In this document: positions 1 through 38,442 of the stretch, one piece after another
Layout: each line of letters starts with the position of its first letter
Position numbering within the stretch: position 1 is the stretch's first letter
DNA from: Kiloniellaceae bacterium
Lineage (GTDB): Bacteria > Pseudomonadota > Alphaproteobacteria > Kiloniellales > J153
Direction: 5' to 3'
Assembly: GCA_021776115.1 (NCBI GenBank)
Contig: JAJFGN010000050.1
Coordinates: 1-38,442 of the forward strand
Length of the DNA stretch: 38,442 nt
Position numbers and translations under genes: made by a program
Notes under the pieces: model-generated
Databases searched by the model: none
What the model saw: the letters and a program-made list of their open reading frames with translations, nothing else
What the model was told of the DNA's origin: nothing

Positions 1-405
1 GATCAGCCGGAAATCCCAATTGAAAACGCCGTTGACGATTTTCGGCACGCCGCGCTGCTTCTCTCCGAAAATCAACAGAATGACCGCATCCAGGAAAAAT
101 GCGGTGCCGGCGGCCAATAGCATGGTGCTTTCTTCGCGAACGCTGCGTTTGATGACCGTCCGGAACAGGAACCGCTCCATCAAGGCGCCGACGATGGCTA
201 GGGTCACCGCCGCCGCGAACAGGGCCATGACGAACGGTAATTTCAGTTGCCCGTATATCGTGTAGGTAACGAACCCGCCGAGCACGTAGAGCTGACCGTG
301 AGCGAAGTTAAGAACATTCATGAGGGCGAAGATCAGGGTCAAGCCCAGCGCGATCAGAGCGTACTGAGCACCAAGATAGAGCCCGTTGGCGAGGACCTGT
401 TCCAT
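1..405 (-). CDS. Branched-chain amino acid/amide ABC transporter permease (LivH/UrtB-like), C-terminus outside window
   Basis: Inner-membrane permease of a branched-chain-amino-acid-type (HAAT) importer; 135 codons are visible and the C-terminal half lies beyond the left edge. The start is the ATG at 405-403. The first 60 residues carry the family opening: a hydrophobic helix with ANGLYLGAQYALIALGLTL, then NVLNFAHGQLYVLGGF, which is diagnostic of LivH/UrtB permeases. Further hydrophobic segments follow. The gene lies 75 bases downstream of the binding-protein gene on the same strand, with a stem-loop between, so it should form one operon with it. Whether the substrate is leucine-type amino acids, urea or short amides cannot be told from this part; the neighbouring amide and ureide enzymes make a nitrogenous amide plausible (inference). 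Confidence 0.88.
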   Translation of the reverse strand, partial: MEQVLANGLYLGAQYALIALGLTLIFALMNVLNFAHGQLYVLGGFVTYTIYGQLKLPFVMALFAAAVTLAIVGALMERFLFRTVIKRSVREESTMLLAAGTAFFLDAVILLIFGEKQRGVPKIVNGVFNWDFRLI

Positions 406-429
406 TGGAATTTATTTCCCAGACAGGAT

Positions 430-457
430 GGGGCTCAGAGCCGAGGCCCTGAGCCCC
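430..457 (-). terminator. Stem-loop between binding-protein and permease genes
   Basis: Perfect 9-base inverted repeat GGGGCTCAG / CTGAGCCCC with a 10-base loop, lying 23 bases past the binding-protein stop and 24 bases before the permease start. There is no T-tract, so it is more likely an mRNA-stabilising or attenuating hairpin that lets the binding protein be made in excess over the permease than a full terminator. Confidence 0.6.
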
Positions 458-480
458 ACAAGTCAGTCAGGGAGGTGACG

Positions 481-1677
481 TCAATCGACTTCGGCAATGA
501 ACAAGGTTTCGAACTTGCCGTCGCGATATTCGTTCACGACCATCGGTACGGACACTTGCCGCTTTTGGCCGAACGATGTCATGCCGACATACTTCAGCGC
601 GGCGTCGCCCTTCATATAGGGGTTCGGCGCCGAAAAGGTACTCATGGTGTTCTTGAATTCGCCGATGTCGTCGATGGCCTTGGGGTTCATTTTCAAGGTC
701 TCGACGATGTACTCCAGGGCATACACCTTGGTGTTGGATTCATCGTTGTATTCGCCGAACATTTTTGTGTAGCGATCGATGAACTCTTCCATGGCCTTCG
801 AACGGATTTCCGGCGTCGACGCGCCGCCAACGGAAATGAACCCGTTGGCCAAATCGCCGGCACCCTCTTCCAACACCTTCGCGTCCTGAGCGGTCTCGGT
901 GGAGATGAAACCGGTGTAGCCAAGTTCGCGGGCTGAGCGGATCAACAGCGGCGCATTACCCGGGGCAACGCCCGAGAGCACCAGAAGGTCTGGTTTGGAG
1001 CGTAAGACCGGCGTTAGAACCGGCACGAAATCGCGGGTGTCGTTCTGGTAGGTGTCTTTGTCGGCGACGACCTCCAGCCCCAAGGCATTGGCGGCGGCCA
1101 CCCCGCCGTCGCGCTGACTCAAGGGATCCGACTCATTGGCGGCAATGAAGGCGACCGTCTTCACACCCTTTTTATCTCGCAGGAACTTGTAGATCGCCGG
1201 GCCGGACTGATAGTTGGCGATCATCCCCAAGACGGCGTTGGATGCCGGTTTCTGGTAAAGGCTCTTGGGGAACGCATAGGGAAAATACATGATGTTGTTG
1301 GCCTCCGCGACCGGGCGCACGGCCGCCGCGCCGTCATCGACGTTTGGGCCGACGACATAGTGGATGCCTTCCTGGGCCATCTTTTCCATGCCGGCGATGG
1401 CTCGCTTCGGGTCCTTTTGGTCGTCGAACGTGAGGATTTCGATGTCGTAGGTGTCGTCACCGATCTTCACGCCGCCGGTTTCGTTGATCCAGGCGGCGCG
1501 GGTCTGCATGGAACGCACGTTGGAGGTTCCCCATGCCGCGGCGGGGCCGCTGGTGACGCCCACAAACCCGATTTTCAGGACCTTATTCGCCGCCAAGGCG
1601 CCGCCCGCGGCGCCCAGCGATATCGCACAAATCGCCAGCGCGCCCGCCGATGATTTCAAAAAGCTGCGCTTGTTCAT
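481..1677 (-). CDS. ABC transporter substrate-binding protein, branched-chain amino acid/amide type (LivK-like)
   Basis: Periplasmic binding protein of the HAAT (PBP type I) family, 398 residues from the chosen start, the usual length. An in-frame ATG exists 12 bases upstream (1689), but GGAGGG sits inside that extension at proper spacing before the ATG at 1677, so 1677 is preferred. The N-terminus (NKRSFLKSSAGALAICAISL) is a Tat-like or twin-basic signal peptide with an A-x-A cleavage region near residue 30. The mature protein opens KVLKIGFVGVTSGPAAAWG, the typical first strand and ligand loop. The downstream permease (1-405) is the partner. The promoter at 1831-1860 overlaps a palindrome, suggesting repression by the divergent GntR regulator. 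The ligand is not deducible; the context of amide- and ureide-degrading enzymes favours a small nitrogen compound (inference). Confidence 0.88.
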   Translation of the reverse strand: MNKRSFLKSSAGALAICAISLGAAGGALAANKVLKIGFVGVTSGPAAAWGTSNVRSMQTRAAWINETGGVKIGDDTYDIEILTFDDQKDPKRAIAGMEKMAQEGIHYVVGPNVDDGAAAVRPVAEANNIMYFPYAFPKSLYQKPASNAVLGMIANYQSGPAIYKFLRDKKGVKTVAFIAANESDPLSQRDGGVAAANALGLEVVADKDTYQNDTRDFVPVLTPVLRSKPDLLVLSGVAPGNAPLLIRSARELGYTGFISTETAQDAKVLEEGAGDLANGFISVGGASTPEIRSKAMEEFIDRYTKMFGEYNDESNTKVYALEYIVETLKMNPKAIDDIGEFKNTMSTFSAPNPYMKGDAALKYVGMTSFGQKRQVSVPMVVNEYRDGKFETLFIAEVD

Positions 1678-1830
1678 CCATCCCTCCATGTGAAGCCGAT
1701 CTTATGATGTCGATTTCGGCCGTTCAGCCGCGGCCTTGGTGATTCCGGCGCTTTGACAACTTGGCGGCCGACCTGCCCCCGCCGCCGGGCCGTGGCGGGC
1801 GAACCCGCTATAAAACTGACGTCGTTCAGC

Positions 1831-1860
1831 ATACTCAACAATCCGATATAGGATTGTCAA
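1831..1860 (-). promoter_or_regulatory. Predicted sigma-70 promoter of the LivK/LivH-type operon
   Basis: Read on the minus strand, TTGACA (1860-1855) and GAGTAT (1836-1831) are separated by 18 bases. The -35 hexamer is a consensus match and the -10 is moderate. The 18-base spacer and the end of the -35 box are occupied by the 20-base palindrome at 1838-1857, the classic arrangement for a repressor site. Confidence 0.5.
1838..1857. promoter_or_regulatory. Palindromic operator candidate for the GntR regulator at 1960
   Basis: Perfect inverted repeat ACAATCC-GATATA-GGATTGT in the intergenic region between the divergent binding-protein gene and the GntR gene. A second copy, matching at 15 of 18 core bases, lies at 11343-11360 upstream of the ureidoglycolate lyase operon. 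Assignment to the adjacent regulator is an inference from position and sharing. Confidence 0.55.
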
Positions 1861-1880
1861 CAATTTTTATCTCGATCATG

Positions 1881-1899
1881 TACAAATTTCTTGTATACT
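1881..1899 (+). promoter_or_regulatory. Inverted repeat and -10 box upstream of the GntR gene
   Basis: TACAA-ATTTC-TTGTA (1881-1895) is a perfect 5-base inverted repeat with a 5-base spacer, overlapping TATACT (1894-1899), a good -10 hexamer for rightward transcription into the regulator. It may be an autoregulatory site. Its position also argues against a TTG start at 1891. Confidence 0.35.
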
Positions 1900-1921
1900 A
1901 TCCCTGCCGCTGGAGACCGAT

Positions 1922-1957
1922 ATGACCTATTCGACAGCCAAGACGTGGACCGCTTAG
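1922..1957 (+). CDS. Possible 11-residue leader peptide ahead of the GntR gene
   Basis: ATG at 1922 preceded by GGAG at about 8 bases spacing encodes MTYSTAKTWTA and stops at TAG 1955-1957, two bases before the ATG (1960) chosen for the regulator. The regulator start itself has only a weak ribosome-binding site, so translational coupling through this short frame is possible. Could also be chance. Confidence 0.25.
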   Translation: MTYSTAKTWTA

Positions 1958-1959
1958 CC

Positions 1960-2718
1960 ATGGGCCGGAATCAAGACGCCGGGCTCGCCACCGCGGCTTC
2001 CGCCAAATCGCTGGCCGGCGGCCGTGGCGGGCGCGGCCAGCCGGTCGCCGACGAGGCGATTTTCACCCGCGTGCATGGCGCCATCGTCGAGCGCCGCTTG
2101 GAGCCCGGCACCAAGCTGGGCGAAGAGGCGCTGTGCGAGGCCTTCGGGGTATCCCGGGCCCAGATCCGGCGGGTTCTACTCAATCTGGCCCATGCCAAGC
2201 TGGTCGAGTTGCGCCCGAACCGCGGCGCCTATGTGGCGCAGCCCTCGGTGCGCGAGGCGCGCCATGTCTTCGAGGCCCGCCGCGCGGTCGAGGCCGCCGT
2301 GGTCGAACGCGCCGCCGACCGCATGACCGAGGAGATGTTCGCGGCGCTGGCGGCGATCCTCCGCGAGGAACACCAGGCCCAGGAGCGCGGCGACAGGCAG
2401 GCCGCGATCCGCCTGTCCGGCGATTTCCATCTGCGCCTGGCCGAAATCGCCGGCAACGAAGTTCTCTCCTCCTTCCTGCAAGAGCTGGTGTCGCGCAGTT
2501 CGCTGATCATCGCGACCTATGGCATGGCGAGCGATTCGGAGTGTTCCCACGACGACCACTGGACGGTCGCGCGGGCCTTGCAAGATGGCGACGCCGCGGC
2601 CGCCGTAACCCACATGAAGCAGCACCTGCGCTTTATCGAGGAACACCTGAACTTCGCGGCCGAGGTGGAGCCGCCGGTCGACCTGAAGACCATCCTCGGC
2701 GCGCCGGCGGGATCCTAA
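1960..2718 (+). CDS. GntR family transcriptional regulator, FCD/FadR subfamily
   Basis: DNA-binding repressor of about 252 residues. An N-terminal winged helix-turn-helix contains IFTRVHGAIVERRLEPG, then LGEEALCEAFGVSRAQIRR (recognition helix) and the wing LRPNRGAYVAQP. It is followed by an all-helical FCD ligand-binding domain with the family's metal/ligand histidines visible in SGDFHLRLAEIAGN and near the end in HMKQHL. FCD regulators usually bind small organic acids or amides and leave the operator when loaded. The ATG at 1960 is preferred over an in-frame TTG at 1891, which overlaps the -10 box. The gene is divergent from the LivK/LivH-type operon and convergent with the ring-opening operon. 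The palindrome shared by 1838-1857 and 11343-11360 makes it the likely local regulator of both (inference). Confidence 0.88.
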   Translation: MGRNQDAGLATAASAKSLAGGRGGRGQPVADEAIFTRVHGAIVERRLEPGTKLGEEALCEAFGVSRAQIRRVLLNLAHAKLVELRPNRGAYVAQPSVREARHVFEARRAVEAAVVERAADRMTEEMFAALAAILREEHQAQERGDRQAAIRLSGDFHLRLAEIAGNEVLSSFLQELVSRSSLIIATYGMASDSECSHDDHWTVARALQDGDAAAAVTHMKQHLRFIEEHLNFAAEVEPPVDLKTILGAPAGS

Positions 2719-2811
2719 TACCCGCGGCCGGGCATCGCGGCTAATCGAAATCCCCGAAGTCCTCATGCGGCGCCTCGATCACCAGGGCGAAGCGCTGGTC
2801 CCTCGGATCGG

Positions 2812-2840
2812 CAAGAAGAAAGCGCGGGTCGCCCCCGCGC
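2812..2840 (-). terminator. Rho-independent terminator of the minus-strand ring-opening operon
   Basis: On the minus strand, just past the asparaginase stop, a 7-base G/C stem (GCGCGGG / CCCGCGC, 2822-2840) with a 5-base loop is followed by TTTCTTCTT. This ends the operon that runs from 11132 down to 2851. Confidence 0.65.
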
Positions 2841-2850
2841 GAAGTATGTT

Positions 2851-3837
2851 TCAGGGCGCGTGCCGGGCGAAGGCCTCGCGAACTCGGTCGCCGGACCGGC
2901 CGGCGCTGAGGAGCACCATCAAGAGCAGGCGCGCCTTGGCGCCCTTGAGATCGCCGGCGAAGATGACACCCGCATCCTCCAGCTCGCGCCCACCGCCGCC
3001 GGTGCCGTAGATCGGCTTGACCCGGCCTTCTGGGCAGCGCGAGGTGACGACGACGGGGATGCCGCGCGCGACCGCCTCGGCGATCGGGGGCGTGTAGGCG
3101 GCCACGACATTGCCGCGCCCGAAGCCCTCGATCACCAGGCCGTCCACCTTGGCCTCGAGCGCCGCGTCGATCAGCAGGGTGTCGCTGTCCATGGCCAGGC
3201 GAATGAGTGGCACCCGGGCACGGATCTCCTTGAGCGCATGGCTTGGGCGCGGCGCCATCCGCCGATACACCACCACCTTGCCCTCGTCCACCACCGCGAG
3301 GCAGCCGTGACCGAGGCTGGTGAAGCTTTCCAGCGCGCTCGCGTGCAACTTGGTCACGTCGCGCGCGGCATGGACCTGGCCGTTGAAGCAGACCGTTACC
3401 CCCTGGCCGGCCATCGCCGGCGCGCGCGCTGCGCCGATCGAATCGGCCAGGTTGCGCGGACCGTCCGATTGCGGATGGTCGGCCGGCAACTGCGCGCCGG
3501 TCAGGACCACCGGCTTGCCCGCATCCAGGACGAGATCGAGGAGATAGGCGTTCTCCTCTAGCGTGTCGGTGCCCTGGGTTACGACCGCGCCCAGCACGTC
3601 GACTTCGGCAAGGCGGTCGCGCAAGCACGCGGCGAGCGCCAAGCTTTGTGCGCAGCTCAGGTTGAAACTGTGCACCTGCAAGACGTTCTCCAACGCGATA
3701 TCGATGTCCGGCTCGCGCCAGGGCAAGGCCGCGAGCAGCGCTTCCCCGTCCGCCGCGGCCTTGTGGCGCTTGGTCACGGGATCGTAGAGCGAGGCGATGG
3801 TGCCGCCGGTGGTCAGGACCGCAACCGTTCCGCCCAT
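2851..3837 (-). CDS. Asparaginase-family amidohydrolase (possible half-amidase)
   Basis: Cytoplasmic amide hydrolase of the bacterial L-asparaginase family, 328 residues, full length. The first catalytic threonine motif is visible as LTTGGTIAS (residues about 8-16) and the second as VTQGTDTLEENAYLL (about 87-101). The substrate-loop segment KLHASALESFTS corresponds to the family's K-x5-F-S stretch. It has no signal peptide. The start has a GGAGG site 5 bases upstream and lies 28 bases after the hydantoinase gene. The operon around it opens cyclic amides, and succinamate, the product of succinimide opening, is asparagine without its amino group. The enzyme may therefore act as a half-amidase rather than as a true asparaginase (inference). 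Asparagine, glutamine or N-carbamoyl compounds remain alternatives. Confidence 0.85.
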   Translation of the reverse strand: MGGTVAVLTTGGTIASLYDPVTKRHKAAADGEALLAALPWREPDIDIALENVLQVHSFNLSCAQSLALAACLRDRLAEVDVLGAVVTQGTDTLEENAYLLDLVLDAGKPVVLTGAQLPADHPQSDGPRNLADSIGAARAPAMAGQGVTVCFNGQVHAARDVTKLHASALESFTSLGHGCLAVVDEGKVVVYRRMAPRPSHALKEIRARVPLIRLAMDSDTLLIDAALEAKVDGLVIEGFGRGNVVAAYTPPIAEAVARGIPVVVTSRCPEGRVKPIYGTGGGGRELEDAGVIFAGDLKGAKARLLLMVLLSAGRSGDRVREAFARHAP

Positions 3838-3865
3838 CGCGTCCTCCGTCGTCTCGCCGGCCGCG

Positions 3866-5275
3866 TCAGATCTTGCCGCATTCGCCGCGCTTGACGAACT
3901 GGCCCATGCCCTCCTTGCCTAGCCATTCCCGGCCATCGACGATCAGCCGGCCGCGGCTGAAGACCTTGCTGACCCGGCCGGTCACGGAGCGGCCCTCGAA
4001 CAGGCTGTAGTCGATCCGGCTGTGGTGCTCGGCGGCGCGGATGGTCCAGGACTCTTCCGGATCGAACAGCACGATATCGGCGTCGGAGCCGACCGCGATC
4101 GTGCCCTTTTTTGGGAACAGGCCGAACAGCTTCGCCGGCGCGGTCGAGACCAGCTCGACGAAGCGATTGAGCGACATGCCGTGATGACGCACGCCACCGT
4201 CGTAGATCAGCGGCAGGCGCGTCTCCAAGCCCGGCGCGCCGTTCGGGATCTTGGAAAAGTCGTCTTTGCCCTGCTGCTTGGAGAACTTCATGCCGAGCGG
4301 CTGCTCGTTGAAGCAGAAGGGACAGTGGTCGGTCGAGATAACCTGCAGGTCGGCGGTGCGCAGGCCGCGCCACAGCGCCGTCTGGTGCGTGTGGGTGCGC
4401 AAGGGCGGCGTCATGACGAACTTGGCGCTCTCGAACCCGGGCCGGTCGTATTCCTCGTCGGTCAGGAACAGGTAGTGCGGGCAGGTCTCGGCGTGGACCG
4501 TGATGTCGCGGTCGCGCGCCTCGGCCACCGCCGCCAGGGCCTCGGCCGCCGAGAGGTGAACGATGTAGAGCGGCGATTCGGCGAGCTCCGCCAGGCGGAT
4601 CGCCCGGTGGGTCGCCTCGCCCTCCATCGAAGTTGGGCGGGTCAGGCTGTGGTACTTGGGCGCGGTGCGTCCGGCGGCCACCGCCTCCTCGACCAGGACC
4701 TGGATGACGCCGCCGTTCTCGGCATGGACGCAAATCATGGCGCCGTTGCTACCGGCCACGCGCATGGTCCTGAAGAGATCCCCGTCGTCGAGCATGAGGA
4801 CACCCGGATAGGCCATGAAGAGCTTGAAACTAGTCACGCCCTCGCGCTTGATCAGGGTCTCCATGTCGGCCAGGGATTGCGGGTTGATGTCGAGCATGAT
4901 CATGTGGGCGCTGACGTCGACTGCCGCACTGGCCGCGCGCTTGTGCCATTCCTCCAGGCCGCTCAGCGGGCTTTCGCCCCGGGTCTGATTGCAGAAATCG
5001 ACCACCGTCGTGGTGCCGCCGAAGGCCGCCGCCGCGGTGCCGGTGCCGAAGGTATCGGCCGTGCGCGCGACGCCGAACTCCCAGTCCAGGTGTGTGTGCA
5101 CGTCGACGCCGCCGGGAATCGCCAGAAGGCCATCCGCGTCGTGCACCTCGACATCGCCGCTAACCGCGATGTCCTTGCCGATGGTGTGGACCCGGCCGTC
5201 CTGGATCAGGATGTCGGCCTTGTAGTCGTCGACCGCGGTGACGATCCGCCCGTTCTTGATTAGTACCGTTGCCAT
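3866..5275 (-). CDS. Dihydropyrimidinase / D-hydantoinase
   Basis: Binuclear-zinc cyclic amidohydrolase that opens dihydropyrimidines, hydantoins and related cyclic ureides to N-carbamoyl amino acids. It has 469 residues, typical for the family. All metal and catalytic residues are in place: H60 and H62 in GGVDVHTHLD, the carbamylated lysine K151 in GVTSFKLFMAYPG, H184 in ICVHAENGG, H240 in YIVHLSAAEA and the general-base D316 in VISTDHCPF. The start is backed by AAGAGGAG. It sits between the imidase/allantoinase-like gene and the asparaginase-like gene with gaps of 44 and 28 bases. No beta-ureidopropionase or N-carbamoylase gene is in the operon, so the carbamoyl product must be handled elsewhere or the true substrate is not a pyrimidine (inference). 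Confidence 0.93.
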   Translation of the reverse strand: MATVLIKNGRIVTAVDDYKADILIQDGRVHTIGKDIAVSGDVEVHDADGLLAIPGGVDVHTHLDWEFGVARTADTFGTGTAAAAFGGTTTVVDFCNQTRGESPLSGLEEWHKRAASAAVDVSAHMIMLDINPQSLADMETLIKREGVTSFKLFMAYPGVLMLDDGDLFRTMRVAGSNGAMICVHAENGGVIQVLVEEAVAAGRTAPKYHSLTRPTSMEGEATHRAIRLAELAESPLYIVHLSAAEALAAVAEARDRDITVHAETCPHYLFLTDEEYDRPGFESAKFVMTPPLRTHTHQTALWRGLRTADLQVISTDHCPFCFNEQPLGMKFSKQQGKDDFSKIPNGAPGLETRLPLIYDGGVRHHGMSLNRFVELVSTAPAKLFGLFPKKGTIAVGSDADIVLFDPEESWTIRAAEHHSRIDYSLFEGRSVTGRVSKVFSRGRLIVDGREWLGKEGMGQFVKRGECGKI

Positions 5276-5319
5276 TTTCGACTCCTCTTAAGATCCGCGC
5301 GCTACCTCCGCCGCGCCTT

Positions 5320-6207
5320 TTACTTCTTCGACGGCGGAGAGCGGCGCAGAAAATCGTTCGCGATTTCGTCGAAGGTCGTGAAACGGACGCCCGGATGCCG
5401 GCTCATGTGATTGAACAGGCGCTCCAGCATGAGCAACACCTGAGGCCGGCCCGACACGTCGGGGTGGATCGTCATGGTGTAGACCGCGTAGTCGTACTCG
5501 CGGTAAACCCAATCGAACTGATCGCGCCACATCTCCTCGAGGTGGCGCGGACTGACGAAGCCGTGACTATTGGGGGCCGCCTTGATGAACATCATGGGCG
5601 GCAGGTCGTCGGTGTACCAGCTCGCCGGGATCTCGACGATGTCGGTGATCTCCTTGCCGCGCACCAGCGGTTTCATCCACTCCTTCGCCGACTTCGAGTA
5701 GTCGATCTTGGTCCAGCTATCGCCGACCCTGACATAGTGCGGCTGGAAATCGTGATGCATCAGGCTATGATCGTACTTGAAGTCCTTTTTTTGCAGAAGC
5801 TCGGCGGTGATCGGGCTGAACTCCCACCACGGCGCGACATAGCCGGTCGGCTTGCGGCCCGAGATCCGCTCAAGAAGCTCGATGCACTTGTCGAGGACGT
5901 CCTCTTCTTGGCGCGGCGTCATGGCGATCGGGTTCTCGTGCGAATAACCGTGCACACCCAGTTCGTGCCCCGCGTCGACCACCTTTTTGATCTGATCGGG
6001 AAAGGTCTCCGCCGAATGGCCGGGCACGAACCAGGTGGTCTTGATCCCGAAGCGATCGAAAAGCTGCACCAGGCGCGGGGTGCCGACCTCGCCGGAAAAC
6101 ATGCCGCGGGAGATGTCGAGCGGCGAATCTTCGCCGCCGTAGGATCCCAGCCAACCGCCGACGGCGTCCACGTCGACGCCGAATGCGCAGAAAATTTCCT
6201 TCACCAT
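5320..6207 (-). CDS. Polysaccharide-deacetylase-fold hydrolase, cyclic imide hydrolase / allantoinase-like
   Basis: NodB-fold metal hydrolase of 295 residues. The frame is open further upstream, but the ATG at 6207 (AAGGGA ribosome-binding site) begins the conserved opening [20 protein letters not shown] and avoids overlap with the ATPase gene. The metal triad is visible as D14 (GVDVDA) with H86 and H90 (HGYSHENP); APWWEF follows, and [13 protein letters not shown] lies further on. This opening resembles the Helicobacter PgdA/imidase subgroup rather than secreted chitin deacetylases, and there is no signal peptide. Members of this fold are known to open cyclic imides, and a different subgroup (PuuE) opens allantoin. 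With hydantoinase and ureidoglycolate lyase beside it, a cytoplasmic cyclic imide or ureide hydrolase is the best call. The exact substrate is inference. Confidence 0.78.
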
Positions 6208-6235
6208 GTTCGCGTCCCTTCCTGTTTCCAGACCC

Positions 6236-7384
6236 TTACGTGTGCATACCGCCCCGCGAAGTATCGAAGCTGCTCTCGCGATGCTCCAGGGGATGCACCG
6301 ACTCCGCCGGCCAGCGCGCCAGCACCATATCGCCCTCGTGCACCGGATTGGCAAAGAAGCGGCCGTCGTCGATGTTGGCCACGAACTCCTCGCCGTCGGG
6401 CAGGGTTATGTTCACCTTGACCCAGGTGCCCTGGTATTCCGTCATCCAGACCTTGCCGACGACCGAATTCACGGTGCCGTCGCGGGCCGCGGACGGATCG
6501 GCGAGCTTTTCCATCTCGATCCGGTCGCGCCGAATCGAGAGATAGCGCGTCTCGCCCGTGCCCGGCGCCGTGTCCCCGGTCGGTACGGTGAATCGGTTGC
6601 CACGCGCGTCGTCCAGGATCGCAGCACCGTTCTCGACCGCCACGACCTTGCCGCTCAGCACGTTCTGCCCGCCGATGAAGCGGGCGACATAGGTCGTGCG
6701 CGGCGTGTCGTAGACGGCGCGCGCACGATCGGCCTGGTCGATTTGACCGTGGTCCATCACCACGACCAGGTCGGCGACGGCGATCGCCTCCATCTGGGTG
6801 TGCGTCACGTGAACGAAGGTGATGCCGAACTCATTCTGCATCTGCCGCAGATTGCCGCGCATTTGCAGGCGCAGAAACTCGTCCAGCGCCGACAGCGGCT
6901 CGTCGAGCAGCAAGACCTTCGGGTTGGTGATCAGCGAGCGCGCCAGCGCGATGCGCTGCTGTTGCCCGCCGGACAACTCGGCCGGAACGCGGTCGGCGAA
7001 GCCGTCCATCTGGACCCGATCCAGCATCTCGTGAGCCTGCTTGCGCCGCGCCGCCTTGGCCACCCCGCGCACCTTCAGGTTGAAGGCGACGTTATCCAGG
7101 CATGTCAGATGCGGAAACAGGGCGTAGCTCTGGAACATCATCGCCGTGCCGCGCTCGGCCGGTGGCAGGCCGAGAACAGATTGGCCGTCGATCCGCACGT
7201 CGCCCGCGGTCGGCTCGTCGTGCCCCGCGATCATCCGCAGCAGGGTCGTTTTGCCGCAGCCACTGGGGCCCAGCAGACAACAGTAGGTGCCCGGCGGGAC
7301 GGTCATGCTCACACTATCGATCGCCAAGGTATCGCCAAATCTCTTGGTGAGGTTTGCGAGCTCAATGCCCCCAGTCTGCGCCAT
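6236..7384 (-). CDS. ABC transporter ATP-binding protein, spermidine/putrescine type (PotA-like)
   Basis: ATPase subunit of 382 residues with a C-terminal TOBE domain. Walker [10 protein letters not shown] is at 39-47, Q-loop [13 protein letters not shown] near 82-94, signature [15 protein letters not shown] at 137-151 and Walker B LLLDEP at 158-163, followed by SALD. The C-terminal part ([14 protein letters not shown] onward) is the regulatory TOBE fold of the PotA/FbpC class. GGAGG precedes the start. It is the last transporter gene of the importer encoded by 9212-10519, 8272-9132 and 7422-8252, and is followed 28 bases later by the imidase-like gene, so transport and catabolism are co-transcribed. 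Substrate by context: a nitrogenous compound rather than necessarily a polyamine. Confidence 0.92.
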
Positions 7385-7421
7385 CTAAGACAACCTCCGT
7401 TCTTCTTCCTGTCAGCTTCGC

Positions 7422-8252
7422 CTACTTGCGAAACCGCCCGCCGCGGCGCCACTGGATGATCGCGATCGAGCCCAGGGACAATATGATCGCCGCGAACGAT
7501 ACCACCGTGGTGACGGTCCCCAGGGCATAGAGCGCCGGGGACGTGACCGTCGTCGTCATGGCGTAAATCTCGAGCGGCAGGGTATTGCCCGGCCCGACGG
7601 TCAGCAAGGTGCGCGGGAACTCGTCGTAGGACAAGGTGAAGCCGAACAGCGCGACCGCGATCAGGCCGGGAAACAGGATCGGCAGCACGACGTACTGCAA
7701 GGTCTGCCGGTTGGTCGCGCCAAGGTCGCGCGCCGCCTCCTCGTAGGACCGGTCGAAGCGGCTGAGCACCGCGAACATGATCAACAAGCCGAACGGCAGG
7801 CTCCAGGTCAGCTGCGCGCCGAGCGCCGAGGAGAACCAGTTGGTCGGCATGTCGATGACCCGGAAGATCAAGCCGATCCCCAGGCTGAGGAACAGACCGG
7901 GCATGACCAGGCTGGCCACCGCCATGTAGAAGATCGCGCTGGCGCCGAAAAAACGCCGCCGGAACGCCAAGCCCGCCATGACCGAGAAGGTCACGGTGCA
8001 AATCATGACCAAGAAGGCGAGCAGGATCGAGCGGCTGAAGGACCCGGAAAAGTCGCCGGTGCGCTGTTGCTCGAACAGGGCCTGGAACCAGTGCAGCGAC
8101 ACCCCGTTCATCGGGAAGGTGAGTCCGCCGGTCGGCCCCTGAAAAGACAGGATGTAGATCGCCAGCATCGGCCCGTAGAGGAACAGCACGAACAGCGCGA
8201 AGAAGGTCGCGAGGACGTAAAAGGTCCAGGGGCGTTTGCGATGTTGGGCCAT
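7422..8252 (-). CDS. ABC transporter permease, PotC-like
   Basis: Inner-membrane permease of 276 residues with about six hydrophobic helices, starting near 13-35 (FYVLATFFALFVLFLYGPML). The cytoplasmic EAA loop that contacts the ATPase is EEAARDLGATNRQTLQYVV, followed by LPILFPGLIAVALFGFTLS. GGGAG lies upstream of the ATG. It is separated from the preceding permease gene by 19 bases and forms the heterodimeric channel with it. Confidence 0.9.
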   Translation of the reverse strand: MAQHRKRPWTFYVLATFFALFVLFLYGPMLAIYILSFQGPTGGLTFPMNGVSLHWFQALFEQQRTGDFSGSFSRSILLAFLVMICTVTFSVMAGLAFRRRFFGASAIFYMAVASLVMPGLFLSLGIGLIFRVIDMPTNWFSSALGAQLTWSLPFGLLIMFAVLSRFDRSYEEAARDLGATNRQTLQYVVLPILFPGLIAVALFGFTLSYDEFPRTLLTVGPGNTLPLEIYAMTTTVTSPALYALGTVTTVVSFAAIILSLGSIAIIQWRRGGRFRK

Positions 8253-8271
8253 GGCGCCTATCTCCCCGCTC

Positions 8272-9132
8272 TCAGCCGGATAGCTCTTTGCGCACGTCGA
8301 CCACCCGCAGGATCGCCGCCGCCATGAGCACGACGACGAGCAGCAGGATTACCGCGCTGGCCGCCGCGGACGGGTATTGCAGCATCGCGATCTCGTTCCA
8401 CATGGCGTAGACTGCCGAGGAGCTTTGCCCGCCGCTCATGATCTTGACCACGAAGAAATCACCCATGACCAGGGTGACCACGAAGATCGAACCGAGCGCG
8501 ATGCCGGTCTTGGTCAAGGGGATCACGACCTGGGTGATCACCTGCCAGCGGCTGGCCCCGGCGTCGACCGCCGCCTCCAGGATCGCCGGGTCGATCCGGG
8601 CCATGGAATTGAACAGGGTCACCACCATGAACAGCGTGAAGAGATGCACGTAGGCGACGATCACCGAGAAATCGGAGAATAGCAGGAAATCGAGCGGCTC
8701 GTCGATCAAGCCCAGGCCCATGAGGGTCTGATTGACCAACCCGTTGCGCCCTAGCACCGGAATCCAGGAAATCATGCGGATGATGTTCGAGGTCCAGAAC
8801 GGCACCGTGCAGACCAGGAAGAAGAAAATCTTCCACAGCAGAGACCGGACGTGGAACACCAGGAAGTACGAAACCGTGAAGCCGACGATCAGCGTGATCA
8901 GCCAGACGATCACCGAATACTTGAGCATGGTCAGGTAGAGGGTGACCGTGAGGCCGGACGAAAACACCTCCTCGTAGTTGTAGAACATGAAGGCGGGGAC
9001 GGTTTGAAAATTGACATAGTCGAAGAAGCTGACGACCACGACGGTCACCAGCGGTATGCCGAAAAACACCAAGAGGACCAGGGCAAGCGGCGCGACCTGG
9101 ATGTAGGGCACGACCGAGGACGGGACTTTCAT
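8272..9132 (-). CDS. ABC transporter permease, PotB-like
   Basis: Inner-membrane permease of 286 residues. The first helix is YIQVAPLALVLLVFFGIPLV and five further helices follow. The EAA loop reads LEAAVDAGASRWQVITQVVI and is followed by the PLTKTGIALGSI segment. An AGAGG ribosome-binding site precedes the start. It follows the binding-protein gene after a 79-base gap that contains a strong stem-loop. It pairs with the PotC-like permease. Confidence 0.9.
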   Translation of the reverse strand: MKVPSSVVPYIQVAPLALVLLVFFGIPLVTVVVVSFFDYVNFQTVPAFMFYNYEEVFSSGLTVTLYLTMLKYSVIVWLITLIVGFTVSYFLVFHVRSLLWKIFFFLVCTVPFWTSNIIRMISWIPVLGRNGLVNQTLMGLGLIDEPLDFLLFSDFSVIVAYVHLFTLFMVVTLFNSMARIDPAILEAAVDAGASRWQVITQVVIPLTKTGIALGSIFVVTLVMGDFFVVKIMSGGQSSSAVYAMWNEIAMLQYPSAAASAVILLLVVVLMAAAILRVVDVRKELSG

Positions 9133-9168
9133 GGTCGGGCGCCTCTTGGCTCACGAGGTGGGCATGCG

Positions 9169-9193
9169 ACGGGGCGGCCGGCGGCCGCCCCGT
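9169..9193 (-). terminator. Stem-loop after the polyamine-type binding-protein gene
   Basis: Perfect 11-base inverted repeat ACGGGGCGGCC / GGCCGCCCCGT with a 3-base loop, 19 bases past the binding-protein stop and 37 bases before the permease start. No T-tract follows, so it probably sets the expression ratio or mRNA stability within the operon rather than stopping it. Confidence 0.6.
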
Positions 9194-9211
9194 CCAGCGG
9201 TTCGCGGTCGC

Positions 9212-10519
9212 TCAGGCGGCGACGAACTCGTTCCACTTCCGGGTCATGTAACGGGATTCGTCCATGACCGTGTTCCAGGCGGCCACGTTGCCCATGCGCT
9301 CCCAGAACGCGCCGCCGTCGCGCACCGCGCCGGCCTTCTCCATGACGTTGCCGTAGGGATCGATGATATCGCCCTTGGCCGGCTTGCCCTCGTACCAGTA
9401 GCCCCACTCGTCTTCCGACATGAACTTCTTGGCGGTTTCCGGCACCGCGCTGTAATAGCCCTGGCGCGCGATGAAGGCACCTTCCCAGCCCGAATGGTAC
9501 CAGTTGAGGTAGTCGTAGGCCGCCTCGAGCCGGATGCCGTCGAGGTGCTTCATCAGGCTCATCGCGCTGGCCCACGCGCGATAACCCTCCTCGAGCGGCG
9601 CGTAGTAGACCGGGATGCCGCGCGAGCGCACCGCGGTCACCGCCGGCGACCACATGGACTGGATCACGACCTCGCCGGAGGCCATCAGGTTGACCGATTC
9701 GTCGAAGGTCGACCAGAAGGCGCGGAACTGGCCGGACTTCTTGGCGTCGATCAGGATCGCGATGGTCTTGTCGATCTCCTCGCGGGTCATGTTGCCCTTG
9801 TCGGCGTACTTCAGGTCGCCGCGCGATTCGATGGCCATGGCCGCGTCCATGATGCCGATCTCGGGCACGTCGAGGATGGCCGCCTTGCCCTTGAACTCCG
9901 GGTTGAGCAACTCGTGCCAATTCTTGATCTCGCGCTTGATCAGGTCCGGCCGGATGCCCAGCGTATCGGCGTTGTAGATCATCGGAATGCCGCTCGCCCA
10001 TTTGGTCGGGCCGTCGTTGAAGGATTTTGCGTCCGCCCCGCCCAGATATTGAACCTCGTAGGGCAGCACGCCTTGGCGCGAGACCTTGCGGCCATCGGGA
10101 TACTCGCCCTTGGTGAAGATCGGCACCACCTGATCCCAATACTTGAACTTGTCGAGGTCGACCGGCTGCAGGATGTCGCCCCGCGGGATCAGCTGCTGCA
10201 GGAAAAAGTACTCGGTGTCCGCGATGTCCACCGTCTTCGGCTGGGTCACGAGGCGGTTGCGCAAGGCGTCGTGCGCCAGCGCCTGCATCTCGATCTTGAA
10301 GGGCAGGTCCTTGTTCGCCTGGTTCGCGATGTCGATGATCGCGGAATACGGGGCGCCGACGTGATGAATGGTGATGTCCTTGATATTCTGCGCCCAGATT
10401 GTGGGGAATCCCGTGACGGCGCCCGATCCGACGGCCAATCCCGCCGTGGCGGCCGCGCCCTTGAGGACCTTGCGCCGGCTGAGTCCGGATGCACGCTTGG
10501 AATTTTTGTTGGGTTCCAT
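9212..10519 (-). CDS. Extracellular solute-binding protein, spermidine/putrescine type (PotD-like)
   Basis: Periplasmic binding protein of 435 residues, somewhat longer than PotD. Its N-terminus carries a twin-arginine signal, LSRRKVLKGAAATAGLAVGS, suggesting export in folded form, with cleavage near residues 40-45. The mature part opens NIKDITIHHVGAPYSAIIDI, and aromatic-rich segments typical of type II binding proteins follow, such as VVIQSMWSPAVTAVRSRGIP and YDYLNWYHSGWEGAF. The ribosome-binding site is GGAGAGG. It is the first transporter gene, 110 bases after the disrupted ureidoglycolate lyase gene. The ligand is unknown; the downstream imidase, hydantoinase and amidase suggest a cyclic or linear amide (inference). 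Confidence 0.9.
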   Translation of the reverse strand: MEPNKNSKRASGLSRRKVLKGAAATAGLAVGSGAVTGFPTIWAQNIKDITIHHVGAPYSAIIDIANQANKDLPFKIEMQALAHDALRNRLVTQPKTVDIADTEYFFLQQLIPRGDILQPVDLDKFKYWDQVVPIFTKGEYPDGRKVSRQGVLPYEVQYLGGADAKSFNDGPTKWASGIPMIYNADTLGIRPDLIKREIKNWHELLNPEFKGKAAILDVPEIGIMDAAMAIESRGDLKYADKGNMTREEIDKTIAILIDAKKSGQFRAFWSTFDESVNLMASGEVVIQSMWSPAVTAVRSRGIPVYYAPLEEGYRAWASAMSLMKHLDGIRLEAAYDYLNWYHSGWEGAFIARQGYYSAVPETAKKFMSEDEWGYWYEGKPAKGDIIDPYGNVMEKAGAVRDGGAFWERMGNVAAWNTVMDESRYMTRKWNEFVAA

Positions 10520-10629
10520 TTGCCTCTCCTTTCCCTGTGTTTATCACACCAAGAGATCGCTTTCGGAAACATTATCGGACGGTCAAGAACAGGTCAAATC
10601 GCCGCTACCGCGCGGCCGGTCGGACCGGT

Positions 10630-11132
10630 TCAATGCCGCACCTCGACGGGCGCGTCGAGCGGGCGCACCTCGCAGTCCTCGGCCGCCGCTGGCGCTTGCC
10701 ACATGAACATCGCGAAAGTCGCCGCCCCGTCGAACGATACCAGCGGATAGTGCCAGACGCCGGGCCCATAGCATATGCCTTGCGCCGAGGTCGCGACGAA
10801 TGCGCGCAGGGTTTCCAAACGCGGCCCGCCGTCCGCCGCCTGCCCGGCTGCTACCACGAGATAACGCGCCGCGTTCATCGGCACGAAGACTTGGCAGCTT
10901 GCCGGATGGCGCTCCAGATAGTCGACCGTCAGCGGCAGACAACTGGGCTCGATCCGATAAAGCGCGAGCGTGGGGTCGCCGGCCGGCCGCCGGTGCGCCA
11001 GCTCGGCGCTCTGATCGAAGCGCAGCGCGCGCCCGTTGTTGACCGCGCGGCCCTGTATGCCGGCCGCCCAATGACGGCGCCATAGGGCGCGAAGGCGTCG
11101 CATGTCAGAGGCGCGGGGTTGGCGACCGCCAT
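10630..11132 (-). pseudogene. allA: Ureidoglycolate lyase, reading frame disrupted
   Basis: AllA-family enzyme, which splits ureidoglycolate into glyoxylate and urea at the end of allantoin degradation. The N-terminus (ATG 11132: MAVANPAPLTCDAFAPYGAVIG) and the rest (IQGRAVNNGRALRFDQSAEL, LPLTVDYLERHPASCQVFVPM, GICYGPGVWHYPL) align well with the family but lie in different frames. The shift falls near 11068-11075 in a GGCGGCCGGC tract, where one extra or two missing bases would explain it. Both halves look otherwise intact and conserved, so a sequencing error or a very recent mutation is likelier than an old pseudogene. If real, only the fragment from 11103 could be made. The gene heads the long minus-strand operon and lies about 210 bases below the operator at 11343-11360. 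Confidence 0.75.
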
Positions 11133-11274
11133 GGCGGCCTCAGACCGGCGCGGCGGGCGGCCAGGGCGCCGGCCGGACCGGAGACGGCGTTGCCAACAAC
11201 AGACGCGACCACGGCGACATGGCGAAACCCTCCGCGTTGGGTCCATTGCCGCGATCGTCGGCGCGGGTCCGCGA

Positions 11275-11308
11275 CGGCGTGTCGAGGCGGCGTGTCGAGG
11301 CGGCGTGG
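11275..11308. repeat. Short tandem repeat, 13-base unit
   Basis: CGGCGTGTCGAGG occurs twice in tandem, followed by a 7-base partial copy, in the leader region between the operator and the ureidoglycolate lyase start. No coding function is seen in 11133-11440. Confidence 0.7.
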
Positions 11309-11326
11309 CCGGGTGTTCGTTTCACG

Positions 11327-11360
11327 ATTCTACCGGTCTGACCGATCCGACAAAGGATTG
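11327..11360 (-). promoter_or_regulatory. Operator and -10 box of the ring-opening operon
   Basis: CGATCC-GACAAA-GGATTG (11343-11360) is the second copy of the operator found at 1838-1857, matching at 15 of 18 bases. Read leftward, TAGAAT (11332-11327) is a good -10 hexamer placed so that the operator overlaps the expected -35 region. This marks the probable promoter of the ureidoglycolate lyase-transporter-hydrolase operon, with repression by the GntR regulator at 1960 (inference). Confidence 0.45.
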
Positions 11361-11381
11361 CCCGGGGACCGGTTTTCGTCA

Positions 11382-11411
11382 AGACTGAATCCGCGCAGAC
11401 TGAATCCGCGC
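11382..11411. repeat. Tandem duplication, 15-base unit
   Basis: AGACTGAATCCGCGC is exactly duplicated head to tail, just upstream of the operator at 11343-11360 and next to the IS6-family remnant. Confidence 0.75.
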
Positions 11412-11440
11412 GGGTCCTGGATGCCTCGACGAAGCGCCGC

Positions 11441-11575
11441 CGGTTTAATGCGAGCAAGTCTCAGAAGTGCCCGGGCCGCTGGCTATCAGGGCGCCAGTCG
11501 ACGTCATTCGGCCAAGGCCGCGGAGCAGTTCTGCTTGAAGGTTTCGCGGCTATAGAAATGGCGTCAACTCGTCCT
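11441..11575 (-). mobile_element. IS6-family element remnant, left end and transposase C-terminus
   Basis: This stretch aligns base by base with the left ends of the two other IS6-family copies (15822 and 28656): GGTTTAATGCGA matches their sub-terminal sequence. The minus-strand translation FKQNCSAALAE matches the transposase C-terminus FKQNRSAALAE. Only about 130 bases survive, and the terminal repeat is degraded. Confidence 0.65.
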
Positions 11576-11672
11576 ATGAATGAAGCGGTTTTTTCGTGAT
11601 TTAACGGACCACAACCTGTGGTGGCCACACGTATGCGGTGGAATCGGACGGATCATCGATTTAGCGGCCATT

Positions 11673-11815
11673 GCAGGGCCGAGGTTTGCAACGGCAGTTA
11701 GAACGAAACGGTCGGCGACAATGCGTGATTTGCCCCAATGGAGGCGGCGTCTGGACGAGATTCCGGTACGGATCGACGGCAAAATTCACTACCTTTGGCG
11801 AGCGGTCGACGTTAC
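11673..11815 (+). mobile_element. IS6-family transposase internal fragment
   Basis: Plus-strand translation gives GPRFATAVRTKR, then QWRRRLDEIPVRIDGK and IHYLWRAVD. These match FGPMFATEIRKRR and QLRWHLDEVFV-x-NGE-x-HYLWRAVD of the other copies, including the first catalytic Asp of the DDE triad (LDE). Homology stops abruptly at VD, 48 bases before the acquired ABC operon. The orientation is opposite to the piece at 11441-11575, so the two come from different copies or an inversion. Confidence 0.7.
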
Positions 11816-11862
11816 GCTCTAATTGATCTCAATTCCGGAGGCATAAGAAAGGAGCAAACCTT

Positions 11863-12942
11863 ATGGTCAATCGTATCCGTCGCCGTACCATTTTGAAGAC
11901 TGCCGCCGCCGGCGCAGCACTTGGTATGTTCGCGCCATTTAAGCGTGCCATCGCCGCAAACGATCTTGTTTGGATGACCTGGGAAAATCTGGCGAAGGAT
12001 GAGTATCTCGCAGCCTTTCTCGAAAAAAGCGACGTTTCCATAACCAAGAATTTCATCGGCACCGACGACGAGCAGTTCGCAAAGTTGCGGGCAGGCGGCG
12101 CATCCTCGGTCGATCTCATCACGCCGGGCCTCGACAAGGTCGAATTCTACGTGGCCTCCAACCTGCTTCAACCGATCGATTTCGACAAGGTTCCCAATGC
12201 GGCGCTGCTCTATGACACCTTCAAGAACACCGATCTTGGCAAGAAGGATGGCAAGACCTACGGCGTACCTTTCTATTGGGGCATTAATCCCATCGTTTAT
12301 CGCGCCGATCTCATGGACTCGGAACCGGATTGGTCGGTATTTTTTGAAGGGGACAAATATGCCGGCAAGCTTGCCATGCGGGACTATGCGCTCGAAGGTA
12401 TCATGATCGCGGCAATGTATCTTGGCATTCCGCGCGACAGGATGTTCCACATGGACGACGCCGAGCTGGCGGAAGTGAAAAAGGCACTGAAGGCGCAGAA
12501 GAAACTTCTGCGCACTTACTGGAACTCCATTGGCGATCTGACCAATCTTTTTGCCACCGGCGAGATCGTTTGCGCCTTTTCTTGGGTTCCGCCTTACTAT
12601 GATCTGAGGGCCCGCGGACTGAACATGGGCATGGCAAAACCGAAAGCGGGCGTTATCGGCTGGTGTGACACGATCGCCGTTCCGGCGAGTGTCGAAGGCG
12701 AAATGCGCGATGTGGTTTTCGATTTCGTGAACTATCTGCTCGGCCCCGAATATGGCGAAAAGCTTGCCTTCGGCGGTCCCTATGCGCAGAGCACGTCCGC
12801 AATCCGAGACAAGCTTCCCGAAGAACAACGCGAGAAGATCTTCATCCAGGATCTGTCAATCATGGATTCCTTCGTCTGGAAGGAAAATCCGCCACGCTAC
12901 AATGACTGGGTGGCATTGTGGAATGAGGTGAAAGCAAGCTAA
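11863..12942 (+). CDS. Spermidine/putrescine-type solute-binding protein of the acquired operon
   Basis: Periplasmic binding protein of 359 residues. The N-terminus RIRRRTILKTAAAGAALGMF is a Tat-like signal with cleavage near AIAA (residues 29-32). The mature protein begins NDLVWMTWENLAKDEYLAAF, and YGVPFYWGINPIVYRAD and FNTD-type aromatic pocket segments follow, as in PotD/PotF. An AAAGGAG ribosome-binding site precedes the ATG. Codon choice is visibly more A/T-rich than in the flanking operons; the 60 bases 12001-12060 are 45% G+C by direct count. It is the first gene of a four-gene operon (binding protein, ATPase, permease, permease), an order different from the operon at 6236-10519. Remnants of IS6 elements lie on both sides. 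Confidence 0.9.
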   Translation: MVNRIRRRTILKTAAAGAALGMFAPFKRAIAANDLVWMTWENLAKDEYLAAFLEKSDVSITKNFIGTDDEQFAKLRAGGASSVDLITPGLDKVEFYVASNLLQPIDFDKVPNAALLYDTFKNTDLGKKDGKTYGVPFYWGINPIVYRADLMDSEPDWSVFFEGDKYAGKLAMRDYALEGIMIAAMYLGIPRDRMFHMDDAELAEVKKALKAQKKLLRTYWNSIGDLTNLFATGEIVCAFSWVPPYYDLRARGLNMGMAKPKAGVIGWCDTIAVPASVEGEMRDVVFDFVNYLLGPEYGEKLAFGGPYAQSTSAIRDKLPEEQREKIFIQDLSIMDSFVWKENPPRYNDWVALWNEVKAS

Positions 12943-12945
12943 TCC

Positions 12946-14055
12946 ATGACGCCTGCCGAGCAATATGCAGAAACAGAAGGGGGGCGGTCACACCGCCCCC
13001 TTCTGACAGCTACCGGCCTGCATAAGAATTATGGCTCCGTTCATGCGGTGCGCGGCGTGGATTTTCATCTCGAAGCAAACAGCTATGTGACTTTGCTCGG
13101 GCCGTCCGGCTGCGGCAAGACGTCCATCCTGCGGATGATTGGTGGGTTTGAGGACGTGTCGTCGGGCCATCTGGAACTGAACGGCGACTCGCTGGTGAAT
13201 ATACCCGCCAACCAGAGACCCGTTAACACGGTTTTCCAGAGCTATGCGCTCTTTCCGCATCTGAGTGTCGAGGACAATGTCGCTTTCGGATTGGCTTACA
13301 AGAACCTAGACCGGGCCACCATAAACCGGAAAGTGGCAAGCGCGCTCACCATCATGCAAATGAGCGAGATGGCGAAACGCCGTCCCCGCCAGCTTTCCGG
13401 TGGTCAGGAGCAGCGGGTTGCTCTCGCGCGCGCCATCGTCAATGAGCCGAAGCTCTTACTTCTCGATGAACCGTTGTCCGCGCTCGACCGGCGGATGCGC
13501 AAAGACATGCAGATAGAACTGAAGGATCTGCAGCGCCGCCTCAAAATGACCTTCCTGCACGTCACCCACGATCAGGAAGAGGCTTTCGCGCTCTCCGACT
13601 GGCTGATTGTGATGAACAATGGGCGGATTGAACAGCAGGGAACGCCGCAGGAAATTTATCAATGTCCCGCAACCTCCTATGTTGCCGATTTCATCGGCGG
13701 AGCAAATAGGCTTCCTGGCAGAATTCTGGAATCCGACAACCGGTTATCGACAATCGAAACCGCGCTCGGTCAATTCCAGGCGTCTTCGGTTTCCGGCCTT
13801 ACGCCCGACTCGGGTGCCGTGATCTGTTGGCGACCTGAACAGCTTCATCCGGCGCGCGGCGGCGCAATCGAGGTGACTGTTACACACCACGTCTTTCGCG
13901 GCGCCGAATGGTTGATCGAAGCCAAGGCGCAGGATGATACGACATTGAGCTTCGTGGTGCGTGAGGACGCGGTGCCCGAAATCGGTGCACGGATACAGCT
14001 CTCATTCAATCCGGAAAATGCGTGGATTGCGGCCGACGACAGCGCGGAAAAATAG
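12946..14055 (+). CDS. ABC transporter ATP-binding protein, PotA-like, of the acquired operon
   Basis: ATPase of 369 residues: Walker [10 protein letters not shown] (52-60), Q-loop [12 protein letters not shown], signature LSGGQEQRVALARAI (150-164), Walker B LLLDEP (171-176) with SALDRRM, and a C-terminal TOBE-type domain after about residue 240. The assigned start is the ATG three bases after the binding-protein stop. The first 18 codons include a strong hairpin (12974-13005) and are not conserved in the family, whose homology begins at LLTATGLHKNYG, so a later non-ATG start cannot be excluded. It partners the permeases at 14059 and 14930. Confidence 0.9.
   Translation: MTPAEQYAETEGGRSHRPLLTATGLHKNYGSVHAVRGVDFHLEANSYVTLLGPSGCGKTSILRMIGGFEDVSSGHLELNGDSLVNIPANQRPVNTVFQSYALFPHLSVEDNVAFGLAYKNLDRATINRKVASALTIMQMSEMAKRRPRQLSGGQEQRVALARAIVNEPKLLLLDEPLSALDRRMRKDMQIELKDLQRRLKMTFLHVTHDQEEAFALSDWLIVMNNGRIEQQGTPQEIYQCPATSYVADFIGGANRLPGRILESDNRLSTIETALGQFQASSVSGLTPDSGAVICWRPEQLHPARGGAIEVTVTHHVFRGAEWLIEAKAQDDTTLSFVVREDAVPEIGARIQLSFNPENAWIAADDSAEK
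12974..13005 (+). terminator. Stem-loop after the acquired binding-protein gene, inside the ATPase 5' end
   Basis: Near-perfect inverted repeat: 5' arm CAGAAGGGGGGCGGT (12974-12988) and 3' arm ACCGCCCCCTTCTG (12992-13005), with one bulged G and a 3-base loop. It lies 32 bases past the binding-protein stop, the same relative place as the hairpins at 430, 9169 and 23565. Confidence 0.55.
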
Positions 14056-14058
14056 GCC

Positions 14059-14925
14059 ATGGAACGTTCGTATCTTGGTACCTGGCTGGCCTTACCCGTT
14101 GTAGGCGCCGTAACCGCACTTTGCATTGCGCCCTTGGCTATCTTGCTGGTTTACAGCTTCTTTCAAGTCAATTTTGTTTTTATCCTCAAAGATCCGACCC
14201 TGGAAAACTATGCCCGACTTGCCGCCAGCGATACCTATCGCAACCTAATCACAAAAGCCTTTGTATCCGGTGGGTTGGTTGCGGCGATAACCGCCGTCAT
14301 CGGGCATCCGATCGCCTATCATATAGCCAAACGGGTTACGCATTATAAATCCGCACTGTTAATCCTACTGCTTGTACCGCTTTACACCGGCGACCTGGTG
14401 CGGATTTTCGCTTGGCGCGTCCTTCTCGGTGCGGAAGGCGTGCTGAACAGTTTTCTGATCTGGGCCGGCGTTATAACGGAACCGATAGGCGCCTTGCTTT
14501 TCAGTTCGCTGGCAACCCATATCGTGCTGACCTATAATTTTCTGCCCTTCATGGTGCTCGGTCTTTGGTTGGCATACGAAAGCCTCGATGACAGGTTGGT
14601 GGAGGCCGCCTCGGACCTGGGGGCTGGCCGCGTTTCCTCGTTTCTCCGCATTACGTTTCCCTTGACCCTGCCCGGTCTAATCGCCGGCGGCATGATGGTC
14701 TTCGTCATGGTGGTCGGGGACTATTTGACGCCGCAGCTGGTCGGCGGTGTGTCCGGCATTACCATTGTAAGCGCCATCAACGATCTATTCGGCACCGCAT
14801 TCGACTGGCCGCTCGGATCGGCCATTGCCTGGACCATGCTTGCGATCCTATGCCTTTTCTTCACACTTGCGGCTCTTGTCATAAGCCGTTCTACCTGGGG
14901 TCGCGCGCTCATGGGGGGTGAGTGA
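14059..14925 (+). CDS. ABC transporter permease, PotB-like, of the acquired operon
   Basis: Inner-membrane permease of 288 residues. The first helix is LPVVGAVTALCIAPLAILLV and there are about six in total. The EAA loop VEAASDLGAGRVSSFLRITF is followed by PLTLPGLIAGGMMVF and the YLTPQLVGG motif near the end, both usual in PotB. It starts three bases after the ATPase stop and overlaps the region of the next permease start. Confidence 0.92.
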   Translation: MERSYLGTWLALPVVGAVTALCIAPLAILLVYSFFQVNFVFILKDPTLENYARLAASDTYRNLITKAFVSGGLVAAITAVIGHPIAYHIAKRVTHYKSALLILLLVPLYTGDLVRIFAWRVLLGAEGVLNSFLIWAGVITEPIGALLFSSLATHIVLTYNFLPFMVLGLWLAYESLDDRLVEAASDLGAGRVSSFLRITFPLTLPGLIAGGMMVFVMVVGDYLTPQLVGGVSGITIVSAINDLFGTAFDWPLGSAIAWTMLAILCLFFTLAALVISRSTWGRALMGGE

Positions 14926-14929
14926 GTCC

Positions 14930-15706
14930 ATGAAGCGTGCGACGATTCTGGTCGATCTTTGGGTGGTTCTGGTCTATGGATTCATGTACCTGCCGATCGC
15001 CGTCATTCTTATTTTTTCCTTCAATGCATCGGAAATTATCGCGTTCCCCTTGCAGGGATTTACGACACATTGGTTCGGTACGGTCTTTACCGATACCCGA
15101 CTAACGGGCGGGCTTGGTATAACGTTTCTGGTTTCGATTCCCGTCTCCATTTTGTCCACTATCCTCGGCGCGATGGCTGCCTTGGCCCTAACCCGCTACA
15201 AATTGAGGTTCCGGGCCGCATTCCTGGTGATGCTGTTTGTGCCCTTCCTGATTCCTAAGGTCATTCTTGCGGTTTCCCACCTGATTTTGCTTTCGGAACT
15301 CGGAATAGAGCGAAGCCTCCTGACGATCATCGCTGCCCAGACGATTATTATCCTGCCTTTCACGTCACTGATCATTGCTTCAGTGCTAATACGTATCGAC
15401 CGTCGAATCGAGGAGGCTGCGGCTGATCTTGGCGCCAATCGCATCAGCATCTTCCGTCGTGTGACCTTGCCATTGACGAAAAACGGCTTGATGGCGGCAT
15501 CTTTCATCGCCTTCGTCTTGTCTTCATCGGAATATGTCCTGACGTCATTTGTGAGTGGACGAAAGCAACCGCTTTCAATCCTGGTAGCATCGGACTTCCG
15601 GTTCAACATTTCTCCAACACTGGATGCGCTCGCGTTCTTGATTGTTTTGGCAAATATCACCCTGGTTGGTATAGGCGAAATTGTGCGTCTCAAGTCACGC
15701 CGATGA
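14930..15706 (+). CDS. ABC transporter permease, PotC-like, of the acquired operon
   Basis: Inner-membrane permease of about 258 residues. An in-frame GTG at 14918 overlaps the previous stop. The ATG at 14930 is better placed behind GGGGGTGAG and is preferred. The first helix covers VDLWVVLVYGFMYLPIAVIL, and the EAA loop is EEAAADLGANRISIFRRVTL. It ends at the right margin of the atypical segment; about 115 bases later the IS6-family left end begins. Confidence 0.9.
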   Translation: MKRATILVDLWVVLVYGFMYLPIAVILIFSFNASEIIAFPLQGFTTHWFGTVFTDTRLTGGLGITFLVSIPVSILSTILGAMAALALTRYKLRFRAAFLVMLFVPFLIPKVILAVSHLILLSELGIERSLLTIIAAQTIIILPFTSLIIASVLIRIDRRIEEAAADLGANRISIFRRVTLPLTKNGLMAASFIAFVLSSSEYVLTSFVSGRKQPLSILVASDFRFNISPTLDALAFLIVLANITLVGIGEIVRLKSRR

Positions 15707-15821
15707 GAGAGAGATGCGGCCTAGTGGCACTGACGCGTTAACTTGTGCAGCCGCACGAAGCATTCAGAGATCAAGAGCAGATCGGATTGCGACGGCACCG
15801 TGCCTGTCCCTACCGAAAATT

Positions 15822-16360
15822 GGTGATGTCAGTCTAACGCGAACCAGTCTCCAAGGCACCAGACATCGGGGTTTTCATGTCGCCAGTTGACGCTACTCAG
15901 CCAGAGCGGCGGAGCGGTTCTGCTTGAAGATGTCTCGGCGGTTGAGGTGACAGTCCTGATTAAAATGGTTGTGGATCGAGGCGTGATCGGCAGCGAATTT
16001 CTGTAGGGTCTTGATACCCCTGATTTTCGCCATCGCTCCCTCCCGTCGTCGAAACGGCTGATGGGAATTTTCCGCCCGATTGTTGAGCCACCGACCACAG
16101 ATCTGATCGGCGGCATTGCCGATCACCTTCATCGCAGCCCGGTATGACCGAAGACGATCCGTGACGATCGAGCGCGGCCGGCCGTAGCGTTTCATCGCAC
16201 GCTTCAGAAACTTCAGCGCAGCCTTGCGATCCCGGCGTTTCGTGGCAAAGACCTCGAGCACCTCGCCTTCGTGATCAACGGCCCGCCAAAGGTAGTGGGC
16301 CTCGCCATTGGTGCGCACGAACACCTCGTCCAGGTGCCAGCGCAACTGTGAATATGACCG
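15822..16360 (-). mobile_element. IS6-family insertion sequence, truncated
   Basis: The left terminus GGTGATGTCAGTCTAACGCG matches the end of the copy at 28656 (GGTGGTGTCAGTCTAATGCG). Homology continues through the transposase C-terminal two-thirds and breaks off at 16360 right after the codons for RSYS. The right inverted repeat and the transposase N-terminus are missing, so the copy cannot move by itself. It closes the right side of the acquired ABC operon. Confidence 0.85.
15893..16360 (-). pseudogene. IS6-family transposase, N-terminally truncated
   Basis: DDE transposase remnant of about 155 residues, against roughly 231 in the fuller copy at 28706-29401. It retains LDEVFV (first Asp), VTDRLRSYRAAMKVIG (second Asp), WLNNRAENSHQPFRRRE (Glu) and the end KQNRSAALAE. 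An open frame continues upstream to 16423, but that part (MARSPLAWQLLS...) has no transposase similarity and comes from the junction. It is not expected to be functional. Confidence 0.85.
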
Positions 16361-16445
16361 GTCCGGCCTTTGAAAGGCAGCGCTTGGGCTCAATAACTGC
16401 CACGCCAACGGCGATCGAGCCAATTACATGTCTTAGCAAGGTGCG

Positions 16446-16467
16446 TTATATACGAAATGTATATAAT
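16446..16467 (+). promoter_or_regulatory. Palindromic operator and -10 box of the second GntR gene
   Basis: Perfect inverted repeat with 8-base arms TTATATAC and GTATATAA around a 5-base spacer (16446-16466). The right arm overlaps a consensus -10 hexamer TATAAT at 16462-16467. GTATAC-type half-sites are common for FCD-class GntR repressors, so autoregulation is likely. A related, less perfect copy lies at 22614-22640 between the divergent catabolic operons. Confidence 0.6.
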
Positions 16468-16565
16468 ATGCGGCTTTGGCCCCATCGCGATGCTGCGGCT
16501 TGTTCCCGGGCGCGGCGGGACGTTGGGCCAAACGAAGCGGCAGTGACAATCGGGAGCCTATAACA

Positions 16566-17267
16566 GTGGCGAACGCGATACCAGAGACCAAGAGCCGGTC
16601 TACTGCGACCACAAGCGACCCTGGCGCGCCCCCGGCCGCGGGCCGCTCGCTCTCGGACCACGCCTATCAAAAGTTGTTGGATATGATCGTTCATCGCCAG
16701 CTTTCCGGCGGCGAGGTCTTGGTCGAAAGCCGCCTCGCCGGGGCGCTTGGCCTGACCCGCACGCCGTTGCGCGAAGCGCTGGTGCGCTTGGAGGGCGAAG
16801 GGCTTCTGGTCAAGCAGGCAAACCGCTCCTTCGCCGTGCGCGCCGTGCAAGTCTCTGAATTCTTTCAAAGTCTGCGGGTGCGTGAGTATTTGGAGAGCCA
16901 CGCCGCCGCGCTCGCCGCGACGCGCGCCGCGCCAGTGGATATCGAAGTATTGCGCAACCGAATCGCCCATCTGGCAAAGATAGAGGCGCAAAGCCCGGAG
17001 CATTGGAAGTTGGACAACGATCTGCACAACTGGCTCGCCCAGTCGAGCGGCAACGCGGTCTTGGCTCAAGTCGTGCGAAAGCTGCGGATCACCACCCAAT
17101 TATTCGAGATCGGCCAGCCTTTCGACCGGGTCCAGGCCGACGCGGCCGAACACCTGGCCATATTGCGGGCCCTGGAACAGGGCGATTCGGCGGCCGCGCG
17201 GCATAAGATTGTGCAACATTTGCATAACATCGAGGCGGACGTTTTACGAATTGTCAGCAGTCATTAA
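16566..17267 (+). CDS. GntR family transcriptional regulator, FCD subfamily
   Basis: Repressor-type DNA-binding protein of 233 residues from a GTG start at 16566, preceded by GGGAG at good spacing. The open frame extends 90 bases upstream, but that part overlaps the promoter. A winged helix-turn-helix is seen in SDHAYQKLLDMIVHRQLSGG, LAGALGLTRTPLREALVRLE (recognition helix) and the wing VKQANRSFAVRAV. The FCD ligand domain follows, with LDNDLHNWLAQSSGN and HKIVQHLHNI supplying the usual metal/ligand histidines. The palindrome in its promoter recurs at 22614-22640, so it probably controls both its own gene and the oxidase/transporter divergon (inference). Confidence 0.9.
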   Translation: MANAIPETKSRSTATTSDPGAPPAAGRSLSDHAYQKLLDMIVHRQLSGGEVLVESRLAGALGLTRTPLREALVRLEGEGLLVKQANRSFAVRAVQVSEFFQSLRVREYLESHAAALAATRAAPVDIEVLRNRIAHLAKIEAQSPEHWKLDNDLHNWLAQSSGNAVLAQVVRKLRITTQLFEIGQPFDRVQADAAEHLAILRALEQGDSAAARHKIVQHLHNIEADVLRIVSSH

Positions 17268-17319
17268 ACGAACCCAAGGCCGTGGCGCGGGGTAAAATCT
17301 TAACGCGGAGGATTGGGGA

Positions 17320-18357
17320 ATGGCGAAACACGAGTATGAAACGGGTCGGTTGAACCTCCCCTTCGTCGGGCTTTGCACCTTCGCCAAGCAGCCCGTTTGC
17401 CTGGACTGGGACCATATCGACGCCGATGTCGCCGTCCTTGGTGTCCCCTTCGACATGGGGACCCAGTACCGGGCCGGCGCGCGCTTCGGTCCGCGGGCGA
17501 TTCGCGAGGCCTCGACCCTGTTTTCCTTCGGCCACGGCGGCGCTTACGACTTCGAGGACGATGTCGTCTATCTGCCGGTCGACAAGGTCAGGATCGTCGA
17601 TATCGGCGATGCCGACATGATCCACACCGATACCGGCAAGAGTCACGACAACGCCGAGTTCGCGGTGCGCAAGATCCTGAAATCGGGCGCGCTGCCGGTG
17701 GTATTGGGGGGCGACCACGCGGTCCATATTCCCTGCATCCGGGCCTTCGCCGAGGAGCCGCCGGTGCACCTGATCCACATCAACGCGCATCTGGATTTCG
17801 TCGACGAGCGCCACGGCGTGCGCTACGGCCACGGCAATCCTCTCCGGCGCGCCTCGGAGATGCAACACGTCACCGGCATGACCCAGATGGGCATCCGCAA
17901 CGTCTCCTCCTCCAACCGGCGCGATTACGAGGCGGCGCGGGCGGCGGGCTCCGACATTCTCTCGGTGCGCGACGTCCGACGGCTCGGCACCCAAGGGGTG
18001 CTCGAGCGGATCCCCGACGGCGTGCGCTACTATGCCACCGTCGACGTCGACGGCTTCGACCCTTCGATCGCCCCGGGCACCGGCACCCCCAGCCACGGCG
18101 GCTTCCTCTATTACGAGGTGCTGGAGATCTTCCAGGGCCTGGTCAAGAAGGGCGACATTGTCGGGATCGACTTTGTCGAGGTGGCGCCGGATTACGATCG
18201 CTCCGGGATTACCGCCTTCCTCGCCGCCCAGTTCCTGATGAACCTGCTCGGCTTCATTTTCGAAGAGAAGCAGGCGCGCGGGGCGCCTGGAGGACTACGG
18301 GATCGCGCCCGGCAAGCCGGCCGACCTGGTCGTCCTCGACTGCGAGACCCCGGCTGA
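17320..18357 (+). CDS. Agmatinase/arginase-family ureohydrolase with altered metal site and foreign C-terminus
   Basis: Manganese ureohydrolase-type protein that would release urea from a guanidino compound. Family landmarks: GVPFDMGTQYRAGARFGPRAIR (41-62), GGDHA with metal ligand H133, and VDVDGFDPSIAPGTGTP with ligands D242 and D244. The DAHxD motif reads NAHLD (155-159), so one conserved aspartate ligand is asparagine (codon AAC). Homology ends around FLMNLLGFIFEEK (residue 317). The last 28 or so residues read out of frame through the tail of a deleted amidohydrolase gene (18272-18451), so the native stop was lost. GGAGG precedes the ATG. It lies directly after the GntR gene on the same strand, with a 52-base gap. 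Activity is uncertain; guanidinobutyrate, agmatine or guanidine-type substrates are all possible. Confidence 0.82.
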   Translation: MAKHEYETGRLNLPFVGLCTFAKQPVCLDWDHIDADVAVLGVPFDMGTQYRAGARFGPRAIREASTLFSFGHGGAYDFEDDVVYLPVDKVRIVDIGDADMIHTDTGKSHDNAEFAVRKILKSGALPVVLGGDHAVHIPCIRAFAEEPPVHLIHINAHLDFVDERHGVRYGHGNPLRRASEMQHVTGMTQMGIRNVSSSNRRDYEAARAAGSDILSVRDVRRLGTQGVLERIPDGVRYYATVDVDGFDPSIAPGTGTPSHGGFLYYEVLEIFQGLVKKGDIVGIDFVEVAPDYDRSGITAFLAAQFLMNLLGFIFEEKQARGAPGGLRDRARQAGRPGRPRLRDPG

Positions 18358-18451
18358 GGCCGTGCGCGAACTCGCCGCGCCCCTGTTCGGCTTCAAGCGC
18401 GGCCGGCGCAGCTTCTCCTGCCCCGAAGCCGTGCTGCATCGACCGGATTAG
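18272..18451 (+). pseudogene. C-terminal remnant of a cytosine-deaminase-like amidohydrolase
   Basis: In the frame +1 to the ureohydrolase, the translation RLEDYGIAPGKPADLVVLDC, then ETPAEAVRELAAPLFGFKRGRR and a stop at 18449-18451, is the typical last 50 residues of amidohydrolases of the cytosine/adenine deaminase group (G-x-PADLVVLD followed by the closing beta strand). No start or catalytic domain remains. A deletion apparently joined the end of the ureohydrolase gene to the end of this one. Confidence 0.7.
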
Positions 18452-18629
18452 CGCGGATCACGGGGCGGGTAGTCGCGGGCGGCGGTGTCCACTCACAGAT
18501 GCGCAACGGTCAAGCGCAACGAATCCCACGAGTGGCACTAAGCGGAAGGACCTAAATACGGGACTTTGCGATCGGTATCTGGCATAACACCCACATCGCC
18601 ACCCCGCCGCCCGCCTACGCGCCCGTGCC

Positions 18630-19562
18630 CTACAACAACCCCACCCCATGCAAGACCCCCCGCAACACCGCGATTTCCGGCTCCGAGAGCGCCGGCGTCG
18701 GCGGGCGGGCGGCGGCGCAGTCTAGGCGGCCCAGGAGTTTCAAGCAGGCCTTGAGGCGCGCGGTCGCCAGGCCGCCCGGGGCGGTGCCGTAGATCGCCTT
18801 GGCGAGGGGATAGACGATCTCGTGCGCGGCCCGGGCGGCGGCCAGGTCGCCGTCGCGCACGGCGGCGTCGAGGGCAACGATGGCCTCGGGCACGATGACC
18901 GCGAGGCTCACTTGACTGCCGTCGCTGCCCAGGACAAAGCAGGACAGGAGATGCTCGTCGCCCGAGGCCAGCACCGCCACCTCGGGCGCCACGGATTTGA
19001 CCAAGCGCCGGTTGGCCTCGTAGGCCGCGGTCTCCCAACTGCCTTCCTTGATGGCGGCCACGCGCGGCAGGACCACCAGGTCGCGCAAGACCGCGGGCGG
19101 ATAGGCCATGGCGCCGGCGCCGACCGGGGCCTGATAGAGCATGATCGGCAGATCGGTCGCCTCCAGGACCGCGCGGTGATGGTGGAGCACGGCGCGCCGG
19201 TCCAGGGACAGCGCCCAGGAATTGGGCGGAAACACCATGACCGCATCGGCCCCGGCCGCCGCCGCCTCGCGCGCCTCGATGGCCAGCTCCGCGCTCGATT
19301 CCTGGTTGACCCCGGCGACGATCGGGATGTCAGGACCGGCGGCCGCGCGCGCGACCTCGATCACGCGGCGCTTCTCCGCGCGGCTCAGCACGAAGTTCTC
19401 CCCGGCATGGCCGTTGGCGAGCAAACCCCGGATGCCAGGCACCGCGCTCACGGCCGCGACGTGGCCCGCCAAGGCGGTCTCGTCCACTTGGAAATCCTCG
19501 GCCATGGGACAGAGAGTGGCGGCGTAGATCCCGCCGAAGGGATGGCGTGGTTGCTTGCTCAT
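18630..19562 (-). CDS. Dihydrodipicolinate synthase (DapA) family lyase/deaminase
   Basis: Class I aldolase-fold TIM barrel of 310 residues. The Schiff-base lysine is K172 (VAAIKEGSWE), the proton-relay tyrosine is Y143 (MLYQAPVG; usual Y-N-x-P becomes Y-Q-A-P) and the phosphate/carboxylate loop GxxGE is GHAGE (51-55). The family covers lysine synthesis but also many catabolic enzymes, including 1-pyrroline-4-hydroxy-2-carboxylate deaminase, which works after heterotrimeric D-hydroxyproline dehydrogenases. It is the last gene of an operon with such an oxidase (19605-22584), so a catabolic deaminase or keto-acid aldolase is the best reading (inference). No proline racemase-family epimerase is in the window to confirm a hydroxyproline route. 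Confidence 0.85.
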   Translation of the reverse strand: MSKQPRHPFGGIYAATLCPMAEDFQVDETALAGHVAAVSAVPGIRGLLANGHAGENFVLSRAEKRRVIEVARAAAGPDIPIVAGVNQESSAELAIEAREAAAAGADAVMVFPPNSWALSLDRRAVLHHHRAVLEATDLPIMLYQAPVGAGAMAYPPAVLRDLVVLPRVAAIKEGSWETAAYEANRRLVKSVAPEVAVLASGDEHLLSCFVLGSDGSQVSLAVIVPEAIVALDAAVRDGDLAAARAAHEIVYPLAKAIYGTAPGGLATARLKACLKLLGRLDCAAARPPTPALSEPEIAVLRGVLHGVGLL

Positions 19563-19604
19563 GTCAGGCCGGCCTCCAGTCTCCGCTAGGTATTGTTTTG
19601 CCGC

Positions 19605-20735
19605 TCACGTGCATGACGGCGCGACCAAGAGCCGGTCGGCGTCGAACAGCGGCAGCTCGGGCGCCTGGCCGAGAATGTTCTGCGCGAGAAGCCGCCCGAA
19701 ATACGGTCCGCTCATATAGCCGGAATGCACGCACCCGATGACATAGGCCTCCGGAATCCCGCCCAAGGGCCCGGCGATGGGCAGGGCGTCGTCGGTTTCG
19801 GCCTCGAACCCGAGCCAGGACCGCACGATCCGGGTCTCGGCCAGCGCCGGCACGACGTAGCGGGCCAGGCGCAGATTGCCGATCAGATTGTCGGGAACGA
19901 TTTCGGTGGTGCGCCGGGCGCGATCGCCTTTGCCCTGCCAGCCGCCGCCGATCAGCACGGTGCCGTTGGCGAACTGCTTTAAGGACAGGAGGCCGCTGGC
20001 GACGCCGAGGACACTGCGCATGACCGGGCGCAAGCGTTCCGTAACGATGAGCTGGTTTACCAAAGCCTTGATGCGAATCCGCAATCCGAACCAAGCCAGC
20101 ATCTCCTCCAGCCAGACGCCGCTTGCCAGCACCAGGCGGCGCGCGCGCGGTGCCGCCCCTGCCATGGCCAAACGGAAGCCGCCGTCGCCGGCTTCGATGC
20201 CGGTGACCGGCGCATTCTCGTACAGCCGCACGCCGGCTTCGACCAGGGCGCGCCGATACGCCATGCCGGTCAGGTTGGCGGTGACATAGCCGTCCATCGG
20301 GCAGTGGGCGGCGAGCCGGAACCTGTCGGTGAGACCCGGCTCGATCGCGCGCGCGCGCGAGGTGGCGATTATCTCGATCGGCGCGCCTTGCGCGCGCCGG
20401 GCCTCGACCCGCGCCTCGAGCAGCGCCGCCTCTTGCGCCGTGAAGGCGAGAGAAAGACCGTCGGTCACGGTAACGCCCGGATCGCCGCCCAGCCAATCCG
20501 GCGCGGCCTTCCACATTTCCCAGCCGCGCATGGCATAGGGAATCAGCGCGGCGCGGGTCATATGCAGGGTCAGCGTGCCGGCATTCACGCCCGATGCCTC
20601 CCGGCACACCCCGCCGGCATCGATCAGGGCGCAGCGCATGCCGCCGCGCGCCAGGAACAAGGCCGTGGTCGCGCCCATGACACCGGCGCCCACCACCGCC
20701 GCGTCATAGGGCTCGCCAACGGGTATTTGTGCCAT
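19605..20735 (-). CDS. FAD-dependent D-amino acid/opine-type oxidoreductase, HcnC/LhpB-like subunit
   Basis: Flavoprotein of the DAO family, 376 residues. The frame is open far upstream, but the ATG at 20735 comes 29 bases after the previous stop and directly before the FAD-binding motif VVGAGVMGATTALFLA (G16-x-G-x-x-G21). The substrate domain and the closing GCVHSGYMSGPYFGRLLAQ are typical of HcnC, opine oxidase B and D-hydroxyproline dehydrogenase beta subunits. It oxidises an amine/imino acid and passes electrons to the alpha (20765-22201) and 2Fe-2S (22198-22584) subunits and then to the membrane chain. Third gene of a four-gene operon. Confidence 0.88.
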   Translation of the reverse strand: MAQIPVGEPYDAAVVGAGVMGATTALFLARGGMRCALIDAGGVCREASGVNAGTLTLHMTRAALIPYAMRGWEMWKAAPDWLGGDPGVTVTDGLSLAFTAQEAALLEARVEARRAQGAPIEIIATSRARAIEPGLTDRFRLAAHCPMDGYVTANLTGMAYRRALVEAGVRLYENAPVTGIEAGDGGFRLAMAGAAPRARRLVLASGVWLEEMLAWFGLRIRIKALVNQLIVTERLRPVMRSVLGVASGLLSLKQFANGTVLIGGGWQGKGDRARRTTEIVPDNLIGNLRLARYVVPALAETRIVRSWLGFEAETDDALPIAGPLGGIPEAYVIGCVHSGYMSGPYFGRLLAQNILGQAPELPLFDADRLLVAPSCT

Positions 20736-20764
20736 CTTGCCCAAGCTTGCCTCGCCCGTGCGCT

Positions 20765-22201
20765 CTACAATGGGGCCGCGGCCGGTAGCGGAATGTCGGC
20801 ATAGTCGAAATCGCCGGCCAAGGCATCCACGCCCAGCGGCCGCAGCGGAGCCCGCGCGGTCCAGGCGCCGGCGGCCTCGCGGGACCCGGTGCGCGCCGCC
20901 ACGATTTGGCCGACCGTGTCGCCGCACATGCGACCCTGGCATGGCCCCATGCCGCAACGGGTCCAGGACTTGAGCTGGTTCACATCGGCAGCCCCGCGCT
21001 CGAGCGCCGCTTCCACCTCGGCGCGGGTCACATCCTCGCAACGACACACCACCGTGTCGCCGGCGATGCCATCGACTTGTCCCGGGCGCTGGGCCATCAA
21101 GCGGGCCATGGCCCGGCCGAAGCGCCGGGCGCGTGCGAGCCGCCGCCGCAAGGGCGCCGTCGCGCGCGCGTGGTGCCCGGCATCGATCCGGCCGAGATCG
21201 AGCGCCGCCGTCATCCCGGCGATCCGGCCGGCCAGGAACGCGGCCGCCGCCCCGCGCACCCCGGCGCCGTCGCCGGCGGCATAGAGCCCAGCGCGGCTGC
21301 TGCGCTGATCGCGGTCGAGCCGGGGCACCCATCCGCCCGCATCGGCATCGAAAACCACCTCGGCCCCGAGCAAGCGCACCGCCTCCGTCGCCGGAATCAA
21401 CCCATGGCCGACGACCAGGCTGTCCGCCTCCAGCGTCTTTTCGCTTGCCGATGGGATGGGGCGGCCCGCAGCATCCACGGCGCCGAGCGAGACCTCCAGC
21501 CCGGCGCCCGCCGCGCGCGCCTCGCGCACGCCATGACGGAACAGCAAGGGCACGCCCTGGGCGCGAAGTCGTGCCATCCAGGATGCGCCCCGCAGAAGAT
21601 CGCGCGGTTGCCCAAGCAGGGCCGGCAGGGCATGCAACCAGGCGCCCGGCCCGGCCAGATCGGCGACCGCCACGACCTGCCCGCCGCCCTTCCGGATAGC
21701 GTTGGCAACCGCGAACAGCAGCGGACCGCAGCCGGCGACCAATACCCGCTCGCCCGGCAGCACGCACTGCGACTTCAGCAGTATGGTCGCGGCGGCCAGG
21801 CCCATGACGCCGGGCAGGGTCCAGCCCGGAAACGGCACGACCCGCTCGGTCGCGCCGGCCGCCGCCACGATGCCCTTGGGCCGCCAGGATTCCGGGCCCT
21901 CCGGGCCCAAGGCATCGACTCTCAGGTCGGTTCCAATCGACCACACCAGGCGGCCAAAGGCGGTGCCGGCGCCGGAGTCCGCGAGAAGACGGCGCTGCCG
22001 CTCACCTTCCCGGTAGTCCGGGCCGAGGCCGCTCGCGTCGCCCGGCTCGAAAGCGCCCGGCAGGGGCCGATACACCTGGCCGCCGGCGGCGGACCCTGAG
22101 TCCACGATCAACGCCTCGACCCCGCAGGTGGCCAGCGCCAGCGCTGCGCCCAGGCCCGCCGGGCCCGCGCCCAGGATCAGGATTTCGGGATCGCGGGTCA
22201 C
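20765..22201 (-). CDS. FAD/NAD(P)-binding oxidoreductase with BFD-like 2Fe-2S domain, HcnB/OoxA-like subunit
   Basis: Alpha subunit of the heterotrimeric oxidase, 478 residues. The start is GTG 22201, overlapping the TGA of the preceding gene (GTGA); an ATG upstream would add an Arg-rich extension. Domains: an N-terminal Rossmann FAD site LILGAGPAGLGAALALA, a second dinucleotide fold VLVAGCGPLLFAVANAI near residue 155, the FAD closing motif LYAAGDGAGVRGAAAAFLAG, and a C-terminal BFD-like iron-sulfur domain with cysteines near 386, 388, 416, 421 and 426 (CRCEDV and CGMGPCQGRMCG). This architecture is shared by HcnB, octopine/nopaline oxidase A and D-hydroxyproline dehydrogenase alpha. The substrate is not determined by this subunit. 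Confidence 0.9.
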   Translation of the reverse strand: MTRDPEILILGAGPAGLGAALALATCGVEALIVDSGSAAGGQVYRPLPGAFEPGDASGLGPDYREGERQRRLLADSGAGTAFGRLVWSIGTDLRVDALGPEGPESWRPKGIVAAAGATERVVPFPGWTLPGVMGLAAATILLKSQCVLPGERVLVAGCGPLLFAVANAIRKGGGQVVAVADLAGPGAWLHALPALLGQPRDLLRGASWMARLRAQGVPLLFRHGVREARAAGAGLEVSLGAVDAAGRPIPSASEKTLEADSLVVGHGLIPATEAVRLLGAEVVFDADAGGWVPRLDRDQRSSRAGLYAAGDGAGVRGAAAAFLAGRIAGMTAALDLGRIDAGHHARATAPLRRRLARARRFGRAMARLMAQRPGQVDGIAGDTVVCRCEDVTRAEVEAALERGAADVNQLKSWTRCGMGPCQGRMCGDTVGQIVAARTGSREAAGAWTARAPLRPLGVDALAGDFDYADIPLPAAAPL

Positions 22202-22584
22202 CCCGCGGCCCCGGTCTCGACCCGCATGCCGTCGCAAACCGCGACCTGGCACGCGAGCGCCCGCTTACCGTCAACCCGCACCAGGCATTCCTGGCAGGCG
22301 CCCATCATGCAAAACACGCCGCGCGGGGTTCCGGCCCGCGAGCTTTGGCGCAGCGCGCGACGGCCGGCGGCCAGCAAGGCGGCGGCCAGGCTCTCCCCGG
22401 CAAAGGCGTCGAGGGCCTGGCCATCGACCCACAGGGTAACGGCCGGGCCCCGGCGAACCTGATTTGCGATGCGAAGCGGCATGGTGGGCCTGAAGGCGGT
22501 CTCCTCTTCGGTGCGGCGATTCGGCTCGCGTCCGGAACGCGGGCCCGCGTGTGTGCCGCCGCGCGGCAAGCTTTGTGTTGACAT
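22198..22584 (-). CDS. 2Fe-2S ferredoxin-like subunit, HcnA-like
   Basis: Small electron-transfer subunit of 128 residues. Its iron-sulfur ligands C92, C97, C100 and C112 form C-x4-C-x2-C-x11-C (GVFCMMGACQECLVRVDG, then LACQ), as in HcnA. The preferred start is the ATG at 22584. A second ATG at residue 35 (MPLRIANQVRRGP) is nearer to where family homology begins, and the first 34 residues are low complexity, so the start is uncertain. First gene of the leftward operon; the divergent transporter gene begins 150 bases to the right, with the palindrome at 22614-22640 between them. Confidence 0.87.
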   Translation of the reverse strand: MSTQSLPRGGTHAGPRSGREPNRRTEEETAFRPTMPLRIANQVRRGPAVTLWVDGQALDAFAGESLAAALLAAGRRALRQSSRAGTPRGVFCMMGACQECLVRVDGKRALACQVAVCDGMRVETGAAG

Positions 22585-22613
22585 TCTTATGCCGCGATGG
22601 TCGGATGGCAACA

Positions 22614-22640
22614 AGATCGTATATAATATGTATATGATCT
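22614..22640. promoter_or_regulatory. Shared operator candidate between divergent oxidase and transporter operons
   Basis: AGATC (22614-22618) and GATCT (22636-22640) flank an A/T-rich core with TATAAT (22622-22627) and ATGTATAT. The 27-base region is an imperfect palindrome with 10 of 13 symmetric pairs. Aligned with the perfect palindrome at 16446-16466, 15 of 21 bases agree. The position lies 30 bases before the leftward start and 95 before the rightward start, suitable for control of both by the GntR protein at 16566 (inference). Confidence 0.5.
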
Positions 22641-22734
22641 GACCGAACAAGAGTTCGGCGACGAAGCGAGGGAATGGCAAACGCCCGAGCGAGGGTTTTG
22701 ATTTGCCAAAATTGGGACAGAGGAGGCAGAAGAA

Positions 22735-23544
22735 ATGCTGGGATCAATCCTAAGACACCTAGCCGGCGCAGCCATCGCGATCGCGCTTTTGGCTCCGGTT
22801 GGCGGCGAAGCAAGAACGCTCGATGAAATCTTGTCATCGAAGAAGCTGGTCGTTGGCGTAAACCCGACCCTGCCACCGCTCGGCAAATATAACGACAAGA
22901 ACGAGATTGTCGGCTTCGACGTAGACGTCTCCCAGCGGATCGCCGAGATGCTCGGCGTCGAGCTCGAGATCGTCAAGGTTGGCTCGCCCGACAGAATTCC
23001 TTTCGTGGCCAGCGGCAAGATCGATTACGTCATGGGCGCAATGACCCGCAACCCGCAGCGCGCCAAGATCATCGACTTCTCGGTGCCGGTCCATACCGAG
23101 GTCTTCGGCGTCCTGACCACCGAAGGCAAGCCCTACAAGCACTGGAAGGAACTAAACGATTCCAGCGTCAAGCTGGTCCAGGTGCGCGGAACGACTCCGG
23201 TCAAGTTCATCGAGAAAAACCTGCCGAAGGCGGAAGTCCTCCTGCTGGACAACTACCCGGACGTGATTCGCGCGCTGGCACAAGGCCGCGGGGATGCTAT
23301 GGTCGACGTGGTGGATTTTGTCGGCGAGCACATGAACAAGTACGACGTCAAATGGAAGGTCGTCGAAACGCCGGTCAATGTCTACTTCTGCACGCTGGGC
23401 GTGGCCAAGGGCAACGACAGCCTGCGCAATTGGCTAAACGTCGCGTTGTTCGAGCTCCACCGCGAAGGCTTTATCGACGAGACCTGGAAGAAGTGGTTCG
23501 GGATCGACATGCTTTTCAGTGTCAGCGCGTCGCCCTACTTCTGA
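22735..23544 (+). CDS. Polar amino acid ABC transporter substrate-binding protein (family 3)
   Basis: Periplasmic binding protein of 269 residues with a Sec signal peptide (HLAGAAIAIALLAPVGGEA, cleavage near residue 25). The mature protein shows the family 3 pattern: LVVGVNPTLPPLGKYNDKNE, then IVGFDVDVSQRIAEMLGVEL and the DYVMGAMTRNPQRAKIIDFS loop that binds the amino-acid carboxylate. GAGGAGG lies ahead of the ATG. It is the first gene of the rightward operon (binding protein, two permeases, ATPase, two hydrolases, exporter). The ligand is probably an amino acid or derivative that the co-regulated oxidase and hydrolases degrade (inference). Confidence 0.92.
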   Translation: MLGSILRHLAGAAIAIALLAPVGGEARTLDEILSSKKLVVGVNPTLPPLGKYNDKNEIVGFDVDVSQRIAEMLGVELEIVKVGSPDRIPFVASGKIDYVMGAMTRNPQRAKIIDFSVPVHTEVFGVLTTEGKPYKHWKELNDSSVKLVQVRGTTPVKFIEKNLPKAEVLLLDNYPDVIRALAQGRGDAMVDVVDFVGEHMNKYDVKWKVVETPVNVYFCTLGVAKGNDSLRNWLNVALFELHREGFIDETWKKWFGIDMLFSVSASPYF

Positions 23545-23564
23545 GGTTTGGGAGCGACAGCCTA

Positions 23565-23599
23565 CGCCGCCCCGGCACCCTTAACCTGCCGGGGCGGCG
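23565..23599 (+). terminator. Stem-loop after the amino acid binding-protein gene
   Basis: Perfect 13-base inverted repeat CGCCGCCCCGGCA / TGCCGGGGCGGCG with a 9-base loop, 20 bases past the stop codon and 45 bases before the permease start. No T-tract follows. This is the strongest of the four hairpins found after binding-protein genes in this window. Confidence 0.65.
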
Positions 23600-23644
23600 A
23601 CACTTGATACCGTTTCATTCGATCTCCAAAAGGCGCGCCCGGGC

Positions 23645-24319
23645 GTGAGCTATACCCTGCAATTCGGGCAAGTCACCGGCTATCTGCCGTATTTGGCCGG
23701 CGGTGCCTGGATCAGCCTGCAGATCGCCTTTCTCGCCTTTTGCGGCGGCATGGTCATCGGCCTGTTCGGCGCCATGGCCAAGACCTTCGGCGGCCGGGCG
23801 TTGAACCATCTGGTCGGCGGCTACGTCACGTTTTTCATGAATACGCCGCAGTTGGTGCAGATCTACTTTATCTATTTCGCCTTGCCCGACGCCGGGATTC
23901 TGCTCACATCCTATGAGGCGGTGCTGATCGGCATGACCCTCAACGCCGGCGCTTACCTGACCGAGATTCAGCGCGCCGGTTTCGAATCGGTGCATCGTAA
24001 CGAGATGGAGGCGGCGGAGACCCTGGGTATGACCCTGATGCAGCGCGTCCGCTATGTGGTGCTCCCGCACATCGCCCGGGTCCTGTTCCCGCCGCTTTCG
24101 AACCAGTACATCCTCATGACGCTGGGCACCTCCATGGCGGCCATCTTCGGCGTCGAGGAATTGACCGGCCGCGCGTTCAACGTCAACGCGGAAACCTTCC
24201 GCTCGATCGAGGTCTTTTCGCTCACCGCCGGCCTCTACATCGTCGTCACCCTGGCCGCGACACTGCTCCTCGGCCTGTTTGGCCGCTTCATGTTCCGCGC
24301 CAAGATGAGGCTCTACTGA
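23645..24319 (+). CDS. Polar amino acid ABC transporter permease 1 (HisM/GlnP-like)
   Basis: Inner-membrane permease of 224 residues starting with GTG at 23645. Hydrophobic segments include AGGAWISLQIAFLAFCGGMV, and the family motif NTPQLVQIYFIYFALP is present. The EAA loop reads MEAAETLGMTLMQRVRYVVL, followed by PHIARVLFPPLSNQ. Its stop overlaps the next start (TGATG), so the two permeases are translationally coupled and form the heterodimeric channel. Confidence 0.92.
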   Translation: MSYTLQFGQVTGYLPYLAGGAWISLQIAFLAFCGGMVIGLFGAMAKTFGGRALNHLVGGYVTFFMNTPQLVQIYFIYFALPDAGILLTSYEAVLIGMTLNAGAYLTEIQRAGFESVHRNEMEAAETLGMTLMQRVRYVVLPHIARVLFPPLSNQYILMTLGTSMAAIFGVEELTGRAFNVNAETFRSIEVFSLTAGLYIVVTLAATLLLGLFGRFMFRAKMRLY

Positions 24320-25008
24320 TGCTTGCGCGTATCGTCGCCGAAGCGCCGGAGTTTTTCAGCTACTACAATATCGTCTTCCTGCTGGAGGCGATGCTGGCGA
24401 CCTTCGCGTTGTCGGCGGTCGGCTGCGTCATCGGTTTCGCGGCGGGTTTCTTCCTTGCGGTCTCGCGACGCACTATCTCCGTCCTTCTACTACCGCTTCG
24501 CGCATTGACCGCCGCCTTCATCGAGATGTTTCGCCGCATCCCCTTCCTGGTCACCCTGATGATGGTGTTTTTCGTTTTCCAGGTCCTTGGTTTGGATATC
24601 TCCATGTTTTCCGTGGCGCTGATCAGCGTGTGTCTGATCGCCACCGCCTTCATCGCCGAGATCATCCGCGCCGGCTTGGAGTCGGTTCACCGCACGCAAT
24701 GGGATACCGCGGCGGCGATGAACATGAACCTGATCCAGACCCTGCGCTACGTCATCATGCCGCAGGCTTGGAAGATCATCCTGCCGCCGGTGTTCAGCTT
24801 TTTTATCTTGTTCATCAAGGATACGGCGCTGGCTTCGCAGATCGGTGTCGTGGAGCTGACGTATGCCGGAAAGGTGCTGAACAACAAGGGGTTCTCGGCC
24901 GCTTTGGTGTTCGGTTCGATCCTGATTTTGTATTTCATCCTGTCCTATCCGCTCGCCAAGTTCGGGGCGCGCCTGGAGCAGAAGCTTGCCGCAGCTCGAA
25001 ATTCTTGA
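24319..25008 (+). CDS. Polar amino acid ABC transporter permease 2 (HisQ/GlnP-like)
   Basis: Inner-membrane permease of 229 residues, beginning at the ATG overlapping the previous TGA. The signature FRRIPFLVTLMMVFFVFQVL is the equivalent of the family's RGTPLLVQL segment. The EAA loop is WDTAAAMNMNLIQTLRYVIM, followed by PQAWKIILPPVFSFFILFIKDTALA. It overlaps the ATPase gene by 23 bases. Confidence 0.92.
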   Translation: MLARIVAEAPEFFSYYNIVFLLEAMLATFALSAVGCVIGFAAGFFLAVSRRTISVLLLPLRALTAAFIEMFRRIPFLVTLMMVFFVFQVLGLDISMFSVALISVCLIATAFIAEIIRAGLESVHRTQWDTAAAMNMNLIQTLRYVIMPQAWKIILPPVFSFFILFIKDTALASQIGVVELTYAGKVLNNKGFSAALVFGSILILYFILSYPLAKFGARLEQKLAAARNS

Positions 25009-25723
25009 CCTCAAGGCCGCCTACGGCCAAGAGCCGGTCCTGGAAAACATCACCCTTTCGGTCGAGAAGGGGGAGATCGTTAGCCTGATCGGCCCCTCGG
25101 GCTCCGGCAAGAGCACCTTGCTTAGGGTCTTGATCGGCCTGTTGCCGCCGATCGCGGGAGAGGTGCATCTCGACGGCGAGCGGATCGACTATGGAGACAA
25201 GCGCACGCTGCGATCCTTGCGCGACCGCCTCGCGATCGTTTTTCAGCAGTACAATTTATTCCAGAACATGACCGCGCTGCAGAACGTCACCATAGCGCCG
25301 ACCAAGGTTAAGAAGCGCCCGGCGCGCGAGGTCGAAGAGGAGGCCAAGACTCTCTTGAGCAAGGTGGGACTTGGGGACAAGTTCGACGCCTACCCGGACG
25401 AGCTTTCCGGCGGCCAGCAACAGCGCGTGGCCATTGCCCGGGCCCTGGCCTTGAAGCCGGAGGTTCTTCTGCTCGATGAAGTGACCTCGGCTCTCGACCC
25501 GGAACTGGTCAATGAGGTTCTCGACTCCATCCGCCTGCTCGCGGCCGAGGGCATGACCATGTTCATCGTTTCGCACGAGATGGGTTTCGTGCGCGAGCTT
25601 TCCTCCAAGGTCGCCTTCATGGCAGATGGTCACATCGTGGAAATCGGCGCCCCGGCGCGGATCTTCGACCAGCCTGAAAAGGATAGGACGCGCGACTTCG
25701 TGAGCAAGATCTTGCGCCACTGA
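24986..25723 (+). CDS. Polar amino acid ABC transporter ATP-binding protein (GlnQ/HisP-like)
   Basis: ATPase of 245 residues: Walker A GPSGSGKST (36-44), Q-loop IVFQQYNLFQNMTALQN, signature [15 protein letters not shown] (140-154), Walker B LLLDEV (161-166) followed by TSALDPELV, and the switch histidine in IVSHEMGFVREL. The proline of the common DEPTSALD is valine here. The start is TTG at 24986, behind GGAG at 7 bases, because no ATG occurs before the conserved first strand. It energises the importer formed by 22735, 23645 and 24319. Confidence 0.92.
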   Translation: MPQLEILDLKAAYGQEPVLENITLSVEKGEIVSLIGPSGSGKSTLLRVLIGLLPPIAGEVHLDGERIDYGDKRTLRSLRDRLAIVFQQYNLFQNMTALQNVTIAPTKVKKRPAREVEEEAKTLLSKVGLGDKFDAYPDELSGGQQQRVAIARALALKPEVLLLDEVTSALDPELVNEVLDSIRLLAAEGMTMFIVSHEMGFVRELSSKVAFMADGHIVEIGAPARIFDQPEKDRTRDFVSKILRH

Positions 25724-25739
25724 ATAAGGAGGTGCCGGG

Positions 25740-26687
25740 ATGAACAACGCCATTCCGCTTGAAGCGATGCCGGGCGATCGGCCGGGCGCGGCGCTTCTGA
25801 AAGGCGCGGTCGATTGCCACATCCATGCCTGCCCGCACTTGAACGGGCGCAGCGTCGATGTGTTTCAGGCGGTCCGCGAAGCCGCGGCCTGCGGCATGCG
25901 CGGCATCGGCCTGATGGACAACTTCGCCAGCAGCGCCGGCTATGCCGCGCTGGCGCGCCGGGAACTCGGCGAGCTGGGCGTCGATGTCTTCGGCGGCCTG
26001 ATCATGGAGCCGCAAAGCGGCGGGATCAGCGCCGACGCCGTGCGCGCATCGCTGGGCTGCGGCTACGGACCCGAAGACGGCGCCCGCTTTATCTCCTTGC
26101 CGACCCATCATACGCAAAATATCGCCCGCATCGAGGGCCGTAGCCCGGCCTACCTCGAGACATGCCTCGCGATTCCCGAGCGCGGCGAACCGCCCGATCC
26201 TCTGCCCGAAATCCTGGACCTCATCGCGGAGCACGATGTTGTGCTCAACACCGGCCACATTTCCGGGCCGGAGGCCGTGCGCCTGGTCGAGATCGCGAAG
26301 CAGCGCGGCATTGGGCGCATCTTGGCCCCCTGCTCGCACTATAGCGCCGAGGAGGCGCGCGCCGTCGCATCCCAGGGCGGCTATGCCGAATTTTCCTTCT
26401 TCTTCCTCAGCCATGCCACGCAAGTCGGACTCACCCATGTCGATGCCGAGCGGCACACGGTCCCGCCCGTATCCTTGGGACAAATGGCCGAACTCATCCG
26501 TGCCGCGGGCCCCGAGAACACCGTCCTTTCCAGCGATTGCGGCGTCTATGTCCTGCCACCCCCGGCCGAGGGTCTGCGCGAGTTCCTCTTGATGATCGAA
26601 AGCGCGGGCTTCGATCGGCCCGCGCTGGACCGCATGGCGCGGGTGAATCCGGGCATGTTATTCAAGGTCTCGAAAGACCAAACGTGA
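25740..26687 (+). CDS. TIM-barrel metal-dependent hydrolase, DUF6282-like
   Basis: Amidohydrolase-like protein of 315 residues whose function is not established in the family as I know it. An N-terminal metal-binding motif VDCHIHACPHLNGR (H27, H29, H33) is followed by GMRGIGLMDNF. Later candidate ligands are THHTQNIARIEG, VVLNTGHISGPEAVRLVE (GHISG-type histidine) and the C-terminal LSSDCGVY aspartate. The very strong ribosome-binding site AAGGAGG sits 16 bases after the ATPase stop. Its stop overlaps the start of the phosphotriesterase-like gene (TGATG). The two hydrolases therefore likely act on one pathway, perhaps opening an amide or lactone in the imported compound (inference). Confidence 0.8.
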   Translation: MNNAIPLEAMPGDRPGAALLKGAVDCHIHACPHLNGRSVDVFQAVREAAACGMRGIGLMDNFASSAGYAALARRELGELGVDVFGGLIMEPQSGGISADAVRASLGCGYGPEDGARFISLPTHHTQNIARIEGRSPAYLETCLAIPERGEPPDPLPEILDLIAEHDVVLNTGHISGPEAVRLVEIAKQRGIGRILAPCSHYSAEEARAVASQGGYAEFSFFFLSHATQVGLTHVDAERHTVPPVSLGQMAELIRAAGPENTVLSSDCGVYVLPPPAEGLREFLLMIESAGFDRPALDRMARVNPGMLFKVSKDQT

Positions 26688-27721
26688 TGAGCGGCACGGC
26701 CCGAGGCTTCATTCAGACCGTCACCGGGCCGATCGCGCCCGAGGTCCTGGGCCCGACCCTGATGCACGAGCATTTGCTCTGCGATATCACACCACCGGAT
26801 TTGGCCGCGCGGGGCAGGCCAGATGTCCCGATTACCTTGGAAAACTGCTGGGATATCCACCGCCACTGGTGCCGGCACCAGGGCAACAATCGCCTCACGG
26901 ACATTGCCGTGGCCGTGGACGAGTTGGCCCGGGTCAAGCGCGCGGGCGGCAGCGCCCTGGTCGAGGTGACAACTCACGGCATTAAGCCGGATCCTGTGGG
27001 CCTGCGCCGGATTTCCGAGTTGAGCGGGGTCACCGTCGTCGCCGGTTGCGGCTACTATGTCGAGGAATTCCTGCCCGAGGATCTGGCGGCGCGAAGCGTC
27101 GAGGCGCTGGCCGAGACCATGACGACCGGTCTCACCCAGGGCCTGATGGGCAGCGACGTGAAAGCGGGAATCATCGGCGAGATCGGGTGCTCCGACCCCT
27201 TAACCGGATTGGAGCGCCGGGTTCTCCAAGCCGCCGCCCTTGCCCAGCGGGAAACCGGGTCGAGCATCACCATCCATCCTGGCCGGCGGCCCGAGGCGCC
27301 CGAACAGGCGCTCGCGGTCGTGCGCGAGAGCGGCGGCGACCCGGCGCGCTGCATCGTCGGCCACATCGACCGCACGATTTTCGACGACGATACCTTGTTC
27401 CGGCTGGCCGATACCGGCTGCGTGATCGAGTACGACTTCTTCGGCATCGAGTCCGCCTACTACCCCTTTCAGGATATCGACCTGCCGAACGACGGCGGGC
27501 GTCTGGCCGCTCTACGGCGCCTGATCGAGCGGGGGCATCTCGAGCAGATTGCGGTCTCGCAAGATATCTGCACCAAGACCCGGCTCAGCCGTTTCGGGGG
27601 CCACGGCTATGGCTACATCTTCGAGCACGTCGTTCCCATGATGCGGCGGCGCGGCTATTCCGAGGATGAGATCGAAACGATTCTCGTCGCGACGCCGCGC
27701 CGACTGCTCACACTGCAATGA
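26687..27721 (+). CDS. Phosphotriesterase-like lactonase/hydrolase (PHP/PTER family)
   Basis: Binuclear-metal TIM-barrel hydrolase of 344 residues. Metal ligands are visible: H27 and H29 (LMHEHLLCD), a bridging glutamate E165 (GIIGEIGCSD) in place of the carbamylated lysine of true phosphotriesterase, H197 (ITIHPGRRP), H226 (VGHIDRT) and D293 (VSQDICTKTR). The glutamate bridge is known in the E. coli PHP type, so this is not a phosphotriesterase proper. Lactonase or amidase activity is more likely. The ATG at 26687 overlaps the previous stop; the frame is open upstream but without family similarity. It ends in an ATGA overlap with the transporter gene. Confidence 0.88.
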   Translation: MSGTARGFIQTVTGPIAPEVLGPTLMHEHLLCDITPPDLAARGRPDVPITLENCWDIHRHWCRHQGNNRLTDIAVAVDELARVKRAGGSALVEVTTHGIKPDPVGLRRISELSGVTVVAGCGYYVEEFLPEDLAARSVEALAETMTTGLTQGLMGSDVKAGIIGEIGCSDPLTGLERRVLQAAALAQRETGSSITIHPGRRPEAPEQALAVVRESGGDPARCIVGHIDRTIFDDDTLFRLADTGCVIEYDFFGIESAYYPFQDIDLPNDGGRLAALRRLIERGHLEQIAVSQDICTKTRLSRFGGHGYGYIFEHVVPMMRRRGYSEDEIETILVATPRRLLTLQ

Positions 27722-28602
27722 CGGGAAACCCGGCCGAGCGGAGTTCGCGCCCACTTCTCGGTGTCGCCTTGATGCTGCTTGCGGTCCTGTCATTCACGGT
27801 TCTCGACAGCACGGCCAAGTACCTATCGTCTTCCTTGCCGGTCGCGCAGCTGGTTTGGGGCCGCTTTTTTTTCACGCTGCTGCTGACGCTCGCCTTCCTG
27901 CCGTGGCTCGGCCTGCAGGGCCTGTGCCGGACCCGGCGCCCGTTGCAACAGTTCCTGCGCGGCGCCACGCTACTCGGTGCGACCGGGTCACTGTTCCTGG
28001 CGGTCAAGTACCTGCCGCTGGCCGAAACCTATGCGATCACCTTCGTCTCGCCTTTCATGGTCGCCATAGCGGCCGGCCTGCTGCTCGGCGAGCGCGTGGA
28101 TTGGCGCCGCTGGCTTGCGATCCTCGGCGGCTTCGCCGGCGTCTTGGTGGTTATCCGGCCGGGTAGCGGCGCCTTCACCTGGCACGTGGTTTTTCCCTTG
28201 GCGATGGCGGCCTTCTGGGCCGCCAATCAAGTGATCACCAGGGTTCTCGGGGCAAGCGACCGGCCGGTCGTGACACTATTCTATACGGCTTTGATAGGCA
28301 CCCTTGGTGCGAGCATCTTCGCTGCCGCTGCTTGGCGCCCGCCGGATCTTCTGGGCTGGCTGGGCATGGCCTGGATGGGAGCAATCGGGTTCTTGAGCCA
28401 GTTTGCCGTTATCTACGCCTTCGCCCTGGCGCCAGCCTCGCTCCTGTCTCCCTTAACTTACACCCAGATCGTTTGGGCCGCGCTGATTGGCTATGTCGTC
28501 TTCGCCGATATTCCCGACGCTTTCACTTTAATTGGTGCAGCGATCGTGATCCTCAGCGGCGTCGCCCTTGTCGCTGTCAGAAATCAGACTATACAGGAGT
28601 GA
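27718..28602 (+). CDS. EamA/DMT-family transporter
   Basis: Integral membrane protein of 294 residues with about ten hydrophobic helices in two EamA repeats. The first starts LLGVALMLLAVLSFTVLDST; the second begins near residue 160 (HVVFPLAMAAFWAANQVITR) and ends TLIGAAIVILSGVALVAVRN. Motifs such as PLAETYAITFVSPFMVAIAA are usual for drug/metabolite transporters. ATGA overlap with the preceding hydrolase gene makes it the last gene of the rightward operon. It may export a product or take up a related metabolite. The IS6-family element starts 53 bases later. Confidence 0.88.
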   Translation: MTGNPAERSSRPLLGVALMLLAVLSFTVLDSTAKYLSSSLPVAQLVWGRFFFTLLLTLAFLPWLGLQGLCRTRRPLQQFLRGATLLGATGSLFLAVKYLPLAETYAITFVSPFMVAIAAGLLLGERVDWRRWLAILGGFAGVLVVIRPGSGAFTWHVVFPLAMAAFWAANQVITRVLGASDRPVVTLFYTALIGTLGASIFAAAAWRPPDLLGWLGMAWMGAIGFLSQFAVIYAFALAPASLLSPLTYTQIVWAALIGYVVFADIPDAFTLIGAAIVILSGVALVAVRNQTIQE

Positions 28603-28655
28603 GGCGTTGTCAGATGAAAGTGAGCTGTTCTGAGAAGGCGATGATACAATGAGGT

Positions 28656-29455
28656 GGTGTCAGTCTAATGCGAACCAGCCTCCAAAGCTCGCGAGGTCAG
28701 GGTCCTTAGGCCGCCAGCTGACGCCATTCGGCCAGAGCAGCTGATCTGTTTTGCTTAAAGATATCGCGGCGGTTTAGATAACGTTCCTGGTTGAAAAGAT
28801 TGTGGATCGAGGCGTGAGCGGAAGCGAACTTCTGCAGGGTCTTGATGTCCCTGAACCTGGCCATCGCTCCTTCTCGTCGTCGGAACGGCTGGTGTGAGTT
28901 TTCGGCTCGATTGTTGAGCCAACGTCCACATTCCTGGCGATCCACGATTCCAATCACCTTCATCGCGGCGCCGTAAGACCGGAGCCGGTCCGTTACAATG
29001 GTCCAAGGCCGGCCGTAGCGTTTCATCGCCCGCTTAATAAACTTCAGCGCAGCCTTGCGATCCCGGCGTTTTGTGGCAAAAACTTCGAGTACCTCGCCTT
29101 CATGATCGACGGCGCGCCAGAGGTAGTGCGTTTCACCATTGATTCGGACGAACACTTCATCCAGATGCCAACGCCATTACGAATATGACCGATGATGAAT
29201 GCGTCGTTTCCTGATCTCCGTGGCAAACATCGGACCGAACCGGTTCCACCAGAAACGCACTGTTTCGTGGCAAATATCAATGCCACGCTCAAACAGCATA
29301 TCTTCGACCTGCCGCAGTGAGAGCGGATACCGGGTGTACATCATCACCGTGAGGCGAATTACCTCCGGTGAACTGTTGAAATAACGGAAGGAGTTTTGCA
29401 TTGCAGAAAGCTACGGAACCCCGCTAGGAGGCTCAAGCCAATTTACTCTGACACC
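28656..29455 (-). mobile_element. IS6-family insertion sequence, nearly complete
   Basis: About 800 bases, normal for the family. The ends form an imperfect inverted repeat: left GGTGTCAGTCTAA (from 28656) and, read from the right end, GGTGTCAGAGTAA (from 29455); the match may extend three bases further out. It encodes one transposase on the minus strand. No matching 8-base flanking duplication is seen (AATGAGGT left, GCCCACGA right), so the copy is old or recombined. Confidence 0.85.
28706..29401 (-). pseudogene. IS6-family transposase interrupted by an in-frame stop
   Basis: DDE transposase of 231 codons. The N-terminal part (MQNSFRYFNSSPEVIRLTVM through the helix-turn-helix region RHxxTVRFWWNRFGPMFATEIRKRR) and the catalytic part (LDEVFVRINGE, VTDRLRSYGAAMKVIG, HQPFRRREGAM) are in the same frame, split only by TAA at 29179-29177. 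The equivalent codon in the copy at 15822 is CAG (Gln), so one C-to-T change explains the stop. The C-terminal part could only be made by readthrough or reinitiation. Confidence 0.88.
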
Positions 29456-29975
29456 GCCCACGACGACGCTAATCGAGGGCGTAACCTGCGGAAAAGAGTC
29501 AACAATTTCGACTCTCTGAATCATCAAAATATCAATTAATATCAATGACTTAAGTCGTGGCGGAGGGAAGGGAACTGGGATCAAACCTTCTCTGCTGCGA
29601 ATTCAATTAGTTAGGAACTCCCGACCGGCATCGGGACGCCGCATCCAGATGCTCAAACCCCAGTACCGATAGGAGGCTCTGTCAGTTAGAGCATGAGTAG
29701 AGTAATGGCGTGCTACTAAATAGTTTGCGCTGAGGCTCGAGGGGCGGTGATCTCCCTGTTGGTCTCATAACGGGCCTTATGACCCCTGATCGTGAAATCC
29801 GATCCCGGTCATCCTGGACCAGTCCGAAGGGCCCTGTCACACTGTCCCGGCTCTGTCTCATCCGCGGTCCGTATCGATGACCCGGCTGCTGCAGCCGCAC
29901 AGGCAGGGTTTCTGTCGAGTTGGCAACGGGGCATGTTGGATCTACGCCGTCTATAGGAAAGGGCGCGGCGTAACG
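29456..29975. other. Gene-free stretch beside the IS element
   Basis: No convincing gene. The first 120 bases are A/T-rich and contain a 10-base tandem near-repeat of AATATCAAT (29528-29547). At 29558-29587 a segment beginning TGGCGGAGGGAAGGGA resembles the complement of a tRNA-Ser-type 3' end, but no complete tRNA can be folded. The remainder leads to the hydrolase gene at 29976, preceded by GGAAAGGG. Confidence 0.5.
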
Positions 29976-30812
29976 ATGACCCTGAATGGCATTTTGTCGC
30001 TCCTTGCTCTGATCCTCGTCGTTTACCTGGCCCTGTGCCTGTTCCTCTTCCTTTCTCAATCGCGCCTCCTCTACTACCCCAACATCCCCTCGCGTGCCAT
30101 TGTGGCCACACCAGAGCGCGCCGGTCTCGCGTATGAGTCCGTTGAGATTCTGACCGAAGACGGTGTCCGCCTTGATGGCTGGTATCTCCCCGTGGACGGA
30201 GACGCCCGAGGTGTTCTTCTCTTTTTTCACGGCAACGCCGGCAATATCTCTCACCGTCTCGACTCGCTGAAGATCTTTACTGATCTCGGCCTGGACGTTC
30301 TCATATTCGATTACCGAGGCTATGGCCGCAGCGAGGGAGAGGTCTCGGAGCAGGGCACCTATCTCGACGCGGAGGCGGCCTGGCGCTACTTGACCGATGA
30401 CCGGCGCGTCCCGGAGAAGGACATTGTCCTCTTCGGCCGCTCGCTTGGCGCGGCGGTCGCCGCGCACCTTGCCGCCCGGCACAAGCCGGGCACATTGATC
30501 ATGGAGTCGGCCTTCACCTCCGCGCCCGACCTTGCCGCCCGCTACTATCGGATCTTCCCGGTGCACTGGCTGGCGCGGTACCGATACAATGCCAAGGACT
30601 ATCTCAAGTCCGTGCGTTGTCCCGTGCTGATCGTGCACAGCCTGGACGATGAAATCATTCCGGTCCAACACGGACGCGACCTCTTCGCCGCCGCCAATGA
30701 ACCCAAGGAACTGCTGGAGATACGAGGCAGCCACAACGAGGGCTTTCTGGTAAGCGGCCGAAGCTACATCGACGGCCTGGACGGTTTCCTGACCCGGCAC
30801 CTCCGCGAGTAA
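29976..30812 (+). CDS. Membrane-anchored alpha/beta hydrolase (Bem46/ABHD13-like)
   Basis: Serine hydrolase of 278 residues. The start is the ATG at 29976; an upstream in-frame extension exists but lacks family features. One N-terminal membrane helix (LSLLALILVVYLALCLFLFL, residues 7-26) is followed by LLYYPNIP, typical of this family. The oxyanion motif is FFHGNAGN (83-90), the nucleophile is S156 in GRSLG, the acid is D224 or D225 (HSLDDEIIP) and the base H253 (GSHNEG). It is probably anchored with its catalytic domain facing either the cytoplasm or the periplasm. Substrate unknown; members are esterases or thioesterases by annotation. Monocistronic, with promoter elements not clear. Confidence 0.85.
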   Translation: MTLNGILSLLALILVVYLALCLFLFLSQSRLLYYPNIPSRAIVATPERAGLAYESVEILTEDGVRLDGWYLPVDGDARGVLLFFHGNAGNISHRLDSLKIFTDLGLDVLIFDYRGYGRSEGEVSEQGTYLDAEAAWRYLTDDRRVPEKDIVLFGRSLGAAVAAHLAARHKPGTLIMESAFTSAPDLAARYYRIFPVHWLARYRYNAKDYLKSVRCPVLIVHSLDDEIIPVQHGRDLFAAANEPKELLEIRGSHNEGFLVSGRSYIDGLDGFLTRHLRE

Positions 30813-30915
30813 ACCGGCCCGGGATCGCTCTGGCCGGGCTCCAATGCCCGATTCGTGTCTCATCGTAGTGCCAGTCGTGCTAGCCGCGGATCGAAATGCC
30901 TAGTATCCTAAAATT

Positions 30916-31431
30916 ATGGAAACACCGATATGTCACCGCTGGCACGGGCAAGCGGACGACATGCGGCTAGTCATGGATGCCGCAGCCGTTCTGGGCGTCC
31001 GCGAATTCGAGTTGTTTCGTCTCGCTTGGCGTCGCTGGTGGGGCGGGGAACCCGACGAGAAAACGCTGGAAAGACCCTTCGTCGCTTACATGTTCCAGCA
31101 GGTTGCTCCACCCTGGGTACGCCACTTCTGCCGCGACGTTTTGGCGCAGGAGGAAGAGGGGCGCCTCGACTCGGCGGATTTCGGGGTCGACCGAGTCGCG
31201 CGCTACGAGCCGCCGGTTCGCCTCCGCAAGGTCTACGTCGCGGCGACGCTCGCCGTCATGCTCGTCCTTTATCCGGCCTTGCTCCAGATCGACTACGAGC
31301 CGCAGACTCCGGCACCGCTCGCGTGCGAGATGGGCCCCGGCATGCAGTTCTTCGCCGGCCTTGCCCATGCTTTGGCAGGCCGCGAAGCACCCGGCTGCCG
31401 GCCAGAAGAGCCATACACCCAGGCGCATTGA
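30916..31431 (+). CDS. Conserved-looking hypothetical protein with one membrane helix
   Basis: 171-residue protein I do not recognise. The N-terminal 100 residues are soluble and rich in Trp/Arg/Glu (ELFRLAWRRWWGGEPDEKTL, APPWVRHFCRDVL). One hydrophobic helix follows at about 107-125 (VYVAATLAVMLVLYPALLQ) and a Pro-rich tail ends the protein. Three candidate start codons exist; the ATG at 30916 lacks a ribosome-binding site, while the in-frame ATG at 30961 is also possible. Codon bias in this frame is convincing over the other frames. A tiny membrane protein gene follows 27 bases after the stop. Confidence 0.6.
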   Translation: METPICHRWHGQADDMRLVMDAAAVLGVREFELFRLAWRRWWGGEPDEKTLERPFVAYMFQQVAPPWVRHFCRDVLAQEEEGRLDSADFGVDRVARYEPPVRLRKVYVAATLAVMLVLYPALLQIDYEPQTPAPLACEMGPGMQFFAGLAHALAGREAPGCRPEEPYTQAH

Positions 31432-31458
31432 GCTAGGGATCACTCAGATCAGATCGGA

Positions 31459-31575
31459 ATGGAAATGCTGAGCGAGAAGGGTCGGGAGTTCGTACGCAAA
31501 TACGCTCTGGCGATATTCTTGGCCGTGCTCGCCGTCGTCCTTTTCCTGTTCTTCAGCGGTTATCTCACCGGATAA
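31459..31575 (+). CDS. Small single-helix membrane protein (38 residues)
   Basis: Short frame starting ATG 31459 (or ATG 31465). It encodes a charged N-terminus EMLSEKGREFVRKYALA, then a strongly hydrophobic helix IFLAVLAVVLFLFF and a short tail SGYLTG. Basic residues just before the helix predict an inside N-terminus. It lies 27 bases after the 171-residue protein, which also has one helix, so the two may work together. Function unknown. Confidence 0.5.
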   Translation: MEMLSEKGREFVRKYALAIFLAVLAVVLFLFFSGYLTG

Positions 31576-31845
31576 TGATTGCCCGTCCGACCGACACATC
31601 CGGCCGGGTGCGTGAGATCAACCCCGCAAAACATAAAGCGCAACCGCGATTCCGCTGGTGCGACTGAATCGACAATCGCCAAGAATCACACGATAAGCTA
31701 CGATCTCATAAGTTCGCATGGGCCCACCCCGGGAGAATTGACCTGGCTCATTGCGGTTTGGCTGCGTTTGCGTGAGCCTTCCATGTTGAGCCGGGTAACG
31801 CGCCCCGCCCTCAGATGACATTGAGATCTTGCGTGTCGCGTCGCT

Positions 31846-32622
31846 ATGAGTACCGCATTGAATGCAGAGGCGATCCAGAAAAACGGAGGCGGTCGGGCGG
31901 CATTGAAGCCGTTCCTTGCCGCCGCGGTTCTCGCCTTGGGGATGACCCAAGCGGGGGCCGCTGAGGACTTTGTGTCCCAACGCGCCCAGATGATCAGGGT
32001 CATTGAGGCGCACGGGCGTAGCGTCGCGCCGGAACTCGGGCGCAATAACATCGACGCCCGGGTCCTTGGCGTAATGAACACCGTCCCGAGACACCGGTTC
32101 GTTTCCGATCGATTGCAGGACCGCGCCTACGATGACCGGCCACTGCCGATCGGATATGGTCAGACAATCTCCCAGCCCTTCATCGTCGCGCTGATGACGG
32201 ACCTCCTGGACGTCGAACCCGAGGACGCGGTGCTCGAGATCGGCTCCGGCTCCGGCTATCAGGCCGCCGTTCTCGCCCATCTTGTGGATCGGGTTTGCAC
32301 CATCGAAATCATTCCAGCTCTTGGGGAGTCCGCCACTAAGCTGCTCGAACGGCTTGGTTACGACAATGTCCGCACCCTGATCGGCGATGGCTACTACGGC
32401 TGGCCCGATTGCGGGCCTTTCGATGGAATCGTGGTCACGGCCGCCGCAAGCCAGGTGCCGCCGCCGCTCATCGCGCAACTCAAACCGGGCGGCCGCATGG
32501 TCATCCCGGTCGGCGGGCCGTTCGCGCTGCAACACCTGATGCTCATCGAGAAGCGCCCGGACGAAAGCGTTCTTACGCGCCAGATGCTGCCGGTCCGCTT
32601 TGTCCCGTTCACCCGGCAATGA
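31846..32622 (+). CDS. pcm: Protein-L-isoaspartate O-methyltransferase with export-like N-terminus
   Basis: Repair methyltransferase that transfers a methyl from S-adenosylmethionine to isoaspartyl residues of damaged proteins. 258 residues, about 40 longer than cytoplasmic Pcm. Family motifs: PRHRFVSDRL (81-90), IGYGQTISQPFIVALM (102-117), SAM site VLEIGSGSGYQAAVLA (129-144), IGDGYYGWPDCGPFDGIVVT and LKPGGRMVIPVG. The extra N-terminus contains a signal-like hydrophobic stretch ALKPFLAAAVLALGMTQAGA (19-38) ending in an A-x-A site, suggesting export or membrane anchoring; how SAM would be supplied outside the cytoplasm is unclear. The ATGA overlap with the next gene indicates translational coupling to the membrane spermidine-synthase-like protein. 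Confidence 0.88.
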   Translation: MSTALNAEAIQKNGGGRAALKPFLAAAVLALGMTQAGAAEDFVSQRAQMIRVIEAHGRSVAPELGRNNIDARVLGVMNTVPRHRFVSDRLQDRAYDDRPLPIGYGQTISQPFIVALMTDLLDVEPEDAVLEIGSGSGYQAAVLAHLVDRVCTIEIIPALGESATKLLERLGYDNVRTLIGDGYYGWPDCGPFDGIVVTAAASQVPPPLIAQLKPGGRMVIPVGGPFALQHLMLIEKRPDESVLTRQMLPVRFVPFTRQ

Positions 32623-35084
32623 ACCCGATCCTGATTGCGATATCGGTCATCTCCGGGGCTGTACTGGCGTACGAGGTCCTTCTGATTCGGCTTTTCGCGA
32701 TCGTGCAGTGGCATCATTTCGCGTACATGGTGATCAGCATCGCGCTTCTCGGCTATGGCGCGAGCGGTACTTTCCTAGCGTTGGCGCAAGGCTGGCTCAA
32801 GCCGCGCTTTGCCGCCGCATTCTCCGTGAACGCCATTCTTTTTGGGATTACCGCCTTGCTGGGATTCGCGCTTGGCGAACGTCTGCCCTTCAACGCTCTG
32901 GAAGTCCTCTGGGACCCACGCCAGCTGCTCTATCTGCTGGTGCTTTATACGATTTTCGTGGTGCCGTTCTTTTGCGGCGCCAACTGCGTCTGCCTCGCCT
33001 TCGCGACCTTCGGCCGGCAGATTGGCGCGATCTATCGCGCCGATCTCGTTGGCGCCGGCGCCGGCGCCCTCGGGATTGTCGCGGTACTGTTCGCGCTGAC
33101 GCCGTCAGAGAGCCTGCGCCTGATCATGGGCTTGGGGATCGCTGCCGCGGGATTTGTCCAATTGAGCCGCCACGGCGGCCGGGCGCATCTCGCCGCGGGA
33201 TTCCTCGTTACAGCCGCGCTGCTGCCGCTGGTGCTGCCCGCCTCATGGGTCGCGCTACGGATCTCCGAATTCAAAGGCCTGCGCATGGCGCTGGATGTGC
33301 CGGCTACGGAGGTTATCGGGGAGTACTCCAGTCCGCTCGGTTTGCTCACCGTTGTGCGAAGCGAGGGGATACCCTTCCGGTACGTGCCCGGTCTGAGCCT
33401 AAACAGCACTGCAGAGCCGCCCACTCAGCTGGGCGTGTTCACCGATGGGGATTCCTTGAGCGTTATCACGGGATATGACGGCCGCCGTGACACGCTATCC
33501 TATCTCGACTTTACGACCTCGGCCCTGCCCTATCACCTGCTCGAAGACCCCAGCGTGTTGATCCTGGGCGCCGGCGGCGGTGCCGACGTGTTGCAGGCAG
33601 TTTATCACAATGCGAATCGGATCGACGCCGTGGAGCTCAATCCGCAAATCGTCCGCCTGGTTCAAGAGGACCACCGCAACTTCGCCGGCGCGATTTACTC
33701 TCGACCGGACGTGCGGCTCCATGTGGCGGAGGCACGAAGCTTCGTCTCCCGCAGCGCGGAACGCTGGGACCTCATTCAGATTCCGCTGCTCGATGCTTTT
33801 GGCGCCTCGGCCGCAGGAGTGCAGAGCCTCAGCGAAAGCTACGTCTACACGGTCGAGGCCTTTCAAGCCTACCTTCGACACCTAGCGCCGGATGGCATCC
33901 TTGCCGTCACGCGTTGGCTCAAACTGCCACCACGCGACAGCCTGAAGCTATTTACGACCGCGCTGGTCGCGCTAGAACGAGAGGGTGTCAAAGACCCGGC
34001 GCGGCACCTTGCTCTCATTCGCAGCTGGAACACGACCACGCTTCTTATAAGAAACGCTGAGATCGATAGCACGACCATTGGGAGGATACGTGAATTCACC
34101 GAGCTGCGGTCCTTCGATCTTGCTTATTACCCCGGCGTAACCGCCAGCGATGCCAATCGATTCAACGTGCTGCCTGTACCTTATTTCTTCGACGGGACAA
34201 GTCGGCTCACCGGGGCCGAACGCGATCGATTTATCGCGCGCTACAAATTCGATCTCACGCCGGCCAGTGACGACCGGCCCTATTACTTCGATTTTTTCAA
34301 ATGGCGGTCCCTACCGGAGCTTCTCGATTTGCATGCCAAAGGCGGCGCGGCATTGCTCGAACTCGGCTATTTGATCCTCGTCGCGATACTGATCCAGGCC
34401 GTCGCTCTCAGCCTTGTTCTTATCCTTCTGCCCTTGCAGTTCGGTCAGAACCAACCGGTCCGCCGCTCGGACCGAGCCCACATCGCGGCCTATTTTTTCG
34501 CGCTGGGTCTTGCTTTCCTATTTGTGGAGATTGCCTTTATTCAGCGCTTCATCGTCTTCCTCGGTCATCCGCTTTATGCAGCCGCGGTGGTGCTCTCCGG
34601 ATTCCTGGTCTTTGCCGGTTTGGGCAGCGGCGCCGCGCCGCGCCTTGCCGCGCTGGTGACCATGCACACCACGAAAATCGCCAAGTCTGGACTCCGGGTC
34701 TCGGGAATCGCCGTCTCGGTTGCAGCCATCTCGATCTTTGCGATGCTATATCTAGTTGTCCTGCCACCCCTGTTCGCACGCATGCTCGCCTGGCCCGATC
34801 TCGGGAAGATCGGTATTTCGCTGCTCATAATCGCCCCGCTTGCCTTCTTCATGGGCATGCCGTTTCCGCTTGGTCTTACGCGCGTATCGGAACGGGTTCC
34901 CTCCCTCGTACCCTGGGCCTGGGGTGTAAACGGCTGTGCCTCGGTGCTGAGCGCCGTTTTGGCCATGATCTTTGCCATCCATTTCGGCTTCACGGTGGTC
35001 GTCATGGTTGCGGTGGTGCTTTACTGGATCGCGGCGGCATCGTTTTGGAACCCGAGACCAGGTGATCAAGTCTTGCCGCAATGA
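32619..35084 (+). CDS. Large membrane protein with spermidine-synthase-like methyltransferase-fold domain
   Basis: 821-residue protein starting at the ATG that overlaps the pcm stop. N-terminal membrane helices (residues about 1-225: SVISGAVLAYEVLLIRLFAI onward) resemble the fused transporter-like half seen in membrane spermidine-synthase homologues. A soluble Rossmann domain follows: LILGAGGGADVLQ near 313, VELNPQIVRLV as the acidic loop-2, and LIQIPLLDAFGASAAGVQSL with SESYVYTVEAFQAYLRHLAP near the active site. C-terminal helices run from about 585 to 815. The classic spermidine-synthase D-x-x-D/DP-x-GP segment reads QIPLLDAF, so aminopropyl transfer is doubtful. Function unknown; its coupling to pcm and position before an RtcA fragment are notable. 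Confidence 0.78.
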   Translation: MNPILIAISVISGAVLAYEVLLIRLFAIVQWHHFAYMVISIALLGYGASGTFLALAQGWLKPRFAAAFSVNAILFGITALLGFALGERLPFNALEVLWDPRQLLYLLVLYTIFVVPFFCGANCVCLAFATFGRQIGAIYRADLVGAGAGALGIVAVLFALTPSESLRLIMGLGIAAAGFVQLSRHGGRAHLAAGFLVTAALLPLVLPASWVALRISEFKGLRMALDVPATEVIGEYSSPLGLLTVVRSEGIPFRYVPGLSLNSTAEPPTQLGVFTDGDSLSVITGYDGRRDTLSYLDFTTSALPYHLLEDPSVLILGAGGGADVLQAVYHNANRIDAVELNPQIVRLVQEDHRNFAGAIYSRPDVRLHVAEARSFVSRSAERWDLIQIPLLDAFGASAAGVQSLSESYVYTVEAFQAYLRHLAPDGILAVTRWLKLPPRDSLKLFTTALVALEREGVKDPARHLALIRSWNTTTLLIRNAEIDSTTIGRIREFTELRSFDLAYYPGVTASDANRFNVLPVPYFFDGTSRLTGAERDRFIARYKFDLTPASDDRPYYFDFFKWRSLPELLDLHAKGGAALLELGYLILVAILIQAVALSLVLILLPLQFGQNQPVRRSDRAHIAAYFFALGLAFLFVEIAFIQRFIVFLGHPLYAAAVVLSGFLVFAGLGSGAAPRLAALVTMHTTKIAKSGLRVSGIAVSVAAISIFAMLYLVVLPPLFARMLAWPDLGKIGISLLIIAPLAFFMGMPFPLGLTRVSERVPSLVPWAWGVNGCASVLSAVLAMIFAIHFGFTVVVMVAVVLYWIAAASFWNPRPGDQVLPQ

Positions 35085-35398
35085 CAGTCGAGTACGAGCA
35101 TGTCCGTTGCGGCTTCAGCGCCCTTGGCGTCCGTGGAAAGCCGGCGGAGGAGGTAGCCGAGGGTGCTGTCCATGCGCCACTCGCCCACCGGACGCTGGCC
35201 CTACATCTGGCCGATCAGATCATCGTGCCGCTCGCCCTCGCGGCCGGGCGCTCGAAGGTCTCGGTCGAGCGAATCAGCCGGCATCTGGAGACCAATGCCT
35301 GGGTCGTCGAGCGCTTCGGACTGGCTCGTGTCCATCTCGAACAAACGGGCGCCGGGACCGGCTTGATCACGGTCGATCCGCTATCCCAAGAGCCCTGA
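35081..35398 (+). pseudogene. rtcA: C-terminal fragment of RNA 3'-terminal phosphate cyclase
   Basis: The 105-residue translation matches the last third of RtcA: VEYEHVRCGFSALGVRGKPA, then EEVAEGA, the highly conserved LHLADQIIVPLALAAG (family: HLADQLLLPLALAG), and ISRHLETNAWVVERFG. The enzyme normally has about 340 residues and cyclises RNA 3'-phosphates. The nucleotidylated histidine and the N-terminal repeats are absent, and the upstream sequence is the end of the membrane-protein gene. Still, the fragment starts with an ATG overlapping that gene's stop (ATGA) and keeps an intact frame, so it may be translated. Either a decaying remnant or a stand-alone domain. Confidence 0.72.
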
Positions 35399-35474
35399 AC
35401 GCCATGGGCAGGGCCAGCACGTCCCGGTCCCTTGGCTTGCATCGGGCCAGGCAGAGGGCTTTCATAGGCCGAAG

Positions 35475-36545
35475 ATGACTCCCCTTCTGCACCCATTCCT
35501 GGTGAACCAACCCTTTGGGGACCCGGCGGTCTACGTCGAGTTCAAGTTTGCCAAGCGCGCCGTGCTGTTCGACCTGGGCGACCTGCATGCCCTGAACGCC
35601 CGGAAGATCCTGCGCTTGTCCGACATCTTCGTCTCACACATACACGTAGATCACTTTATCGGCTTCGATCAGGTTCTGCGGATCCTGCTCGGCCGCGACC
35701 AGGAGGTCCGCCTCTACGGCCCGGCCGGGTTCCTGGACGCGGTTGAGCATCGACTGGGAAGCTACGCCTGGAACCTGGTTGAGCGCTATGTTAGCGACCT
35801 CAAGTTCTTAGCGACCGAGGTTCGTTCGGCGAGTGAGGCACGCTCGGCCGTCTTCCGTCTGCAGAACCGCTTTCGCAGAGAAGGGGCCGGAGAGCATTTC
35901 TTGGTCGACGGGATGGTTCTGGACGACAGCACAATCCGCGTGCGCGCGGCCGTGCTCGACCACGGGATTCCATGTCTTGCCTACGCGGTCGAGGAAACGG
36001 CGCATGTCAATGTATGGAAGACTCGACTTCTGGAGATGGGCCTGCCGGTTGGCCCTTGGCTGCGCGAACTCAAGAATGCAGTTCTGCGGGGCGATCCGGA
36101 CGAGACCAAGATCCGCGTTTGGTCGAAGCGAGACGGCACGAACAAGGACCTCTTCCTCCCGCTCGGACGGCTCAAGACGAAGGTCCTGCGCATCGTTCCC
36201 GGGCAAAAGATCGCCTATGTAGTCGATGCCGCCTTCACCGAAGAGAACGCGCGCCGGATCGTTGAACTTGCGCACGGTGCGGACACGCTCTTCATCGAGG
36301 CCTGCTTCGCACAGGAGGATGTCGAGCGCGCCGCCTTGCGCTACCATCTGACCACGGCACAGGCCGGCCACCTGGCCCGCCAAGCCGGTGTGCGGCGCAT
36401 GGTCCCGTTTCACTTTTCGCCCCGCTACAAGGGTGAGGAGGCACGTCTCCGGCGCGAGACAACCGAGGCGTTCGCGGGAAAGGCGGGGCCCGCGCCGCCG
36501 CCTTGGCGCCAAAGCGTCTCTTCGAGCACGACCCGGTCAGTATGA
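35475..36545 (+). CDS. Metallo-beta-lactamase-fold hydrolase, RNase Z-like
   Basis: 356-residue zinc hydrolase. The MBL signature is SHIHVDHFIG (H55, H57, D59, H60). Later ligands are seen in RAAVLDHGIPCLAYAVEE, IAYVVDAAF (metal-bridging Asp) and VPFHFSPRY, the last equivalent to the LTHFSxRY end of tRNase Z. TLFIEACFAQED and HLTTAQAGHLARQAGV match the RNase Z C-terminal helix region. It is about 50 residues longer than typical tRNase Z, with extra sequence around residues 170-235 (LPVGPWLRELKNAVLRGDPD). The likely role is tRNA 3' processing or a related phosphodiesterase activity; the extra segment makes a paralogue more likely than the housekeeping enzyme. It follows the RtcA fragment, another RNA 3'-end protein, by 76 bases. 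Confidence 0.82.
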   Translation: MTPLLHPFLVNQPFGDPAVYVEFKFAKRAVLFDLGDLHALNARKILRLSDIFVSHIHVDHFIGFDQVLRILLGRDQEVRLYGPAGFLDAVEHRLGSYAWNLVERYVSDLKFLATEVRSASEARSAVFRLQNRFRREGAGEHFLVDGMVLDDSTIRVRAAVLDHGIPCLAYAVEETAHVNVWKTRLLEMGLPVGPWLRELKNAVLRGDPDETKIRVWSKRDGTNKDLFLPLGRLKTKVLRIVPGQKIAYVVDAAFTEENARRIVELAHGADTLFIEACFAQEDVERAALRYHLTTAQAGHLARQAGVRRMVPFHFSPRYKGEEARLRRETTEAFAGKAGPAPPPWRQSVSSSTTRSV

Positions 36546-36669
36546 ATCGGATCGGTGCTCCATATAGGTGCCGGGCTACAGGGCTCAAGGCCGGCCGAGG
36601 GTGGTGGCGCCATCGCTCCAGGCCATCGCGGACGCTCCCAGCGCCTATACGCGGAAGCGCCTGCGCGCC

Positions 36670-37194
36670 TTACTTCATGGTCAAGCACGCACACTCGGCG
36701 AGGCTGCATACCTTGCTCGAGACACTGCCCATCAAGAGACCCTGGAGCCTGCCAAGACCGCGCCGTCCCATGACGATCAGGTCCGCGTTTTCTTCCTTGG
36801 CGACCGCCAGGATCCTTCGGGCGGGGTCCCCTTCTTCAACGCGCGTACGCACGTCTTTAACTCCGACACGCCTTGCGACCTCTTCGGCACCCGCCACGAC
36901 CCGCTGGCCGATTGCGTCGATCGCCTTCCGGACCTCCCTGGCCTCGGCCATCGGGCGGGCGCCAAGCGCAGCCGTCGCGGCGGGACCGCCGGCCAGAACG
37001 CCGACATTGGAAGGCCCCGGCTGCACCAGATGCTCGGCCTCGGCCATATGCAGGAGTTCCTCCGGCAAGCGAGCGAAAAGCGCATGCACTACGATCAAGC
37101 GCGCCCCGCACGACTGCGCCAAGCGGCTGGCCGCCTCGACGGCTCGTTCCGCATAGTGCGATCCATCCGCCGCGACGAGAATAGTCTTGAACAT
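36670..37194 (-). CDS. Universal stress protein, UspA family
   Basis: Single Usp domain of 174 residues, slightly longer than the usual 140-150 because of an insert around 50-85. The first strand is FKTILVAADGSHYAERAVEA with the conserved Asp10. The ATP-binding motif G-x2-G-x9-G-S is complete: G143, G146, G156 and S157 in VMGRRGLGRLQGLLMGSVSS. Such ATP-binding Usp proteins accumulate in growth arrest or low oxygen. The FNR/FixK-like box at 37272-37285, 78 bases upstream of the start, fits that. GGAGG precedes the ATG. Confidence 0.92.
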   Translation of the reverse strand: MFKTILVAADGSHYAERAVEAASRLAQSCGARLIVVHALFARLPEELLHMAEAEHLVQPGPSNVGVLAGGPAATAALGARPMAEAREVRKAIDAIGQRVVAGAEEVARRVGVKDVRTRVEEGDPARRILAVAKEENADLIVMGRRGLGRLQGLLMGSVSSKVCSLAECACLTMK

Positions 37195-37271
37195 GGCCGC
37201 CTCCTTTTATTGTCTGGCATGCCTCGGTATCGAATACGGCCCCGCATGATCCGAATTATGCGCGCGCGCGA

Positions 37272-37285
37272 CACTGATCCACGTC
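37272..37285. promoter_or_regulatory. FNR/FixK-like box between usp and cheR-type genes
   Basis: CTGATCCACGTCAA matches the consensus TTGAT-N4-ATCAA except at two positions, both transitions. It lies in the divergent intergenic region, 78 bases from the Usp start and 29 bases from the methyltransferase start. The leftward Usp gene is the more likely target, as Usp genes are often under oxygen control. Confidence 0.4.
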
Positions 37286-37313
37286 AAGGCCCAGACCCTA
37301 GCCCGTCGAGCGG

Positions 37314-38156
37314 GTGATGCGCGATCAAGACTGCGTCCGTTTTCTACAGGCCTATTTGCCGCGCCTCGATCTGAATTGGGCGGGTTATCGCAAGGTGCGG
37401 CGCACGGTCTGCAAACGCATCGGCCGACGCATGCGTGAGCTCGGCCTCTCCGACCTCGCCGCCTATGGCCGGCTTCTGGAGCGGAATTCGGAGGAACTGG
37501 CGCGGCTTGACGCGTTCTGCCGGATTCCGATCTCGCGTTTCTACCGGGACCGGGCCGTGTTCGATGCCCTCGGCCGCACACTCCTGCCGGATTTGGCCGA
37601 GCGCGCCGCTATGCGCGGCGACCGGGAAGTGCGTTGCTGGAGCGCTGGCTGCGCGTCGGGAGAGGAGGTCTATACCCTACGCCTGCTCTGGGACCTCGTG
37701 CCGCAACCGAGCGATCCCAACATGCGCCTGACGATCCTCGGCACCGACGCCGAGGAGGTCATGTTGAGGCGGGCCGCTGCGGCCTGCTACCCGCGCGGTT
37801 CGTTCAAAGATGCGCCGACCGATTGGCCCGAGCGCGCCTTCGCGCGCGAGAACGATATGCTGTGCCTACGCCTGGAGTTCCGGCGGGACATCGTCTTCCG
37901 GCACGAGGATATTCGTACGCAACAGCCCGAGGGACCGTTCGACCTCGTGCTTTGCCGCAACCTTGCTTTTACCTATTTTGCGGGCGATCTCCAGCGCCGG
38001 ACCCTCGCCGCGATTGCGCACCGCTTGCGGCCGGGCGGTCTCCTGGTGCTCGGTGCGCACGAGCGGCTGCCGGCCGGGGCCGGGACTTTCGTCCGGGCGG
38101 GCGCCGCCCTGCCGATATGGCGCAAACCGGCCAAGAAAAAGGGCGGGCCGAGGTAG
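37314..38156 (+). CDS. CheR-type SAM-dependent methyltransferase
   Basis: 280-residue protein with the two CheR parts: an N-terminal helical domain (YRKVRRTVCKRIGRRMRELG with LSDLAAYGRLLERN, residues 25-58) and a SAM-binding domain (WSAGCASGEEVYTLRLL, 109-125; ILGTDAEEVMLRRAAAACYP; LVLCRNLAFTYF, where CheR usually has LIFCRNVLIYF). ISRFYRD replaces the common TxFFRD. Starts at GTG 37314; the ATG at 37317 is equally possible. CheR methylates chemoreceptor glutamates, but no chemoreceptor or other che gene is in view, so this may be an orphan with another target. Confidence 0.86.
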   Translation: MMRDQDCVRFLQAYLPRLDLNWAGYRKVRRTVCKRIGRRMRELGLSDLAAYGRLLERNSEELARLDAFCRIPISRFYRDRAVFDALGRTLLPDLAERAAMRGDREVRCWSAGCASGEEVYTLRLLWDLVPQPSDPNMRLTILGTDAEEVMLRRAAAACYPRGSFKDAPTDWPERAFARENDMLCLRLEFRRDIVFRHEDIRTQQPEGPFDLVLCRNLAFTYFAGDLQRRTLAAIAHRLRPGGLLVLGAHERLPAGAGTFVRAGAALPIWRKPAKKKGGPR

Positions 38157-38190
38157 TTACCCCTCGAACCGCCCCACGGCAGTGTTTTTT
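38141..38190 (+). terminator. Possible terminator of the CheR-type gene
   Basis: Stem GGGCGG-GC-CGAGG / CCTCG-AA-CCGCCC (38141-38153 with 38162-38174), with an internal loop and an 8-base apical loop. It overlaps the last codons, and a run of six T follows at 38185-38190. The T-run is 10 bases from the stem, so termination strength is uncertain. Confidence 0.35.
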
Positions 38191-38201
38191 CGATGTGTGT
38201 G

Positions 38202-38442
38202 TCAGGCCGCGGCCAAGAGTGCCTCGGGCCGTTTCGATTCGTCCGGGCGAGCCTCGGGATGCCTTAAGGCATCTCTCCGCATGACCCTCTGAACCTTTTC
38301 AAAGGCGCGAACCTCGAGCTGCCGAATCCGCTCGCGGCTGATGTTATATCCCTGACTCAGGACTTCGAGGGTGATCGGATCGTCACGCAGGCGGCGCTCG
38401 GTCAAGATGTGACGCTCGCGCGCGTCGAGCCGTTCCATGGCG
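38202..38442 (-). CDS. rpoH: RNA polymerase heat-shock sigma factor, C-terminal region 4 (5' part outside window)
   Basis: The visible 79 residues end a sigma-70 family protein. AMERLDARERHILTERRLRD is the start of region 4 and is typical of RpoH (housekeeping sigma has different residues here). The helix-turn-helix contacting the -35 element is TLEVLSQGYNISRERIRQLE, followed by VRAFEKVQRVM. A short Ala-rich tail ends at the TGA at 38202. The family member directs heat-shock transcription in alphaproteobacteria, where several RpoH paralogues are common. Tail-to-tail with the CheR-type gene, 45 bases apart. Confidence 0.88.
   Translation of the reverse strand, partial: AMERLDARERHILTERRLRDDPITLEVLSQGYNISRERIRQLEVRAFEKVQRVMRRDALRHPEARPDESKRPEALLAAA

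Follow-up and report, generated by a model that had tools for sequence, protein, structure and literature searches.

The locus at 16566-28602 of the window (the whole stretch of 38,442 bases analyzed) raises the question of whether its genes form an undescribed catabolic system, and what kind of substrate such a system would degrade. All the genes reported for this cassette in the original prediction are present, and the family assignments agree (Table 1). Adjacent genes overlap by 1 base (DUF6282 and PTE) and by 4 bases (PTE and EamA). A composite transposon was considered and rejected, the flanking transposase remnants being broken and only 80% identical.

Table 1. Features of the window with coordinates, strand and basis of assignment
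Feature	Coordinates	Strand	Basis or remark
Dihydropyrimidinase/D-hydantoinase (hydA), probable partner outside the cassette	3866-5275	-	TIGR02033
GntR operator-like palindrome TATATACGAAATGTATATA	16447-16465		upstream of gntR
GntR/FCD regulator	16566-17267	+	Pfam FCD and GntR; ORF start possible at 16476
Agmatinase-like ureohydrolase, accessory, not co-conserved	17320-18357	+	TIGR01230; INAHLD in place of DAHLD
DapA-family Schiff-base lyase (DHDPS family)	18630-19562	-	Pfam DHDPS; NGHAGE motif
Beta subunit, HcnC/OdhB type, FAD dehydrogenase	19605-20735	-	Pfam DAO; GxGxxG, RxW
Alpha subunit, HcnB/OdhA type	20765-22201	-	Pfam Pyr_redox_2, SO_alpha_A3, Fer2_BFD
Gamma subunit, HcnA/OdhC type, 2Fe-2S	22198-22584	-	Pfam Fer2_4; C-x4-C-x2-C-x11-C
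Second operator-like palindrome	22620-22634		hcnA/SBP divergent promoter
Periplasmic binding protein, SBP family 3 (SBP_bac_3)	22735-23544	+	family profile; 79-81% in L018, L020, L070
First permease, polar amino acid ABC importer	23645-24319	+	family profiles
Second permease, polar amino acid ABC importer	24319-25008	+	ORF and matches in relatives
ATPase, polar amino acid ABC importer	24986-25723	+	ORF and matches in relatives
DUF6282 amidohydrolase	25740-26687	+	Pfam PF19799; AlphaFold model
PTER-type Glu-bridged amidohydrolase (PTE)	26687-27721	+	best PDB match PTER 9efa/9efb
EamA transporter	27718-28602	+	family profile; 36-37% matches also in L019, L026

Co-conservation of the gene set

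The HcnABC-type dehydrogenase, the DapA-type lyase, the amino-acid ABC importer and DUF6282, often together with the PTE, co-occur in alphaproteobacteria. Related loci were tabulated in 35 rows (E 1e-6, coverage >35%) covering 34 separate locations, the majority with about 10 kb per side; L073 and L022 are one contig with the same content and were counted once. Thirteen loci with DUF6282 were found, eight of which carry HcnB, HcnC and the whole importer; DapA is also present in seven of these eight, and in the eighth the contig ends first. Nearly the whole set stands in one stretch of another genome, L070, in the order M20-PTE-DUF6282-ABC // HcnABC-DapA-hydA-GntR. A close DUF6282 (≥67%) is found in three and a close DapA in six of 385 genomes of the class; all three with DUF6282 have both on one contig, more than expected by chance (hypergeometric P = 2e-6; 1.4e-4 without the window's own genome). 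DUF6282 at 55% in L027 has no other cassette gene in 21 kb, and HcnC, DapA and PTE are all missing from the distant DUF6282 loci L030-L033 (30-34%).

A sister form is found on plasmids of Burkholderiales, Pantoea, Acidisoma and Rhizobiales, in which DUF6282 and PTE are mostly replaced by a dihydropyrimidinase (hydA). HcnABC and the importer accompany DapA (54.8-61.5%) in seven of eight plasmid records, L037 being without HcnABC; a dihydropyrimidinase, belonging to one of two clades, is likewise present in seven, the exception being L041. Neither DUF6282 nor PTE was found within 11 kb in these eight records, and the two are therefore not essential to the core. A RutA gene after the cassette in L041 was considered as a substitute ring opener. 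However, the interval between them holds a RutF-like gene (251.5 bits against a cut-off of 254.75) and ORFs of fitting size, which suggests an ordinary neighboring rut operon, so RutA was not used.

In L018, L020 (in part), L022 and L072, dapA and hcnC are separated by a class III aminotransferase gene; KGSA dehydrogenase had been considered for this gene of ~1.4 kb and was rejected upon its identification. The aminotransferase and M20 genes of the relatives are missing from the window. No relative of the gene set with a known substrate was found, and a literature search for the gene combination or its chemistry yielded no paper title naming such a system. Because its genes recur together, linked, in distantly related bacteria, the cassette looks like a real nutrient-degradation pathway. 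The predicted undescribed, co-conserved catabolic system has thus passed the neighborhood survey, with most of its genes forming the co-conserved unit.

Regulator and operator-like sites

The GntR of the window matches at 61% the GntR adjoining DapA in L018. The pattern TATAYN{3,8}RTATA, devised from the two palindromes of the window, gives three overlapping matches at only two places in the 38,442 bases and none in 100 shuffles. Since the pattern was written after these two sites had been seen, it is tested only by related loci. An operator-like palindrome is present in the hcnA/SBP divergent promoter in 7 of 16 loci having HcnABC and the importer, a strict match being absent from this promoter in the other nine; the scan omitted L028, L029, L072 and others, as well as L073, a copy of L022. 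Based on these sequence patterns, the cassette is probably one regulon. The pattern scan of the window found no operator-like site at hydA.

The dehydrogenase and the DapA-family lyase

The subunit sequences contain most of the HcnABC motifs that the part of PMC4575208 considered here gives for the opine/D-hydroxyproline dehydrogenase family. The beta subunit has GAGVMG at 16 (GxGxxG) and RSW at 305 (Arg-x-Trp), and the gamma subunit has the C-x4-C-x2-C-x11/12-C motif in its x11 form. The alpha subunit has GxGxxG and the C-x-C...C-x4-C cysteines, with a spacing of 32 (27 is also possible in the window) compared to the 15-20 printed in that part of PMC4575208 (C-x-C-x15-20-C-x4-C); the Ti-plasmid alpha subunit also gives 32.

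These motifs are those of flavin opine dehydrogenases, and opine clusters likewise pair such genes with ABC importers, as described in PMC4575208. An N-carboxyalkyl amino acid, or its lactam or lactone, might accordingly be imported, the lactam opened by the amidohydrolases and the product split by the Odh-type dehydrogenase into an amino acid and a 2-oxo acid. We consider opine catabolism rather unlikely, however, as the catalytic subunit shares only 30% identity with L057, a subunit from pTiL-11. L057 adjoins an octopine/nopaline dehydrogenase gene, and neither such a gene nor an ornithine cyclodeaminase is among the cassette genes identified. It also counts against opines that dihydropyrimidinase and DapA are not known to occur in opine operons.

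The DapA-family protein has the Pfam DHDPS domain and the Schiff-base lysine of that superfamily, here in AAIKEG, and scores below every NCBIfam cut-off (TIGR00674, 105.9 against 206.15 bits). Where DHDPS proper has the Thr-Thr of GTTGE, the window has GHAGE. NGHAGE is present in all 16 rows of the alignment (the window twice and 14 others), and the cassette points to a clade of the DapA family whose active-site motif is altered. The predicted pairing of HcnABC-type oxidation with a DapA-family lyase is supported.

Hydroxyproline operons have the same pairing, a heterotrimeric dehydrogenase with a DapA-family deaminase, so a cyclic amine of D configuration might be oxidized by HcnABC to a pyrroline, which the DapA-family enzyme would deaminate. 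Such a D-hydroxyproline-type route appears improbable: no epimerase was seen in the cassette, and the amidohydrolases would be left unexplained. No proline racemase, hydroxyproline epimerase or semialdehyde dehydrogenase is among the genes identified in the window. What relatives encode between dapA and hcnC is a class III aminotransferase, not a semialdehyde dehydrogenase, and they thus lend no support to a hydroxyproline route.

The hydrolases and a dihydropyrimidinase partner

According to its AlphaFold model (pLDDT 89.3), which matches PTE, TatD and dihydroorotase folds with Z about 18-20, DUF6282 is a member of the amidohydrolase superfamily, with a predicted TIM-barrel fold and HxH. DUF6282 is not named in any paper of the literature searched, and it gains here a conserved set of partners. 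The best PDB match of the PTE is PTER, 9efa/9efb (284 bits; 41% identity to 9efa), ahead of the other listed structures of the PTE family. Its metal ligands and bridging Glu are present. Two of the three substrate-contact residues of PTER are kept, Arg204 and Arg233 (mouse PTER numbering, transferred to 9efa via motif and offset), and His300 is replaced by Cys. Both arginines, and the Cys, occur in the window and in 11 further rows (10 genomes, ≥49%) of an alignment of matches with >38% identity and 70% coverage, L010 and L022 being one genome. The arginines are absent in 3k2g and in four of five more distant PTEs, hand-picked from 30 listed among 158 records. Being nearest to PTER with two of three contact residues kept, the PTE is likelier an amidohydrolase than a lactonase.

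These features uphold the prediction of two TIM-barrel amidohydrolases, and the N-acyl amino acid derivative, one of the substrates proposed originally, gains support. The proposal that both enzymes open a lactam or lactone is modified: DUF6282 perhaps helps in ring opening, and the PTE resembles an N-acyl amidohydrolase. We give little credence to the view that both are lactonases, acting on an acyl-homoserine-lactone-like compound or a sugar lactone. Other PTE-family members are lactonases according to their structure entry titles, and an SMP-30/gluconolactonase gene is found in two related HcnABC-DapA operons. Against these stand the likeness to PTER with its retained arginines and the availability of dihydropyrimidinase as the alternative partner.

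Ring opening, placed by the original prediction within the cassette, is better assigned to this dihydropyrimidinase, perhaps with DUF6282. HydA scores 582 bits with TIGR02033 (cut-off 393) and is encoded 12 kb upstream of the cassette, in another apparent operon. It is 55-60% identical to hydA products linked to a cassette-type DapA: its five best plasmid matches fall in this range, four being from DapA-linked genes, followed by a drop to 48%. The carboxylated Lys, the metal ligands, Tyr155 and Asn337 are kept, and Ser288 is Thr in the window; the metal residues, Tyr155 and Asn337 are intact in all eight sequences checked. HydA is probably a partner of the cassette.

Catabolism of a guanidino compound with the ureohydrolase as its core step is very improbable: the gene lies inside the cassette, in the orientation of gntR and 52 bases behind it, and scores above the TIGR01230 agmatinase cut-off (184.3 against 174.3 bits), but it has no match in the 35 rows, and its NAHLD has Asn for one metal-ligand Asp of DAHxD, the metal-ligand motif of agmatinases and ureohydrolases, so the guanidino substrate suggested earlier is not supported.

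Proposed pathway

The reading that we favor, tentatively and with slightly less than even confidence, is that of an uptake-and-degradation cassette whose substrate is a small amino acid derivative, a cyclic ureide or amide. From the sequence features described above we infer the following order of steps. The SBP-3 importer would take up the amino-acid-like compound, and the dihydropyrimidinase-type enzyme, perhaps with DUF6282, would open its -CO-NH-CO- ring. An N-acyl or N-carbamoyl group may then be stripped by the PTER-like enzyme, a role that M20 deacylases would take in some relatives. The HcnABC/Odh-type flavin dehydrogenase would oxidize a D- or secondary amine to a 2-imino/2-oxo acid and pass the electrons on, and the DapA-family enzyme would form a Schiff base with this acid, followed by cleavage or dehydration. 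In some relatives, the class III aminotransferase could take an omega- or beta-amino fragment.

A bolder and somewhat unlikely proposal is that this is an undescribed pathway acting on a natural compound without known bacterial degradation. It would be spread through marine, soil and plant-associated bacteria and would couple the opening of a cyclic ureide and the removal of an N-acyl group from a beta-amino fragment by a PTER-type enzyme to a flavin dehydrogenase of the opine type and a new lyase of the DapA family, with His-Ala for Thr-Thr. The cassette also offers bacterial relatives of PTER, an obesity-linked mammalian hydrolase, in an operon context. Together with the partner set of DUF6282 and the DapA-family clade, these make a nutrient of plant-associated and marine bacteria testable with a few proteins.

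Comparison with known systems

Flavin opine dehydrogenase systems (OdhABC, NoxAB/OoxAB) share with the cassette a three-subunit dehydrogenase, common cofactor motifs and a linked ABC importer. In contrast, the catalytic subunit of the cassette is about 30% identical to the Ti-plasmid one, DapA, DUF6282, PTER-type and dihydropyrimidinase enzymes are added, and no opine synthase or ornithine cyclodeaminase is among the cassette genes identified. A heterotrimeric dehydrogenase also adjoins a DapA-family enzyme in operons for D-hydroxyproline dehydrogenase and pyrroline-4-hydroxy-2-carboxylate deaminase, from which the cassette differs by its NGHAGE active-site motif, by its several amidohydrolases and in that no epimerase or semialdehyde dehydrogenase is among its identified genes.

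PTER hydrolyzes N-acetyltaurine and N-acetyl-beta-alanine; the window PTE, 41% identical to 9efa, has the metal ligands and two contact arginines in common with it. It differs from PTER in being bacterial and operon-encoded and in having Cys for His300. The N-acetyltaurine degradation system of Ruegeria pomeroyi, with the amidohydrolase naaS and the importer naaABC, likewise combines an importer and an amidohydrolase for an N-acyl compound, but the part of PMC4334477 considered here names no HcnABC or DapA. Hydantoin and dihydropyrimidine degradation systems (D-hydantoinase) share the dihydropyrimidinase with the cassette relatives, DapA-linked in seven of the eight plasmid records. The dihydropyrimidinase differs here from that of D-hydantoinase systems in its linkage to HcnABC and the DapA-type lyase, and in the window its gene lies away from the cassette.

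The cassette and its surroundings

The window is one contig of a 4.3 Mb genome. The genes listed in the original prediction are all present at 16.4-28.6 kb, and Pfam and NCBIfam scans, which covered every gene but the ATPase and the second permease, confirm their families; the DUF6282 call is from Pfam alone. The G+C content of the cassette is 65.5%, compared to 61-62% on both flanks. It is flanked by two transposase remnants, presumably IS6-like from a motif, both broken, in the same orientation and 80% identical to each other. A third transposase piece is also present in the window.

Positions of the features discussed
Feature	Position	Strand	Remark
Apparent hydA operon	2851-10519	minus	asparaginase, dihydropyrimidinase, polysaccharide-deacetylase-family protein, PotABCD-like importer
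Dihydropyrimidinase (hydA)	3866-5275	minus	
Transposase piece	11486-11550		65 bases, 78%
Transposase remnant	15822-16360		
Palindrome	16447		before gntR
Ureohydrolase			between gntR and dapA
Palindrome	22620		between hcnA and the SBP gene
SBP gene	22735-23544	plus	
Transposase remnant	28653-29191		

No ureohydrolase match was found in 35 tabulated rows of loci, the window being the sole place where the gene was seen. The first Asp of its DAHxD motif, a metal ligand, is replaced by Asn.

Conservation of the gene set

When the DUF6282 protein was searched against the named genome collection, 13 loci came up, 12 with an identity of 53-70% and one of 30%. HcnB, HcnC and a complete importer accompany DUF6282 in eight of these loci (L018-L024 and L026), seven of which also have DapA; the L020 contig stops short of the DapA position. 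PTE is found in half of the 12 (6/12), with the L018 contig stopping right after DUF6282. The Halomonas locus L028 combines HcnABC and DUF6282 with a dihydropyrimidinase and a DapA that lies in two frames, and its 21 kb contain no importer. Two loci adjoining contig ends read DUF6282-DapA-M20 (L029) and HcnA-DUF6282-M20 (L025), and L027, with DUF6282 and no other cassette genes, is a true negative. HcnC, DapA and PTE are all absent from four distant DUF6282 loci (30-34%). Among 385 genomes of the class, a close DUF6282 occurs in three and a close DapA in six; each of the three DUF6282 genomes carries the two genes on the same contig. The system is rare, since this DapA is carried by just 2 of the 398 genomes in the phylum sample, the window's own genome counted.

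A sister form is found on plasmids. DapA at 54.8-61.5% identity occurs in eight plasmid records, seven of which show the divergent SBP-permeases-ATPase // HcnA-B-C-DapA arrangement of the window: Paraburkholderia (L034), Acidisoma (L035), Pantoea (L036), Rhizobium lusitanum (L041), Burkholderia cenocepacia (L044), Hyphomicrobiales UR115 (L045) and Rhizobium rhododendri (L046). The eighth, from Comamonadaceae (L037), has DapA-hydA without this arrangement. A dihydropyrimidinase is present in every record except L041 (7/8), and neither DUF6282 nor PTE is found within 11 kb in any of the eight. The dihydropyrimidinases fall into two clades (38-43% between them, 55-82% within one and 52-85% within the other), which argues that cyclic diamide opening is part of the pathway chemistry.

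A dihydropyrimidinase as candidate partner

The window's dihydropyrimidinase, HydA, lies beyond the span of the original prediction and is proposed here as a missing partner. Its five best plasmid matches are at 55-60%, with the next identity falling to 48%. Four of the five are DapA-linked; the fifth belongs to a Polaromonas island that carries ureidoglycolate lyase and a ring-opening amidohydrolase and shows no DapA in the 19 kb displayed. The single homolog inspected among the next ones, from Cytobacillus (48%), adjoins preA in a pyrimidine operon. In another genome (L070), a hydA 60% identical to that of the window follows DapA, and DUF6282 and PTE are also there. In the window HydA the metal-ligand residues are conserved, as are the carboxylated Lys, Tyr155 and Asn337, with Ser288 replaced by Thr. 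Against the partnership, however, the other genes of the apparent operon to which the window hydA belongs encode an asparaginase, a polysaccharide-deacetylase-family protein and a further ABC importer.

It is noted that the ureide island of Polaromonas plasmid pE10SP1 (L074) contains an SBP-3 importer, a cysteine-desulfurase-like protein, hydA, ureidoglycolate lyase, a ring-opening amidohydrolase, an Asp/Glu racemase and a polysaccharide deacetylase.

Active sites of the hydrolases and the lyase

The best PDB sequence match of PTE is the mammalian hydrolase PTER (9efa/9efb, 284 bits), named N-acetyltaurine amidohydrolase in the PDB title, followed by 3k2g (202 bits), 3rhg (151 bits) and E. coli PHP (139 bits). 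The mouse residue numbers R204, R233 and H300 were transferred to 9efa from a motif match and an offset; it is 9efa, rather than the mouse protein, that was aligned. Both R204 and R233 positions are Arg in the window PTE and 11 other rows at at least 49%; of five more distant PTEs, L080 has Arg at both, while the remaining four have Gly and Pro there, as does 3k2g. The H300 position is Cys in the window PTE and the same 11 rows. Because PTER is the best match, the Arg pair is kept and H300 is changed to Cys, we read PTE as a probable N-acyl-amino acid amidohydrolase, possibly of shifted specificity. PTER-like genes 49-52% identical to the window PTE also occur on rhizobial and Paraburkholderia plasmids (L038-L040) near class III aminotransferases, with aldehyde dehydrogenases as well in the two rhizobial ones.

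A PDB sequence search with DUF6282 gave no convincing match (best E 0.2). Its AlphaFold model (pLDDT 89.3, pTM 0.90) aligns with TatD, PTE, dihydroorotase and dipeptidase structures at Z 18-20 over ~230-260 residues, and DUF6282 as modelled is an amidohydrolase barrel. Across 14 sequences His27, His29 and Asp266 are invariant, and His173 nearly so.

Although the Schiff-base Lys is conserved in the DapA-family protein, GHAGE replaces GTTGE in all 16 aligned rows (the window twice and 14 others). The window protein passed no NCBIfam cut-off, and so counts as an unassigned member of the family.

Operator-like palindromes

The pattern TATAY-N3-8-RTATA, written from the window's own two sites, matches just these two places across the window and nothing in 100 shuffles, whose base composition is that of the GC-rich window overall, as opposed to its AT-rich promoters. 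The 16 related loci (316,485 bases) contain 12 sites. Seven loci account for eight of these, all between hcnA and the SBP gene (two in L020 and one each in L018, L034, L035, L036, L044 and L045). Three more precede gntR or lie at its 5' end (L018, L034 and L044, where the L044 site falls 23 bases into the longest possible ORF), and one is elsewhere, in L024. A strict match in the divergent promoter is absent from 9 of the 16 loci. GntR may bind these palindromes.

Proposed pathway and comparison with known systems

We propose that the importer would take up a cyclic ureide or cyclic amide amino acid derivative, whose ring would be opened; N-deacylation, flavin oxidation and finally Schiff-base cleavage would follow. 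Substrate, regulation and reactions are putative in this scheme.

The window HcnABC-type subunits have the GxGxxG, RxW and gamma-subunit 2Fe-2S motifs in common with opine and D-hydroxyproline dehydrogenases. However, the alpha-subunit cysteine spacing is unlike the one printed for those enzymes, from which the Ti-plasmid subunit likewise deviates. A related operon on Sulfitobacter and Rhizobium leguminosarum plasmids (L055, L056) encodes IclR, BKACE, a class III aminotransferase, a CoA transferase, an SMP-30 lactonase, a DapA-family protein with the motif GDNGE, HcnABC and an SDR. The window catalytic subunit is 45% identical to that of the Sulfitobacter BKACE-aminotransferase-SMP-30 operon and 30% identical to a Ti-plasmid counterpart. 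What the analysis shows is the enzyme families, their gene linkage and the operator-like sites. Known kinds of enzyme are brought together here in a new combination, acting on a putative substrate.
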